Assembly (NCBI GenBank): GCA_018698795.1
Contig: JABIPG010000048.1
Location: 1 to 45,704, forward strand
Source: Rhodospirillaceae bacterium
GTDB lineage: Bacteria; Pseudomonadota; Alphaproteobacteria; Rhodospirillales; Casp-alpha2
DNA: 45,704 nucleotides
Direction of reading: 5' to 3'
Shown: positions 1 to 45,704 of the stretch, in pieces
Position numbering within the stretch: position 1 is the first letter of the stretch
Layout: the number at the start of each line of letters is the position of its first letter
Program-made: the position numbers and the translations under genes
Notes under the pieces: model-generated
Seen by the model: the letters and a program-made list of their open reading frames with translations, nothing else
Told to the model about the DNA's origin: nothing
Database searches by the model: none

Positions 1-1038
1 GCGACGCGCGACAATATCCGCCACTACGCGCACGGCATCGGTGACGACAATCCGTTGTGGTGCGACCCCGACTACGCCGCTGGTACGGCACAAGGCGGGA
101 TGGTGGCGCTGCCGTCGTTCCTGTTTTCCACGTCGCGCATTATTTCGGGCTATGTCGGTGGGCTGCCGGGCGTCCACGCCATGTGGGCGGGGGCCGATTG
201 GACCTGGCACAAATGGGTCAAGCGCAATGACGAGATCCGGACCGAGTCGCACTTGAAAGAGTTGATCGAGCACGACACGCGGTTTTCAGGCCGCGCCGTG
301 CAGCAGATTTACCATGTCGATTTCTACAACCAGGATGGCGACAAACTGGCCGAGGCCGACAGTTGGTGTTTCCGCACCGAACGCGATACAGCGCGCGAAT
401 TGGGCACCAAATACAAAGACCTAAAAGCCAAACCCGCCCAGCGCTACACCGACGAAGAACTCACCGATATCTATCGCCACTACGCCGAAGAGCAAGTGCG
501 CGGCGCCGAGACCCGCTATTTCGAGGACGTCGCCGTGGGTGACGAGATCCCGACCATGGTCAAAGGCCCGATGACAGTCACCGGCTTCATCGCCTACGCG
601 CAGGGCTGGGGTGGGCTTTATATCCGCGCCAACAAGCTCAACTGGAAACAGATCCACGCGCATCCGGGCTTGGGCATCCCCAACAAGTTCAACATCCCCG
701 ATTGCCCCGAGCGCGTGCACTGGGAAAACGAAATGGCCACTGCCGTCGGCGCGCCCGGCGCGTACGATTATGGGCCTGAGCGCTGCTCATGGATGACGCA
801 CCACCTGACCAACTGGATGGGCGATGATGGATTTTTGGTGCACGTGGAAAACAAAATCCGCCGCCACAACCCCGAGGGCGACGCGCTGTTCATCAAGGGC
901 TCGGTCACCGACGTTCGCGATGATGCGGATAATCCTGGGTTCGGCCTGGTCGATATCGCCCACGAGGCGCGCAACCAGGGTGACGAGCTGTCGATCATCG
1001 GCACCGGCACAGTGCGGCTGCCGAAGCGCGGATCATGA
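1..1038 (+). CDS. MaoC-like acyl-CoA hydratase/dehydratase, 5' end missing
   Basis: The reading frame is open from the first base of the window, so the true start lies upstream. The visible 345 codons carry an N-terminal hot-dog part (HYAHGIGDDNPLW, typical of the FAS1-like dehydratase N domain) and a second MaoC-like part beginning near YFEDVAVGDEIP. Such double hot-dog proteins hydrate enoyl-CoA thioesters in the cytoplasm. The stop overlaps the ATG of the next gene (ATGA), so it is translationally coupled to a CaiB-type CoA transferase, which suggests activation and hydration of one organic acid. The substrate cannot be read from the sequence. Confidence 0.85.
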   Translation, partial: ATRDNIRHYAHGIGDDNPLWCDPDYAAGTAQGGMVALPSFLFSTSRIISGYVGGLPGVHAMWAGADWTWHKWVKRNDEIRTESHLKELIEHDTRFSGRAVQQIYHVDFYNQDGDKLAEADSWCFRTERDTARELGTKYKDLKAKPAQRYTDEELTDIYRHYAEEQVRGAETRYFEDVAVGDEIPTMVKGPMTVTGFIAYAQGWGGLYIRANKLNWKQIHAHPGLGIPNKFNIPDCPERVHWENEMATAVGAPGAYDYGPERCSWMTHHLTNWMGDDGFLVHVENKIRRHNPEGDALFIKGSVTDVRDDADNPGFGLVDIAHEARNQGDELSIIGTGTVRLPKRGS

Positions 1039-2249
1039 GCACCGGGAAATCCGATGGCGCGCTGAACGGCGTCCGCGTGCTGGAATTCGGCCAGGTTTTG
1101 GCGGCGCCCTATATTGGTCTCATGCTCGCCGATCAGGGTGCGGAGGTGATCAAGATCGAGGCCCCATCGGGGGACCCCAGCCGCGGCTACATGCCGCCCG
1201 ATGTGGAGGGCCACTCGCCGTATTTCCTGTCCATGAACCGCAACAAACTGGGTGTCGCGCTCGACCTTAAACAACCGGCCGCCATTGAGGCCGTGCTGGC
1301 CATGGTCGCCAAGGCTGACGTGGTGACCGAGAATTTCCGGGCCGGGGTGATGGAGCGCCTTGGCATCGGCTATGAGGTGATGAAGGCGGCCAATCCGGGC
1401 ATTATCTACTGCGCCGTTTCTGGTTATGGGCGCACCGGCCCCTATGCTGATCGTGCCGGCTATGACCCCATCGCACAGGCCGAATCGGGTTTGATGAGCA
1501 TTTCGGGTGAGCCCGATGGTCCGCCCACCCGCGTCGGCGCGTCAGTGGTGGACATGGTCACCGGCATGTTCGCCGCCCAGGCGGTCACGGCGGCGCTCTA
1601 CGCCCGTAACGAAGGTGGAGAAGGCCAGCGGGTCGACGTCAATCTGTTCGGCACGGCGCTCAATATGCTGGTCAATTTCGCTGGCCAATCGCTGTTGACC
1701 GGGGACGACCCGACGCGGTTTGGGTCGGGCAGTCAGGCGGCGCAGCCGTCGGGTGTGTTCAAGTCCAAGGATGGTGAGTTCATGCTGACCATCGCCGCAG
1801 AACCCATGTACCGGCGCTTTTGCGAGCAGGTGATCGAACGGCCCGAATTGGCCGATGATGATCGTTTTCAAACCAACGCCGGGCGGGTTGCCAACAAGGT
1901 TGCGTTGGACGCGGCGCTGGGCCCGGTATTCGCAACGATGGACAACGACGTCGTCATCGAACGCATGCGCACCGCCGGTATTCCGTGTGGGGAAATCCTC
2001 GGTATTCGCGACGCGCTCAATTCGCCGATGGCCCAGGCGCTTGAGCTCATCACCACGGCACCGCACACAGAGCTCGGCGATCTGAAAACCTTGATGCCAT
2101 CTTACGCCATGTCCGAAACGCCGGTGCGTGATCCCGTTGGCGCGCCGTTGATCGGCGAGCATACGCGAGCCGTGCTTCGCGACGTCGCCGGTTTCGACGA
2201 TGCGCGGATTGACGCGATGGTGGCGGAGGGGGCGGCTATTTCGACGTAA
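1035..2249 (+). CDS. CaiB/BaiF family (family III) CoA transferase
   Basis: A 404-residue protein of normal family length. The start GVRVLEFGQVLAAP, the AEVIKIE stretch and the NRNK segment are standard for family III CoA transferases (formyl-CoA transferase, CaiB, BaiF). The conserved aspartate that forms the acyl-anhydride intermediate is likely D173 in VVDMVTG. It moves CoA between carboxylic acids in the cytoplasm. It overlaps the MaoC gene by 4 bases and is followed closely by a GMC oxidoreductase, so the three look like one operon. The acid substrate is unknown. Confidence 0.9.
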   Translation: MSTGKSDGALNGVRVLEFGQVLAAPYIGLMLADQGAEVIKIEAPSGDPSRGYMPPDVEGHSPYFLSMNRNKLGVALDLKQPAAIEAVLAMVAKADVVTENFRAGVMERLGIGYEVMKAANPGIIYCAVSGYGRTGPYADRAGYDPIAQAESGLMSISGEPDGPPTRVGASVVDMVTGMFAAQAVTAALYARNEGGEGQRVDVNLFGTALNMLVNFAGQSLLTGDDPTRFGSGSQAAQPSGVFKSKDGEFMLTIAAEPMYRRFCEQVIERPELADDDRFQTNAGRVANKVALDAALGPVFATMDNDVVIERMRTAGIPCGEILGIRDALNSPMAQALELITTAPHTELGDLKTLMPSYAMSETPVRDPVGAPLIGEHTRAVLRDVAGFDDARIDAMVAEGAAIST

Positions 2250-2254
2250 AGACT

Positions 2255-2286
2255 GGGTTGCGGTTGCGCGCGCTTGATGCATGATC
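2255..2286 (+). repeat. Upstream copy 1 of duplicated GMC leader
   Basis: This 32-base stretch just before the first GMC gene matches 4738-4769, before the second GMC gene, at 29 of 32 positions by eye. The duplication that produced the two genes therefore included non-coding leader sequence. Confidence 0.75.
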
Positions 2287-2291
2287 AAGAC

Positions 2292-3932
2292 ATGGAACAT
2301 TTCGACTATGTGATCATCGGTGCCGGGTCTGCCGGGTGCGTGCTGGCCAACCGCTTGAGCGAGGATGCGGGCGTTAGTGTGTGTGTGCTCGAGGCCGGGC
2401 CGGTGGACTGGAACCCCTACATTCATATCCCCGCCGGGTTTATCAAAACCTTCACCAACGCCTCTATCAATTGGCTTTACGAAAGTGAGCCGTCAGAGTG
2501 GACGGGCGGGCGACGCATTCAGGTGCCGCGCGGCAAGACGCTGGGGGGATCAAGCTCCATCAACGGCCACATCTATACGCGCGGCAACCGCATGGATTAC
2601 GACACCTGGGCGCAGCGCGGCAACCATGGCTGGGGGTTCGCCGATGTGCTGCCGTATTTCCGCCGCGCCGAAATGCGCATCGGCGAGGGCGACGATACCT
2701 TTCGGGGGCGTGACGGGCCATTGGCGGTCACCGACATTGATTGGAGCCATCCCCTGACGGAAGCCTTCATCGAGGGGGCGCAGACAATCGGCATTCCGCG
2801 AAACCCCGACTACAACGGCGAGCGCCAAGAGGGTATTACCTATTCACAGCGCACAATCTTGAACGGTCGGCGCATGAGCACGGCACGCGCCTATCTGCAC
2901 CCGGCACGCAAACGCCCCAATCTGCGTGTCATCACGAAAGCCCATTCGACGGGCCTGGTTTTGGACGGTAAGCGCGTGACCGGCGTCAGATACGCTAAAG
3001 GTGGCCCTGGCGGCAAGGCAATGGAAGTACGGGCCAATAAAGAGGTAATTTTGTCGGGTGGCGTGATCAATTCGCCGCAGTTGTTGCAGCTTTCCGGCAT
3101 CGGCGCGGCGGACGTGCTGCAACCGCTCGGGATTGAGGTGCGCCATGCGCTTGGCGGCGTGGGTGAGAACCTGCGAGACCACTACGCGCCGCGGTTCACC
3201 GCACGGGTCAAAAACATCGACAGCATCAATCAGCGCGTGCGCGGGCTGCGCCTGGCGGGCGAGGTCGCCAAGTGGGTGTTCACGCGCAAGGGTATTTTGT
3301 CGTTGAGCCCGACGCTGGTTTACTGCTTCTGGCGTTCGACGCCGGAAATCGCCAACAGCGACCTGCAATTGACCTTTACGCCCGCCAGCTACAAGGAAGG
3401 CGTGCAGAACCAACTCGACGATTTTCCCGGCATGACCATCGCGTCGTGGCAGCAGCGCCCGGAAAGTTCGGGATATGTGCGGGCGCGCTCTGCCGATCCG
3501 TTCGACAAACCCATCATCCAGCCCAATTACCTGGCCGAAGAATCGGATCGCCGCGTTTTGTTGGCCGCCATGAAACTCGCCAGGCGGTTGCTGCAGACCG
3601 AGCCGCTGCGCCCCTATTACGATTTTGAGACGTTTCCGGGCAAAGACGTGCAGACCGACGATGAATTGATGGATGCCGCTAAAGCGCGCGGTACCACGAC
3701 GTTTCACCCCATGGGCACGTGCCGCATGGGGCCGGCAACGGACCCGACGGCGGTGGTCGACGATCAATTGCGGGTGCACGGGATGGAGGGGTTGCGCGTG
3801 GTCGACGCCTCAGTGATGCCGATGATGCCGTCGGCCAACCTCAATGCCGCCACCATCATGATCGCTGAAAAAGCCGCCGACATCATCCGTGGCCGCACAC
3901 CGCTGGAGCCGACCATTCTAACTGGGCTTTGA
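2292..3932 (+). CDS. GMC-family FAD oxidoreductase (choline/alcohol dehydrogenase-like), copy 1
   Basis: A 546-residue flavoprotein. The FAD dinucleotide-binding loop GAGSAG lies at residues 10-15, the GMC signature GGSSSING near residue 90, and the catalytic His at about 472 in FHPMGTC, with the partner Asn in NLNAAT near 516-518. GMC enzymes oxidise alcohols to aldehydes using FAD. The start at 2292 (MEHFDY) is preferred because it aligns with the second copy; TTG 2274 and ATG 2277 are in-frame alternatives. Without a signal peptide it should be cytoplasmic. It follows the CoA-transferase gene by about 40 bases. The specific alcohol is unknown. Confidence 0.9.
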   Translation: MEHFDYVIIGAGSAGCVLANRLSEDAGVSVCVLEAGPVDWNPYIHIPAGFIKTFTNASINWLYESEPSEWTGGRRIQVPRGKTLGGSSSINGHIYTRGNRMDYDTWAQRGNHGWGFADVLPYFRRAEMRIGEGDDTFRGRDGPLAVTDIDWSHPLTEAFIEGAQTIGIPRNPDYNGERQEGITYSQRTILNGRRMSTARAYLHPARKRPNLRVITKAHSTGLVLDGKRVTGVRYAKGGPGGKAMEVRANKEVILSGGVINSPQLLQLSGIGAADVLQPLGIEVRHALGGVGENLRDHYAPRFTARVKNIDSINQRVRGLRLAGEVAKWVFTRKGILSLSPTLVYCFWRSTPEIANSDLQLTFTPASYKEGVQNQLDDFPGMTIASWQQRPESSGYVRARSADPFDKPIIQPNYLAEESDRRVLLAAMKLARRLLQTEPLRPYYDFETFPGKDVQTDDELMDAAKARGTTTFHPMGTCRMGPATDPTAVVDDQLRVHGMEGLRVVDASVMPMMPSANLNAATIMIAEKAADIIRGRTPLEPTILTGL

Positions 3933-4451
3933 ACGGCGCCTAGTTATCGGGCTATGCCCGTAGAGGCCTACCAAGCCGAACGTATAGCGGAATTGGGCGA
4001 GTTTGTCGGTACGGGGGTCGCCGGGATTTATGCCGGTATTCGTGACGGCGCGCTCGACAATTCCAGTGACTACGCCGCCGCTAGCGGTCGCGCGCATGTA
4101 TCGTGGGCGGACTATTCTGACGCACTTCGCTGAGGTCCGGCCTTAGTGCGTATTCGGGCATTGGACGAATGATGGACGTGGGCGGGATGGCGCTCTTCTA
4201 GGTGTTGTCCGTGAATAAGCTGAAAATAGGCCACAAATGAGGGGGCAGGGGAGGTGTGAACCTCGCACCCTCAGATCAAGGCTTGGCCACACGGGTGATC
4301 AATAAAAGTAATTTATCTGTGAAAATCATCTTGGCAGCGTGGTTATGTGTCCCCATCTAGTTTGCTAGTTGGTGCTTTGTTCAATAACCGACCACAAGTT
4401 TCAATGTAAATAATTATCCAGAATTTTGAACACAATATGGGGGAAAGCCAC
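3933..4451. other. Gene-poor stretch between the GMC copies
   Basis: No recognisable gene. A possible 59-codon ORF runs at 3954-4133 (MPVEAYQAER...SDALR) but has no ribosome-binding site; it may be a decayed fragment. From about 4190 the sequence becomes AT-richer. A small inverted repeat (GAGGT-GTGA-ACCTC) lies near 4250-4265. The end of the stretch supplies the ribosome-binding site of the small membrane-protein gene at 4452. Confidence 0.5.
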
Positions 4452-4571
4452 ATGGGTGAAAACGAATCGGTATCTCTGAAAAGCCTGTCGTACATATTAT
4501 TTGGGAGCGGAGTTCTTGCCCTCGCGATTGTCGCGGCGGTGTGGGCCGTACTCGGGATTTTCGTTATCTAG
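4452..4571 (+). CDS. Small single-pass membrane protein, 39 aa
   Basis: A short ORF starting at ATG 4452 with a purine-rich ribosome-binding site (GGGGGAAAG) about 6 bases upstream and ending at TAG 4569-4571. The product has a polar N-terminus (MGENESVSLK) and then one hydrophobic segment from about residue 14 to 39 rich in Leu, Ile, Val and Ala with a central Trp. This is the pattern of a small inner-membrane peptide. It lies alone between the two GMC genes. I do not recognise a family. The good ribosome-binding site and clean membrane segment support a real gene, but there is no homology evidence. Confidence 0.5.
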   Translation: MGENESVSLKSLSYILFGSGVLALAIVAAVWAVLGIFVI

Positions 4572-4645
4572 GCTGCAATTTACTTTTGGGGTAGCCAATC
4601 TCCCGCGACCCCTTCGGGTTATCCTCAGTCAATACAATTTGCGCT

Positions 4646-4663
4646 GAAAAACGATCGTTTTTC
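4646..4663. promoter_or_regulatory. 18-base perfect palindrome upstream of GMC copy 2
   Basis: GAAAAACGATCGTTTTTC is perfectly self-complementary. A second small hairpin (ACAGCC-GGT-GGCTGT) follows at 4668-4682. Together they lie 90-130 bases before the second GMC gene. A dimeric repressor operator is possible; a terminator for the small gene at 4452 is less likely because no clear loop or T-tract follows. Confidence 0.45.
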
Positions 4664-4737
4664 GCTGACAGCCGGTGGCTGTGTCGGCTTGATTCAGTAT
4701 TGAGCTTACGAGTTTATATCTCGTGCGCGCATCGCGC

Positions 4738-4769
4738 GGGTTGCGGTTGTGCGTGCTTGGTGCATGATC
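4738..4769 (+). repeat. Upstream copy 2 of duplicated GMC leader
   Basis: Partner of 2255-2286 (29 of 32 bases identical by eye), ending six bases before the start codon of the second GMC gene. Confidence 0.75.
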
Positions 4770-4774
4770 GGCGG

Positions 4775-6418
4775 ATGGAAAGTTTCGACTATATCATCGT
4801 TGGCGCCGGCTCTGCCGGATGTGTGCTGGCCAACCGCCTAAGCGCCGATCCGGGCGTCAGCGTGTGCCTGCTTGAGGCCGGCCCACCCGATTGGAATCCC
4901 TACATTCATATCCCCGCCGGTTTCATCAAGACCTTCACCGCGCCCAGCGTCAATTGGCTGTATGAGATGGAACCCTCGGAAGGCACGGGCGGGCGGCGCA
5001 TCGGCCAGCCGCGCGGCAAGACGTTGGGCGGGTCGAGTTCCATTAACGGCCATGCGTTTACGCGTGGCAATCGCACCGATTTCGATCATTGGGCACAACG
5101 CGGCAACCGGGGCTGGGGCTACGCCGATGTGCTGCCGTATTTTCGCCGCCTGGAAAATCGCGTCGGTGCGGGCGATGACACCTTCCGGGGGCGCGATGGG
5201 CCGCTGACGGTCACCAACATGGATTGGCACCATCCGCTCTGCGAGGCCTTTGTCGAAGGCGCGCAGGAATTGGGCATTCCCCGCAACCTCGATTACAACG
5301 GCGCCAAGCAAGAAGGCGTTTCCTATACCCAACGCGCCATTGCCGGCGGCCGGCGCATGAGCACGGCGCGGGCTTTCCTGCATCCCGTAAAACATCGGCC
5401 CAACCTGCGTGTCATCACCAGGGCGCATTCGACCGGGTTGATTATGGATGGCAAGAGCGTCACCGGTGTGCGCTACGCAAAAGGCGGACGCGGCGGCAAG
5501 GAAATCGAGATCAGCGCCGGGCGCGAAGTGATCTTGTCGGGCGGCGCGATCAACTCGCCGCAATTGTTGCAGACCTCGGGTATCGGGCCTGTTGAATTGC
5601 TGCAATCGTTGGGCGTCGAGGTTCGCCATGCGCTTGAAGGCGTGGGCGAGAACCTGCGCGATCACTACGCCATGCGCTTGAGTGCGCGGGTCAAAAACGC
5701 CGACAGCATCAACGAGCAAATTCGCGGTGTGCGGTTTTTGGGTGAGCTGGCGAAGTGGGTATTTGCGCGCAAAGGCGTGCTTAGCCTTAACCCGACGCTG
5801 GTCTATTGTTTTTGGCGTTCCAGGCCCGAGATCGATATCAGCGATCTGCATATGGCGTTCACACCAGCCAGTTACAAAGAAGGCATGATGAACGACCTGG
5901 AGGATTACCCAGGCATGACGGCCGGCGTGTGGCAGCAACGCCCAGAAAGCTCGGGTTATCTGCGCGCGTGCTCCGCCGATCCGTTCGAACAACCGCTGAT
6001 CCAGCCCAATTATTTGGCGGATGAAAATGATCGCCGCGTGCTGATCGCCGGTGCGCGGCTGATGCGCAGCCTGCTTCGTACCGATGCCATGGCGCCTTAT
6101 TTCGACTACGAGACCTTTCCCGGCGACGCCGTGCAATCCGACGACGAGTGGCTCGATGCCATCAAGGGACGCGGCACCACGGTCTATCACCTGATGGGCA
6201 CCTGCCGCATGGGCCCGGTGACGGACCCGACCGCCGTGGTGGACGATGAGTTGCGCGTCCATGGCGTCCAAGGGCTCCGAGTGGTGGATGCATCCGTGAT
6301 GCCGATGATGCCGTCGGGCAATTTAAATGCATCGACAATCATGATTGCCGAGAAAGCATCTGATATGATCCGGGGCGCAACGCCGCCTGAGCCTATTATA
6401 TTGCCAGACAACGATTGA
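4775..6418 (+). CDS. GMC-family FAD oxidoreductase, copy 2
   Basis: A 547-residue paralogue of the protein at 2292-3932, with the same length, the same GAGSAG flavin loop (10-15) and the same signature region. The N-terminal 100 residues differ at only about 17 positions by eye. The catalytic His aligns at 472 but the context is YHLMGTC rather than the usual HPMGTC, and NLNAST carries the partner Asn. ATG 4775 is chosen because it aligns with copy 1; an upstream in-frame start at 4700 would add residues with no match. It is followed after 11 bases by a HAD hydrolase gene. The two copies may have diverged in substrate. Confidence 0.88.
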   Translation: MESFDYIIVGAGSAGCVLANRLSADPGVSVCLLEAGPPDWNPYIHIPAGFIKTFTAPSVNWLYEMEPSEGTGGRRIGQPRGKTLGGSSSINGHAFTRGNRTDFDHWAQRGNRGWGYADVLPYFRRLENRVGAGDDTFRGRDGPLTVTNMDWHHPLCEAFVEGAQELGIPRNLDYNGAKQEGVSYTQRAIAGGRRMSTARAFLHPVKHRPNLRVITRAHSTGLIMDGKSVTGVRYAKGGRGGKEIEISAGREVILSGGAINSPQLLQTSGIGPVELLQSLGVEVRHALEGVGENLRDHYAMRLSARVKNADSINEQIRGVRFLGELAKWVFARKGVLSLNPTLVYCFWRSRPEIDISDLHMAFTPASYKEGMMNDLEDYPGMTAGVWQQRPESSGYLRACSADPFEQPLIQPNYLADENDRRVLIAGARLMRSLLRTDAMAPYFDYETFPGDAVQSDDEWLDAIKGRGTTVYHLMGTCRMGPVTDPTAVVDDELRVHGVQGLRVVDASVMPMMPSGNLNASTIMIAEKASDMIRGATPPEPIILPDND

Positions 6419-6429
6419 GGAGAAAGCCC

Positions 6430-7164
6430 ATGAGCCCCAATGAGAGCCTAGACAATGTGAAAGCCCTGACCTTCGATACCGGCGGTACTATCCTCGATTG
6501 GCACACCGGTTTCCGCACGGCTTTGGCCGATATGGGGGCGAAGTATGGCGTCGAGAGAGACTGGGGCGCCTTGGCCAATGAAGTGCGGCGGCGCTCGTTA
6601 GGGGCGATGCTGAATTTAGGCGAGAACGAACCGCCGGCCTATAATTTTGACGACTCACATCGTCGCGCGGTGGACGGTGTATTGAACGAGAACGGCCTCG
6701 AAGCCGTAACCGAGGACGAGCGCCGCGCGATTTGGTGGGACCGGACGCACAGTTTCCAATGCTGGCCGGATTTCCCCGATACGCTGCCCCGGCTGCGGTC
6801 GAAATTCATTTGCGCGTCGTTCACGATTTTGAGCTTCCGCATCATCATCGATACGGCCAAGCGCAATGGTATCAGCTGGGATGCGGTGATCTCGTGCGAG
6901 GCCATCGGCAAGTACAAGATTTTGCCGGAAGCCTACCAAACGGCGGCTAGGTTCCTGCAACTCGATGTCAGCGATTGCATGATGGTGGCGTGCCATAATT
7001 TCGATCTGGACGCGGCCAAGGCGGTCGGATTCAAAACGGCCTTCGTGCGCCGCCCGGACGAATGGGGCGCGGAGGGCCCACCCGATCCCGAACCCAATCC
7101 AATCCACGATATCGTCGTCGATACGTTCCCGGAACTGGCGGAACGTCTAGGTGTCGAGGGATAG
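6430..7164 (+). CDS. HAD-superfamily hydrolase, haloacid-dehalogenase-like
   Basis: A 244-residue protein starting at ATG 6430 behind a strong GAGGAG site. The nucleophile motif is FDTGGTILDW (D16), the lysine lies in GKYKILPEAY (K163), and the acidic motif is VACHNFDLDAAKA (D192/D194). This architecture matches type II 2-haloacid dehalogenases and related phosphatases. The usual SNG of motif II is replaced by ASFTILSF, so dehalogenase activity should not be assumed. It is cytoplasmic and likely co-transcribed with the GMC oxidoreductase before it. Confidence 0.8.
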   Translation: MSPNESLDNVKALTFDTGGTILDWHTGFRTALADMGAKYGVERDWGALANEVRRRSLGAMLNLGENEPPAYNFDDSHRRAVDGVLNENGLEAVTEDERRAIWWDRTHSFQCWPDFPDTLPRLRSKFICASFTILSFRIIIDTAKRNGISWDAVISCEAIGKYKILPEAYQTAARFLQLDVSDCMMVACHNFDLDAAKAVGFKTAFVRRPDEWGAEGPPDPEPNPIHDIVVDTFPELAERLGVEG

Positions 7165-7171
7165 ATAACGA

Positions 7172-7795
7172 ATGGACGTTGTCGGCGCCTGCTTTGGCCG
7201 TACAGGCACCAAGTCACTGAAGATGGCCTTGGAGATGCTGGGCTTCGGGCCTTGCCATCATATGTACGAGCTCAGCGTAAACCCGGCGCAATTGCCGTTC
7301 TGGCAGGCAGCGGCGCAGGGCGACTTGCCCGACTGGAGCAAAGTGTTTGCTGAGTACAAAGCCTGTGTCGACTGGCCGTCGGCGCGGTTCTGGCGCGAGA
7401 TCGCCGATTACTTCCCGGACGCCAAGGTGCTGATGACCGTGCGCGACGAGGAAAGCTGGATCGACAGCGTGCACCGGACCATTTATCCGCTGTTGCGTGA
7501 CCGTGAGCAGGCGTCCGAATCCGAGCAACGCCAGCGCCGCGAAATGTCGTGGGAGTTGATCGCGCGCCAAACCTTCGATGAACGCCTCGATGACCGAGAC
7601 CACGCCATGAGCGTCTATCGCGATTTCATGGCTGAAGTTCAGCGCACAATCGCGCCCGAACGCCTGCTGGCCTACCGAGTCGGGGATGGCTGGGAGCCGC
7701 TGTGTGCGTTTTTGGGCGTCGATGTGCCGGACGAGCCGTTTCCCATGACCAATACCTCGTCTGAATTCCGCGCGCGGCATTTGCCGGGCGGATAA
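7172..7795 (+). CDS. Sulfotransferase-family protein
   Basis: A 207-residue protein with an N-terminal P-loop-like PAPS-binding motif GRTGTKS (residues 9-15) and a second nucleotide-binding stretch VLMTVRDEESW near residues 88-98. This fits the P-loop sulfotransferase group that transfers sulfate from PAPS to an acceptor. It starts 7 bases after the HAD gene and is followed 10 bases later by a LysR regulator, so it ends a metabolic operon. The acceptor is unknown, and many members of this subfamily are uncharacterised. Confidence 0.8.
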   Translation: MDVVGACFGRTGTKSLKMALEMLGFGPCHHMYELSVNPAQLPFWQAAAQGDLPDWSKVFAEYKACVDWPSARFWREIADYFPDAKVLMTVRDEESWIDSVHRTIYPLLRDREQASESEQRQRREMSWELIARQTFDERLDDRDHAMSVYRDFMAEVQRTIAPERLLAYRVGDGWEPLCAFLGVDVPDEPFPMTNTSSEFRARHLPGG

Positions 7796-7805
7796 GGGGG
7801 AAGGC

Positions 7806-8690
7806 TTGCGCAACGTTCCCTCCACCACCGCACTCCGGGCTTTTGAGGCCGCCAGCCGGTATCTGAATTTCCAACGCGCGGCGGAGGAGCTTAACGTCAC
7901 GCCCGGTGCCGTCAGCCGGCAAATCCAAAGCCTGGAAGCGTTGCTGGGGGGTGCGTTGTTCTTGCGCCATCACAAGCGGGTCGAACTGACACCCTTGGGC
8001 CGACGCTATGCGGATGAAATCCGTGCGCCCTTGCAGCAGCTCTCCGAGGCGACGAGCCGCATCAAAGGTGAGTCGCAAAGCCAGGCGATTTCCGTCTGTG
8101 CTTATCCCAGCTTTGCCATCCGTTGGTTTATCCCGCGATGGGGCCGGTTTTACGACAGCCATCCGCAAATCGATCTGCGCCTGACCACGACCCTCAACCC
8201 CGCCGACTTCGACAGCGGCGCCTACCACATGGCCATCCAGGTGTTGCCCGATGGCGGACCGAGACCGGGGCTTCGGGCGCGCAAGCTATTGGAGATTGAT
8301 ACCTTTCCGGTATGCAGCCCGGACGTGGCGCGCGCCATCAAAACGCCGGCTGATTTGACGCGCATGACGTTGCTGCACGGCCATCCGCGTCCGCGCGACT
8401 GGCCGCGCTGGTGTGAGGCGGCGGGCGTCAGTGGCTTGGATACGACGCGCGGGCTCCGGTTCGAAAGCCTCAATCTGGCTTTCCAGGCCGCCATCGAAGG
8501 GTTGGGCGTAGCCATCGGTGTCGAGGCGTTAGTCGAAGAGGACTTGAAGCACGGGCGCTTGGTGCGGCTGTTCGATACCGCCCGGCGCTCTAATCATCCG
8601 TTCTATCTGGTCTATCCTGACGCCAGCACCGACGACCCGAACGTTGCGGCATTGAGCGACTGGCTGATCGAAGAGGGGCGTGGGGACTAG
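7806..8690 (+). CDS. LysR-family transcriptional regulator, GcvA-like
   Basis: 294 residues with an N-terminal winged HTH (about 5-62; LRAFEAASRYLNFQRAAEEL and VTPGAVSRQIQSLE) followed by a LysR substrate-binding domain. The start is TTG 7806, preceded by GGGGGAAGG. The spacing of the HTH and PSFAIRWFIPRW resemble the GcvA/AmpR branch. LysR regulators usually bind a small-molecule ligand and control nearby genes. Here the gene is the last of the plus-strand set, so the GMC/HAD/sulfotransferase genes are plausible targets. Its stop overlaps the stop of the opposite-strand gene. Confidence 0.9.
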   Translation: MRNVPSTTALRAFEAASRYLNFQRAAEELNVTPGAVSRQIQSLEALLGGALFLRHHKRVELTPLGRRYADEIRAPLQQLSEATSRIKGESQSQAISVCAYPSFAIRWFIPRWGRFYDSHPQIDLRLTTTLNPADFDSGAYHMAIQVLPDGGPRPGLRARKLLEIDTFPVCSPDVARAIKTPADLTRMTLLHGHPRPRDWPRWCEAAGVSGLDTTRGLRFESLNLAFQAAIEGLGVAIGVEALVEEDLKHGRLVRLFDTARRSNHPFYLVYPDASTDDPNVAALSDWLIEEGRGD

Positions 8691-8917
8691 CTGATCGACA
8701 CGGTAGGTTCGGATTTCCGTTTGTGCTTTTTGTCGCTTTGTATCGCGTGTTGTTGCAGCATGTGCTCGAAAATGTTCCGCTGCTCCTGGAACATACGCCG
8801 TTCACGGGCGCGCGATAGCCAGACGGAATATGCGACCGCAAGGCAGCCATAAACGGCGGTCATCAATCCAATGATAACCATGGATGTTTCAAGGTCAATT
8901 TCGCGAAGCATTCCCAT
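8687..8917 (-). CDS. Small membrane-anchored protein, unknown
   Basis: About 76 residues. One hydrophobic segment (roughly MVIIGLMTAVYGCLAVAYSV) follows a short N-terminus, then a charged tail rich in Arg, Gln and Lys (ARERRMFQEQRN, KKHKRK) that could form a cytoplasmic helix. ATG 8917 is chosen because AGGA lies about 10 bases upstream; GTG 8926 and ATG 8911 are alternatives. It follows the 168-aa gene by about 12 bases and is probably co-transcribed with it. No family is recognised. Confidence 0.55.
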   Translation of the reverse strand: MGMLREIDLETSMVIIGLMTAVYGCLAVAYSVWLSRARERRMFQEQRNIFEHMLQQHAIQSDKKHKRKSEPTVSIS

Positions 8918-8929
8918 TAACTTCACATC

Positions 8930-9436
8930 CTAATCTGTTTCAAGGTCATTGACTAGCCGCTCGAGTCGTTTGGTGAGCTTCGCTGAGTTATTTGCCTTTA
9001 GCTTCATATAGGTCCATCCACCGCCGACCGCCGCGAGCGCCAAAACCCCACCGGAAAGTAAAGTAATGGTACCGATCGTTAAGCCACCCCCAACGACGGC
9101 TGCGATTCCCAAGCCTGTCACGCCGATTGCTGGGCGGCCCACAAACCGCGTTATTCCTTCGGCTAGTATTTCTTTATTGGCTATATCATTCTCTTCTTCC
9201 AACAAGACTTCTGCGATGTAGTCGATAATGATCAACTTTGTGTCAGGGTCTTGGATTTGCGAACGAAATAGAGAGATCAACTCACGGCGCAAAGCTGAAT
9301 CGTTGGCAATACGAATAATTTCATCAGGCGGAAATGAGAGAGATTCAGCCTCGCCGAGGGAAACCGCTCGCGCAGCCTCGATAAAGACCTGGGGGGCCGT
9401 CAGTTCAGGCTCTGTTCGTTCATTGTTATCAGCCAT
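8930..9436 (-). CDS. Hypothetical protein with glycine-rich membrane hairpin
   Basis: 168 residues. The first 100 are soluble and acidic, with helices around a segment ALRRELISLFRSQI. Then comes a long Gly/Ala/Val/Ile stretch (about 105-145, GVTGLGIAAVVGGG and LLSGGVLALAAVGGG) likely to form two membrane passes, and a short Lys/Arg-rich end. ATG 9436 has AAGGA five bases upstream. Base use is AT-richer than the neighbouring metabolic genes, which could mean transfer. No family is recognised; the glycine-rich hairpin is reminiscent of small membrane-active proteins but that is speculative. Confidence 0.6.
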   Translation of the reverse strand: MADNNERTEPELTAPQVFIEAARAVSLGEAESLSFPPDEIIRIANDSALRRELISLFRSQIQDPDTKLIIIDYIAEVLLEEENDIANKEILAEGITRFVGRPAIGVTGLGIAAVVGGGLTIGTITLLSGGVLALAAVGGGWTYMKLKANNSAKLTKRLERLVNDLETD

Positions 9437-9438
9437 CA

Positions 9439-9467
9439 ATTCCTTTTAATGTAACCATTAAGGGAAT
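9439..9467 (-). promoter_or_regulatory. Dyad over the ribosome-binding site of the 168-aa gene
   Basis: ATTCCTTTTAATG and CATTAAGGGAAT form a near-perfect inverted repeat around a TAAC loop. On the minus strand the repeat contains the AAGGA ribosome-binding site of the gene starting at 9436. It could be a protein operator or an RNA hairpin that hides the translation start. Confidence 0.45.
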
Positions 9468-9489
9468 AGCAATGACAAAAACACCCAAA

Positions 9490-9505
9490 AGGAAAATATT
9501 TTCCT
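9490..9505 (-). terminator. Perfect AT-rich palindrome after the acyl-CoA dehydrogenase gene
   Basis: AGGAAAATATTTTCCT is a 16-base perfect palindrome beginning 10 bases beyond the dehydrogenase stop. On the minus strand it is followed by TTTT. This suits a weak intrinsic terminator, though an operator for the downstream gene pair is also possible. Confidence 0.4.
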
Positions 9506-9515
9506 GTCTGGACAA

Positions 9516-11297
9516 TTAAGCGGCAACCGCAGCGCGGGCTCGCTCAAGGTCGGGAGATTCGACGTCGAGCAGCAATTCAGCGGCGACGCTCTCGGTCATG
9601 GCATCATCCAGGCTCATGGGGTCGTGCGGACGCAGGCGGTGGTCCATTACCAGGCGCGACAGCAACAAGCGGCTGGCATCGCCGCTTTCCTCACCCATCA
9701 TGGTGCCTTCACGGGCCAGCAGGACGGCGCTCATGACGTGGTAGAGTGCGTTCGACGCTTGGCGCGAGAACGATTCGTGCTCCGGCTTTGCAGCGACTTG
9801 ATCGGCGAAGCGCACGGCTTGGTCGACCATGGCGGAAAGCTCACCCCGGTACTGGCCGGGGACATCGTCGGCCTCTTCAATGGCTTGTTGCAGTTGGCTG
9901 CCCAAGGCTTCGTGCGCCTGGACTTTCGGGATGGCGCGTTTGGTGACATCCAGCGCGACGATCGACGATGTGCCTTCCCACACAACGCCTAAATGTGCAT
10001 CGCGCACAAGCCGCGCGTTGACCCATTCTTCGATGTAGCCGTTGCCGCCGCGCGCTTCCATGGCGGCGGTGGCGACCTTGACGTTGTCGCGGCACATGCG
10101 GCCCTTGATCATCGGCGTGATGATGCGCAGCGCGCGGGCGGCTTCCTCGTCGCCGGCATCGGCTTTTTCCATGACCGCGGCGGTGAACATGAAGCTCGAT
10201 AGCGCCTGCTCAGTCGGCAGCATGGTCTTCATGATCTGGCGGCGCATCAGCGGGTGGTTGATCAGTTTCTCGCCGAAGGTATATCGGTTGCGGGCCACCG
10301 ACATGGTCTCATTGAGGCACCGGCGCATCATTGCCGATGCGCGCACGCCGTGCGAAAGGCGCGACAGGTTGACCATGTCGAGCATATGCTTGAGGCCTTT
10401 GTTCTCCTCGCCCAGTAGGTAGGCCTCGGCGCCGTTGAAGGTCACTTCACCCGACGCCATGGAGCGCGAACCCATTTTCGATTTGAGCCGCATGATTTTG
10501 TAAGCGTTGCGCGAGCCGTCATCCATGGTGCGCGGCACAGCAAACAGCGATAAGCCGCGCGATCCCCACTCCGCACCCTCGGGTCGCGCCAGGATCATGA
10601 TCAGGCCGCCATCGGTGGTCGAGCAAAACCATTTGTTGCCGTAAATCCGCCAAACACCGTCTTCGAGTTTGGCTTCGACCTCAATGTTGCCGACGTCGGA
10701 ACCACCGGATTGTTCAGTCATGAACTGCGCGCCGGTGACCATGTCGTCGTATTTGTCGGCGGTCATGCGTGGGAAGTAGCGCTCGCGGACATCGGGCTGA
10801 GCGTACTTGCCGACCAGATAGGCGGACGTGTCGGTGGCGCTGATCGGACACATGAGGCCAAACTCGGACTGCACGAATAGATACTGCACGGCGTATTTGG
10901 CTAACGGGCCCATCTTCTCAGTCCAGCCAAACGCGCCCGGCTTGTGGCTCATACGGTTGAGGGCAAAGTCCTCGTAGGCCATGCGCTCCATTTCCTTGTA
11001 GGCGGGATGATATTCGATCCAGTCCTCGTCACGGCCGAAACGGTCGCGGGCGTGCAGCACGGGCTGATGTACATCGGCCTGGCGCGAGAGATCGTCGAGT
11101 TTGCCGCCAGCCAAGCCACCGAGCCTGTCCAGGTGCGGCACCATGTGGTCGTGCAGCTTGGGATCCATGTAGAACTTCAAAAGCGCCTGAAAGCCTTTGT
11201 CCAACTGGTAAAAGTTCTCGCCATGGCAATCGGGGGCGACCCAATCGGCGCCGGACAAATGTTTGGTGGCTTCCGGTTTGGTTGTTGGGCTGCTCAT
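9516..11297 (-). CDS. Acyl-CoA dehydrogenase, AidB-like long form
   Basis: 593 residues, longer than ordinary acyl-CoA dehydrogenases (about 380) because of N- and C-terminal extensions, as in the AidB and DmdC branches. The FAD-contact stretch MTEQSGGSDVG, the region MEARGGNGYIEEW and the WEGTSSI segment are clear; the Glu of WEGTS aligns with the catalytic base of classical family members. It would introduce an alpha-beta double bond into an acyl-CoA in the cytoplasm. ATG 11297 is chosen for its AAGGAGG site; ATG-like starts further upstream add poor sequence. It is transcribed alone. Confidence 0.87.
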   Translation of the reverse strand: MSSPTTKPEATKHLSGADWVAPDCHGENFYQLDKGFQALLKFYMDPKLHDHMVPHLDRLGGLAGGKLDDLSRQADVHQPVLHARDRFGRDEDWIEYHPAYKEMERMAYEDFALNRMSHKPGAFGWTEKMGPLAKYAVQYLFVQSEFGLMCPISATDTSAYLVGKYAQPDVRERYFPRMTADKYDDMVTGAQFMTEQSGGSDVGNIEVEAKLEDGVWRIYGNKWFCSTTDGGLIMILARPEGAEWGSRGLSLFAVPRTMDDGSRNAYKIMRLKSKMGSRSMASGEVTFNGAEAYLLGEENKGLKHMLDMVNLSRLSHGVRASAMMRRCLNETMSVARNRYTFGEKLINHPLMRRQIMKTMLPTEQALSSFMFTAAVMEKADAGDEEAARALRIITPMIKGRMCRDNVKVATAAMEARGGNGYIEEWVNARLVRDAHLGVVWEGTSSIVALDVTKRAIPKVQAHEALGSQLQQAIEEADDVPGQYRGELSAMVDQAVRFADQVAAKPEHESFSRQASNALYHVMSAVLLAREGTMMGEESGDASRLLLSRLVMDHRLRPHDPMSLDDAMTESVAAELLLDVESPDLERARAAVAA

Positions 11298-11493
11298 GAT
11301 CGGCCTCCTTGCCGCAGTAAAAATCATTCAAGAGATAATATGACCTAAGCTGTTATGCGCTTTCAAACGAATTGTTAACATGCCATGAGTGAGGTTTTAT
11401 CAATCAAGAAATTCACTGGTTTGGCGCGGATTGAGACGTCAGGCCGGCTCGCGTAAGAATGATTGGTTATTGATTGGGTGCCGGGGAGGCGAT

Positions 11494-12720
11494 TTGTCGA
11501 CGTTACGTATCATTGTCTTGATCTGTACGGCGCAGACTTTGGCGCAGATCGGTGCGTTTTCCGTGCCGGCTTTGTTGCCGCAATTCATCAATGCTTGGAA
11601 TTTGACCAACACCCAAGCCGGCTGGATCACCGGAATTTTTTATTTGGCGTATGTTCTCAGTGTGCCGATTTTGGTGGCGTTGACCGACCGCGTTGACCCC
11701 AAACGCATCTACATGTTCGGCGTCAGCGTGATTACCCTGGCCGGGTTCGGCTACGCGTGGTTGGCGAACGATTTCTGGTCAGCGCTTTTATTTCGCGCAC
11801 TTTGGGGAATTGGTTGGGCCGGGACCTATATGACCGGCTTGAAAGCGCTGAGCGATTTCGTCGAGGGGCCAGGGCAGTCACGCGCGGTGACCGCACATGC
11901 GGCGACCATCGGCGTTTCCGGCGCACTGTCATTCGTTGTCGCCGGCACCATAGCTGAATGGTTCGGTTGGCGTTGGGGCGTTGGAATCGGTGGGGTCGGT
12001 GCGCTTGCGGCTTTGGTGATCATGGGGCTGTTTTTGCCGGCACGCACACCAGCGCCACGGGAAGGCGAGGCGAGGGCTTTACTTGATTTTCGCCCGGTGC
12101 TGCGCAACCGCTCGGCGATGGCTTATTCCATCGGGTATTGCGTGCATACGTTGGAAATGAGTGCTCTACGCAATTGGGTGGTCGCGTTTTTGACCTTTAC
12201 GGCGGCCTACCAAGGGTTATCTGAGTCCAGCCTCAGCGCATGGTTGGCGCCGACGGTGATTGCCAGCGCCATGGGCCTTCTTGGTGTATGGGCCAGTGTT
12301 ACGGGCAATGAAATTTCCATCCGGTTCGGGCGAAGGCGTTTGATTTTGGTGGTCATGCTGGTCGGCATTTTGGTGGCTGCCGGTGTCGGGTTTTCGGCCC
12401 AGGTCGCCTATCCACTGGCGGCGGGGTTGGTGCTGGTCTATGCCATCCTGATTTGGGCCGATTCGTCATCATTGACCGCCGGGGCTGCCGGCAGTGCCGC
12501 GCCCGGTCAACGCGGCGCCACTTTGGCGGTGCACTCTGCGCTGGGATATGGCGGCGGTTTCTTCGGGCCGTTGACCATGGGATTTGTCCTCGACCTTACG
12601 GGCGGCGGCACAACGCCGTATAGTTGGGGTATCGCATTTATGGCTGTCGCCGCCATCATGATGATTGGGCCTTTGGCGATGCTGGTCTTGAAACCGGCGC
12701 GGCTGGCTGGCGACAAATGA
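11494..12720 (+). CDS. MFS transporter
   Basis: About 408 residues with roughly 12 hydrophobic segments. It contains the MFS loop 2-3 motif region (VALTDRVDPKRIYMFG) and the repeated half near NEISIRFGRRRLILV. TTG 11494 is selected because GGGGAGG lies 6 bases before it and the first transmembrane helix starts directly afterwards; starting at 11389 would add a 35-residue charged leader. Major facilitators carry small solutes across the inner membrane. The direction and substrate are not readable. It is followed after 18 bases by an ATC-hydrolase family gene, suggesting uptake of that enzyme's substrate. Confidence 0.85.
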   Translation: MSTLRIIVLICTAQTLAQIGAFSVPALLPQFINAWNLTNTQAGWITGIFYLAYVLSVPILVALTDRVDPKRIYMFGVSVITLAGFGYAWLANDFWSALLFRALWGIGWAGTYMTGLKALSDFVEGPGQSRAVTAHAATIGVSGALSFVVAGTIAEWFGWRWGVGIGGVGALAALVIMGLFLPARTPAPREGEARALLDFRPVLRNRSAMAYSIGYCVHTLEMSALRNWVVAFLTFTAAYQGLSESSLSAWLAPTVIASAMGLLGVWASVTGNEISIRFGRRRLILVVMLVGILVAAGVGFSAQVAYPLAAGLVLVYAILIWADSSSLTAGAAGSAAPGQRGATLAVHSALGYGGGFFGPLTMGFVLDLTGGGTTPYSWGIAFMAVAAIMMIGPLAMLVLKPARLAGDK

Positions 12721-12738
12721 AAAACGGAGGTGATCAAA

Positions 12739-13230
12739 ATGGATATCAACGATGTGCCGGTGCTGGCGCGGCGCGAGATTGAAGCGCGGATCGCAGCCCC
12801 TTTAATCGAAGCCTACGCTGAAGAACTGGGCCGAGAGAAAGCTGTCGAAATTGCGTCAGCAGTGATCCGTCGCTTGGCGGAGGAAAACGGCGCTCAATTG
12901 GCTGCACGCTGCGGCGGCAATTCGTTTGATCACCTGGCAGGCGGCATGGGGCAGTGGTCTGCTGGCGGCGCCATTGAGCGCGACGTGATTCAGCGTACCG
13001 ACACCCGCTACGAATACAACATCGTCAAATGCAAATACGCCGACATGTACAAGGAACTCGGTCTCGCCGACATGGGCTTTGTGTTTTCCTGCGGGCGCGA
13101 CGGCCAGCTGTTTGGCGGGTTCAACCCGGATATCAAGTTCGAACGTACGCAGACGATTATGGAAGGCGCAGATTATTGCGACTTTCGCCTTTCTTTGGAC
13201 AATGATGAGAGCGATGAGGGGGCTTCTTAG
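12739..13230 (+). CDS. L-2-amino-thiazoline-4-carboxylic acid hydrolase family protein
   Basis: 163 residues starting at ATG 12739 after a strong CGGAGGTGATC site. The pattern ARREIEARIAAPLIEAY at the N-terminus, CKYADMYKELGL in the middle and RTQTIMEGADYCDFR at the C-terminus matches the ATC-hydrolase family, whose founding member opens a thiazoline ring on the way to cysteine. Many relatives have other or unknown substrates. C62 in ARCGGN and the cysteines of KCKY and DYCDFR are candidate functional residues. It probably forms an operon with the MFS transporter. Confidence 0.75.
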   Translation: MDINDVPVLARREIEARIAAPLIEAYAEELGREKAVEIASAVIRRLAEENGAQLAARCGGNSFDHLAGGMGQWSAGGAIERDVIQRTDTRYEYNIVKCKYADMYKELGLADMGFVFSCGRDGQLFGGFNPDIKFERTQTIMEGADYCDFRLSLDNDESDEGAS

Positions 13231-13270
13231 CTCTCAATCTATTCGATAGAGATTTTTTACGAGGGCGAGT

Positions 13271-13864
13271 TTGGAAACTCTCGGTACATTCATCCTGGCC
13301 GCCCTGGCGCTTACTGGAAGCCCCGGGCCCAATACGCTGAGCATGGCTGGCGTCGGCGCCGCGTTTGGACGGCGGCGCGGTTTTCGTTACATGGTGGGGC
13401 TGAACATCGGGATGGCTGCGGTCATCACCGTCGTTGGAACAGGTGTGTCAGGTTTGTTGTTTGCCGTGCCCGGCGCGGCGCCGGTTATTTCGGTTATGGC
13501 GGGTGCATATTTCGTTGTTCTGGCCTATCGCATCGCGACGGCGCCGGCTTTGACGGATACCGGCGCCCCGGGTTCGGAGCCGAAATGGTACGAGGGCACT
13601 TTTCTGTCTTTGGTCAATCCGAAGGCCTACGCCGCGATGGCGGCGTTGTTTTCAGGATTTGTCCTGATCGACGATGACCCGGCCGCCGATGGCATCCTCA
13701 AAGCGGCGCTGTTAATGGCGATGATCATCTTCGTCAACGTTTGCTGGCTCTATGCAGGATCGCTACTGACGCGCGTGATGAGACATGAACGCGCGCACCG
13801 GGCGATCAACCTGACCTTTGCAGGGTTGTTGATCGCATCGGTGGCCGTCGCCATCATGCTGTAA
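13271..13864 (+). CDS. LysE/RhtB-family amino-acid exporter
   Basis: 197 residues, mostly hydrophobic, with about six membrane segments. The N-terminal motif GSPGPNTLSMAG is the LysE-family hallmark, followed by a Gly-rich second helix. These proteins export amino acids or related metabolites through the inner membrane. TTG 13271 follows GAGGGCGAG closely. It stands 40 bases after the ATC-hydrolase family gene and converges on sat, with no clear terminator between. The substrate is unknown. Confidence 0.85.
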   Translation: METLGTFILAALALTGSPGPNTLSMAGVGAAFGRRRGFRYMVGLNIGMAAVITVVGTGVSGLLFAVPGAAPVISVMAGAYFVVLAYRIATAPALTDTGAPGSEPKWYEGTFLSLVNPKAYAAMAALFSGFVLIDDDPAADGILKAALLMAMIIFVNVCWLYAGSLLTRVMRHERAHRAINLTFAGLLIASVAVAIML

Positions 13865-13888
13865 AGCTGGGGCGGGCCGTTCGAAACG

Positions 13889-15064
13889 CTAGTCTTCCAA
13901 GCCGGCGTAGTATTCCTGCAAGACTTTGACCACTTCCGGTCTGGAGAATTCGGGCGGGATTTCCTCACCTGCGGACAGCATGCGGCGCTGTTCGGTGCCG
14001 GAGACCTGAATTTGGTCTTCCTTACCGTGCGGGCAGGTCTTGGCCGTGGCCATGCCGTAGCACTTCACGCAATAGAAGGTAATGTCGATTTTCAGCGGGC
14101 GCGTGGTCAGGCGTTCGGGCCCGACCTCGTCGAAAATATGATGCGCATCGAAGGGGCCGTAGTAGTCACCGACACCGGCATGATCGCGCCCGACAATCAG
14201 GTGCGAGCAGCCATAGTTTTGGCGGATCAGGGCATGGAACAAGGCCTCGCGCGGGCCGGCGTAGCGCATCTCAATGGGATAGCCCGCTTGGATCACGGTG
14301 CCGGGGCGGAAGTAGTTATCGATCATTGCCTGGATGGCCTCGGTCCGCACATCGGCCGGAATGTCGCCCGGCTTCAATTTGCCCAACACTTGGTGAATAA
14401 ACACACCATCGGTCACCTCGGCGGCGATCTTGACCAGATACTCGTGGCTGCGGTGCATGGGATTGCGGGTCTGGAACGCTGCGACCTCAGACCAGCCTTT
14501 CTCCGCGAATTGAGCGCGTGATTCGTTCGGGCGGACGTAAAGGTCTCCAAACATCGAGGGGAACTCACCCTCGTCGAGAACCGCTACCGGGCCCGCGAGG
14601 TTGATCTCGCCTTGGTTCATGACCTTTTCGACGCCCGGATGCGCCATGTCGGTCGTGCGGAATACATGGTCGCATTCCAGCGCCTTGTCGGGCGCGTATT
14701 TTTCCGTGACCCGCATGACCGCCATGATGCGACCGTTTTCGCTGTCCACCAGTGCCACTTCTTCTTCATCATGGATGCTGTCGGCCAGCGCCTTGTCGGC
14801 TGACAGCGTTACGGGAATCGGCCAAAACAAGCCGCTGGAGAGGGTCATGTCGAGGCAAGCGCCACGCCAGTCGGCTTCGCCCATAAATCCGTCCAGCGGC
14901 GTATAGGCGCCCATGGAGAGCATTAAAACGTCCGAGACCTCGCGGCTGGTCATCGGAATTTTCTTCAGGCCCTCAGCGCGTTTCAGCTCTTCGGCGCGTT
15001 CGGCTTGCGGCGCCAGCAGGGGTTTCAGTGTTCCACCGCCGTGCGGCTCAACCAGTCTCGACAT
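13889..15064 (-). CDS. sat: Sulfate adenylyltransferase (ATP sulfurylase), dissimilatory type
   Basis: 391 residues. It has the nucleotide-binding motif QTRNPMH (198-204) and GRDHAG (292-297), both standard for homo-oligomeric ATP sulfurylases, plus C332, C335 and C344 (CVKC...TC), a Cys group seen in the dissimilatory forms. In sulfur oxidisers the enzyme works in reverse: APS plus pyrophosphate gives ATP and sulfate in the cytoplasm. It diverges from aprM-aprB-aprA across 418 bases, which supports the APS pathway role. The ATG at 15064 has GAGAG about 8 bases upstream. Confidence 0.95.
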
Positions 15065-15482
15065 GTCATAACTCTCGTTTGTTAAGGTGTGTGGGACGTA
15101 TCATTCGCTACCCTTTTTAGCAAAAGGTTTGCGCTTGGCACCATCATTAATTACAATTTATTGAATATATTGTGGGTGATCTCATATGAACCAGCTGTTT
15201 TTATGAGATTGGCTCTACAATATGCATTTTTTGGTTTGAATTGTCCCAATAAGTGTTTTTTTGGTTTGTTTCACGCCGGGCCTATGGTAGGCACACAGTG
15301 AGAATGTGATGATCGGTCAACGAGAGTGGAGGGGTATCCCTACCTCTCTAAATTTCAGTTTTCAAAGGCAATTGATTTTTAAGATTGCAAAACGAATGTT
15401 CGCATATATTCTATTTTGTGAAACTGTCTTAAATTTGTCGATTATCAACCGATAGACCTATTGGCATCACGGGAGATTAAAG
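15065..15482. promoter_or_regulatory. Divergent sat / aprM control region
   Basis: An AT-rich 418-base interval with no credible gene; an ORF at 15089-15301 has no ribosome-binding site or family. It holds an 8-base inverted repeat ATCTCATA/TATGAGAT (15179-15186 and 15202-15209), two copies of TTTTTTGGTTTG spaced exactly 30 bases apart (15227 and 15257), and CATATATTCTA (15403-15413), which recurs before the second soxW gene. Promoters for both directions must lie here, but I cannot place -35 and -10 boxes with confidence. Confidence 0.6.
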
Positions 15483-16325
15483 ATGTTTGCCAGCAATCCG
15501 TTCGCTGAACTCGCGACAACCATCCCGCCCTCAGCAATGCAGGCTTACGTCATCTTGATGGCGATCCTGGTCGTTGGTGGCACGGTGCTGGACATGATCC
15601 ACAAGAAAAGCGCCAAATATTTTTTTGAAAAAACGAAATCTGCCGAAGCCTCGCGAGAGCGCGTGCTTGGCGGTGGCGAGAAAGTCGGGATCGCCATTCA
15701 GACCGTGGCGGAGGATGTTTTGACCTCTGCTGAGTTCTGCAATCCCAAGCGCCGCATTTCACATCTCTTCACCATGTACGGCTTCATCATATTCCTTATA
15801 TCGACGATCGGCTTGGTGTTTGGGTATACCGGAAAAACCGCTCCTGGCATCGTATCGCAGCTTTGGCACTTAGGTGCGGCGATGGTTTGCTTCGGTGGCT
15901 TTTGGTTCTGGTTCTTTATTCGCGTCGACGTCGCCGCCGAGGGTAACCCTTGGTACCGGATCGTGCGCGCGGACATGTTCATTCTGTCGTTGCTCGGCAC
16001 CACCACTTTCGGGCTGCTCTGGTCGCTGACACTCGCAGGCGGAGGCGCCTTGAACGCCCTGTTCCTGGGGTTGTTCCTGGTTGCCAGCACGGTGCTGTTC
16101 GGTGGCGTTATGTGGTCGAAGTTCGCGCACATGTTCTTCAAGCCCGCAGCGGCTTTCAACAAACGGGTAATCAAGGCGGACGGCTCGCGGGAAAACCTGC
16201 CTGAGATCGGCGACCTGACGGATCCTGAATTGCAGAAAAAGTTCCCCGATATCCCTCAATACATGGGCGCCAATCCACCCAATATGGGCCTCGGTATTAA
16301 GCGCGAGCAGCCGCGGCACTACTAA
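15483..16325 (+). CDS. aprM: AprM, membrane anchor of adenylylsulfate reductase
   Basis: 280 residues with about five to six membrane helices (for example AYVILMAILVVGGTVLDM near 21-38, GFIIFLISTIGLVFGY near 100-115, and further ones to about 215) and a soluble C-terminal tail. The overall form resembles NarI/HdrE-like quinone-interacting proteins. It lies directly before aprB and aprA, the arrangement described for AprM in sulfur oxidisers, where it is thought to pass electrons from AprBA to the quinone pool. A GGGAG site precedes ATG 15483. Confidence 0.88.
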   Translation: MFASNPFAELATTIPPSAMQAYVILMAILVVGGTVLDMIHKKSAKYFFEKTKSAEASRERVLGGGEKVGIAIQTVAEDVLTSAEFCNPKRRISHLFTMYGFIIFLISTIGLVFGYTGKTAPGIVSQLWHLGAAMVCFGGFWFWFFIRVDVAAEGNPWYRIVRADMFILSLLGTTTFGLLWSLTLAGGGALNALFLGLFLVASTVLFGGVMWSKFAHMFFKPAAAFNKRVIKADGSRENLPEIGDLTDPELQKKFPDIPQYMGANPPNMGLGIKREQPRHY

Positions 16326-16368
16326 GTTCGAACCCTTTGCAATCTTCTGATTAGAGAGAAACCGTATC

Positions 16369-16851
16369 ATGCCTACTTTTGTTTACATGACCCGATGCGA
16401 TGGGTGTGGGCACTGCGTTGATATCTGCCCATCCGATATCATGCACATCGATAAGACTTATCGACGCGCCTACAATATCGAGCCCAACATGTGCTGGGAG
16501 TGTTACTCCTGCGTGAAGGCCTGCCCGCAGCATGCCATTGATGTTCGCGGCTACGCCGATTTTGCCCCGCTGGGCCATAGCGTCCGCGTGGACCGTGATG
16601 AGGAAAAGGGTGTCATCGCCTGGCGGATCAAGTTCCGCAACGGCAAAAAAGAAATGAACCTTCTGGCGCCGATCACCACCAAACCCTGGGGCAGCGGCAC
16701 GCCGCAACTCAGGGATGTCGAAGGCCCCACCCAGGAAATGCGTGATAGTGAGTTGCTGTACAACGAACCCAAGTACATCCGCTTCGATGACGGCGGCCTG
16801 CATACCTTGGAATCGAATGGCCTCGAGATGAAGAAGGGCGTGTATTACTGA
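16369..16851 (+). CDS. aprB: Adenylylsulfate reductase beta subunit
   Basis: 160 residues. Two complete [4Fe-4S] motifs are visible: C10, C13, C16, C20 and C42, C45, C48, C52, each followed by Pro as in ferredoxins. A C-terminal tail of about 70 residues embraces AprA in known structures. The iron-sulfur clusters carry electrons from the FAD of AprA to the membrane partner AprM. The stop shares one base with the aprA ATG, so the two are translationally coupled. Confidence 0.96.
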   Translation: MPTFVYMTRCDGCGHCVDICPSDIMHIDKTYRRAYNIEPNMCWECYSCVKACPQHAIDVRGYADFAPLGHSVRVDRDEEKGVIAWRIKFRNGKKEMNLLAPITTKPWGSGTPQLRDVEGPTQEMRDSELLYNEPKYIRFDDGGLHTLESNGLEMKKGVYY

Positions 16852-18719
16852 TGGCTTACAAAACGATCACAGAAGACAACATCGATATTCTGGTCGCCGG
16901 TGCTGGCCTTGGTGGCACGGGCGCGGCTTTCGAAGCCCGGTTCTGGGGCCAAGACAAGAAAATCGTTATTGCCGAGAAGGCCAACATCGACCGCTCCGGT
17001 GCTGTTGCCCAGGGGCTCTACGCGATCAACTGCTACATGGGCACCCGGTTCGGCGAGAACAACCCGGAAGACCATGTGCGGTATGCGCGTATCGACTTGA
17101 TGGGCTTGGTGCGCGAAGATCTGTTGTTCGACATGGCGCGTCACGTGGATTCCACGGTGCACCAGTTCGAAGACTGGGGCCTGCCGCTGATGAAGGACGA
17201 GAAAAAAGGCACCTATTTGCGTGAGGGCCGCTGGCAGATCATGATTCACGGCGAATCCTACAAGCCCATCGTGGCCGAGGCCGCCAAGAAGTCGGCCGAC
17301 AAGGCATTCAACCGTATCTGTGTCACCCATTTGCTGCTCGACGAAGCCAAGGAAAACCGCATTGCCGGTGCCGTGGGCTTCAACGTGCGCACCGGCGACT
17401 TTCATGTCTTCAAATCCAAAACGGTGGTTTGCGGCGCCGGTGGAGCGTCGAATATCTTCAAGCCGCAGTCCACGGGTGAAGGTGCCGGCCGGGTCTGGTA
17501 CGCGCCTTGGTCGTCCGGTTCCGCTTACGGCCTGATGATCAATGCCGGCGCAAAGATGACTCAGATGGAAAACCGCATCGTGTTGGCGCGGTTCAAGGAT
17601 GGTTACGGCCCGGTGGGCGCGTACTTCCTGCACCTCAAGACCTATACGCAGAATGCCTACGGCGAAGAGTATGAGTCCAAATGGTTCCCTGGTCTCCAGG
17701 AGATGGTCGGGAAGGAATACCTTGATCCGGAGGAGTCGCACCTGACTCACCGGCCGATTCCAACCTGTTTGCGTAACCACGCATTGATCAATGAGATCAA
17801 CGCCGGTCGCGGTCCGATCCACATGGTGACAATGGAAGCCTTTCAAGACCCGCATCTCGAAGAGATCGGCTGGCACAACTTCCTCGGCATGACTGTCGGT
17901 CAGGCCGTGCTGTGGGCCGCGACGGACGTCGACCCCAAGAACGAAAACCCAGAACTGACGACGTCCGAGCCCTACGTCATGGGATCGCACGCAACCGGTA
18001 GCGGCGCATGGTGCTCGGGGCCTGAGGATGTTTCCCCGCCCGAATACTTCTGGGGCTACAACCGCATGATGACCGTCGAAGGTCTGTTCGGTGCCGGTGA
18101 CGCCGTCGGCGGTACGCCGCACGCGTTCTCGTCGGGGTCATTCACCGAAGGGCGTCTGGCCGCCAAGGCCGCTTGCCGCTACATCGACGACGGCAAGGCC
18201 GAGGGCATCAAAGTCTCCGCCAAGCAGATCAACGATCTCAAAGAACAGGTCTTCAAGCCGATGGAGCACTACAAGACCTATCGCAATGAGATCGTCGCCG
18301 GCGAGGTCAACCCGCACTACATCAACCCGCGCCAAGGCCTCGACCGTCTGCAGAAGCTGATGGATGAGTACTGCGGCGGGGCGACGGTCAACTATATGAC
18401 CAACGACAAACTGCTGAGCATCGGCCTGAAGAAGCTCAAGATCATGGAAGAAGATCTTGAGAAACTGGCCGCCAGGGACACCCACGAATTGCTTCGTGCG
18501 TGGGAGTTGAAGCACCGTCATCGCACATCCGAGTGCGTGACGCAGCACACGCTGTTCCGCAAGGAAACCCGTTGGCCTGGCTACTATTATCGTGGCGATG
18601 CCATGAAGCTGGACGACGACAACTGGCACGTGCTGACGGTTTCGCGCCGTGATCCGGAGACCGGTGAATACACGATGGAGAAAGCGCCGTGTTATCACCT
18701 GGTCGGTGAGGGCGAGTAA
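16851..18719 (+). CDS. aprA: Adenylylsulfate reductase alpha subunit
   Basis: 622 residues, normal for AprA. It opens with the FAD-binding loop AGAGLGGTGAAFEARFW and EKANIDRSGAVAQGLYAINC, both typical of AprA, and has a succinate-dehydrogenase-like flavoprotein fold. In sulfur oxidisers AprBA converts sulfite plus AMP to APS in the cytoplasm, giving two electrons. Together with aprM, aprB and the divergent sat it completes sulfite oxidation with substrate-level ATP formation. Two hairpins follow its stop. Confidence 0.97.
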   Translation: MAYKTITEDNIDILVAGAGLGGTGAAFEARFWGQDKKIVIAEKANIDRSGAVAQGLYAINCYMGTRFGENNPEDHVRYARIDLMGLVREDLLFDMARHVDSTVHQFEDWGLPLMKDEKKGTYLREGRWQIMIHGESYKPIVAEAAKKSADKAFNRICVTHLLLDEAKENRIAGAVGFNVRTGDFHVFKSKTVVCGAGGASNIFKPQSTGEGAGRVWYAPWSSGSAYGLMINAGAKMTQMENRIVLARFKDGYGPVGAYFLHLKTYTQNAYGEEYESKWFPGLQEMVGKEYLDPEESHLTHRPIPTCLRNHALINEINAGRGPIHMVTMEAFQDPHLEEIGWHNFLGMTVGQAVLWAATDVDPKNENPELTTSEPYVMGSHATGSGAWCSGPEDVSPPEYFWGYNRMMTVEGLFGAGDAVGGTPHAFSSGSFTEGRLAAKAACRYIDDGKAEGIKVSAKQINDLKEQVFKPMEHYKTYRNEIVAGEVNPHYINPRQGLDRLQKLMDEYCGGATVNYMTNDKLLSIGLKKLKIMEEDLEKLAARDTHELLRAWELKHRHRTSECVTQHTLFRKETRWPGYYYRGDAMKLDDDNWHVLTVSRRDPETGEYTMEKAPCYHLVGEGE

Positions 18720-18726
18720 CAAAGAC

Positions 18727-18761
18727 GCTGAACAGGAGTTCATTTCGAACTTCTGTTCAGC
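18727..18761 (+). terminator. Long hairpin after aprA
   Basis: GCTGAACAGGAGTTC and GAACTTCTGTTCAGC form a 15-bp stem with one G-T wobble around a five-base loop, starting 8 bases after the aprA stop. No T-tract follows, so it may protect the 3' end of the message or slow polymerase before the true terminator just downstream. Confidence 0.7.
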
Positions 18762-18772
18762 TTAACAAAAGG

Positions 18773-18801
18773 GATCAACATACCGCGTGTTGATCTTTTT
18801 T
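18773..18801 (+). terminator. Intrinsic terminator after aprMBA
   Basis: GATCAACA and TGTTGATC form an 8-bp stem around TACCGCG, followed directly by six T residues. This is a classical rho-independent terminator and marks the end of the apr operon. The 116-aa gene after it must then be read by leakage or its own promoter. Confidence 0.85.
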
Positions 18802-18847
18802 GTTAGGCTTGGGAGCGCGGGCTTATGCCTGCAACAGAGAACTGCAG

Positions 18848-19198
18848 ATGAATATTATTGAGAAAACTGACGACGAGATTCTTGCCATCGCCAACCCGTT
18901 GTGGAGCCATCTGATCAAGGCCTCCAACGACGGCAAATATGGCGAGTTCATCAAGTATTTTTCCTACAGTCTCATGCGTGGGCTGAACGAAATCGAAGTG
19001 GGCAAACAATTCGCAAACAGCGAATTGACGAGAAATCTGTCAGAATCGGTTGAGTTCATCGGCACGATCCGCCGCGGTGAACACGTGTCGGTGCTGTATC
19101 GGACCCGGAGCACCAAGAAGGAAGGCGAATGGCTTGGTCGGCTGGTCCTCGGTTACGAAGACGAAGAGATCAAGATCTTCGGGGCGTCGGTCTTCTAG
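18848..19198 (+). CDS. Unknown 116-aa protein downstream of aprA
   Basis: A soluble acidic protein starting at ATG 18848 (MNIIEKTDDEILA). A helical N-terminus is followed by strands around FIGTIRRGEHVSVLYRTRS and GRLVLGYEDEEIKIFGASVF. The sequence of helices then beta-strands is suggestive of an NTF2-like or SnoaL-like small fold, but I do not recognise a specific family. It lies between the apr operon terminator and an FKBP gene, so a link to the APS pathway is possible but unproven. No signal peptide. Confidence 0.7.
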   Translation: MNIIEKTDDEILAIANPLWSHLIKASNDGKYGEFIKYFSYSLMRGLNEIEVGKQFANSELTRNLSESVEFIGTIRRGEHVSVLYRTRSTKKEGEWLGRLVLGYEDEEIKIFGASVF

Positions 19199-19254
19199 AT
19201 CGCATTTGGTCCTTGATCTTCTGATTACAATCAGTCCCTGGGCGTGAAATCGAT

Positions 19255-19764
19255 ATGAGTGACACCATTCAAGATAACAAGTACGTGGAGCTGACGTACA
19301 AGGTGATCGACCAAAAATCGGGCGATACCCTGGTCGGGGTGGAGTTTCCCATCGGCTACGTACACGGCGCCAACGATATCCTGGCGCCCGCCATCACAGA
19401 GGAATTGGAAAGCAAGTCAGCCGGTGACGTGATCGAGGTGCCGGTCGATTGTGATCAACTCTACGGTCCCAGGGATGAGGCGTTGGTGTTTACGGATCAC
19501 ATCGACAATGTGCCTGAGGAATATCGAGAGATCGGCACCACGATTGTCGCCGAGAGTGAAAACGGAGAGGCGCGCAGCTTTGTCGTCACCAGAATGGACG
19601 ACAAGACGCTCACCGTCGATGGCAACAATCCGCTATGCGGCAGGCAAGTGATTTTCAAGCTGGAGGTTCTCAAGGTTCGTGACGCGACCGACGAAGAGAT
19701 TGAGGCCGGCGGCGCGATCGCTCAAGAACCGGATATCGATACAGCGCGCATGGTACCCATTTGA
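19255..19764 (+). CDS. FKBP-type peptidyl-prolyl isomerase, SlyD-like
   Basis: 169 residues. The N-terminal half, with YVELTYKVIDQKSGDTL, PIGYVHGANDI and EVPVDCDQLYGPRDEAL, and the IF-type insertion before TVDGNNPLCGRQVIFKLEVLKV follow the SlyD plan: an FKBP domain interrupted by a chaperone flap. It lacks the His-rich metal-binding tail of E. coli SlyD. Such proteins catalyse proline isomerisation and help fold metalloproteins in the cytoplasm. Its place after aprMBA suggests a role in assembling sulfur-oxidation enzymes. Confidence 0.85.
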   Translation: MSDTIQDNKYVELTYKVIDQKSGDTLVGVEFPIGYVHGANDILAPAITEELESKSAGDVIEVPVDCDQLYGPRDEALVFTDHIDNVPEEYREIGTTIVAESENGEARSFVVTRMDDKTLTVDGNNPLCGRQVIFKLEVLKVRDATDEEIEAGGAIAQEPDIDTARMVPI

Positions 19765-19849
19765 AGAAAAGCATTTATTTGATCAACCGTAAGAGAGTGA
19801 CTTAAACTACTCTGCAACAGCCGCCCAACGGCATCGAGAGAGGTAACTT

Positions 19850-20011
19850 ATGAGCGAGCCAACGACAACCAGACCCAAAGTGCCGGAAGGCAAAAGTTTC
19901 CGCGTAACCACGCGCCAGATGGAACCCAACGAAAAAGGTTTCGTCGGGTACGAAACCGAGTGGGAGCCGTGGCAGAAAGAGGTCGAGTACACCACTCCGA
20001 AAAAACCGTAA
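19850..20011 (+). CDS. Small 53-aa protein, unknown
   Basis: A short ORF starting at ATG 19850 after GAGAGAGG. The product is hydrophilic and rich in Glu, Lys, Thr and Pro (MSEPTTTRPKVPEGKSFRV to VEYTTPKKP) with aromatic residues GFVGYETEWEPWQ in the middle and no cysteines or membrane segment. It lies 85 bases after the FKBP gene and may belong to the same transcript. The ribosome-binding site and coding-like composition support a real gene; no family is recognised. Confidence 0.6.
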   Translation: MSEPTTTRPKVPEGKSFRVTTRQMEPNEKGFVGYETEWEPWQKEVEYTTPKKP

Positions 20012-20236
20012 CGCGGTTGCGCTTAACGGATGCGGTGTGAAGCCAGGACCATTTCGAGGTTCGGGTTTCACGCGCGCGTCCATCCAACTTCCCGCTCGCC
20101 TACCGCAGCGACCGAATTGTTTCGCGAAGGCAGTCATGCGAAGTATGATGAGTTGGCTTTGGACCAATTGGCGACCACACGCAAATTGATGGACGCATTG
20201 CACGGTTGACGTCTCCAGAGCACATGGGGGTGCAAG

Positions 20237-21433
20237 GTGCCACAAGTCGTGACGAAAGGCCGTAATCTCTGGGTCCGGAACATCCGCCCACTGGGCGGTG
20301 AGATTACCGATATTCTCATTCTTGACGGCGAAATCGCCGAAACGTGCACCGACGTGCCCGAGACCACCGAAGTGTTGAACGGCGCCGGTGCGATCGCGTT
20401 GCCCGGGTTGATCAATGCGCACTGTCATCTCGATAAAACACGCTGGGGTCTGCCGTGGGAGCCGCACGCTGCCGGCCCGACACGTGATGAACGTATCGCC
20501 GCCGATCGTGAGATGCGACGTGGTCTGATGGCATCCACCAAAGAGCGCGCCGCTGCCCTGGCTGGGCATTGCGCGGCCTTGGGCACCAGCCATATCCGCA
20601 CGCATGTCGATGTCGAGCCCGAATTCGGTCTCTTGGCCATCGAGGCCTTACTGGAACTCAGCGACGAGATCGCGGACCGCGTGTCGATTGAGCTGGTGGC
20701 TTTCCCGCAATTCGGACTGGTCACCAATCCCGGCACGGCGGCGCTCATGGAAGCGGCTATCAAATTGGGCGCGAGCCTGCTGGGCGGTATCGATCCGTCA
20801 TCGATTGATCATGACCGGGCGGGGCAGCTTGATGCCATCTTCGATATGGCCGAGCGCACGGGTGCGGGTATCGATATTCATCTACACGAGACCGCCGAGG
20901 AGGGCGCGGCGTCGCTCGATATGATCTGCGCGCACACAAAGGCGCTTGGCATGGCCGGCAGGGTCACGGTCAGCCATGGCTTCTGTTTGGGAACCGTGGA
21001 CGAGAAGCGCCTTGCTGGGCTGATCAATGCGATGGCCGATGCTGGCGTTGGCGTGGTTAGCTATGCGCCGGGCGATAGTCCGGTGCCGCCCGTGAAGCGC
21101 TTGGTCGAAGCTGGCGTCGCTGTCGGCGTGGGCACCGATGGCATCCGCGACGCCTGGACACCATACGGCAACGGCGACATGCTAGAGCGCGCCATGATGC
21201 TGGCTTACCGCTCGGGCTTCCGGCGTGATGAAGACATCGAGCTTGCCTTAAATGCCGTCATCGCAGGCGGCGCGGCGCTGATGGGCCTGGAAAACCACGG
21301 CCTCGCACCTGGATGCGCCGGCGACATGGTGCTGGTGAACGCAGAGACATTGGCCGATGCCGTGACGGCGCGACCATCGCGCAAAGCGGTGATCAAGGGC
21401 GGGGTTAATCTGATGGCGGCTTCTTGCCTGTAA
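20237..21433 (+). CDS. Cytosine deaminase-like amidohydrolase
   Basis: 398 residues starting at GTG 20237. Metal-binding HxH in NAHCHLDK (H62, H64), a third ligand in IHLHE, a fourth in VSHGF and the catalytic Asp in GTDGIRDAW follow the cytosine deaminase/amidohydrolase branch. These enzymes hydrolyse C-N bonds in rings or amides in the cytoplasm. An N-terminal beta-sandwich part precedes the barrel. The 3' end overlaps the opposite-strand DUF4863 gene by 29 bases. The substrate could be cytosine, creatinine-like or another heterocycle; it is not set by the sequence. Confidence 0.85.
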   Translation: MPQVVTKGRNLWVRNIRPLGGEITDILILDGEIAETCTDVPETTEVLNGAGAIALPGLINAHCHLDKTRWGLPWEPHAAGPTRDERIAADREMRRGLMASTKERAAALAGHCAALGTSHIRTHVDVEPEFGLLAIEALLELSDEIADRVSIELVAFPQFGLVTNPGTAALMEAAIKLGASLLGGIDPSSIDHDRAGQLDAIFDMAERTGAGIDIHLHETAEEGAASLDMICAHTKALGMAGRVTVSHGFCLGTVDEKRLAGLINAMADAGVGVVSYAPGDSPVPPVKRLVEAGVAVGVGTDGIRDAWTPYGNGDMLERAMMLAYRSGFRRDEDIELALNAVIAGGAALMGLENHGLAPGCAGDMVLVNAETLADAVTARPSRKAVIKGGVNLMAASCL

Positions 21434-21887
21434 AGTTGATCTCACCGCCGGGCAGCAGATAAAGCACCAAAGCCTCGCCATCGGTCACGGTGGGAAAGTG
21501 GCCTGAACCTGGGTCGTTCACGCACCAGCCCGCACCTTGGCCATCGAACTTGGCACCGGCATCTTGCGGCATAGTCAGGCACACCTCACCGGTGGGGTGG
21601 ATATGATGCGGACCGACGATATCTTTCAGTTGCACCACATCGACCGAAAGGTTGTGGGTGTCGGATGACGCTTCGATCACCCGGCCAAAGCGGCGGCCTT
21701 CCGCGCCTTCGGCGCACATCCAGCCCGCATCGATGGCGGTCAGGCAAGCTTGTTCGATTTCACTAACCTTGTCGCTTCCGGTTGGGTAGGTCTCATTCAG
21801 GCGCCCGGCCAGGGCTTGATCGACTGCACCTTCGGCGACGGTGTCAAAAACCGACTTCATGAGATTTTGAAAATCTTGCGGTTGCAT
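21405..21887 (-). CDS. DUF4863 family protein (hydroxylaminobenzoate lyase-like)
   Basis: 160 residues with a cupin-like C-terminal half: histidines in GPHHIHPTGEV, the PQDAGAKFDGQG turn and VLYLLPGGEINF. The sequence matches the DUF4863 family, which includes 4-hydroxylaminobenzoate lyase (PnbB) from nitrobenzoate degradation; most members have no tested function. ATG 21887 has an AAGGGAC site 8 bases upstream. It converges with and overlaps the amidohydrolase gene. Nothing nearby suggests aromatic nitro metabolism, so the activity is left open. Confidence 0.7.
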   Translation of the reverse strand: MQPQDFQNLMKSVFDTVAEGAVDQALAGRLNETYPTGSDKVSEIEQACLTAIDAGWMCAEGAEGRRFGRVIEASSDTHNLSVDVVQLKDIVGPHHIHPTGEVCLTMPQDAGAKFDGQGAGWCVNDPGSGHFPTVTDGEALVLYLLPGGEINFTGKKPPSD

Positions 21888-21997
21888 ATGTTGTCCCTTC
21901 AAACCTTCGTTACCTGCCTGTTGAATCCAGAATAAAACTCGTATGATGATTTTGTAAACTGATTGGTTTGCTGGTTGTTTTTTGGGAGGCCCAGGTC

Positions 21998-22447
21998 ATG
22001 CGCGCACTTACTGTATTCGTTCTCGTTGCATCGTTGATTTCACTCGGTGGCCCAGTGCGGGCTGAAACCCAACTGGCTGATCCGCAACCAGGTTTCGACA
22101 ACCCGCGGCGCATCATGCTGCAACTGACCAGCGACGACCCCAAGGATATGAACAATATTCTGTGGAACGCAATCAACCTGCAGAAATTCTACGGCATCGA
22201 CAACGTTGAGATCGCTATCGTTGGGTTTGGGGCCGGCATGAAGGCGTTTTATGAAAAAGACTCGCCCGTCGCCGACCGCATCAGAAGCCAACTCAAATAT
22301 GGCATCGAGTTTGTTGGTTGCGGGAATACCATGACCGCAACGAACAGAAAGCCTAGTGAACTGATCCCAGGCGTGAAGCATGTTACCGCCGGCATTGCGG
22401 AAATCGTCGAGCGCAAGCTATCGGGCTGGATTTACATCCGTCCTTAG
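21998..22447 (+). CDS. Exported DsrE-like protein
   Basis: 149 residues. The first 22 form a signal peptide (MRALTVFVLVASLISLGGPV, cleavage after VRA). The mature part has the DsrE/F fold pattern: RIMLQLTSDDPKDMNNILWNA, then VEIAIVGFGAGMKAF, and a conserved Cys108 in VGCGNTM, the position that carries sulfur in DsrE/TusD proteins. A secreted DsrE-like protein beside sox and apr genes probably handles protein-bound sulfur in the periplasm. GGGAGG lies about 10 bases before ATG 21998. Confidence 0.8.
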   Translation: MRALTVFVLVASLISLGGPVRAETQLADPQPGFDNPRRIMLQLTSDDPKDMNNILWNAINLQKFYGIDNVEIAIVGFGAGMKAFYEKDSPVADRIRSQLKYGIEFVGCGNTMTATNRKPSELIPGVKHVTAGIAEIVERKLSGWIYIRP

Positions 22448-22462
22448 TCGATAGTCACTGTC

Positions 22463-23125
22463 ATGAGCCTGATCCTTTACGACCTCTGTGGTGCCGACGA
22501 TTTGCGGTTCAGCCCGTTTTGCTGGCGCACGCGATTGGCACTGATGCACAAGGGGCTGGAATTCGAAACCGTCCCGGTGCGCTTTACCGAAAAACACAAA
22601 ATCGCATTTTCCGAACAAGATAAGGTTCCGGTCATTGATGATGGCGGCACCGTGGTTTGCGACAGTTGGGCCATCGCGGAATATCTGGAGGATACCTATC
22701 CCGACCATCCGGCGTTGTTTCCGGGTGCGCGCGGGCGACGCTATGCCAAAATGACCAACGACTGGACCGACAAATTGAATCCGCTGATCTTGAAATCGAT
22801 TATCGTCGATGTGCATGACAGCTTGGACCTGCCCGACCAAACCTATTTCCGTGGATCTCGCGAAAAACGTTTCGGCAAAACGCTGGAAGCGGTTCAAGCG
22901 GACCGGGAAAAGACGCGCGCGCAATTACGCGAAGGCATGGCCTCTATGCGGGCACACTTGATGGATGGACCGTTCGTTGGTGGTCAGGCACCGGCTTACG
23001 GAGATTTCATTGTATTTGGGTCGCTGCGATGGGCTCAACAATGCAGTGATTTTCCGATGCTCGCCAATGACGATCCGATCGCGGATTGGTATGGCCGTGT
23101 CGCCACAACCATGGGCGTCAATTGA
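22463..23125 (+). CDS. Glutathione S-transferase-family protein
   Basis: 220 residues. A thioredoxin-like N-domain carries SPFCWRTRLALMHKGLEFE, the cis-Pro motif KVPVIDD and CDSWAIAEYLE, followed by an all-helical C-domain (from about residue 90). It resembles the beta-etherase/GST group. Cys19 in SPFC could be the thiol-acting residue. It begins 15 bases after the DsrE-like gene, so both may be co-expressed; glutathione conjugation of a reactive sulfur species is a possible reason for the pairing, but this is inference. Confidence 0.85.
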   Translation: MSLILYDLCGADDLRFSPFCWRTRLALMHKGLEFETVPVRFTEKHKIAFSEQDKVPVIDDGGTVVCDSWAIAEYLEDTYPDHPALFPGARGRRYAKMTNDWTDKLNPLILKSIIVDVHDSLDLPDQTYFRGSREKRFGKTLEAVQADREKTRAQLREGMASMRAHLMDGPFVGGQAPAYGDFIVFGSLRWAQQCSDFPMLANDDPIADWYGRVATTMGVN

Positions 23126-23211
23126 TTGTCGCCGACAGGGTGAAAAGTTTAGAGACATCCATATTCGATTTTGGTAAAGTGTTTTTGCATCCGGAAATCA
23201 GGGAGATGGAT

Positions 23212-23628
23212 GTGAAAAACGTTCTATATGCCATCGTTGTTGGAATACTGCTTATCGCGCGACCAGATCTAGCTGTGTCGGCGGAGTTGGTTATGTTCGA
23301 GCAAGACACGTGCGAGTGGTGCGAGGTCTGGCACGAAGAGGTCGGCGTGGTTTACGCGAAAACCGACGAAGCCCGCGCAGCCCCGTTACGCCGTATCGAT
23401 ATCTTTGAGACGCGACCGGCCGACCTCAAGGAGGTCCGGCGCGTTCAGTTCACGCCGACGTTCGTGTTGATGGACGAAGGGCGAGAGGTTGGACGGATTC
23501 TCGGCTATCCGGGCGAGAGCTTTTTCTGGGAGTTGCTGGGGCAGATGTTGAAAAAGCTGCCGGCCGAATCGCGGCGCGCCTGTTTGACCCCGAAACAGTT
23601 CATTGCCCAAGGAGAGAAGACATGCTGA
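23212..23628 (+). CDS. soxS: SoxS-like periplasmic thioredoxin
   Basis: About 138 residues. GTG 23212 is favoured because GGGAG lies 6 bases before it and the N-terminus then reads MKNVLYAIVVGILLIARPDL, a signal peptide; ATG 23206 is the alternative. The mature domain has a CEWC redox motif (C34, C37), cis-Pro in FTPTFVLMD, and YPGESFFWELLGQML, all as in SoxS proteins that reactivate the SoxYZ carrier. The C-terminus adds two cysteines (RRACLT and the terminal Cys). It overlaps the next gene (ATGCTGA). Confidence 0.8.
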   Translation: MKNVLYAIVVGILLIARPDLAVSAELVMFEQDTCEWCEVWHEEVGVVYAKTDEARAAPLRRIDIFETRPADLKEVRRVQFTPTFVLMDEGREVGRILGYPGESFFWELLGQMLKKLPAESRRACLTPKQFIAQGEKTC

Positions 23629-24125
23629 AGCGCACGTTGACGGCTTTCATTTTGAGCGGATTTATTGCTGGCAATGCTGTTGCTGCCGACGATGAGGCGC
23701 TGGTTTCATTCAAGGTGATGACACCTGAGACGGCCATGGAATTGGCCCAGGCGACTTTGGCCGATTGCCGCAAACGAGGGTTCCAGATTGCCGTTGCTGT
23801 GGTCGACCGTTTTGGTGTCATGCAGGTGATGATACGTGACCGATTTGCTGGCCCGCACACGCCGGAGACGGCGCGCCGTAAAGCCTGGACCGCAGTTAGC
23901 TTCCGTACCGATACATCTTCGATGGTGGCGCTTACAAAAGCAGGTGAGCCACAGGCAGGCGTGCGGCAAGTGCCCAATGCGTTGATGATTGGTGGCGGTG
24001 TACCGGTCGAAGCCGGCGGATCAATGGTCGGGGCGATCGGCGTTTCCGGTGCGCCTGGCGGTGATCTGGATGACGCATGCGCGCGCGTCGGTATTGAGGC
24101 TATTGATGATAAGTTGGCATTCTAA
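23622..24125 (+). CDS. Exported GlcG/HbpS-like heme-binding family protein
   Basis: 167 residues with a signal peptide (TLTAFILSGFIAGNAVAA). The rest is a GlcG/HbpS domain: METALELAQATLADC-type start, VAVVDRFGVMQVMIRDRFAG, the ETARRKAWTAVSF motif and GGGVPVEAGGSMVGAIGVSGAPGGDLDDACA near the end. Some family members bind heme or aid oxidative-stress sensing. The ATG is inside the stop of the SoxS-like gene, so the two are translated together; such pairs are seen in sulfur-oxidation loci. The exact role is unknown. Confidence 0.85.
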   Translation: MLKRTLTAFILSGFIAGNAVAADDEALVSFKVMTPETAMELAQATLADCRKRGFQIAVAVVDRFGVMQVMIRDRFAGPHTPETARRKAWTAVSFRTDTSSMVALTKAGEPQAGVRQVPNALMIGGGVPVEAGGSMVGAIGVSGAPGGDLDDACARVGIEAIDDKLAF

Positions 24126-24136
24126 TATTTACGAAA

Positions 24137-24165
24137 TGTAAATGTACAATGAGATATTTTACATT
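24137..24165. promoter_or_regulatory. Inverted repeat before the ArsR-type regulator
   Basis: AATGTAAA (24135-24142) and TTTACATT (24158-24165) form a perfect 8-base dyad around the 20-nt element TGTAAATGTACAATGAGATATT (24137-24158). A closely related element lies at 25062-25081. The position just upstream of the regulator start suggests an autoregulatory operator. Confidence 0.6.
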
Positions 24166-24201
24166 CGATTTGGACTATTATAGGATTGCAGGAGCATTCT
24201 T

Positions 24202-24627
24202 GTGGAAACATTGATCGCTGGGGGGAGTTGCCGACCGGCGAAATGTGCTGCGGAAAGCGGTGGCGAAGGGAAGGTAAATGTGGACGCGCTCGATACATCG
24301 CTGATGAGCAATGCCAAGCGGGCAAGTGAATTTCTCAAGGTTATGGCCAATGAGAACCGTTTGATCATTCTGTGTGCATTGGCACAGGGTGAAAAAAATG
24401 TTGGGGAACTGGAAGATATTCTGGGCATCCGCCAACCGACACTGTCGCAGCAACTAAGCCGGCTGCGCGCCGAGGACGTCGTTGTAACCCGACGTGAGTC
24501 CAAGCAAATCTATTATCGAATCGCCAGTGATGAAGCGATTGAATTGATCGGTCTCATGTACGATTTGTTCTGCGATAAAGATATGGATATGACCGCCACC
24601 CCCGTGGTGTCTGCCAGCGTCGCCTGA
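24202..24627 (+). CDS. ArsR-family persulfide-type sensor/repressor (SqrR/BigR/SoxR-like)
   Basis: 141 residues starting at GTG 24202 with GCAGGAGC upstream. The winged HTH reads LKVMANENRLIILCAL, GIRQPTLSQQLSRLRAE and RRESKQIYYRI. Cys58 (LILC position) and Cys124 (YDLFC) match the two cysteines that form a tetrasulfide bridge in SqrR and BigR when reactive sulfur is present. An extra N-terminal stretch carries Cys10 and Cys15 (GSCRPAKC), not part of the classical pair. It should bind DNA when reduced and release it when sulfur is available, making it the likely controller of this cluster. Confidence 0.88.
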   Translation: METLIAGGSCRPAKCAAESGGEGKVNVDALDTSLMSNAKRASEFLKVMANENRLIILCALAQGEKNVGELEDILGIRQPTLSQQLSRLRAEDVVVTRRESKQIYYRIASDEAIELIGLMYDLFCDKDMDMTATPVVSASVA

Positions 24628-24654
24628 CGAATGTCCGACTGGACAAGGGTGGGG

Positions 24655-24984
24655 CTATTCCGATTTTTGGCCGATGACGTAGGTCAGGCAAAAAACCCGT
24701 AAGCACGACGCCATATTGTTCCGGTCAACGGGGCAATGGTGATTGATTTGGGTGATCAGTACCGGGACGGAGCATTCTTCCGTCTCCGCCACTTCTTCCA
24801 GTACTTGCCAAAATGCTGCTTCAAGCCGGATTGTCGTCGAGTGGCCGTGAATCCGAAGTGATTTGCGGACCGGCGAGAAATCCAACGCACCCTCACCATC
24901 TTGCATGGCAAATGCGCGCTGCATTGGCGATACGCAACTTGCGTACGCGCTATCGGTCTGACGAGTACCGGTTGATTTATGCAT
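24655..24984 (-). CDS. Ribbon-helix-helix domain protein
   Basis: Up to 109 residues. The C-terminal 70 form a ribbon-helix-helix domain: RKSLRIHGHSTTIRLEAAFW (strand then helix), TEECSVPVLITQINHH, and NMASCLRVFCLTYV. This pattern is typical of a small RHH group common in alphaproteobacteria. The N-terminal 30 residues look unrelated, so the real start may be an internal ATG (24924 or 24906). RHH proteins bind DNA as dimers. It sits beside the ArsR-type regulator and opposite fadL, so it may co-regulate the sulfur genes. Confidence 0.7.
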   Translation of the reverse strand: MHKSTGTRQTDSAYASCVSPMQRAFAMQDGEGALDFSPVRKSLRIHGHSTTIRLEAAFWQVLEEVAETEECSVPVLITQINHHCPVDRNNMASCLRVFCLTYVIGQKSE

Positions 24985-25061
24985 GAGTAATATTGTAACC
25001 GCCGAAAAACCAGTGCACCACGCAAAAAAGGCTGTTGTGGTCTTATTGTACTACAGTTTGT

Positions 25062-25081
25062 TGTAAAATGTATGAGATATT
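25062..25081. promoter_or_regulatory. Repeat of the regulator-promoter element before fadL-like gene
   Basis: TGTAAAATGTATGAGATATT here resembles TGTAAATGTACAATGAGATATT at 24137-24158. It lies about 95 bases before the FadL-like gene and about 80 bases before the ribbon-helix-helix gene on the other strand. A shared operator for the ArsR-type regulator is the simplest reading. Confidence 0.5.
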
Positions 25082-25176
25082 GTTGTTCTAATTAAAAAAC
25101 GGGTTGGTGCGCTCCGGCATTATTCGAGAATCGCACAAAATCCAGAAGTTCAAAATGCGAGGAGCTTGAGGGACAA

Positions 25177-26403
25177 ATGACGATATTCCGTAGATTTTTT
25201 TACGCTGGGGCGACGATTGCCGCATTGGCGATGACGACCGGTCCGGCGATGGCGACGAACGGCCAACTGCCGACTTGTATCGGCACATATAAATGCGGCA
25301 TGGGCGGCGCCGGGATCGGCTTGGCCACTGACGCAACAGCGGCGGCAGTGAACCCCGGTTTGATTGCGCGCATGGGCAACGAGTTCATCATCTCCGTCGG
25401 TTGGTTTCATGCTGATGTAACCGGCGATGCACATGGCGCGCAAGGCAACGGTCTCGGGCCGCAAGAAAGTGATGCTAGTGATTTCGCCAACGGCTCGCTT
25501 GGCGTGAATTATCGGCTCAATGATAAATGGGCCGTGAACCTATCGCTCTACCCCGGCGGTGGCGGCGCATCTGACTGGGATATTTCCCGGACAGAGGGCA
25601 AGAACGGTCAGGCGAGCGGCGTCGACCACGCTATCCGCTGGCGCATGTTTGCCGGCCAGTTGGGTGTCGGCTGGGCGCCGACTAAAAAGGCGTCGTATGG
25701 GTTGGGCCTTGTCGTTATCCGCTCCGATATGAAAACCGATTCGCTGGATAACGCGTTTAATTTGCCGACGCCGGGTCCCAATCAGGTTGTCGATGTCGCC
25801 TGGGGTGCGGGTGTTCAAGTTGGCGGTGTTTGGGATTTGATGGATGACCAACTGACGTTCGCATTCGACTATCAGTCCGAAGTGTTCATGCAGCGGTTTC
25901 AAAAATACAAAAATATCTTCAACAGCCCGGTCAACCGGCCGCCGACGACAACATTGGGGGCGATCATTCGTCCAACAAGCGCGACACGCTTGGCTTTCGA
26001 TCTGAAACATATTGAGCAAACGGCAGTCCGTACCATCAGTTCGGAGCCGGCGGCAGAAGGCGGTTTTGGTTGGAAAAACCGGTTCGTCTATATGGCCGGC
26101 GCGGAACACGATTGGGATGATAAATTGACAGTTCGGGCGGGCTGGAACTATGGCGAGTCACCGATCGATGAAGGCCATGTTTTTGCCAATTTCCTGTTCC
26201 CAGGGATTACCGAACATCATTTCACGGCTGGCGGCTCATATGAGTTCCTGCCCGGTATGGAAGTCGGCTTCAGCGGATACTACGCACCGCGCGTCATTAT
26301 CACCGATGATGGAAGCGGAGATAGCTTCTCTCAGAACAATTCGGGCAGCTGGCTCAAGCATCGCCAATACGGCATGCAGCTTTCATTTCGAAAGTCGTTC
26401 TAA
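25177..26403 (+). CDS. FadL/OmpP1-family outer-membrane transporter
   Basis: 408 residues. A signal peptide (FFYAGATIAALAMTTGPAMA) is followed by NGQLPTCIGTYKCGMGGAGIGLATDATAAAVNPGLIARMG, the FadL-like plug region, and then alternating beta-strands ending with the terminal Phe of outer-membrane barrels. FadL channels let hydrophobic compounds cross the outer membrane. Its location in a sulfur-oxidation cluster suggests uptake or release of hydrophobic sulfur species or organosulfur compounds (inference). The gene ends at a strong terminator and has its own AT-rich promoter region. Confidence 0.87.
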   Translation: MTIFRRFFYAGATIAALAMTTGPAMATNGQLPTCIGTYKCGMGGAGIGLATDATAAAVNPGLIARMGNEFIISVGWFHADVTGDAHGAQGNGLGPQESDASDFANGSLGVNYRLNDKWAVNLSLYPGGGGASDWDISRTEGKNGQASGVDHAIRWRMFAGQLGVGWAPTKKASYGLGLVVIRSDMKTDSLDNAFNLPTPGPNQVVDVAWGAGVQVGGVWDLMDDQLTFAFDYQSEVFMQRFQKYKNIFNSPVNRPPTTTLGAIIRPTSATRLAFDLKHIEQTAVRTISSEPAAEGGFGWKNRFVYMAGAEHDWDDKLTVRAGWNYGESPIDEGHVFANFLFPGITEHHFTAGGSYEFLPGMEVGFSGYYAPRVIITDDGSGDSFSQNNSGSWLKHRQYGMQLSFRKSF

Positions 26404-26425
26404 ACGCCTGACAAACCTAATAATG

Positions 26426-26452
26426 AAAAACGGCCCTCAGGGGCCGTTTTTT
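26426..26452. terminator. Bidirectional intrinsic terminator
   Basis: CGGCCC (26431-26436) and GGGCCG (26441-26446) form a GC stem around TCAG, flanked by five A on the left and six T on the right. It therefore works on both strands, ending the FadL-like gene from the left and the soxW gene from the right. Confidence 0.9.
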
Positions 26453-26472
26453 AATTCAACAATCACGAAGCG

Positions 26473-27120
26473 TTACCAGGCCGGCACGCCCTTTCCCGAG
26501 GTGTTCAGGTCGGCAACGCGGGTTTTCAGGTACTTGTGGAAGTTCCCCTGCGTATAAGCCTTCTCCTGTACAAACTGAAAATAGGTGAGGAAATGGAAGG
26601 GGCGAAGATAGCCGGGAATCCTGGCAACTTCAGTGGCCTTTCCGGTCTTACCCTTCAGTTCTTCGATGGTTTCCGGGAAAAACTGGATGGTCGGGGTGAA
26701 GCGAACTTGGTTCTGCTTCGCCAGTTTGCGCTCGCTCATCGTGGTACCGTTGAAATCGACGACTTCTCGCGCCCCTTTGACGTCCAATTGCACGATCTCG
26801 AAGTTCTTGCGGATAAAATCGGTGACCTGCGGGATGGCGAAATTAAGCAAGTGCGTCTCGCGACAGTAGGGGCAGCCGTCGAGTTCCCACATGACGGCGA
26901 AGCGTTTGCCGTTGTCGCGCGCTTCCTGCAGGTCGTCGGCGAGTTCCAGGAAGCTCTCGAGAAACCACGATTGCGTATACGAACCGAAATCGCTGTCGGT
27001 CATCGGCACCGGTGCATAGTCGGGCGAAGTAGGGGCGGCGCTCATTGCGGTGGGGGGCAGCATCGCTGTCGCCAAACCACCAAGAGCTAAGCGGCCGAGG
27101 TTTCTGCGTGAAACGATCAT
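26473..27120 (-). CDS. soxW: SoxW-like thioredoxin, copy 1
   Basis: 215 residues with a probable Tat-type leader (SRRNLGRLALGGLATAM). The redox motif is CPYC (C83, C86) in ELDGCPYCRETH, with the cis-Pro motif RFTPTIQFFPE. The long C-terminal part GYLRPFHFLTYFQFVQEKAY is shared with the second SoxW at 33095. SoxW proteins receive electrons from SoxV/CcdA and reduce periplasmic Sox partners. It is transcribed towards the terminator shared with the fadL-like gene and diverges from an unknown exported protein. Confidence 0.88.
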   Translation of the reverse strand: MIVSRRNLGRLALGGLATAMLPPTAMSAAPTSPDYAPVPMTDSDFGSYTQSWFLESFLELADDLQEARDNGKRFAVMWELDGCPYCRETHLLNFAIPQVTDFIRKNFEIVQLDVKGAREVVDFNGTTMSERKLAKQNQVRFTPTIQFFPETIEELKGKTGKATEVARIPGYLRPFHFLTYFQFVQEKAYTQGNFHKYLKTRVADLNTSGKGVPAW

Positions 27121-27164
27121 GGATTCCTCTTTGTTTCAAATCACAACGTATCAGTGTTGTTTAT

Positions 27165-27188
27165 CATATAGCAAATTACGCATGTGTC
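27165..27188. promoter_or_regulatory. Candidate operator between soxW copy 1 and the unknown exported protein
   Basis: CATATAGCAAATTACGCATGTGTC aligns without gaps to CATATATTCTAAATTTCGCATGTATG at 33030, keeping the eight-base spacing between the half-sites. CATATAG recurs at 27188-27194. It lies in the 115-base divergent promoter region. Confidence 0.45.
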
Positions 27189-27235
27189 ATATAGTATCAA
27201 TTGCAATCCTGTGAATGTGTGGAGGGAAAGGCCGG

Positions 27236-28003
27236 ATGGGGTCTGTTGCAAAATACTATAAGTCATCGGTTCGGGCGTTGATTTTGGGCCTGATGGTTCT
27301 ATTCAGTGCGCTCTCAGGGGCGGCCAGTGCCGGTTCCGCTTCTGACCCGGCACCAGCGTTCCACAACGCCGTATCGGACGCCTACGGCCACTACCGAGAG
27401 GCGTTTTTCTATCTACGTCGCGGCAATGCCATGACGGCGGCATTCGAATTGGAAGCCTTGGTGGAGAAATGGCACGCCTTAACCAAGGTGCATGGGTCAA
27501 ATCCGCCGCCCCCCTATGCCACGGATGCACAGTGGGGCACGGTCCTTAAACAGGTTGGCAGCATTGCCGAGAAGGCGTTGGAAGCCGCGGTTAGCGGTGA
27601 ATCCAAAGCTGCATACGACGAACTGCAGCCGGTGCGCGGGATGCTCCGGGATTTGCGTGAGCGAAACGGCGTCAGGCTGTTTCGTGATGATGTGGAGGAC
27701 GCCAACGCGACCTTCCGGGAACTGTTCAAGTTCCGCCGGAACCCGCCGGATTTCGACAATCCCCAGTCCGTCGCATCGTTGCGCAAAAATCTCGCCGCTA
27801 CCATTTCGGCCTATCAGGCCTGCCTGGATCAAGCGCCAGCGGATGTCGCCAAGGATGAGCAGTTCCAGCGCTTGGTAACCGATAGCCTGGAAGTTCTGAA
27901 GCGCATGAACTTGGCGATTGAAGCGAAAAGCGAGCTTCGAGTGATCAATATTCTGAGGCGCGTGGTGTCGTCCAACAACATCCTGTGGATGCGGTTCGGT
28001 TGA
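27236..28003 (+). CDS. Unknown exported helical protein in the sox cluster
   Basis: 255 residues starting at ATG 27236 after GGAGGGAAAGG. A signal peptide (SSVRALILGLMVLFSALSGA) precedes a mature part that seems all-helical with repeated heptad-like segments (AFHNAVSDAYGHYREAFFYL, AFELEALVEKWHALTKVHG, RNEFRELFKF). There is one Cys in the mature chain (AYQACLDQ) and no CxxCH heme motif. It diverges from soxW and converges with ccdA. I do not recognise a family; position and export suggest a periplasmic accessory to thiosulfate oxidation. Confidence 0.75.
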   Translation: MGSVAKYYKSSVRALILGLMVLFSALSGAASAGSASDPAPAFHNAVSDAYGHYREAFFYLRRGNAMTAAFELEALVEKWHALTKVHGSNPPPPYATDAQWGTVLKQVGSIAEKALEAAVSGESKAAYDELQPVRGMLRDLRERNGVRLFRDDVEDANATFRELFKFRRNPPDFDNPQSVASLRKNLAATISAYQACLDQAPADVAKDEQFQRLVTDSLEVLKRMNLAIEAKSELRVINILRRVVSSNNILWMRFG

Positions 28004-28007
28004 TCCG

Positions 28008-28751
28008 TTAGCCGGTTTTTCCCAACGCCGGGAAGGTTTCCAGCAACCAGAACGCCACGTCGGCGACAGTGCCGGTCAGGAACATGATACCGGTGATCAC
28101 CAGCAACGCCCCCATGACCCGCTCAACCATCTGCATGTGCTTGCGTGCGCGCCCCATGAACGCCATGAACGGCTTCACCAGCAACGCCGCAGCCAGGAAC
28201 GGAATGCCCAGTCCGGCTGAGTAAACGGCCAGCAGCGACGCGCCACGGGTGACCGAGTCTTCACTACCGGCCACGAACAAGATCGCCGCCAAAACCGGCC
28301 CGACGCACGGTGTCCATCCAAACGCGAAGGCGAGGCCGATGATATAGGCACCGATAACGCCTGCCGGTTTGCTTTCGGCGTGGAAGCGGGCCTCACGGTA
28401 GAGCATGGAGATCTTGAAAACGCCCATGAAATGCAGGCCCATGACGATAATCACACCGCCTGCGATTTTGGACAGCAAATCCATATAGTCTGCAACCACC
28501 TGGCCGATGGCTGATGCTGTCGCGCCCAAGGCGACGAATACCGTCGAAAAACCGAGCACGAACGCGATGGCTGCGATAAACACCCGGCGCATCAATTGCG
28601 GGTCGGCCTCGTCGTCGCCGGCAACTTGATCGAGCGTGACACCGCCCAGGAAACACAGGTACGGCGGCACCAGCGGCAACACGCACGGTGACAAAAAGCT
28701 CAATATTCCAGCGCCAAGCGCACCAGCATAGGAAACGTCAAATCCACCCAT
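28008..28751 (-). CDS. soxV: CcdA/SoxV-type thiol-disulfide transporter
   Basis: 247 residues with about six membrane helices. The two key cysteines lie in symmetric motifs SPCVLPLVPP (C23) and TPCVGPVLAA (C149), as in CcdA and SoxV, which carry electrons from cytoplasmic thioredoxin to periplasmic thioredoxins. It follows soxB by 36 bases on the same strand, so it is the last gene of the sox operon; SoxW proteins are its expected partners. The alternative, a general cytochrome c maturation CcdA, is less likely from the context. Confidence 0.88.
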   Translation of the reverse strand: MGGFDVSYAGALGAGILSFLSPCVLPLVPPYLCFLGGVTLDQVAGDDEADPQLMRRVFIAAIAFVLGFSTVFVALGATASAIGQVVADYMDLLSKIAGGVIIVMGLHFMGVFKISMLYREARFHAESKPAGVIGAYIIGLAFAFGWTPCVGPVLAAILFVAGSEDSVTRGASLLAVYSAGLGIPFLAAALLVKPFMAFMGRARKHMQMVERVMGALLVITGIMFLTGTVADVAFWLLETFPALGKTG

Positions 28752-28787
28752 AACGGGACCTTACTCCTGTTGACCGATCACGTGGGG

Positions 28788-30476
28788 TCAAATCCCCTTG
28801 ATGCGGATGTTTTTGTTTTCCGGCACCGTGACCACCTTCTTCTTGCTGATGTAGTCGGAGACCAGATCGTAAACCGGCGGGCCTTCGGTGCCTTCGTTGA
28901 CCGATGCCCAACCCGAAACCACGTACTCGCGGCTGGGATCGATGGGTTTGCCGGTTTTCACCAACGTCATGTCCGTGATCCGCGACCCGATGGGCTTATG
29001 AATGTCGATGCTGTAGGCCATGCCGCCGACGCGCACCATATCGCCGCCCTGCTGGTAGTAGGGATCAGTGTTGAACAGGTTGTCGGCAACGTCTTCCAAG
29101 ATGTCTTTCAACAACTTGCCGGTCATCTTTGAGCGGTAGGCGTTGGGGTAGGTAATGGCAGTCTGGTGATAGACGTGATCCACCGTGATATCGGCGCCTG
29201 GCGGCAAGCTGGAGCCCCAGCGGAAACCGGGTGAGAGCGATATCTCGGCGTCGCGTTCTTCGATCAAGGCCTGGCAGATCAGATCGTCGAAAGTGCCGTT
29301 GAAGTTACCGCGTCGGTACAAGAGAGAATCGGTCTTGCCGAGAACGCGGTCGAGTTCTTTGGCGTGCGGGGCCCGGATTTTGGTGATTAACGCTGCCATT
29401 TCGGGGTCCGGTGTAATCGCGTCGGAAAAAACCGGAATCAGACTGAAACGATAATCCGCGACCTGTTTGTTTTTGACGTCTAAATCAAGCCGGGCCAGGA
29501 ACTTGCCGTGTGAGCCCGAAGCGACCAGCAATGTTTTGCCGACTTTTACCACGTGCGGCAGCGCGTCGTGGGTGTGGCCTGTGAGGATCACGTCGATGCC
29601 TTTGACGCGGCTGGCCAGTTTGCGGTCGACGTCAAAGCCGTTGTGGCTCAACAGAACGATCAGCTCTGCACCGGCGGCACGGGCGGCATCGACACGTTTT
29701 TGCACCAGTTTCTCGCGGATACCAAACGACCATGTGGGAATCATGTAGCGCGGGTTGGCAACCGGCGTGTAGGGGAACGCCTGGCCGATCATGGCGATTT
29801 TGACGCCGCCGCGTTCGAACATTTTGGTCGATTCGAACACGGTTTCTTCCCACTCCGTATCCACGACATTGCCGGCCAGGAAGGGAAAATTTAGGGCATC
29901 TTTCAGCTCTCCGACGCGCTCGGTGCCGTAGGTAAACTCCCAGTGCGCCGTCATCGCATCAACACCGAGCGCATTCATCACGTCGACCATGTCCTGGCCC
30001 TGCGTCTTCAGCGCCGTGTAGGAGCCCTGCCAGGTGTCGCCGCCATCGAGGAGGAGGGTGTTGTTCGGACGCTCGGCACGGATCGCTTTGACCAACGTCG
30101 CCATGCGGTCCAGGCCGCCGACACGGCCGTAGGTGCCAGCCAGGGACGAGAAATCTTCGCTGGTCAGCGCATAGGCCTCCGGCGACTTGGCTTTCAGGCC
30201 GAATTTTTCAAGGGCGGCCTTACCGGTCAGATGGGGCACCAGCCCTTTGGCTTCGCCGACGCCGACGTTGATGGATGGCTCGCGGAAGAACAGTGGCACC
30301 AATTGCGCGTGGCAGTCGGTGAAATTCAGCAGCGTCACTTGCCCAACGGGGTCAAATTTCAGCAATTGATCTTGGGTGATGGTTTGGCGGGCGGCGGCGC
30401 TGGAAAGCGCGCCGGGGGCACCGGTCAAGACGGCCGTAGCGGCTGCGACTTGCAAAAATTCTCGACGATCTAACAC
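28788..30476 (-). CDS. soxB: SoxB, thiosulfohydrolase
   Basis: 562 residues, starting at GTG 30476 behind GGGGAGG. A twin-arginine leader (DRREFLQVAAATAVL) exports the folded metalloprotein. Metal motifs of the 5'-nucleotidase-like fold are seen in NFTDCHAQ (D54, H56), DGGDTWQGS, LSHNGFDVD and GHTHDALP. SoxB cleaves sulfate from cysteine-S-sulfonate on SoxY using two Mn ions in the periplasm. An intrinsic terminator lies between soxA and this gene, so its level may be set separately. The usual HWEFTYG segment is intact. Confidence 0.96.
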   Translation of the reverse strand: MLDRREFLQVAAATAVLTGAPGALSSAAARQTITQDQLLKFDPVGQVTLLNFTDCHAQLVPLFFREPSINVGVGEAKGLVPHLTGKAALEKFGLKAKSPEAYALTSEDFSSLAGTYGRVGGLDRMATLVKAIRAERPNNTLLLDGGDTWQGSYTALKTQGQDMVDVMNALGVDAMTAHWEFTYGTERVGELKDALNFPFLAGNVVDTEWEETVFESTKMFERGGVKIAMIGQAFPYTPVANPRYMIPTWSFGIREKLVQKRVDAARAAGAELIVLLSHNGFDVDRKLASRVKGIDVILTGHTHDALPHVVKVGKTLLVASGSHGKFLARLDLDVKNKQVADYRFSLIPVFSDAITPDPEMAALITKIRAPHAKELDRVLGKTDSLLYRRGNFNGTFDDLICQALIEERDAEISLSPGFRWGSSLPPGADITVDHVYHQTAITYPNAYRSKMTGKLLKDILEDVADNLFNTDPYYQQGGDMVRVGGMAYSIDIHKPIGSRITDMTLVKTGKPIDPSREYVVSGWASVNEGTEGPPVYDLVSDYISKKKVVTVPENKNIRIKGI

Positions 30477-30528
30477 TTCAGAGTCCTCCCCTTAAGGTTC
30501 CCTGCAAAAAAAAACGATGAGGCTAGGC

Positions 30529-30563
30529 AAAAAAAGGGGGATGCGAATCGCTCCGCATCCCCC
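30529..30563 (-). terminator. Intrinsic terminator between soxA and soxB
   Basis: On the minus strand GGGGGATGCG and CGCATCCCCC form a perfect 10-bp stem around an eight-base loop, followed directly by seven T. It lies 20 bases after the soxA stop and points in the direction of transcription of the operon. It should stop most transcripts before soxB or act as an attenuator. Confidence 0.9.
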
Positions 30564-30583
30564 GATTTTGTATCCGTAATGAT

Positions 30584-31402
30584 TTAGTTCCGGACGGCCG
30601 GGGTTTCCACCGGAAGGCCCCGTCCACGCCAGGCCACGTAAAGCTCAAGGTTCGTGTATTCGTCAGAACCATACTTCAGCGGTTGCGCGCGGATGTTTTT
30701 ATTGCAGCCACGGAAGCGGCGGTGCACGGAACCCGGCTTCTGCCATTTCAGGCGGTAGGTCGGGAAGCCGTTAATCTGCCCCTGCGTCAGCAGGTTGGCA
30801 CGCGCATACTTGCCGGGATTGTCTTCGTGGCAATGCTTGCACGCCATATCGAGGGCACCGCGACGCTGGTAGTAGAACTCCTTGCCTTTGGCAAAAAACT
30901 GCGCGGCTTCGTCATCAATGCTGACGTTAACCGGCATGCCGCGCGACTGATGGCGCACGAACATGGTCATTTGCAAAAGCTCGTTGGATTCGTACTTCCA
31001 AGCCTTGGCCTGCATGCGCTCGGTGCGGCAGGTGTTGATCTGCTGCTCGAGATTTTTCAGCTTCTTGATTTTGGCATCGTATTTCGGATAGGCCGCAGCA
31101 ACGCCCTTCATGGTTTCGAAGGCATCGTTGTGGCACGACTGGCATGATTTACCAGCTTTGCCGTCAACTTCTTCCCACAACTGCCCGCCATCTTCGACCC
31201 AGATCATCGCAGGATTTTCGAAATCGTCATCCTGGATCGCCTGTGTTTCTTTGATGGCGTAGGTGTAGCCGCTGCGCCTGTCGTCGACGACCATTTTACC
31301 CTCTTTCGGGTCGTTGTGGTCTGCGTAGGCGGTTGAGGCGAACGTCGCTGCGATCATAGCCGCGGCGGCGATCGATAGTGCTCCCAGATAAGCCTTTTTC
31401 AT
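30584..31402 (-). CDS. soxA: SoxA, diheme cytochrome c subunit
   Basis: 272 residues with a signal peptide (MKKAYLGALSIAAAAMIAAT). Two CxxCH heme sites are visible: C87-C90-H91 and C188-C191-H192, so this is the diheme form. Cys125 (INTCRTERM) matches the distal heme ligand, and Cys233 (RRFRGC) the active-site residue that becomes a persulfide. SoxAX oxidatively joins thiosulfate to the SoxY cysteine. ATG 31402 has GGGGAGATC upstream. The gene follows soxZ. Confidence 0.95.
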   Translation of the reverse strand: MKKAYLGALSIAAAAMIAATFASTAYADHNDPKEGKMVVDDRRSGYTYAIKETQAIQDDDFENPAMIWVEDGGQLWEEVDGKAGKSCQSCHNDAFETMKGVAAAYPKYDAKIKKLKNLEQQINTCRTERMQAKAWKYESNELLQMTMFVRHQSRGMPVNVSIDDEAAQFFAKGKEFYYQRRGALDMACKHCHEDNPGKYARANLLTQGQINGFPTYRLKWQKPGSVHRRFRGCNKNIRAQPLKYGSDEYTNLELYVAWRGRGLPVETPAVRN

Positions 31403-31419
31403 TGTGATCTCCCCTGTGC

Positions 31420-31746
31420 TCACGACACTTTGATTTTGGCGGCTTTCTTGACGGTCTTTCCTTTGTCGTCCGTCCAAGCCATTTCCAAGCTGCCGCTATC
31501 GGCGGCCTTCACGTAGAAGGCCATATACGGATTGGCGGAAACAGCCGGGTGCCAATCGGCAGAGAAAACTTGCTTGCCGTTATACGTGCACACGAACTTG
31601 TTGATGATGTCGCGCGGGATTTTCTTGCCCTTTTTGTTTTTACGCTGACCGGTTTCCATCTTGTGCGAGATCAGAGTCTTTATCAGAAAAGACTCACCCT
31701 TTTTGGCCGACTTCGGGGCCTTTACGCGGGCTTTGGTTTTTGCCAT
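31420..31746 (-). CDS. soxZ: SoxZ, sulfur-carrier partner
   Basis: 108 residues with no signal peptide, rich in lysine at the start (MAKTKARVKAPKSAKKGE). The immunoglobulin-like strands LIKTLISHKMETG, FVCTYNGKQVFSADWHPAVSANPYMAF and the SGSLEMAWTDDKG region match SoxZ. It forms a heterodimer with SoxY and is exported with it by the SoxY Tat leader. It lies 22 bases after soxY and just before soxA. Confidence 0.95.
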   Translation of the reverse strand: MAKTKARVKAPKSAKKGESFLIKTLISHKMETGQRKNKKGKKIPRDIINKFVCTYNGKQVFSADWHPAVSANPYMAFYVKAADSGSLEMAWTDDKGKTVKKAAKIKVS

Positions 31747-31768
31747 TTGTCTAACTCCCTATTGCCGG

Positions 31769-32248
31769 TCAGCCGCCGCAGCCGCCGATGGTGACTTTAA
31801 CTTCGGATTTCGCCATCGTGAACGAGCCATCGCTCATTTCAGCAACAGCAACCACGTTTTGGGTCTTGGCGAGACGAATACGGGTGGACACATAAGCCTT
31901 ACCCGACATCGGCGTGAAATGGAACGAGGCCACTTCCGGCGATGGGTTGCCATCGGCCCAAAGGTGCAGCGCTTTGACGTGGTCGCTGTCCGACATGGGG
32001 CTGTCGACATTGATAGTAATCGGCACCGTAGAGCCGTTTTCGGCGATCTGTGGTGTGTCCATGGCAATCTTGCCACTGGCCGGGGTTTTGCCTCCGGTCA
32101 GTTTATTGATGGCGGCATCAACGGCTTTGGCGTCGGCGAATGCCGGGCCGGCTAGGCTGATACCCATGGCAGCGACGGTGCCGGCACCGAACAGCGAGAG
32201 CAGTTCGCGGCGGCTGACCCGGCGTGCGTCCAAGGTTTTACGGATCAT
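31769..32248 (-). CDS. soxY: SoxY, covalent sulfur carrier
   Basis: 159 residues. A twin-arginine leader (SRRELLSLFGAGTVAAMG, R13-R14) is followed by the SoxY domain, and the chain ends in GGCGG with the carrier Cys157. Sulfur intermediates are carried on this swinging arm through SoxAX and SoxB. Without SoxCD in this window, the sulfane sulfur left on Cys157 must be removed by another route. The gene sits between soxX and soxZ, a usual order. Confidence 0.97.
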   Translation of the reverse strand: MIRKTLDARRVSRRELLSLFGAGTVAAMGISLAGPAFADAKAVDAAINKLTGGKTPASGKIAMDTPQIAENGSTVPITINVDSPMSDSDHVKALHLWADGNPSPEVASFHFTPMSGKAYVSTRIRLAKTQNVVAVAEMSDGSFTMAKSEVKVTIGGCGG

Positions 32249-32278
32249 GGTGTTCTCCTTAGATTTTTGGAATCTTGA

Positions 32279-32743
32279 TTACTTCAAAGTCATCAAGTAA
32301 GCGACCATATCTTCCACGTCTTGCGCAGCGACAACGGTCTTGCCCTTGAACTTCTTCAGAACAGCGGTGTAACCGGTGTTTCTGTAGAATGACGGCATGA
32401 TGGTGTCTTCGTTGACCACCTTCGGGTTGACCAACCGCAAGCGAAGCTCGGCAGCTGAATAACGTGACCCTACGCCGGCCAAATCCGGGCCGATGGTGCC
32501 GTGGAACTGCTGATCCGGTATCGGCATCTTATGGCAGGCCAGGCAATTGCCTTTCTTGCGATGGATGGCCAATTTGCGGCCGTTCTTTGCGTCGCCGGCA
32601 TTGCCGGTCAGCGATTTCGGAATACTGGTTTCATCAACGACTTTTAATGCAACCAGTTTGTCCGCAGCTTTTGCGCTGTCTATGCCAACGGCAAGCGACA
32701 TCGCAACCCCTATGGCCGCAACGGCCAGAGCTTTTAGTGCCAA
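32279..32743 (-). CDS. soxX: SoxX, monoheme cytochrome c subunit
   Basis: 154 residues starting at TTG 32743, which has GGAGGAGGAG in front. The signal peptide ends near SAKAA. One heme site CLACH (C67, C70, H71) and a probable axial Met116 in DTIMPSFYR fit SoxX. With SoxA it forms the cytochrome complex that starts thiosulfate oxidation in the periplasm. It is the first gene of the soxXYZAB-ccdA operon and is read from the 351-base divergent region. Confidence 0.94.
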   Translation of the reverse strand: MALKALAVAAIGVAMSLAVGIDSAKAADKLVALKVVDETSIPKSLTGNAGDAKNGRKLAIHRKKGNCLACHKMPIPDQQFHGTIGPDLAGVGSRYSAAELRLRLVNPKVVNEDTIMPSFYRNTGYTAVLKKFKGKTVVAAQDVEDMVAYLMTLK

Positions 32744-33094
32744 GGTATTTCTCCTCCTCCTGATTTCGCTATCTTATATTCTTCGATAGTCGGCTTCTTC
32801 GATGGTCGGTGGTTTATATTTTATGCCGACAGTCTCGGAAGAAGATAGCGTAAATAAGTTTCCCTGATCGATGCAATCATATTCGAAAATTATAAAACAT
32901 CAAGTGTGAAACCATAATAATTTCGTGGACATGTGAATGCGTCTTAATTTCGTTACATCACAATAATTTGAGCACTCACAATTTCTAACCTGGCGGCTAC
33001 CCATTGCGGTCGTTGCACGAGGCCGTTAACATATATTCTAAATTTCGCATGTATGGCGGGGCTGATGATCAGTCCGTAAAGGGAGGATTCTCAT
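32744..33094. promoter_or_regulatory. Divergent soxX / soxW-2 control region
   Basis: AT-rich interval of 351 bases without a gene. Near soxX it has a direct repeat CTTCGATAGTCGG / CTTCGATGGTCGG (about 32780-32808). Near the second soxW it has CATATATTCTAAA-TTTCGCATGTATG (33030-33055), a partial palindrome whose halves match at 10 of 13 positions. CATATATTCTA is identical to 15403-15413 upstream of aprM. Promoters for both sox units must lie here; exact boxes are not clear. Confidence 0.6.
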
Positions 33095-33724
33095 ATGAAA
33101 TCGCGTGTTTTCTTGATTGCGCTGGCGTTGTTGATGGGCTTGGCCATTGCGCCAAATCATGCTCAGGCGGAAGCGAAAAAACTGCCCATGGTAGAGGCCA
33201 ACGAGTCGGGCCTGTACGCTCAGCCATGGTTCAAGGAGACCTTCCTTGATTTGAAAGAGGACATGGCTGAGGCGAAAGCCGAAGGAAAGCAATTGGTTGT
33301 GTTTTGGGAGCAGAAAGGTTGCCCCTACTGCCGCGAGACCCATGCCGTCAACCTGCGCAAACCCAAGACCGTTGACTACATTAAGAAACATTTCTTTGTC
33401 GTGCAGCTGAATTTGTGGGGCGATCGCGAGGTGGTGGATGTGGACGGTACGCCGACAACCGAAAAGAAACTCGCCCGTAAACATCGGGTGCAGTTCACGC
33501 CGACAATTCAGTTCTTCCCCCAAGACCCACCGAAAGAGGCTGGTGTCTCAAGCCGCGACTATGAGGTATGGCGGCTGATGGGCTATTGGAAGCCGTTCCA
33601 TTTTCATCACACCTTCCAGTACGTGCACGAGAAGGGCTACGTTTCGCAGCCCAATTTCCAGCGCTGGCTGTCAGCGGTGGCCGAGGAATACCAGGCGCAG
33701 GGAAAAGAGATCAATCTTTGGTGA
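33095..33724 (+). CDS. soxW: SoxW-like thioredoxin, copy 2
   Basis: 209 residues with a Sec-type signal peptide (MKSRVFLIALALLMGLAIAP). The redox motif CPYC (C76, C79) lies in EQKGCPYCRETH and the cis-Pro motif in QFTPTIQFFPQ, both nearly identical to copy 1 at 26473. The C-terminal part GYWKPFHFHHTFQYVHEKGY is also shared. The export signals differ (Sec here, Tat-like in copy 1), so the two may serve different partners of SoxV. It diverges from soxX and ends at a GC-rich hairpin. Confidence 0.88.
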   Translation: MKSRVFLIALALLMGLAIAPNHAQAEAKKLPMVEANESGLYAQPWFKETFLDLKEDMAEAKAEGKQLVVFWEQKGCPYCRETHAVNLRKPKTVDYIKKHFFVVQLNLWGDREVVDVDGTPTTEKKLARKHRVQFTPTIQFFPQDPPKEAGVSSRDYEVWRLMGYWKPFHFHHTFQYVHEKGYVSQPNFQRWLSAVAEEYQAQGKEINLW

Positions 33725-33744
33725 TCGTCTGAATGTCAGCATGT

Positions 33745-33770
33745 GGCGGCGAGGGTGTTCACTCGCCGCC
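33745..33770. terminator. GC-rich hairpin between converging soxW-2 and yeeE
   Basis: GGCGGCGAG and CTCGCCGCC form a perfect 9-bp stem around an eight-base loop. It overlaps the end of the yeeE coding region. There is no T-tract, so it is a likely 3'-end stabiliser or weak bidirectional terminator. Confidence 0.6.
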
Positions 33771-34862
33771 GAACATCGCCTTCAAGGCGCCGCCGAAGGA
33801 GCCTTCTTCCAGGTATTTCATGCCATAAACGCCGCCGGCGATAATTGATACCAGCGCAATGAGCGAGCCCACCGCCAGCGTCGACATGCCGGTCAGGCCC
33901 TGGCCGATGGTGCAGCCGAGCGATAGAATACCGCCCACTCCCATTATCGCCGCGCCAATGATATGGCGCACCATGTCGTCGGCATCGTTGAAAGCTTCGA
34001 GGCGAAACTCGCCCGAGGCTTTGGCGGCAATAAATGCGCCGAAGATGACACCGCCGACCACGGCTATGCCGAAGTTGATAGTGGCGCCGGAAAAGGTCAT
34101 CAGGTACTGCAAGCTCTCGCCCACGGGATTGACGAAGGTGAACGAGGCCAAGGGTGTCGGCTCGAAATCATCAAAACCAACAACACCGGTAACATACCAC
34201 GCGGCCGGCACCAGGGCGCCCAGGATCACACCACCGACAATATCACGTTTCGATTCGCGGAACTCGGCACTCTTGAAGCAAAACGCGAGCAAACCCAGAA
34301 CGACGAACGCGAAGACAATCATGCGTGCTGTCTCCGGGGCGATACCAATCAGGGCGGCAAGGATGTCGGGCATGCCTTGCGCCTCCAACCCCGCGGCTTC
34401 CAGGTCCATGTTGGCGGCACTCTCCAGTTCGACGCGCGCCAAGCCGATCAAGCCGCGCACCGTCATGTAGGCGAATAGCCCCAGCACCATGGCTACGACC
34501 AATGATTTTAAGTTGCCTGCACCTAGCCGCACCAACGTCTTGTTGCCGCACCCGCCGGTCATGGTCATGCCGAACCCGAACAGCAAGCCGCCAAGGATCG
34601 CCCCGGCCCAGCCGAAGTTGGTAGTGAGATAAATGGAACTGTTGAGGTCGACCAATTCCGACATGTGCATCAACTGGCTGCCGGTGACGGCGACCGCGAT
34701 GGCCAGCATCCACGAACGGAAGCGATTCCAATCGCCCATAAAAACCATATCTGATATGGCGCCCATGGTACAAAAGTTGGTACGCTGCGCCGTGGCACCG
34801 AAGGCCATACCCAGTACAAAACCGAGACCGGCAATGACCCAAATGATCGGAACGTCTTCCAT
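33759..34862 (-). CDS. YeeE/YedE family thiosulfate transporter (TsuA-like)
   Basis: 367 residues with about nine to ten hydrophobic segments. Three cysteines in repeated motifs are kept: C31 (RTNFCTMGA), C105 (GGCGNKTLVRLG) and C317 (GCTIGQGLTG). These correspond to the cysteines that hand thiosulfate through the hour-glass pore of TsuA/YeeE. The protein would import thiosulfate into the cytoplasm. It diverges from a tusA gene, a usual partner of yeeE. ATG 34862 is chosen because GAGGGG lies upstream. Confidence 0.9.
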   Translation of the reverse strand: MEDVPIIWVIAGLGFVLGMAFGATAQRTNFCTMGAISDMVFMGDWNRFRSWMLAIAVAVTGSQLMHMSELVDLNSSIYLTTNFGWAGAILGGLLFGFGMTMTGGCGNKTLVRLGAGNLKSLVVAMVLGLFAYMTVRGLIGLARVELESAANMDLEAAGLEAQGMPDILAALIGIAPETARMIVFAFVVLGLLAFCFKSAEFRESKRDIVGGVILGALVPAAWYVTGVVGFDDFEPTPLASFTFVNPVGESLQYLMTFSGATINFGIAVVGGVIFGAFIAAKASGEFRLEAFNDADDMVRHIIGAAIMGVGGILSLGCTIGQGLTGMSTLAVGSLIALVSIIAGGVYGMKYLEEGSFGGALKAMFGGE

Positions 34863-34914
34863 GATGATGGTACCCCTCAACGGTTTTGCCGTGCATAGGT
34901 TTTGTATAGCGAAT

Positions 34915-34936
34915 GTGATTCCACGGCAAGAATCAC
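34915..34936. promoter_or_regulatory. Symmetric operator between yeeE and tusA (ATTC-N8-GAAT)
   Basis: GTGATTC and GAATCAC are perfect 7-base inverted repeats around an eight-base spacer. The core ATTC-N8-GAAT agrees with operators I recall for SqrR-type persulfide repressors. It lies between the two divergent starts and overlaps the likely -35 zone of the tusA promoter. Confidence 0.65.
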
Positions 34937-34948
34937 TTTACAAAAAAG

Positions 34949-34954
34949 TATAAT
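34949..34954 (+). promoter_or_regulatory. tusA: Candidate -10 box of tusA
   Basis: A perfect TATAAT lies 75 bases before the tusA start and 12 bases after the symmetric operator. A canonical -35 is not visible at 17-base spacing (GCAAGA), so the promoter may be weak or activated. Confidence 0.5.
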
Positions 34955-35028
34955 GATATTTTCTGTGCACGGTGATAAACTTTACGTGTGGCGGTTAGAC
35001 CACGCAGTTGAAAGGAAACGGGAACGTT

Positions 35029-35253
35029 ATGGCGACAGAAACTCTCGACGCGAAGGGGCTCAATTGTCCCATGCCGATTATGAAGGCGAAAAAGGCGATG
35101 AAGGGCCTGAGCTCGGGCGATACTTTGGCAATTGAAGCCACCGACCCCGGCTCGGTCAAGGATTTCGAAGCCTTTTGCCGCGCCACCGGCAACGAACTGG
35201 TGGAATCGGGTGAGGACGGCGGAATCTTCAAGTTCCTGCTCAAAAAGGGCTGA
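35029..35253 (+). CDS. tusA: TusA-family sulfur carrier
   Basis: 74 residues. Cys13 in LNCPMPIMKAKKAM is the CPxP motif of TusA-type carriers, and the second half has SVKDFEAFCRATGNEL typical of the fold. TusA moves persulfide sulfur inside the cytoplasm from thiosulfate or rhodanese sources to oxidation enzymes (rDsr or sHdr in sulfur oxidisers). ATG 35029 has AAAGGAAACGGG upstream. It diverges from yeeE, a transporter that likely supplies its sulfur. Confidence 0.93.
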   Translation: MATETLDAKGLNCPMPIMKAKKAMKGLSSGDTLAIEATDPGSVKDFEAFCRATGNELVESGEDGGIFKFLLKKG

Positions 35254-35262
35254 TCGAGCCCG

Positions 35263-36261
35263 TTACGGTTCCAGCACGACCTTGCCGACGGATTGCCGGC
35301 CGAGGACGACGTTCATGGCATCATTGAATTGATCAAGCGGAAACCGGTGGGAGACCTCCGGTTGCAGTTGGTCGGCATTGAACATGGAAGCCAAGTCGGC
35401 GTGCAGAGCATCGATTTTATCGACGTGTCCGCGGCCATCGTCACCTGGGCCCCAGCCCATGTAGGTGCCGAAGTTCAGCCCGATAATCGACATGTTCTTG
35501 ACCAACAATAAATTGATCGGCGGTTTCGGAATGTCACCCGATGCGTACCCCAACGTAATCAGCCGCGATTCCCGACCCATGGCGCGAAGTGAATCGTACA
35601 ATATGTCGCCGCCAACCGGGTCAATGACCACGTCCACACCTTTGCCATCCGTCCAATCCTTGACGGTATCCCGGAAATTCGACGTCGCGTAGTTGATGGT
35701 CAAATCAGCGCCGTGGCGTTCGGCGACGGCGCATTTTTCATCCGTGCCAGCGGTGGCGATAACCTGGGCGCCCTTCGCCTTGGCAATCTGCACGGCGGCC
35801 ATGCCGACGGCACCCGCTGCACCGTGTACTAATACGGTTTCACCAGCGTGCAACCGGGCTTTCCATATCAGCGCGGCGTACGAGGTTGGGTAGGACGTGA
35901 CCATCAATGTCCCTTGCGCAAAATCCATGCCGTCGGGCAGTGAGCGGCAATGATAATCGTGCGCAATGACCTGCTCGGCGAACCCGCCATAGGTAACCCC
36001 TGCGAAAACACGATCACCTACGCAAACGCCTTTGGCGGAATTTGATACCGCTGACACCACACCTGCTACCTCAACCCCTGGGATGAATGGCAACGCCGGT
36101 TTGACTTGGTATTTTCCCGCAACCGTCAGGCTTTGCGCAAAGCTGACTCCGGCGGCCTTTACATCGACCAAAACCTCTCCAGCCGCCAGGATTGGCGTTG
36201 GCATATCTTTGATGGTCATGTTTTCGAACGGGCCGAATTCGTCGCAGACGATAGCGCGCAT
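35263..36261 (-). CDS. NAD(P)H:quinone oxidoreductase, zinc-independent MDR family
   Basis: 332 residues of the medium-chain dehydrogenase fold. The catalytic domain start (EFGPFENMTIKDMPTP) lacks the zinc-binding cysteines of alcohol dehydrogenases. The NAD(P) loop reads VHGAAGAVGMAAVQIAKAKGA and the DPVGGDILYDSLRAM segment matches quinone oxidoreductases. It transfers hydride from NADPH to quinones or enones in the cytoplasm. It is the last gene of a minus-strand run that includes wecB and wecC, and converges with tusA at a 9-base gap. Confidence 0.87.
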   Translation of the reverse strand: MRAIVCDEFGPFENMTIKDMPTPILAAGEVLVDVKAAGVSFAQSLTVAGKYQVKPALPFIPGVEVAGVVSAVSNSAKGVCVGDRVFAGVTYGGFAEQVIAHDYHCRSLPDGMDFAQGTLMVTSYPTSYAALIWKARLHAGETVLVHGAAGAVGMAAVQIAKAKGAQVIATAGTDEKCAVAERHGADLTINYATSNFRDTVKDWTDGKGVDVVIDPVGGDILYDSLRAMGRESRLITLGYASGDIPKPPINLLLVKNMSIIGLNFGTYMGWGPGDDGRGHVDKIDALHADLASMFNADQLQPEVSHRFPLDQFNDAMNVVLGRQSVGKVVLEP

Positions 36262-36284
36262 GGGCTTGGATCCTTTCTGAAAGT

Positions 36285-37022
36285 TCAGGGAGAGCGCAGA
36301 TCCCTATAGGGGTTCCGACTAATCGCCGTTGCGACCATGGTGGTTAGGCTGGTGAGATCGAAGATCGGAAGATTCAATCGCGCCTGAATACGTTGGGCAA
36401 AGTGTGACATGTCCGTGCATTCCAAGATGACGGCACCCAGGTCCGGTGTTGTGCTTGCCAGTCGGTCCGCCGCATCTAGCAGTTCGGCTTCGATTTTGGC
36501 GAGGTCCATATCGTGGCGCTTGCCGTCCAAAATGACATCACGAAATTCCGGTTGGTCGTCCATGCCGACGATGGCGACGTCTGCCATATCAGCACCGACG
36601 GCTTGAAAATGCTTTGCTGTCAGGCTATCGGCGCTTGCGGTCATGACCCCAATGCGCCGCCCGCCGCCCAACATGCGCGACACCATCGGCACTTGGATCA
36701 GGCTGGAAACAAAAACTGGAACGCTGACCGCGTCGGCGATTTCGCGCTGATAAAGCGCAAGGAAACCACAGCTTCCGGTGATCGCACCAGCGCCCTCATC
36801 TTCCAAATAGCGCGCTGCATCGAGGACAAGTTCCAATACCTTGTCGCCGGGCTCACGCAGCAGCCGAGCCACGGTGACTCCTTGTACACGCGGGCTGAAA
36901 AGCACAGGGAACGAGAGCGAACCCGGATTTTTGATATGCCCCGGCGGTTTGGGAAATCTCGAGTCGAGCGAGATGACCCCGACCGGTTTGCCCGAAATGT
37001 TGTGACCGCCTTGCATGACCAT
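36285..37022 (-). CDS. Aspartate/glutamate racemase-family protein
   Basis: 245 residues with the two cysteines of the family in symmetric half-domains: Cys85 in GSCGF and Cys202 in LECTDM. These act as acid and base in PLP-independent racemases and in hydantoin or maleate relatives. ATG 37022 follows CGGAGGCG. The gene is 15 bases after wecC and before the quinone oxidoreductase, so they may be co-transcribed. The substrate is not clear from sequence. Confidence 0.83.
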   Translation of the reverse strand: MVMQGGHNISGKPVGVISLDSRFPKPPGHIKNPGSLSFPVLFSPRVQGVTVARLLREPGDKVLELVLDAARYLEDEGAGAITGSCGFLALYQREIADAVSVPVFVSSLIQVPMVSRMLGGGRRIGVMTASADSLTAKHFQAVGADMADVAIVGMDDQPEFRDVILDGKRHDMDLAKIEAELLDAADRLASTTPDLGAVILECTDMSHFAQRIQARLNLPIFDLTSLTTMVATAISRNPYRDLRSP

Positions 37023-37037
37023 GAGATACGCCTCCGT

Positions 37038-38315
37038 TTAACGGACCTTGGTGCTCCAGGCGCCGCGAGAATCGATCACCCGCTTGTCCGATAGGCGAGC
37101 TGGGTCCATTTCCCGGAATTCCCGATGGTCGGTAAGCAGCGTAATGACCTGGCAGGTGTCCATAGCATCATCTAGCGAAGCGAGCTGAACATTGGAGAAT
37201 TCGTTCAAGGCTTTTGGAAGCGCCCGCACGTGCGGCTCGACCACCCAAATATCAAACCCGGCGTTCGCCAGAGCTTCGACGACCGCAACCGAGGCGCTTT
37301 CACGCAGATCATCGATGTCGGCTTTGTAGGACAACCCCAGGCAGGCAATTCGGGGCGTGTCCAGTCCGTCCGAGGCCGCAGACACAGCGGCGGCGATGCG
37401 CGCAGGGCGGCCATCATTAACGCCACGCGCCGCGCGGATCAGATCGGTTTCGTTGGGGGCTGAATCGACAATGAACCAGGGATCAACCGCAATGCAGTGC
37501 CCACCGACGCCGGGGCCTGGGTTGAGGATGTTGACGCGCGGATGGTGATTGGCGAGCGAGATGGCTTCCCACGGGTCGATGCCGAGCGTATCCGAGACGT
37601 TGGCCAACTCGTTGGCGAAAGCGATGGAGACATCGCGGTAAGCGTTTTCGGCCAATTTCACGAGTTCTGCGGTCCGTGCCGTGGTCAACAGACACTGGCC
37701 CTCGACGGCAATCTTATAGAGTGCCGCCGCGCGTTTAGCGCAACGCTCTGTAATGCCGCCGACAACGCGGTCGTTGCGGGTGAGTTCAATCAATACCTGG
37801 CCCGGCAAGACGCGTTCGGGGCTGTGGGCGATGCAAATATCGGCCATTTCACCGGCGTTGTGCGGAAAGCTCAAATCCGGCCGCTTTTGGGCTAGCCGGG
37901 CTGAAAAAGTCTCCGTGGTGCCGACCGGCGACGTGGACTCGACGATCACCACGTTGCCGGCCTCAAGAACCGGCGCCAAGCTGTCAGCCGCCGCATCAAG
38001 GTATGTCAGGTCGGGTTTGCGGTCTTCCGTAAACGGCGTCGGTACGGCGATGATAAACGCATCGGCAGGTGCAGGTGACTTGGCGGCGCGCAACTTCCCT
38101 GTGGCCACCGCGCCATTGACCAAAATATCGAGGTCGGGCTCAACGATATGCACCTTGCCGGCGTTGATCGTGGCAACGGTGTCGGGGTTGACGTCGACGC
38201 CCAGGACCTCCAAGCCGCGGCTGGCGAACACGGCCGCTGTCGGCAGACCGACGTAACCGAGACCGATAACGCAAAGCTTGGTGATGGAGCCGTCGCTCGT
38301 GTTGTCAGTGGGCAT
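37038..38315 (-). CDS. wecC: UDP-N-acetyl-D-mannosamine dehydrogenase
   Basis: 425 residues. The NAD loop [10 protein letters not shown] (17-26), the middle-domain lysine (AELVK, K220) and the catalytic Cys274 in [14 protein letters not shown] match UDP-ManNAc dehydrogenases. It oxidises UDP-ManNAc to UDP-ManNAcA for surface polysaccharide. It overlaps the end of wecB by 11 bases, so the pair makes a ManNAcA precursor. Other UDP-sugar dehydrogenases are less likely given the linked epimerase. Confidence 0.92.
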
Positions 38316-39429
38316 GGGCGCGCCTGATCTCCTGAACTATTCGTGCCGCCGCCTTGCCGTCACCATACGGGTTGTGAGCGCGGCTCATGGTCGCATAGAT
38401 ATGTTTATCATCAAGCAGCAACCGGGCTTCGTTGACAATGGCTTCGCTATCCGTGCCGACCAATTTCACAGTGCCGGCTTCCACGGCTTCGGGACGTTCG
38501 GTCACATCGCGCATAACCAGCACGGGCTTGCCGAGCGAGGGCGCTTCTTCCTGAATGCCACCCGAATCGGTGATCACCATATGGCAGTTATCCATCAGGT
38601 ACACGAACGGCAGGTAATCCTGCGGCGCCAGCAGGTGGACATTGTCTTTGCCGCCAAGCAGCCGGTTGACTGGGACTTGAACATTGGGGTTCAGATGCAC
38701 CGGATAAACAATCTCCACATCATCGCGTTCAGCCAGCGCCGCCAGCGCCGTGCAAATGTTCTCGAACCCAGTGCCGAAGTTCTCGCGCCGGTGACCGGTA
38801 ACCAAGATTGTTCGTCTGCCGGATTTTAGGAATGGGAATGGCGCTGCCAGTTGTGACGATAGTTTCTCATCGCCCCGGAACTTCTCCACCACCTGCAGCA
38901 ATGCATCGATCACCGTATTGCCGGTGACGCTTAGGCCGTCCTCGGCAATGCCTTCGCGTCTCATATTTACGGCTGCGGATTCGGTCGGGGCGAAATGCAG
39001 GTCGCAAAGAGTGTCGGTCAATCGGCGGTTCATCTCTTCGGGGAAAGGCGCGTAGCGGTCTCCGGTCCTGAGGCCTGCTTCCACGTGGCCAACGGGAATT
39101 TTCGCATAGTATCCAGCCAATGCAGCCGCGAAGGTGGTCGTTGTGTCGCCATGTACCAAAATGCGGTCGGGTTTTTCTGCCGCCAGGACTTCCGAGACAC
39201 CGCTTAACACCGATTGGGTAATATGCGCCAAGTCCTGATTGGCGCGCATGACATTCAAGTCATGGTCGGGTCGGATATCGAAAAGAGAGAGCACGGAATC
39301 GAGCATTTCCCGATGCTGGGCAGTGACACAGACACGGCAATCCATATCTTCCGCCTTGGCCAAGGCATGGACTACCGGTGCCATCTTAATGGCTTCCGGC
39401 CGGGTTCCGAAGATATTGAGGATACGCAT
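38305..39429 (-). CDS. wecB: UDP-N-acetylglucosamine 2-epimerase (non-hydrolysing)
   Basis: 374 residues. The N-terminus [20 protein letters not shown], the HGDTTTT loop, [17 protein letters not shown] and the [10 protein letters not shown] motif are characteristic of WecB-type epimerases. It converts UDP-GlcNAc to UDP-ManNAc in the cytoplasm. ATG 39429 is preferred because the family alignment starts there; an in-frame start at 39474 adds 15 unmatched residues. Followed by wecC. Confidence 0.94.
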
Positions 39430-39604
39430 CAATATGTTTGTCCGTCGCAATGGGAAGCCGCCTGCACCCCGCAATCAGAGGATGGATATCGCGGCCCTAC
39501 GCTTTAGGCAAGTGGAATGGCGATTTTTCCATAGGATTCAAGGAGATGTTGTCACCTCGCCGATGTCTGAGTAGTATCGCCAAAGAACTGGGCGTGGGGA
39601 TCAA

Positions 39605-40309
39605 TTGAGACGACCCTTGTATCATACTATGTGCGGCGTTCTGGGCTTTTGCGCGGTGTTTCTTCTGGGCATACCCGCTTCGGCGGCGGAGTTCGGCTTC
39701 TCCGGCATGCACGTGCAGGGCATGAAGCCGGCGATTGCGCAGGCGCTGGGCATGAAGAAAGCCGAGGGCGTGCTCGTGCGCGATGTTGCGCTCGGAGGGC
39801 CGGCCGACAAGGCCGGTGTTTTGCGCGGTGATCTAATTCTTGAATTTGATGGCGTTGAAATTGATACCTTTAAACGGCTCGTCGGTGTGGTTACCAAAAC
39901 CAAACCCGGCCAGAAGGTCAAACTTGAGGTCAGCCGCGCAAATGGCTAAAAACAGCTTCAGTTGACTTTAGGCATGAAGCCGCCATCGTGGAAGGTCAGT
40001 AAGGGGGCGGTCATCGCGTTTACCGAGATCGGTATCACTCTTGCGGCCGTGACGCCGAAAATCCGCAAGCGGTTCGATATCCGATGGGGCTCTATCGGAG
40101 TTTTGGTCACCTTGATTGACCCGGATTTCGTCGGGCGAATGTTACTGAAGCGCGGCGATATGATTGTCCAGATCAACCAAAAGCCGGTGTGGCAACCGCA
40201 ACAAATCCGGGATGCCTATGACGCGGCGAAAAAGGATGGTCGCAAACAGCTCTTGATGCTGGTTGAGCGCGTCAACGGTTATGAATTCATGATGCTGCCA
40301 GTGAAATAA
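39605..40309 (+). pseudogene. Double-PDZ exported protein split by an in-frame TAA
   Basis: Two reading frames (39605-39949 and 39962-40309) are in the same frame and separated only by TAA at 39947-39949, 12 bases before the next Met. The first half has a signal peptide (start TTG 39605, RRPLYHTMCGVLGFCAVFL) and a complete PDZ domain (GVLVRDVALGGPADKAGVLRGDLI). The second has another PDZ domain (VLVTLIDPDFVGRMLLKRGD). Read through the stop, the two make one protein of about 234 residues with tandem PDZ domains. It is probably a recent nonsense mutation, an assembly or sequencing error, or a readthrough site. Confidence 0.75.
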
Positions 40310-40310
40310 C

Positions 40311-40342
40311 TGACCAGTAAACTCACTGACCAGTAAACTCAC
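40311..40342. repeat. Tandem 16-base duplication
   Basis: TGACCAGTAAACTCAC is repeated twice in perfect tandem immediately after the stop of the second PDZ half. It is a simple local duplication without obvious function. Confidence 0.85.
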
Positions 40343-40356
40343 CAATAGCTCAGGGT

Positions 40357-41115
40357 TCAGCTGCCGCGCGCTTCGGCAACCAGTTTTTTCAATGTTTCGA
40401 AATCCACGGCACCGGGGACCAACTGTCCGCCGACAATGAATGCTGGGGTGCCGTTGATGTTCAAGGCTTCCGCCAATCGGAAGTTCTTGCCCAAGGCTTC
40501 ATCAATCCGCTTGTCGGCCATGGCTTTCTTTAAGGCCGGTGATTTGATGCCGAATTTCTCTGCAACGCTGATGATCTTAGCCTCGTTGAGGTCGTTTCCG
40601 CGCATGGTCATTACGGCATCATGAAATGCCTGATACTTCTCCGGCGCCGTCTGCCAAACCGCCAACGCAGCGCGTGCTGCTGTCATCGACTGTGGGCCTA
40701 GAATGGGGAATTCCTTGAATACGTAGCGAATGCCCTTGTCTTGGGCGATGATCTTTTTGATCGTCGGGTGGACGCGTTTGCAATATCCGCAGCGATAATC
40801 GAAAAACTCAACAATCGTCACATCGCCCATAGGGCTGCCGCCGACGGGGCTGCTTGGATCGGAAAGCAGTTGATCTTTGTGGGTAAGCAGAGCCGATTTG
40901 GCACGTTGCTTGTCGTCGGCTTCACGTCGCGCCTGATGGCGTTGCACGGCCTCCAACAGAACCTCCGGATGATCGAGGATGTAGCGCTCGATTAATTTTT
41001 CCAAATGCTTTTTCTGAGCATCGGAAAAGCCGTCATGAGAATCGGCCGCGGCGACGCCTGGGAAAAGAACCAATGAAATAACGGCAAGTATTTGGAAAAA
41101 ACGAAAGTGCCACAT
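40357..41115 (-). CDS. DsbA/Com1-family thiol oxidoreductase
   Basis: 252 residues with a signal peptide (FRFFQILAVISLVLFPG), a helical region (about 30-80) and a thioredoxin-like domain with CGYC (C109, C112) in FFDYRCGYCKRVHP. The GTPAFIVGGQLVPG motif supplies the cis-Pro. Such proteins make or shuffle disulfides in the periplasm. ATG 41115 has GGAGTC nearby. It is likely transcribed alone; its Cys handling could support the many exported thiol proteins here, but this is general. Confidence 0.88.
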   Translation of the reverse strand: MWHFRFFQILAVISLVLFPGVAAADSHDGFSDAQKKHLEKLIERYILDHPEVLLEAVQRHQARREADDKQRAKSALLTHKDQLLSDPSSPVGGSPMGDVTIVEFFDYRCGYCKRVHPTIKKIIAQDKGIRYVFKEFPILGPQSMTAARAALAVWQTAPEKYQAFHDAVMTMRGNDLNEAKIISVAEKFGIKSPALKKAMADKRIDEALGKNFRLAEALNINGTPAFIVGGQLVPGAVDFETLKKLVAEARGS

Positions 41116-41246
41116 CAGAAAGACTCCATGAAAATTTGTCTGCATCATTCACAGTTTGATCCTTGGCGGCAAGTGCGGAACGCCCTTGAATGACGAAATC
41201 GTGTTCGTTCGACGGAGGAGGGGAATTGAACCATGGGGTATGCGGA

Positions 41247-41969
41247 TCAGCGCGACAGTCGTAACCCGGAGATTTGCATGGTGCCGGTTCCGATGTCGCC
41301 CGTGGCGCTTATACCGGTAAAGACAATGCGGCTGTTCGCCATGTCGATTTCAGGCCAAGCTTGCGCGTGCAGATGGGATAAATCCAGGTTTTCCACCCAC
41401 CAGCGGTTTCGGTTTTCGCGCCCACCACGAACCACATAGGCGGCTCGAGACTTTTCATCGGCTGTTGCCCTATCGGTTGTCAACGTGCCGCGTTGTAAGG
41501 CGCTGCTTCCCCATATCAGCGTCAAACTGCGTGAGAACGCGGGCGGTTGGGCGCCACGCAAAAACGTCTTCATGCCGCTCGGCGCTTCGGTCGGTGTGTC
41601 CGCGTCGGCGAACCCCACGACCAGCCGCACGGGATGGCGAGGCGGTCCATTCACGATATTCCACGACCAAAACAGAAACGGCGTCGCCAACAATTGCGCG
41701 TCGACGCGGCGAATGCGCGCGGCATTTTCTGATCCACCTCGGATTTCCAATGCCGGTGTGCCCACTGGATAGACCGTCTTGTACGAAACGGTATCGTCGG
41801 CACCCAATGATACCCAGTCGCTGGTTCGGCCAAAGATGGGATTGTCAGGGCCGCCGCCAAATACATTGAGCGTCCCGTCCAGTCCGACCGGTGTTTGAGT
41901 TTCCGTGCAGCCGATAACAACAAGCAAGCTGAGCGCAGTCGCGCGCCAATCAGGGCCGAACTTGGTCAT
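41247..41969 (-). CDS. DUF3047 lipoprotein
   Basis: 240 residues. The N-terminus MTKFGPDWRATALSLLVVIGC has a lipobox ending at Cys21, so it is lipid-anchored in the envelope. The rest matches the DUF3047 family, with WSWNIVN, SRSLTLIWG and RAAYVVRGG segments. The function of the family is unknown. ATG 41969 is chosen because the signal peptide starts there. Its start is only 13 bases after the stop of the M48 protease gene, so the two form an operon. Confidence 0.75.
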   Translation of the reverse strand: MTKFGPDWRATALSLLVVIGCTETQTPVGLDGTLNVFGGGPDNPIFGRTSDWVSLGADDTVSYKTVYPVGTPALEIRGGSENAARIRRVDAQLLATPFLFWSWNIVNGPPRHPVRLVVGFADADTPTEAPSGMKTFLRGAQPPAFSRSLTLIWGSSALQRGTLTTDRATADEKSRAAYVVRGGRENRNRWWVENLDLSHLHAQAWPEIDMANSRIVFTGISATGDIGTGTMQISGLRLSR

Positions 41970-41982
41970 GGTTGTGGCTTCG

Positions 41983-43353
41983 TCATTGCTGCTCTTTGCG
42001 GCGTTGTCGGGCGGCATCGCCTTTCGCTGCGAGCAGTATATCTCCGGCTTGAAGCCATTCCCTCGAGCCTTCGGGGAAAATCTTTTGTGCACGACCGGCG
42101 TGGTGTAAGGCGGTTTTGGGCTTGCTTCTGATCAATGCTTCCTCGGCGAGCGCGAGGGAGCTTCGGCCTTGATCACCAATCCGACCATATGCGATCGCCA
42201 GGAGATGCCAGTTAAATGCCGAGCGCCGCTCAATTGCCAAGGCGGCTTCCAGATTGATCACAGCGGCTTCAAGAAACGCCGGCTGATTGTATTCAATTTG
42301 AGCTCGCGCCAAATCGCGCCGGATCAACGCTGAATTCGGGAGAAGTTTTGCGGCCTGACCGTAACTGACCAAAGCTTCGTTTAGATGTCCATTTTCAAAC
42401 AGCATCTGACCTTTCAACTCGTGAAAATACGGGTTTGCGGGCTCATCTGCGATCAGACCGTCGATCAACGGCAAGGCTTGATCGAGTTTACCCTGCCGAT
42501 AGTGGCCGATAGCTCGTGCGTAGCGGCTGGGCAAAGAGGTGTCGGAAGCCTTGTACACGCGAAGCGTCCGAGGCATCGGATTGATAAACGCGTATAACTT
42601 CGCCTTCATTCGTTCGTGCAAGGCGGAAATGTGTGGCGTCACCGGTTTGTCTGAATGAGAAGACTTCTTCACGTGTTCGCCGACGGCGCTGATCCGGTCG
42701 CGAGTCAAGGGGTGGGTCCGCACGTATGGATCTTGTTGAGAGGGGCTAAGGAGTTCTTGATCGCCCAGTTCTTCCATAAATGACAGCAGGCCGCGCGCCG
42801 AGTGTCCGGTTTCATCCAAGAACCTGAGCGCAGCATGGTCTGCTGCCGATTCCTGGACGCGGCTGTAGGCGAGAAAATTGCGTGTTGCAACCGACTGCCC
42901 CCCTAAGGCAATTGCGCCTCCCACATCTCCACGACCGGTAGCAATCGCTGTGGCGCCGCCTAGAATGGTCGCCAGAATTGAAGCTGCAGAGCCTTTCGCC
43001 AAGGCGGCATGAACACGTGACAGGTGCCCACCGGCAATGTGTCCGGTTTCATGAGCGATGACGCCAATCACCCCGTTCGCATCTTTGCTGGCTAGAATCA
43101 GACCGGTGTTGAGAAACAGGTTTTGCCCGCCCGCGACAAAGGCGTTGAGGCTGCTGTCTCTGACAATAAAAATTTTTACATCTTCGGCGCGCAGGCCGGC
43201 AGCACGGAACAGTGGCGTTGCATAGATACGGATGGTATTTTCCACTTCCGCATCACGGATCATGGACGGACGATTGGCGGCATGCGCGGAAAGCGGCCAG
43301 CACATAAAGGACACCGCGAAGACGATGATAATAAGACGGAAAATGCTTAACAC
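41983..43353 (-). CDS. M48-family zinc metalloprotease with TPR repeats (BepA-like)
   Basis: 456 residues starting at GTG 43353. After a signal peptide (MLSIFRLIIIVFAVSFMCWP) comes the protease domain with HETGH (H101, H105) and third ligand Glu168 in QESAADHAAL. From about residue 270 tetratricopeptide-like repeats follow (YARAIGHYRQGKLDQALPL, HELKGQMLFENGHLNEALVSYGQ). This is the plan of BepA/YfgC, which checks outer-membrane protein assembly in the periplasm. It is followed by the DUF3047 lipoprotein gene. Confidence 0.88.
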   Translation of the reverse strand: MLSIFRLIIIVFAVSFMCWPLSAHAANRPSMIRDAEVENTIRIYATPLFRAAGLRAEDVKIFIVRDSSLNAFVAGGQNLFLNTGLILASKDANGVIGVIAHETGHIAGGHLSRVHAALAKGSAASILATILGGATAIATGRGDVGGAIALGGQSVATRNFLAYSRVQESAADHAALRFLDETGHSARGLLSFMEELGDQELLSPSQQDPYVRTHPLTRDRISAVGEHVKKSSHSDKPVTPHISALHERMKAKLYAFINPMPRTLRVYKASDTSLPSRYARAIGHYRQGKLDQALPLIDGLIADEPANPYFHELKGQMLFENGHLNEALVSYGQAAKLLPNSALIRRDLARAQIEYNQPAFLEAAVINLEAALAIERRSAFNWHLLAIAYGRIGDQGRSSLALAEEALIRSKPKTALHHAGRAQKIFPEGSREWLQAGDILLAAKGDAARQRRKEQQ

Positions 43354-43432
43354 GTTGCAATCATCCTTGGTGAAACCAGGGCTAAAACCAGATGGAAATC
43401 CGGGTGCGAGGTCGAAGTCGAAGGCCGTGCGA

Positions 43433-45148
43433 GTGTCTGATTCTTTTCCATATTCACAAGGTAGTCACACGGCATTGAGGCGTCAATCGGCGGTCCGGGG
43501 GGGATTTGCGGCGTTTTCGATTGTCATGTTGAGTGCTCTGGGCGGCTGCTTTTCTGTGCCGTTCATCGATGACGAGCCGGAAGTGCCGCTGGGAACGGTT
43601 GGTTATGTGAGCGGTTTCTATGGCGGCGCGGCAGCAGACGAGCCTCGGGCCGCACTCGCGGGCCGCGATGCCTTGACCTCTGGCGGTTCTGCTGCTGATG
43701 CAGCGACGGCGATGTATTTCACCATGGCTGTGACGATGCCGTCTGCGGCAGGGTTTGGCGGCGGGGGTATATGCGTGGTGCGTGATCCGACGACGCACCG
43801 GGTCGAAACGCTGGATTTCCTTGGTCAGCCCAGTTCCGGGCCAGGCGATAAGGTTTTGGTACCGGGAAACGCGCGCGGCATTTTTGCTTTGCACGCCAAA
43901 TTCGGAAAATTGAAGTGGGCTGAACTGATTCGGCCGGCAGAGAACCTTGCGCGGTTTGGAACCCGGGTATCGCGCGCGTTTGGCGAAAATGCAAAGTTAG
44001 CCATCGGGAGAGTCTCACCTCAACCCAGCGCGATTGTCAGTGCCAACGGTGATCTGCCGCGTGAGGGAGAGAGTTTGAAGCAACCGGAATTGGCGGCATT
44101 TATGGCGCGGCTTAGGTCGCACGGTCCGGCGGCAATCCATGTGGGCGCCGGCGCTGACAGGTTTGCCGATGATGTCCGGCGGGCTGGGTTTGGTTTGACC
44201 GCCAGTGACCTAAAGGCGTTGCAACCATTATGGCGATCAACATTGCGCATTCCATTTCTGGACATACTCAGCATGCACTTTCCGATGCCGCGAACGCCAA
44301 GTGGCACTCTCGGGGCGAAGGTGGCGGCGATCTTGATCGACGATGATCGTTACGAGGAAGCGGCGGCGTCCGAGCGCGGACATTTGATTGCGGAGGCGGC
44401 GCAACGGGCAATCGTCGACGGTGCAAATGGTTTCCAGGAAATCACCATAGAGCGGGAGTTTGATTATCGCTCCCGAGGTCGGAAACAGCTCAGTATCACC
44501 TACACGCAAATTGTCGACGACTACATAGAGAAACTCATGTCGGGTTATCGGGCGGACCGTCTGGCGGAACTTGCAGTAGCCAGCGGACCAGGTGTTTTCT
44601 CCGGCAATCAGGGTGGTGAAACGAGCTTTTCGGCGATGGATATCAATGGCGGAGCGGTTGCCTGCACGTTTTCAATGAACGGTGCTTTCGGGACAGGGCG
44701 TACGGTCCCCGGGAGCGGATTTTACCTCGCCAATCACGCCGCATCTCCGGCCGCTCGTGACTTGTCCATGGGCGCCGTGATTGTCGATCACAATTTCCGC
44801 AATCATCTGTATATGGTCGGGACAGCCACAGGCGGGACATCAAGTCAGGCCGTTCTTGCCCAACTCGCAGTTAGTACGACGTTTGGCCAGCAACCCTCCC
44901 TTGAGGCCGAAGTTGATCGCCGGGAACGTGTGTTTCGCGATCCTGTTCGGCGCGTGACTTATGTTGAAGACGGTGTCAGCAGCGCTTTTAGCAATGATCT
45001 TAAACGTCGAGGGCATCGACTGATTTCCTTGCCTGGACTGGCGCGTGTCAATATCGCCTATTGCCCAGCAGGCATTCCTGGCGAGAAGATCGCCTGTAGC
45101 ATCCGTACCGATCCGCGCGGGTTTGGTTTCGCAGCGACCCCCGGGTGA
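43433..45148 (+). CDS. Gamma-glutamyltransferase-like lipoprotein, catalytic residues apparently lost
   Basis: About 571 residues. The start is uncertain: GTG 43433 has GAAGG eight bases upstream, and TTG 43475 is an alternative that gives a compact lipoprotein signal (RRQSAVRGGFAAFSIVMLSALGGC). The body matches gamma-glutamyltransferase (GFGGGGICVVRDP, GNARGIFALHAKFGKLKW, a GG-SSQAV region). The nucleophile region reads GGETSFSAMD where active enzymes have T-T-H-x-S, so the Thr aligns with Glu396; the substrate-binding Arg of the DFRE motif is replaced in LDFLGQP. It may be a non-catalytic relative. It diverges from the M48 protease. Confidence 0.75.
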   Translation: MSDSFPYSQGSHTALRRQSAVRGGFAAFSIVMLSALGGCFSVPFIDDEPEVPLGTVGYVSGFYGGAAADEPRAALAGRDALTSGGSAADAATAMYFTMAVTMPSAAGFGGGGICVVRDPTTHRVETLDFLGQPSSGPGDKVLVPGNARGIFALHAKFGKLKWAELIRPAENLARFGTRVSRAFGENAKLAIGRVSPQPSAIVSANGDLPREGESLKQPELAAFMARLRSHGPAAIHVGAGADRFADDVRRAGFGLTASDLKALQPLWRSTLRIPFLDILSMHFPMPRTPSGTLGAKVAAILIDDDRYEEAAASERGHLIAEAAQRAIVDGANGFQEITIEREFDYRSRGRKQLSITYTQIVDDYIEKLMSGYRADRLAELAVASGPGVFSGNQGGETSFSAMDINGGAVACTFSMNGAFGTGRTVPGSGFYLANHAASPAARDLSMGAVIVDHNFRNHLYMVGTATGGTSSQAVLAQLAVSTTFGQQPSLEAEVDRRERVFRDPVRRVTYVEDGVSSAFSNDLKRRGHRLISLPGLARVNIAYCPAGIPGEKIACSIRTDPRGFGFAATPG

Positions 45149-45177
45149 GCCGAAATGACATGGAAGGATTTTGAAAC

Positions 45178-45704
45178 GTGGGGCTAAAAACTTCCCGCCG
45201 AGGGGCAATTCCACCGTTCATCGTCATGGATGTCATGCGTGAAGCCAATCGGCGCGAGGCCGAGGGTGAGCACGTGTTTCATATGGAGGTCGGCCAGCCC
45301 GGCAGCGGCGCCCCTGCCGGTGTGCTGGACGCCATCCGTGACATCATGGACCGCGACCATATGGGCTATACAGATGCCTTCGGTGTGCCGCCGCTGCGGG
45401 CGCGCATTGCTCAGTACTACCGTGATCAATATGACGTCGATGTCGCGGCTGACCATGTTGTCGTGACAACGGGATCTTCCGGCGCGTTCGTACTGTCGTT
45501 TTTGGCCGCTTTCGATGTTGGGGATCGTGTTGCCTTGGCCAGTCCCGGATATCCCGCGTATCGGAATATCCTGACGGCGCTGGGAATTGAGGTTGTCGAT
45601 ATCCCGGCAACCGAGGAAACAAACTTCCAACCGACCACAGCGGTGCTTTCCGCAGCATTAAAAAACATTGGCGGTAAGCTCGACGGTTTGATTGTCGCGA
45701 GCCC
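45178..45704 (+). CDS. Class I/II PLP aminotransferase, 3' end outside window
   Basis: The frame is open from GTG 45178 (GAAGGA upstream) to the end of the window, 175 codons. The N-terminus (SRRGAIPPFIVMDVMREANR), GEHVFHMEVGQPGSGAP, MGYTDAFGVPPLRARIAQYY and VVVTTGSSGAFVLSFLAAF are typical of fold-type I aminotransferases. The PLP lysine lies beyond the end. It uses PLP to move amino groups in the cytoplasm. It begins 29 bases after the GGT-like gene. Substrate is not determined. Confidence 0.87.
   Translation, partial: MGLKTSRRGAIPPFIVMDVMREANRREAEGEHVFHMEVGQPGSGAPAGVLDAIRDIMDRDHMGYTDAFGVPPLRARIAQYYRDQYDVDVAADHVVVTTGSSGAFVLSFLAAFDVGDRVALASPGYPAYRNILTALGIEVVDIPATEETNFQPTTAVLSAALKNIGGKLDGLIVAS

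Follow-up and report, generated by a model that had tools for sequence, protein, structure and literature searches.

A predicted SoxR/SqrR-type operator palindrome before the sulfur oxidation operons of a Rhodospirillaceae bacterium

Between the divergent soxT/yeeE and tusA genes of a Rhodospirillaceae bacterium lies a perfect inverted repeat, which raises the question of whether this dyad is the control site of a sulfur oxidation regulon or another sequence has that role. The window, i.e. the whole stretch of DNA analysed, comprises 45,704 nt (contig JABIPG010000048.1, assembly GCA_018698795.1; forward strand, 1–45,704) of a 3.57 Mb draft genome that is 83.9% complete and 5.2% contaminated. 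A preliminary description had grouped the dyad with three looser sequences before other sulfur genes and postulated one persulfide-controlled regulon joining apr, sox and tsu/tus. The dyad is present as described, as are the strings quoted for 15403, 33030 and 27165 (Table 1). Comparison with related genomes makes it quite probable, however, that the operator is a different sequence: a 22-bp imperfect palindrome, predicted to be bound by the repressor encoded at 24202–24627 (perhaps shared with a paralogue, SoxR2), which persulfide would release and which would control sox, apr/sat and rDsr or sHdr genes and probably soxT/tusA.

The product of 23206–23628, which we take to be SoxS, has no Pfam match, and the longer ORF at 23086–23628 has no NCBIfam match. 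Pfam and NCBIfam searches also gave no match for the 262-aa product of 27215–28003, a homologue of which stays beside soxW1 in five relatives (L077, L078, L079, L094 and L099). Genes encoding GMC oxidoreductases are found in tandem at 2274–3932 and 4700–6418, ~0.8 kb apart (PF00732, PF05199).

Table 1. Sulfur oxidation genes, regulator genes and palindromic sequences of the window.
Feature	Position	Strand	Remarks
sat, ATP sulfurylase	13889..15064	-	TIGR00339 above cut-off
Predicted operator, sat side of the sat–aprM region	15148..15169	.	22.7 bits; 15.6 bits in closest relative (L133)
Predicted operator, aprM side	15405..15426	.	21.8 bits; the 15403 site of the preliminary description; L133 reads TATATTCTATTTTTTGAAACTG
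aprM, leads aprMBA	15483..16325	+	label from preliminary description; weak profile matches, none near cut-off; followed by aprB, aprA
aprB, aprA	16369..18719	+	TIGR02060 and TIGR02061 above cut-offs
Predicted operator before soxS-hbpS-soxR (autoregulation)	23160..23181	.	20.3 bits; also in whole-genome scan
SoxS-like CxxC protein	23206..23628	+	start (ATG) inferred; longest possible ORF 23086-23628
HbpS-like protein, between soxS and soxR	23622..24125	+	PF03928
soxR-like repressor, SqrR/BigR family	24202..24627	+	PF01022; possible starts 24202, 24274, 24304
RHH_4 protein, convergent with soxR	24655..24984	-	PF13467
Fourth site of the preliminary description	27165..27188	.	at best 7.0 bits; unsupported
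262-aa protein	27215..28003	+	adjoins soxW1
soxX, soxY, soxZ, soxA, soxB	28788..32743	-	TIGR04485, TIGR04486, TIGR04488, TIGR04490, TIGR04484, all above cut-off
Predicted operator, soxX side (before soxXYZAB and ccdA)	32878..32899	.	23.4 bits, best of the window; also in whole-genome scan
Predicted operator, soxW2 side	33032..33053	.	21.9 bits; the 33030 site of the preliminary description
soxW2, thioredoxin-like	33095..33724	+	PF13098
soxT/yeeE sulfur transporter	33759..34862	-	PF04143
Perfect dyad GTGATTC-CACGGCAA-GAATCAC	34915..34936	.	between divergent soxT/yeeE and tusA
Weak operator-like palindrome CACTTTACAAAAAAGTATAATG	34934..34955	.	holds TATAAT before tusA; 3 bases common with dyad
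tusA	35029..35253	+	PF01206

A palindrome learned from relatives and its places in the window

A divergent soxT–tusA pair occurs commonly in the relatives retrieved, and its intergenic regions were used for motif discovery. Removal of same-organism duplicates (L046, L048, L049, L053, L070) from 32 regions left 27, and 25 were used for training after our own (L016) and that of the closest relative (L017) had been set aside; three regions of more than 400 bases were trimmed to 350. Six motif shapes were tried (widths of 18, 22 and 26, each palindromic or not). Without the palindrome constraint the 22-bp run converged on the region of the tusA start codon, the plain 26-bp run had the top likelihood (214.4) with a consensus, TAtCATATTCaATTTTTaTAAAaTGT, representing the same element, and the palindromic 22-bp shape (143.1 in this trial) was chosen for further work. 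The motif obtained by expectation-maximisation, cATATT(A/C)-N8-(G/T)AATATg (in short form cATATTc-N8-gAATATg), had a gain of 134.6, compared with 35.7–48.8 in 15 dinucleotide shuffles.

The five top matches in the window (20.3–23.4 bits) all stand before sulfur operons (15148, 15405, 23160, 32878 and 33032) and fit an operator learned from other genomes, while the sixth, within soxT, has 13.1 bits. Three of the five (15148, 23160 and 32878) are absent from the preliminary description; the other two are its sites at 15403 and 33030, so that half of the family of four proposed there is retained, and the 27165 and 34915 members are not. In shuffle tests of each intergenic region, the top-scoring site is significant for soxX–soxW2 (p 0.001), sat–aprM (p 0.003), gst–soxS (0/1000) and, marginally, soxT–tusA (p 0.046), and not for soxW1–27215 (p 0.44, which leaves the 27165 site without support), hbpS–soxR directly before soxR (p 0.51), RHH_4 gene–fadL (p 0.17) and soxB–soxA (p 0.97). 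Site 23160–23181 lies 25 bases before the inferred soxS start at 23206, or inside the gene if the longest ORF is used.

In the soxT–tusA gap itself, the operator-like sequence would be 34934–34955, which is weaker than the other window sites (12.9 bits in the window scan or 12.0 in another, background frequencies being slightly unlike), and not the dyad. Many other relatives carry sequences such as CATATTCGATTTTTGTAAATTG and CACTTTACATTTTTATAAAGTG in this gap, the latter being a better copy of 34934–34955 on the tusA side in L018. The long gap of L038 encodes, as judged by eye, a protein similar to the RHH_4 protein of Table 1. The single regulon proposed earlier is well supported by comparative genomics for apr and sox; for soxT/tusA the support is clear among relatives and weak for the window itself.

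Sites in the rest of the genome and before dsr or sHdr in relatives

A scan of the own genome, a check proposed in the preliminary description, was run with a sequence-only model trained on 21 sites taken from other genomes (12 of them at soxT–tusA, the others at soxW2, soxX, soxS and a single luciferase-like gene). Among 150 scored of 281 candidates it gave six distinct sites with E values of 10 or less. Four of these are before sulfur genes: 23160, 32878, one before dsrA (TIGR02064, 582.9 bits; cut-off 392.9) and one before a soeA-like gene, followed by genes for an Fe-S protein and a DmsC-like protein. The soeA-like gene encodes a molybdopterin oxidoreductase and no curated SoeA model was matched; the operon is read here as putative soeABC. 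The other two sites precede genes of no established role in sulfur metabolism. One (L226:3181–3202 in C112; 19.0 bits) lies 18 bases before an ORF for a DASS anion transporter (TIGR00785, PF00939) and follows genes for ribulose-phosphate epimerase and fructose-bisphosphate aldolase, and the other (L110:1501–1522 in C167) is a perfect palindrome, CATATTCAATTAAACGAATATG, before a PanE/ApbA-like gene without known sulfur role. The genome encodes two more SoxR-like proteins besides that of 24202–24627. In C144 a 22.9-bit site precedes a dsrE2-like ORF followed by a soxR-like gene (dsrE2-soxR2), and in C21 an 18.0-bit site (L224:1624–1645) precedes the third soxR-like gene, which appears by eye to be divergent from RND efflux genes. 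In the closest relative the matching sites have 25.7 bits (dsrA), 24.7 bits (soeA-like gene) and 27.1 bits (dsrE2-soxR2).

Upstream regions from relatives, in sets that include the window's own, were searched for sites of at least 18 bits, with shuffle means as controls. Such sites were found before soxX in 6/9 regions (shuffle mean 0.30), soxS in 11/17 (0.05), soxW2 in 13/17 (0.40), dsrA in 9/22 (0.17; 13/22 without), soxR in 7/34 (0.20), aprM in 5/23 (0.57; 18/23 without), soeA in 5/30 (0.33), sat in 1/5 (0.05; 4/5 without) and the 27215 homologue in 1/5 (L078, 19.8 bits; 0.00). The dsrA set has 22 regions from 21 genomes, as L119 is represented twice, the second perhaps through a dsrB match. 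Counts for tusA (16/35) and soxT (26/47) come from the training locus and have no proof value. No site of this strength was found before soxW1 (0/7), aprA (0/22), soxB (0/6), ccdA (0/6), qor (0/3), fadL (0/2), dsrE-like (0/2), gst (0/1) or hyp132 (0/1). None of 100 symmetrically permuted matrices reached the counts for soxX, soxS, soxW2, dsrA, aprM or soxR, and the real count was matched by 2/100 for soeA and 8/100 for sat; soeA is perhaps a member of the regulon.

Genome scans of eight relatives, chosen from 60 (E up to 3; in seven of them 150 candidates were scored out of a larger number), gave 27 matches among the scored candidates, including four training sites (L185, L187, L188, L193). 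Twenty of the remaining 23 are upstream of sulfur genes, with neighbours read by eye: dsrA (5), aprM (3), soxX (3), soxS (3), an sHdr operon (2) and, once each, sat, soxW2, a soxW1-like gene and dsrE2-soxR2; 13/20 are in promoter classes outside training. The three aprM matches are ~370 to 410 bases upstream, with a CoA-transferase-like gene nearer in L201, and the three matches away from sulfur genes (L192, L202, L210) are all from one genome, G011. As the relatives share descent, their counts are not independent. In relatives without dsr, a luciferase-like monooxygenase gene near soxW2 has an operator-like site just upstream (L193:389–1498, identified by PF00296; L187, L188 and L189, identified by eye).

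dsrA was found in 21/61 genomes (E 1e-60) and an sHdr-linked DsrE in 8/61 (E 1e-25), and no genome of the 61, some of them incomplete, has both. Identification of sHdr is based on an operon in G033 (L229) encoding DsrE-, HdrC-, FAD- and CCG-domain proteins and a GcvH-like protein, with a lipoyl-synthase-like protein nearby, and on the published operon. The palindrome is located 76–136 bases before the sHdr DsrE gene in 8/8 relatives (p up to 0.025; 7/8 with at least 18 bits), and among more distant alphaproteobacteria in 6/11 at p up to 0.05 (2/11 with at least 18 bits). SoxR and sHdrR of Hyphomicrobium denitrificans are reported to bind a fragment before dsrE3C (PMC10451225, PMC12423496) and this binding, together with the palindrome before sHdr, links the motif with the SoxR family independently of the window. 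The regulon would extend to sat, to dsr or sHdr, to dsrE2-soxR2, to soxS-hbpS-soxR itself and possibly to soe.

The repressor, its candidate ligand sites and other readings

The SqrR-type sensor announced at 24202 by the preliminary description is confirmed as a SqrR/BigR/SoxR-like protein. It has an ArsR-type winged helix (HTH_5, PF01022; 48.1 bits, cut-off 22) and matches the BigR equivalog NF040642 at 107.3 bits, below the cut-off of 155. For the C-terminal 116 residues (24277–24627), the best of 12 solved relatives are 6o8k, 13ct/6o8l and 3pqj; entries 6o8k–6o8o, named ArsR family in the structure table, represent SqrR. In the alignment the cysteine stretches LIILCALAQGEK and LFCDKD pair with LMIMCYLASGEK and QFCSGD, respectively, in SqrR. 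Both cysteines also align with BigR, and in SqrR these are the sensor residues. The SQQL recognition helix aligns with SqrR and BigR, in the latter as the nearly identical QPTLSQQL (3pqj). soxR is in one operon with soxS (23206–24627) in a window that also carries soxXYZAB, the gene context of SoxR, and predicted sites stand before SoxR-type targets, i.e. sox (window and relatives) and sHdr (relatives only). Binding, repression and release by persulfide would be expected of a protein of this family. In the E. coli yqaE–ygaV region, footprinted with the related YgaV (PMC9774250), the best site of the palindrome has 15.3 bits (p 0.027), although a slightly higher match occurs elsewhere in the surrounding 6-kb stretch.

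If the perfect dyad were instead the main operator and the four sequences quoted earlier its family, its exact SqrR core, ATTC-N8-GAAT (PMC9774250), would be accounted for, as would enrichment of this core in soxT–tusA regions (3/27, i.e. own, L018 and L035; shuffle mean 0.28, reached in 0/300 shuffles). However, the learned motif fits only the L035 copy of these three, the dyad itself scores -17.5 bits, and the core has a single occurrence in the window, where shuffles predict 1.10 (with one mismatch allowed 11, compared with 21.3 predicted), and 35 in the 3.57 Mb genome, where base composition predicts ~29, a chance level that makes it of no use for finding the regulon. Perfect 7-N8-7 dyads number six in the window, this one included. 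When sites are compared across relatives, as had been suggested, the neighbour at 34934–34955 is identical in the closest relative (L017/L046; 22/22), whereas the dyad keeps 16/22 bases, six differing, and its right arm becomes GTTTCAC. With the 27165 member also unsupported, the dyad as control site of the regulon is very improbable, contrary to the earlier proposal. Less improbable, but still unlikely, is an accessory contact in the intergenic gap, bound either with low affinity by the same repressor or by another protein. This would agree with core enrichment and with L018, where a GC-rich-spacer ATTC-N8-GAAT dyad (offset 136) lies exactly midway between two good operators (offsets 93 and 179), 43 bases each side; against it, such a copy occurs in only 2/27 regions, at unlike distances from operators, and the closest relative lacks the right arm. 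A terminator hairpin at the dyad is unsupported because the promoter and terminator scan gave none of either there. The perfect dyad is thus probably not the operator of the regulon and at most an accessory element.

With the 22-bp palindrome as the preferred operator, the choice of ligand can be considered. That the main ligand is the paralogue SoxR2, or that both repressors bind, is possible, if the less likely arrangement: the sites before dsrE2-soxR2 are strong in both the own genome and the closest relative, and in Hyphomicrobium, where SoxR and sHdrR share targets, sHdrR binds all four SoxR-bound fragments (PMC12423496), but the soxS-hbpS-soxR operon itself carries a site and dsrA sites tend to accompany a close soxR homologue. 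In dsr genomes with a soxR homologue of at least 60% identity, a dsrA site of at least 15 bits is present in 7/7, compared with 5/14 of the others (Fisher p 0.007), a comparison with cut-offs chosen after the data had been seen and confounded by kinship; over 21 genomes, dsrA score and soxR identity are only weakly rank-correlated (rho 0.43, p 0.051). Least probable of all is that the motif belongs to another factor, such as the RHH_4 protein, or is an AT-rich promoter element, in spite of the proximity of the RHH_4 gene to soxR, the AT-richness of the sites and the TATAAT within the site before tusA. Permuted matrices of equal composition do not reproduce the soxX, soxS, soxW2, dsrA, aprM and soxR counts (0/100), and RHH_4 was rejected as the cognate regulator as it has no match (E 1e-8) in five genomes that carry the motif (G006, G018, G024, G033 and G040).

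Comparison with known systems and proposed function

SoxR of H. denitrificans, with sHdrR, is like the protein described here an ArsR-type two-cysteine repressor; its targets are sox, soxT1A and the sHdr operon, with several intergenic regions bound (PMC10451225, PMC12423496, PMC11582611). The main texts of these three papers contain no wording on a palindrome, and that of PMC12423496 has no 'consensus', although repeats are marked in Figure S6 of its supplement. In comparison, the targets predicted here go further and include sat, aprMBA, the operon for reverse Dsr and possibly soe. Rhodobacter capsulatus SqrR and E. coli YgaV belong to the same family and recognise the ATTC-N8-GAAT core (PMC9774250), and SqrR structures align with the 24202–24627 product over both cysteines, but the operator proposed here has longer arms (CATATTC), a right half that is often degenerate and an AT-rich spacer, and its predicted targets are lithotrophic sulfur oxidation genes. 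For Bradyrhizobium diazoefficiens, Paracoccus pantotrophus and Pseudaminobacter salicylatoxidans, soxSR and sox genes are described as being under SoxR, and what PMC5748708 relates of these proteins concerns sox genes, without dsr, apr or sat.

Already established are the regulator family with its chemistry and the SqrR core, while the long palindrome and its predicted reach to dsr and apr/sat appear to be new as far as the open-licence literature goes. Regulation of dsr in Allochromatium was reportedly addressed by Grimm et al. in 2010. In titles and opening parts of abstracts of the open-licence literature no ArsR or SoxR regulator of dsr was found, and the consulted portions of papers on Varunaivibrio and Allochromatium name none.

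As a model, in the absence of oxidizable sulfur the reduced dimer would occupy its sites and block soxXYZAB, soxW2, sat, aprMBA and soxS-hbpS-soxR in the window and, outside it, dsrA, dsrE2-soxR2 and perhaps soeABC; soxT/tusA would probably be included. On entry of sulfane sulfur into the cytoplasm, the two cysteines would become bridged by sulfur, as described for H. denitrificans SoxR (PMC10451225), the dimer would leave the DNA and the pathway would be expressed. Such a signal could be supplied through SoxT-mediated import and TusA-mediated handling, in line with what is discussed for SoxT1B (PMC11582611).

The palindrome provides a concrete candidate operator for SoxR/SqrR-type repressors of lithotrophic sulfur oxidizers and a predicted regulator for reverse dsr and apr/sat operons. 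We lean, with some reserve, towards a single SoxR-type repressor (alone or with SoxR2), released by persulfide, that would control the complete pathway from thiosulfate to sulfate in these alphaproteobacteria (rDsr, Apr/Sat and perhaps Soe), with the operator kept while the Dsr or sHdr module is exchanged. If this is true, the supply of sulfane sulfur to the cytoplasm would set expression of the whole chain, and the pathway module, Dsr or sHdr, would be exchangeable under an unchanged switch.
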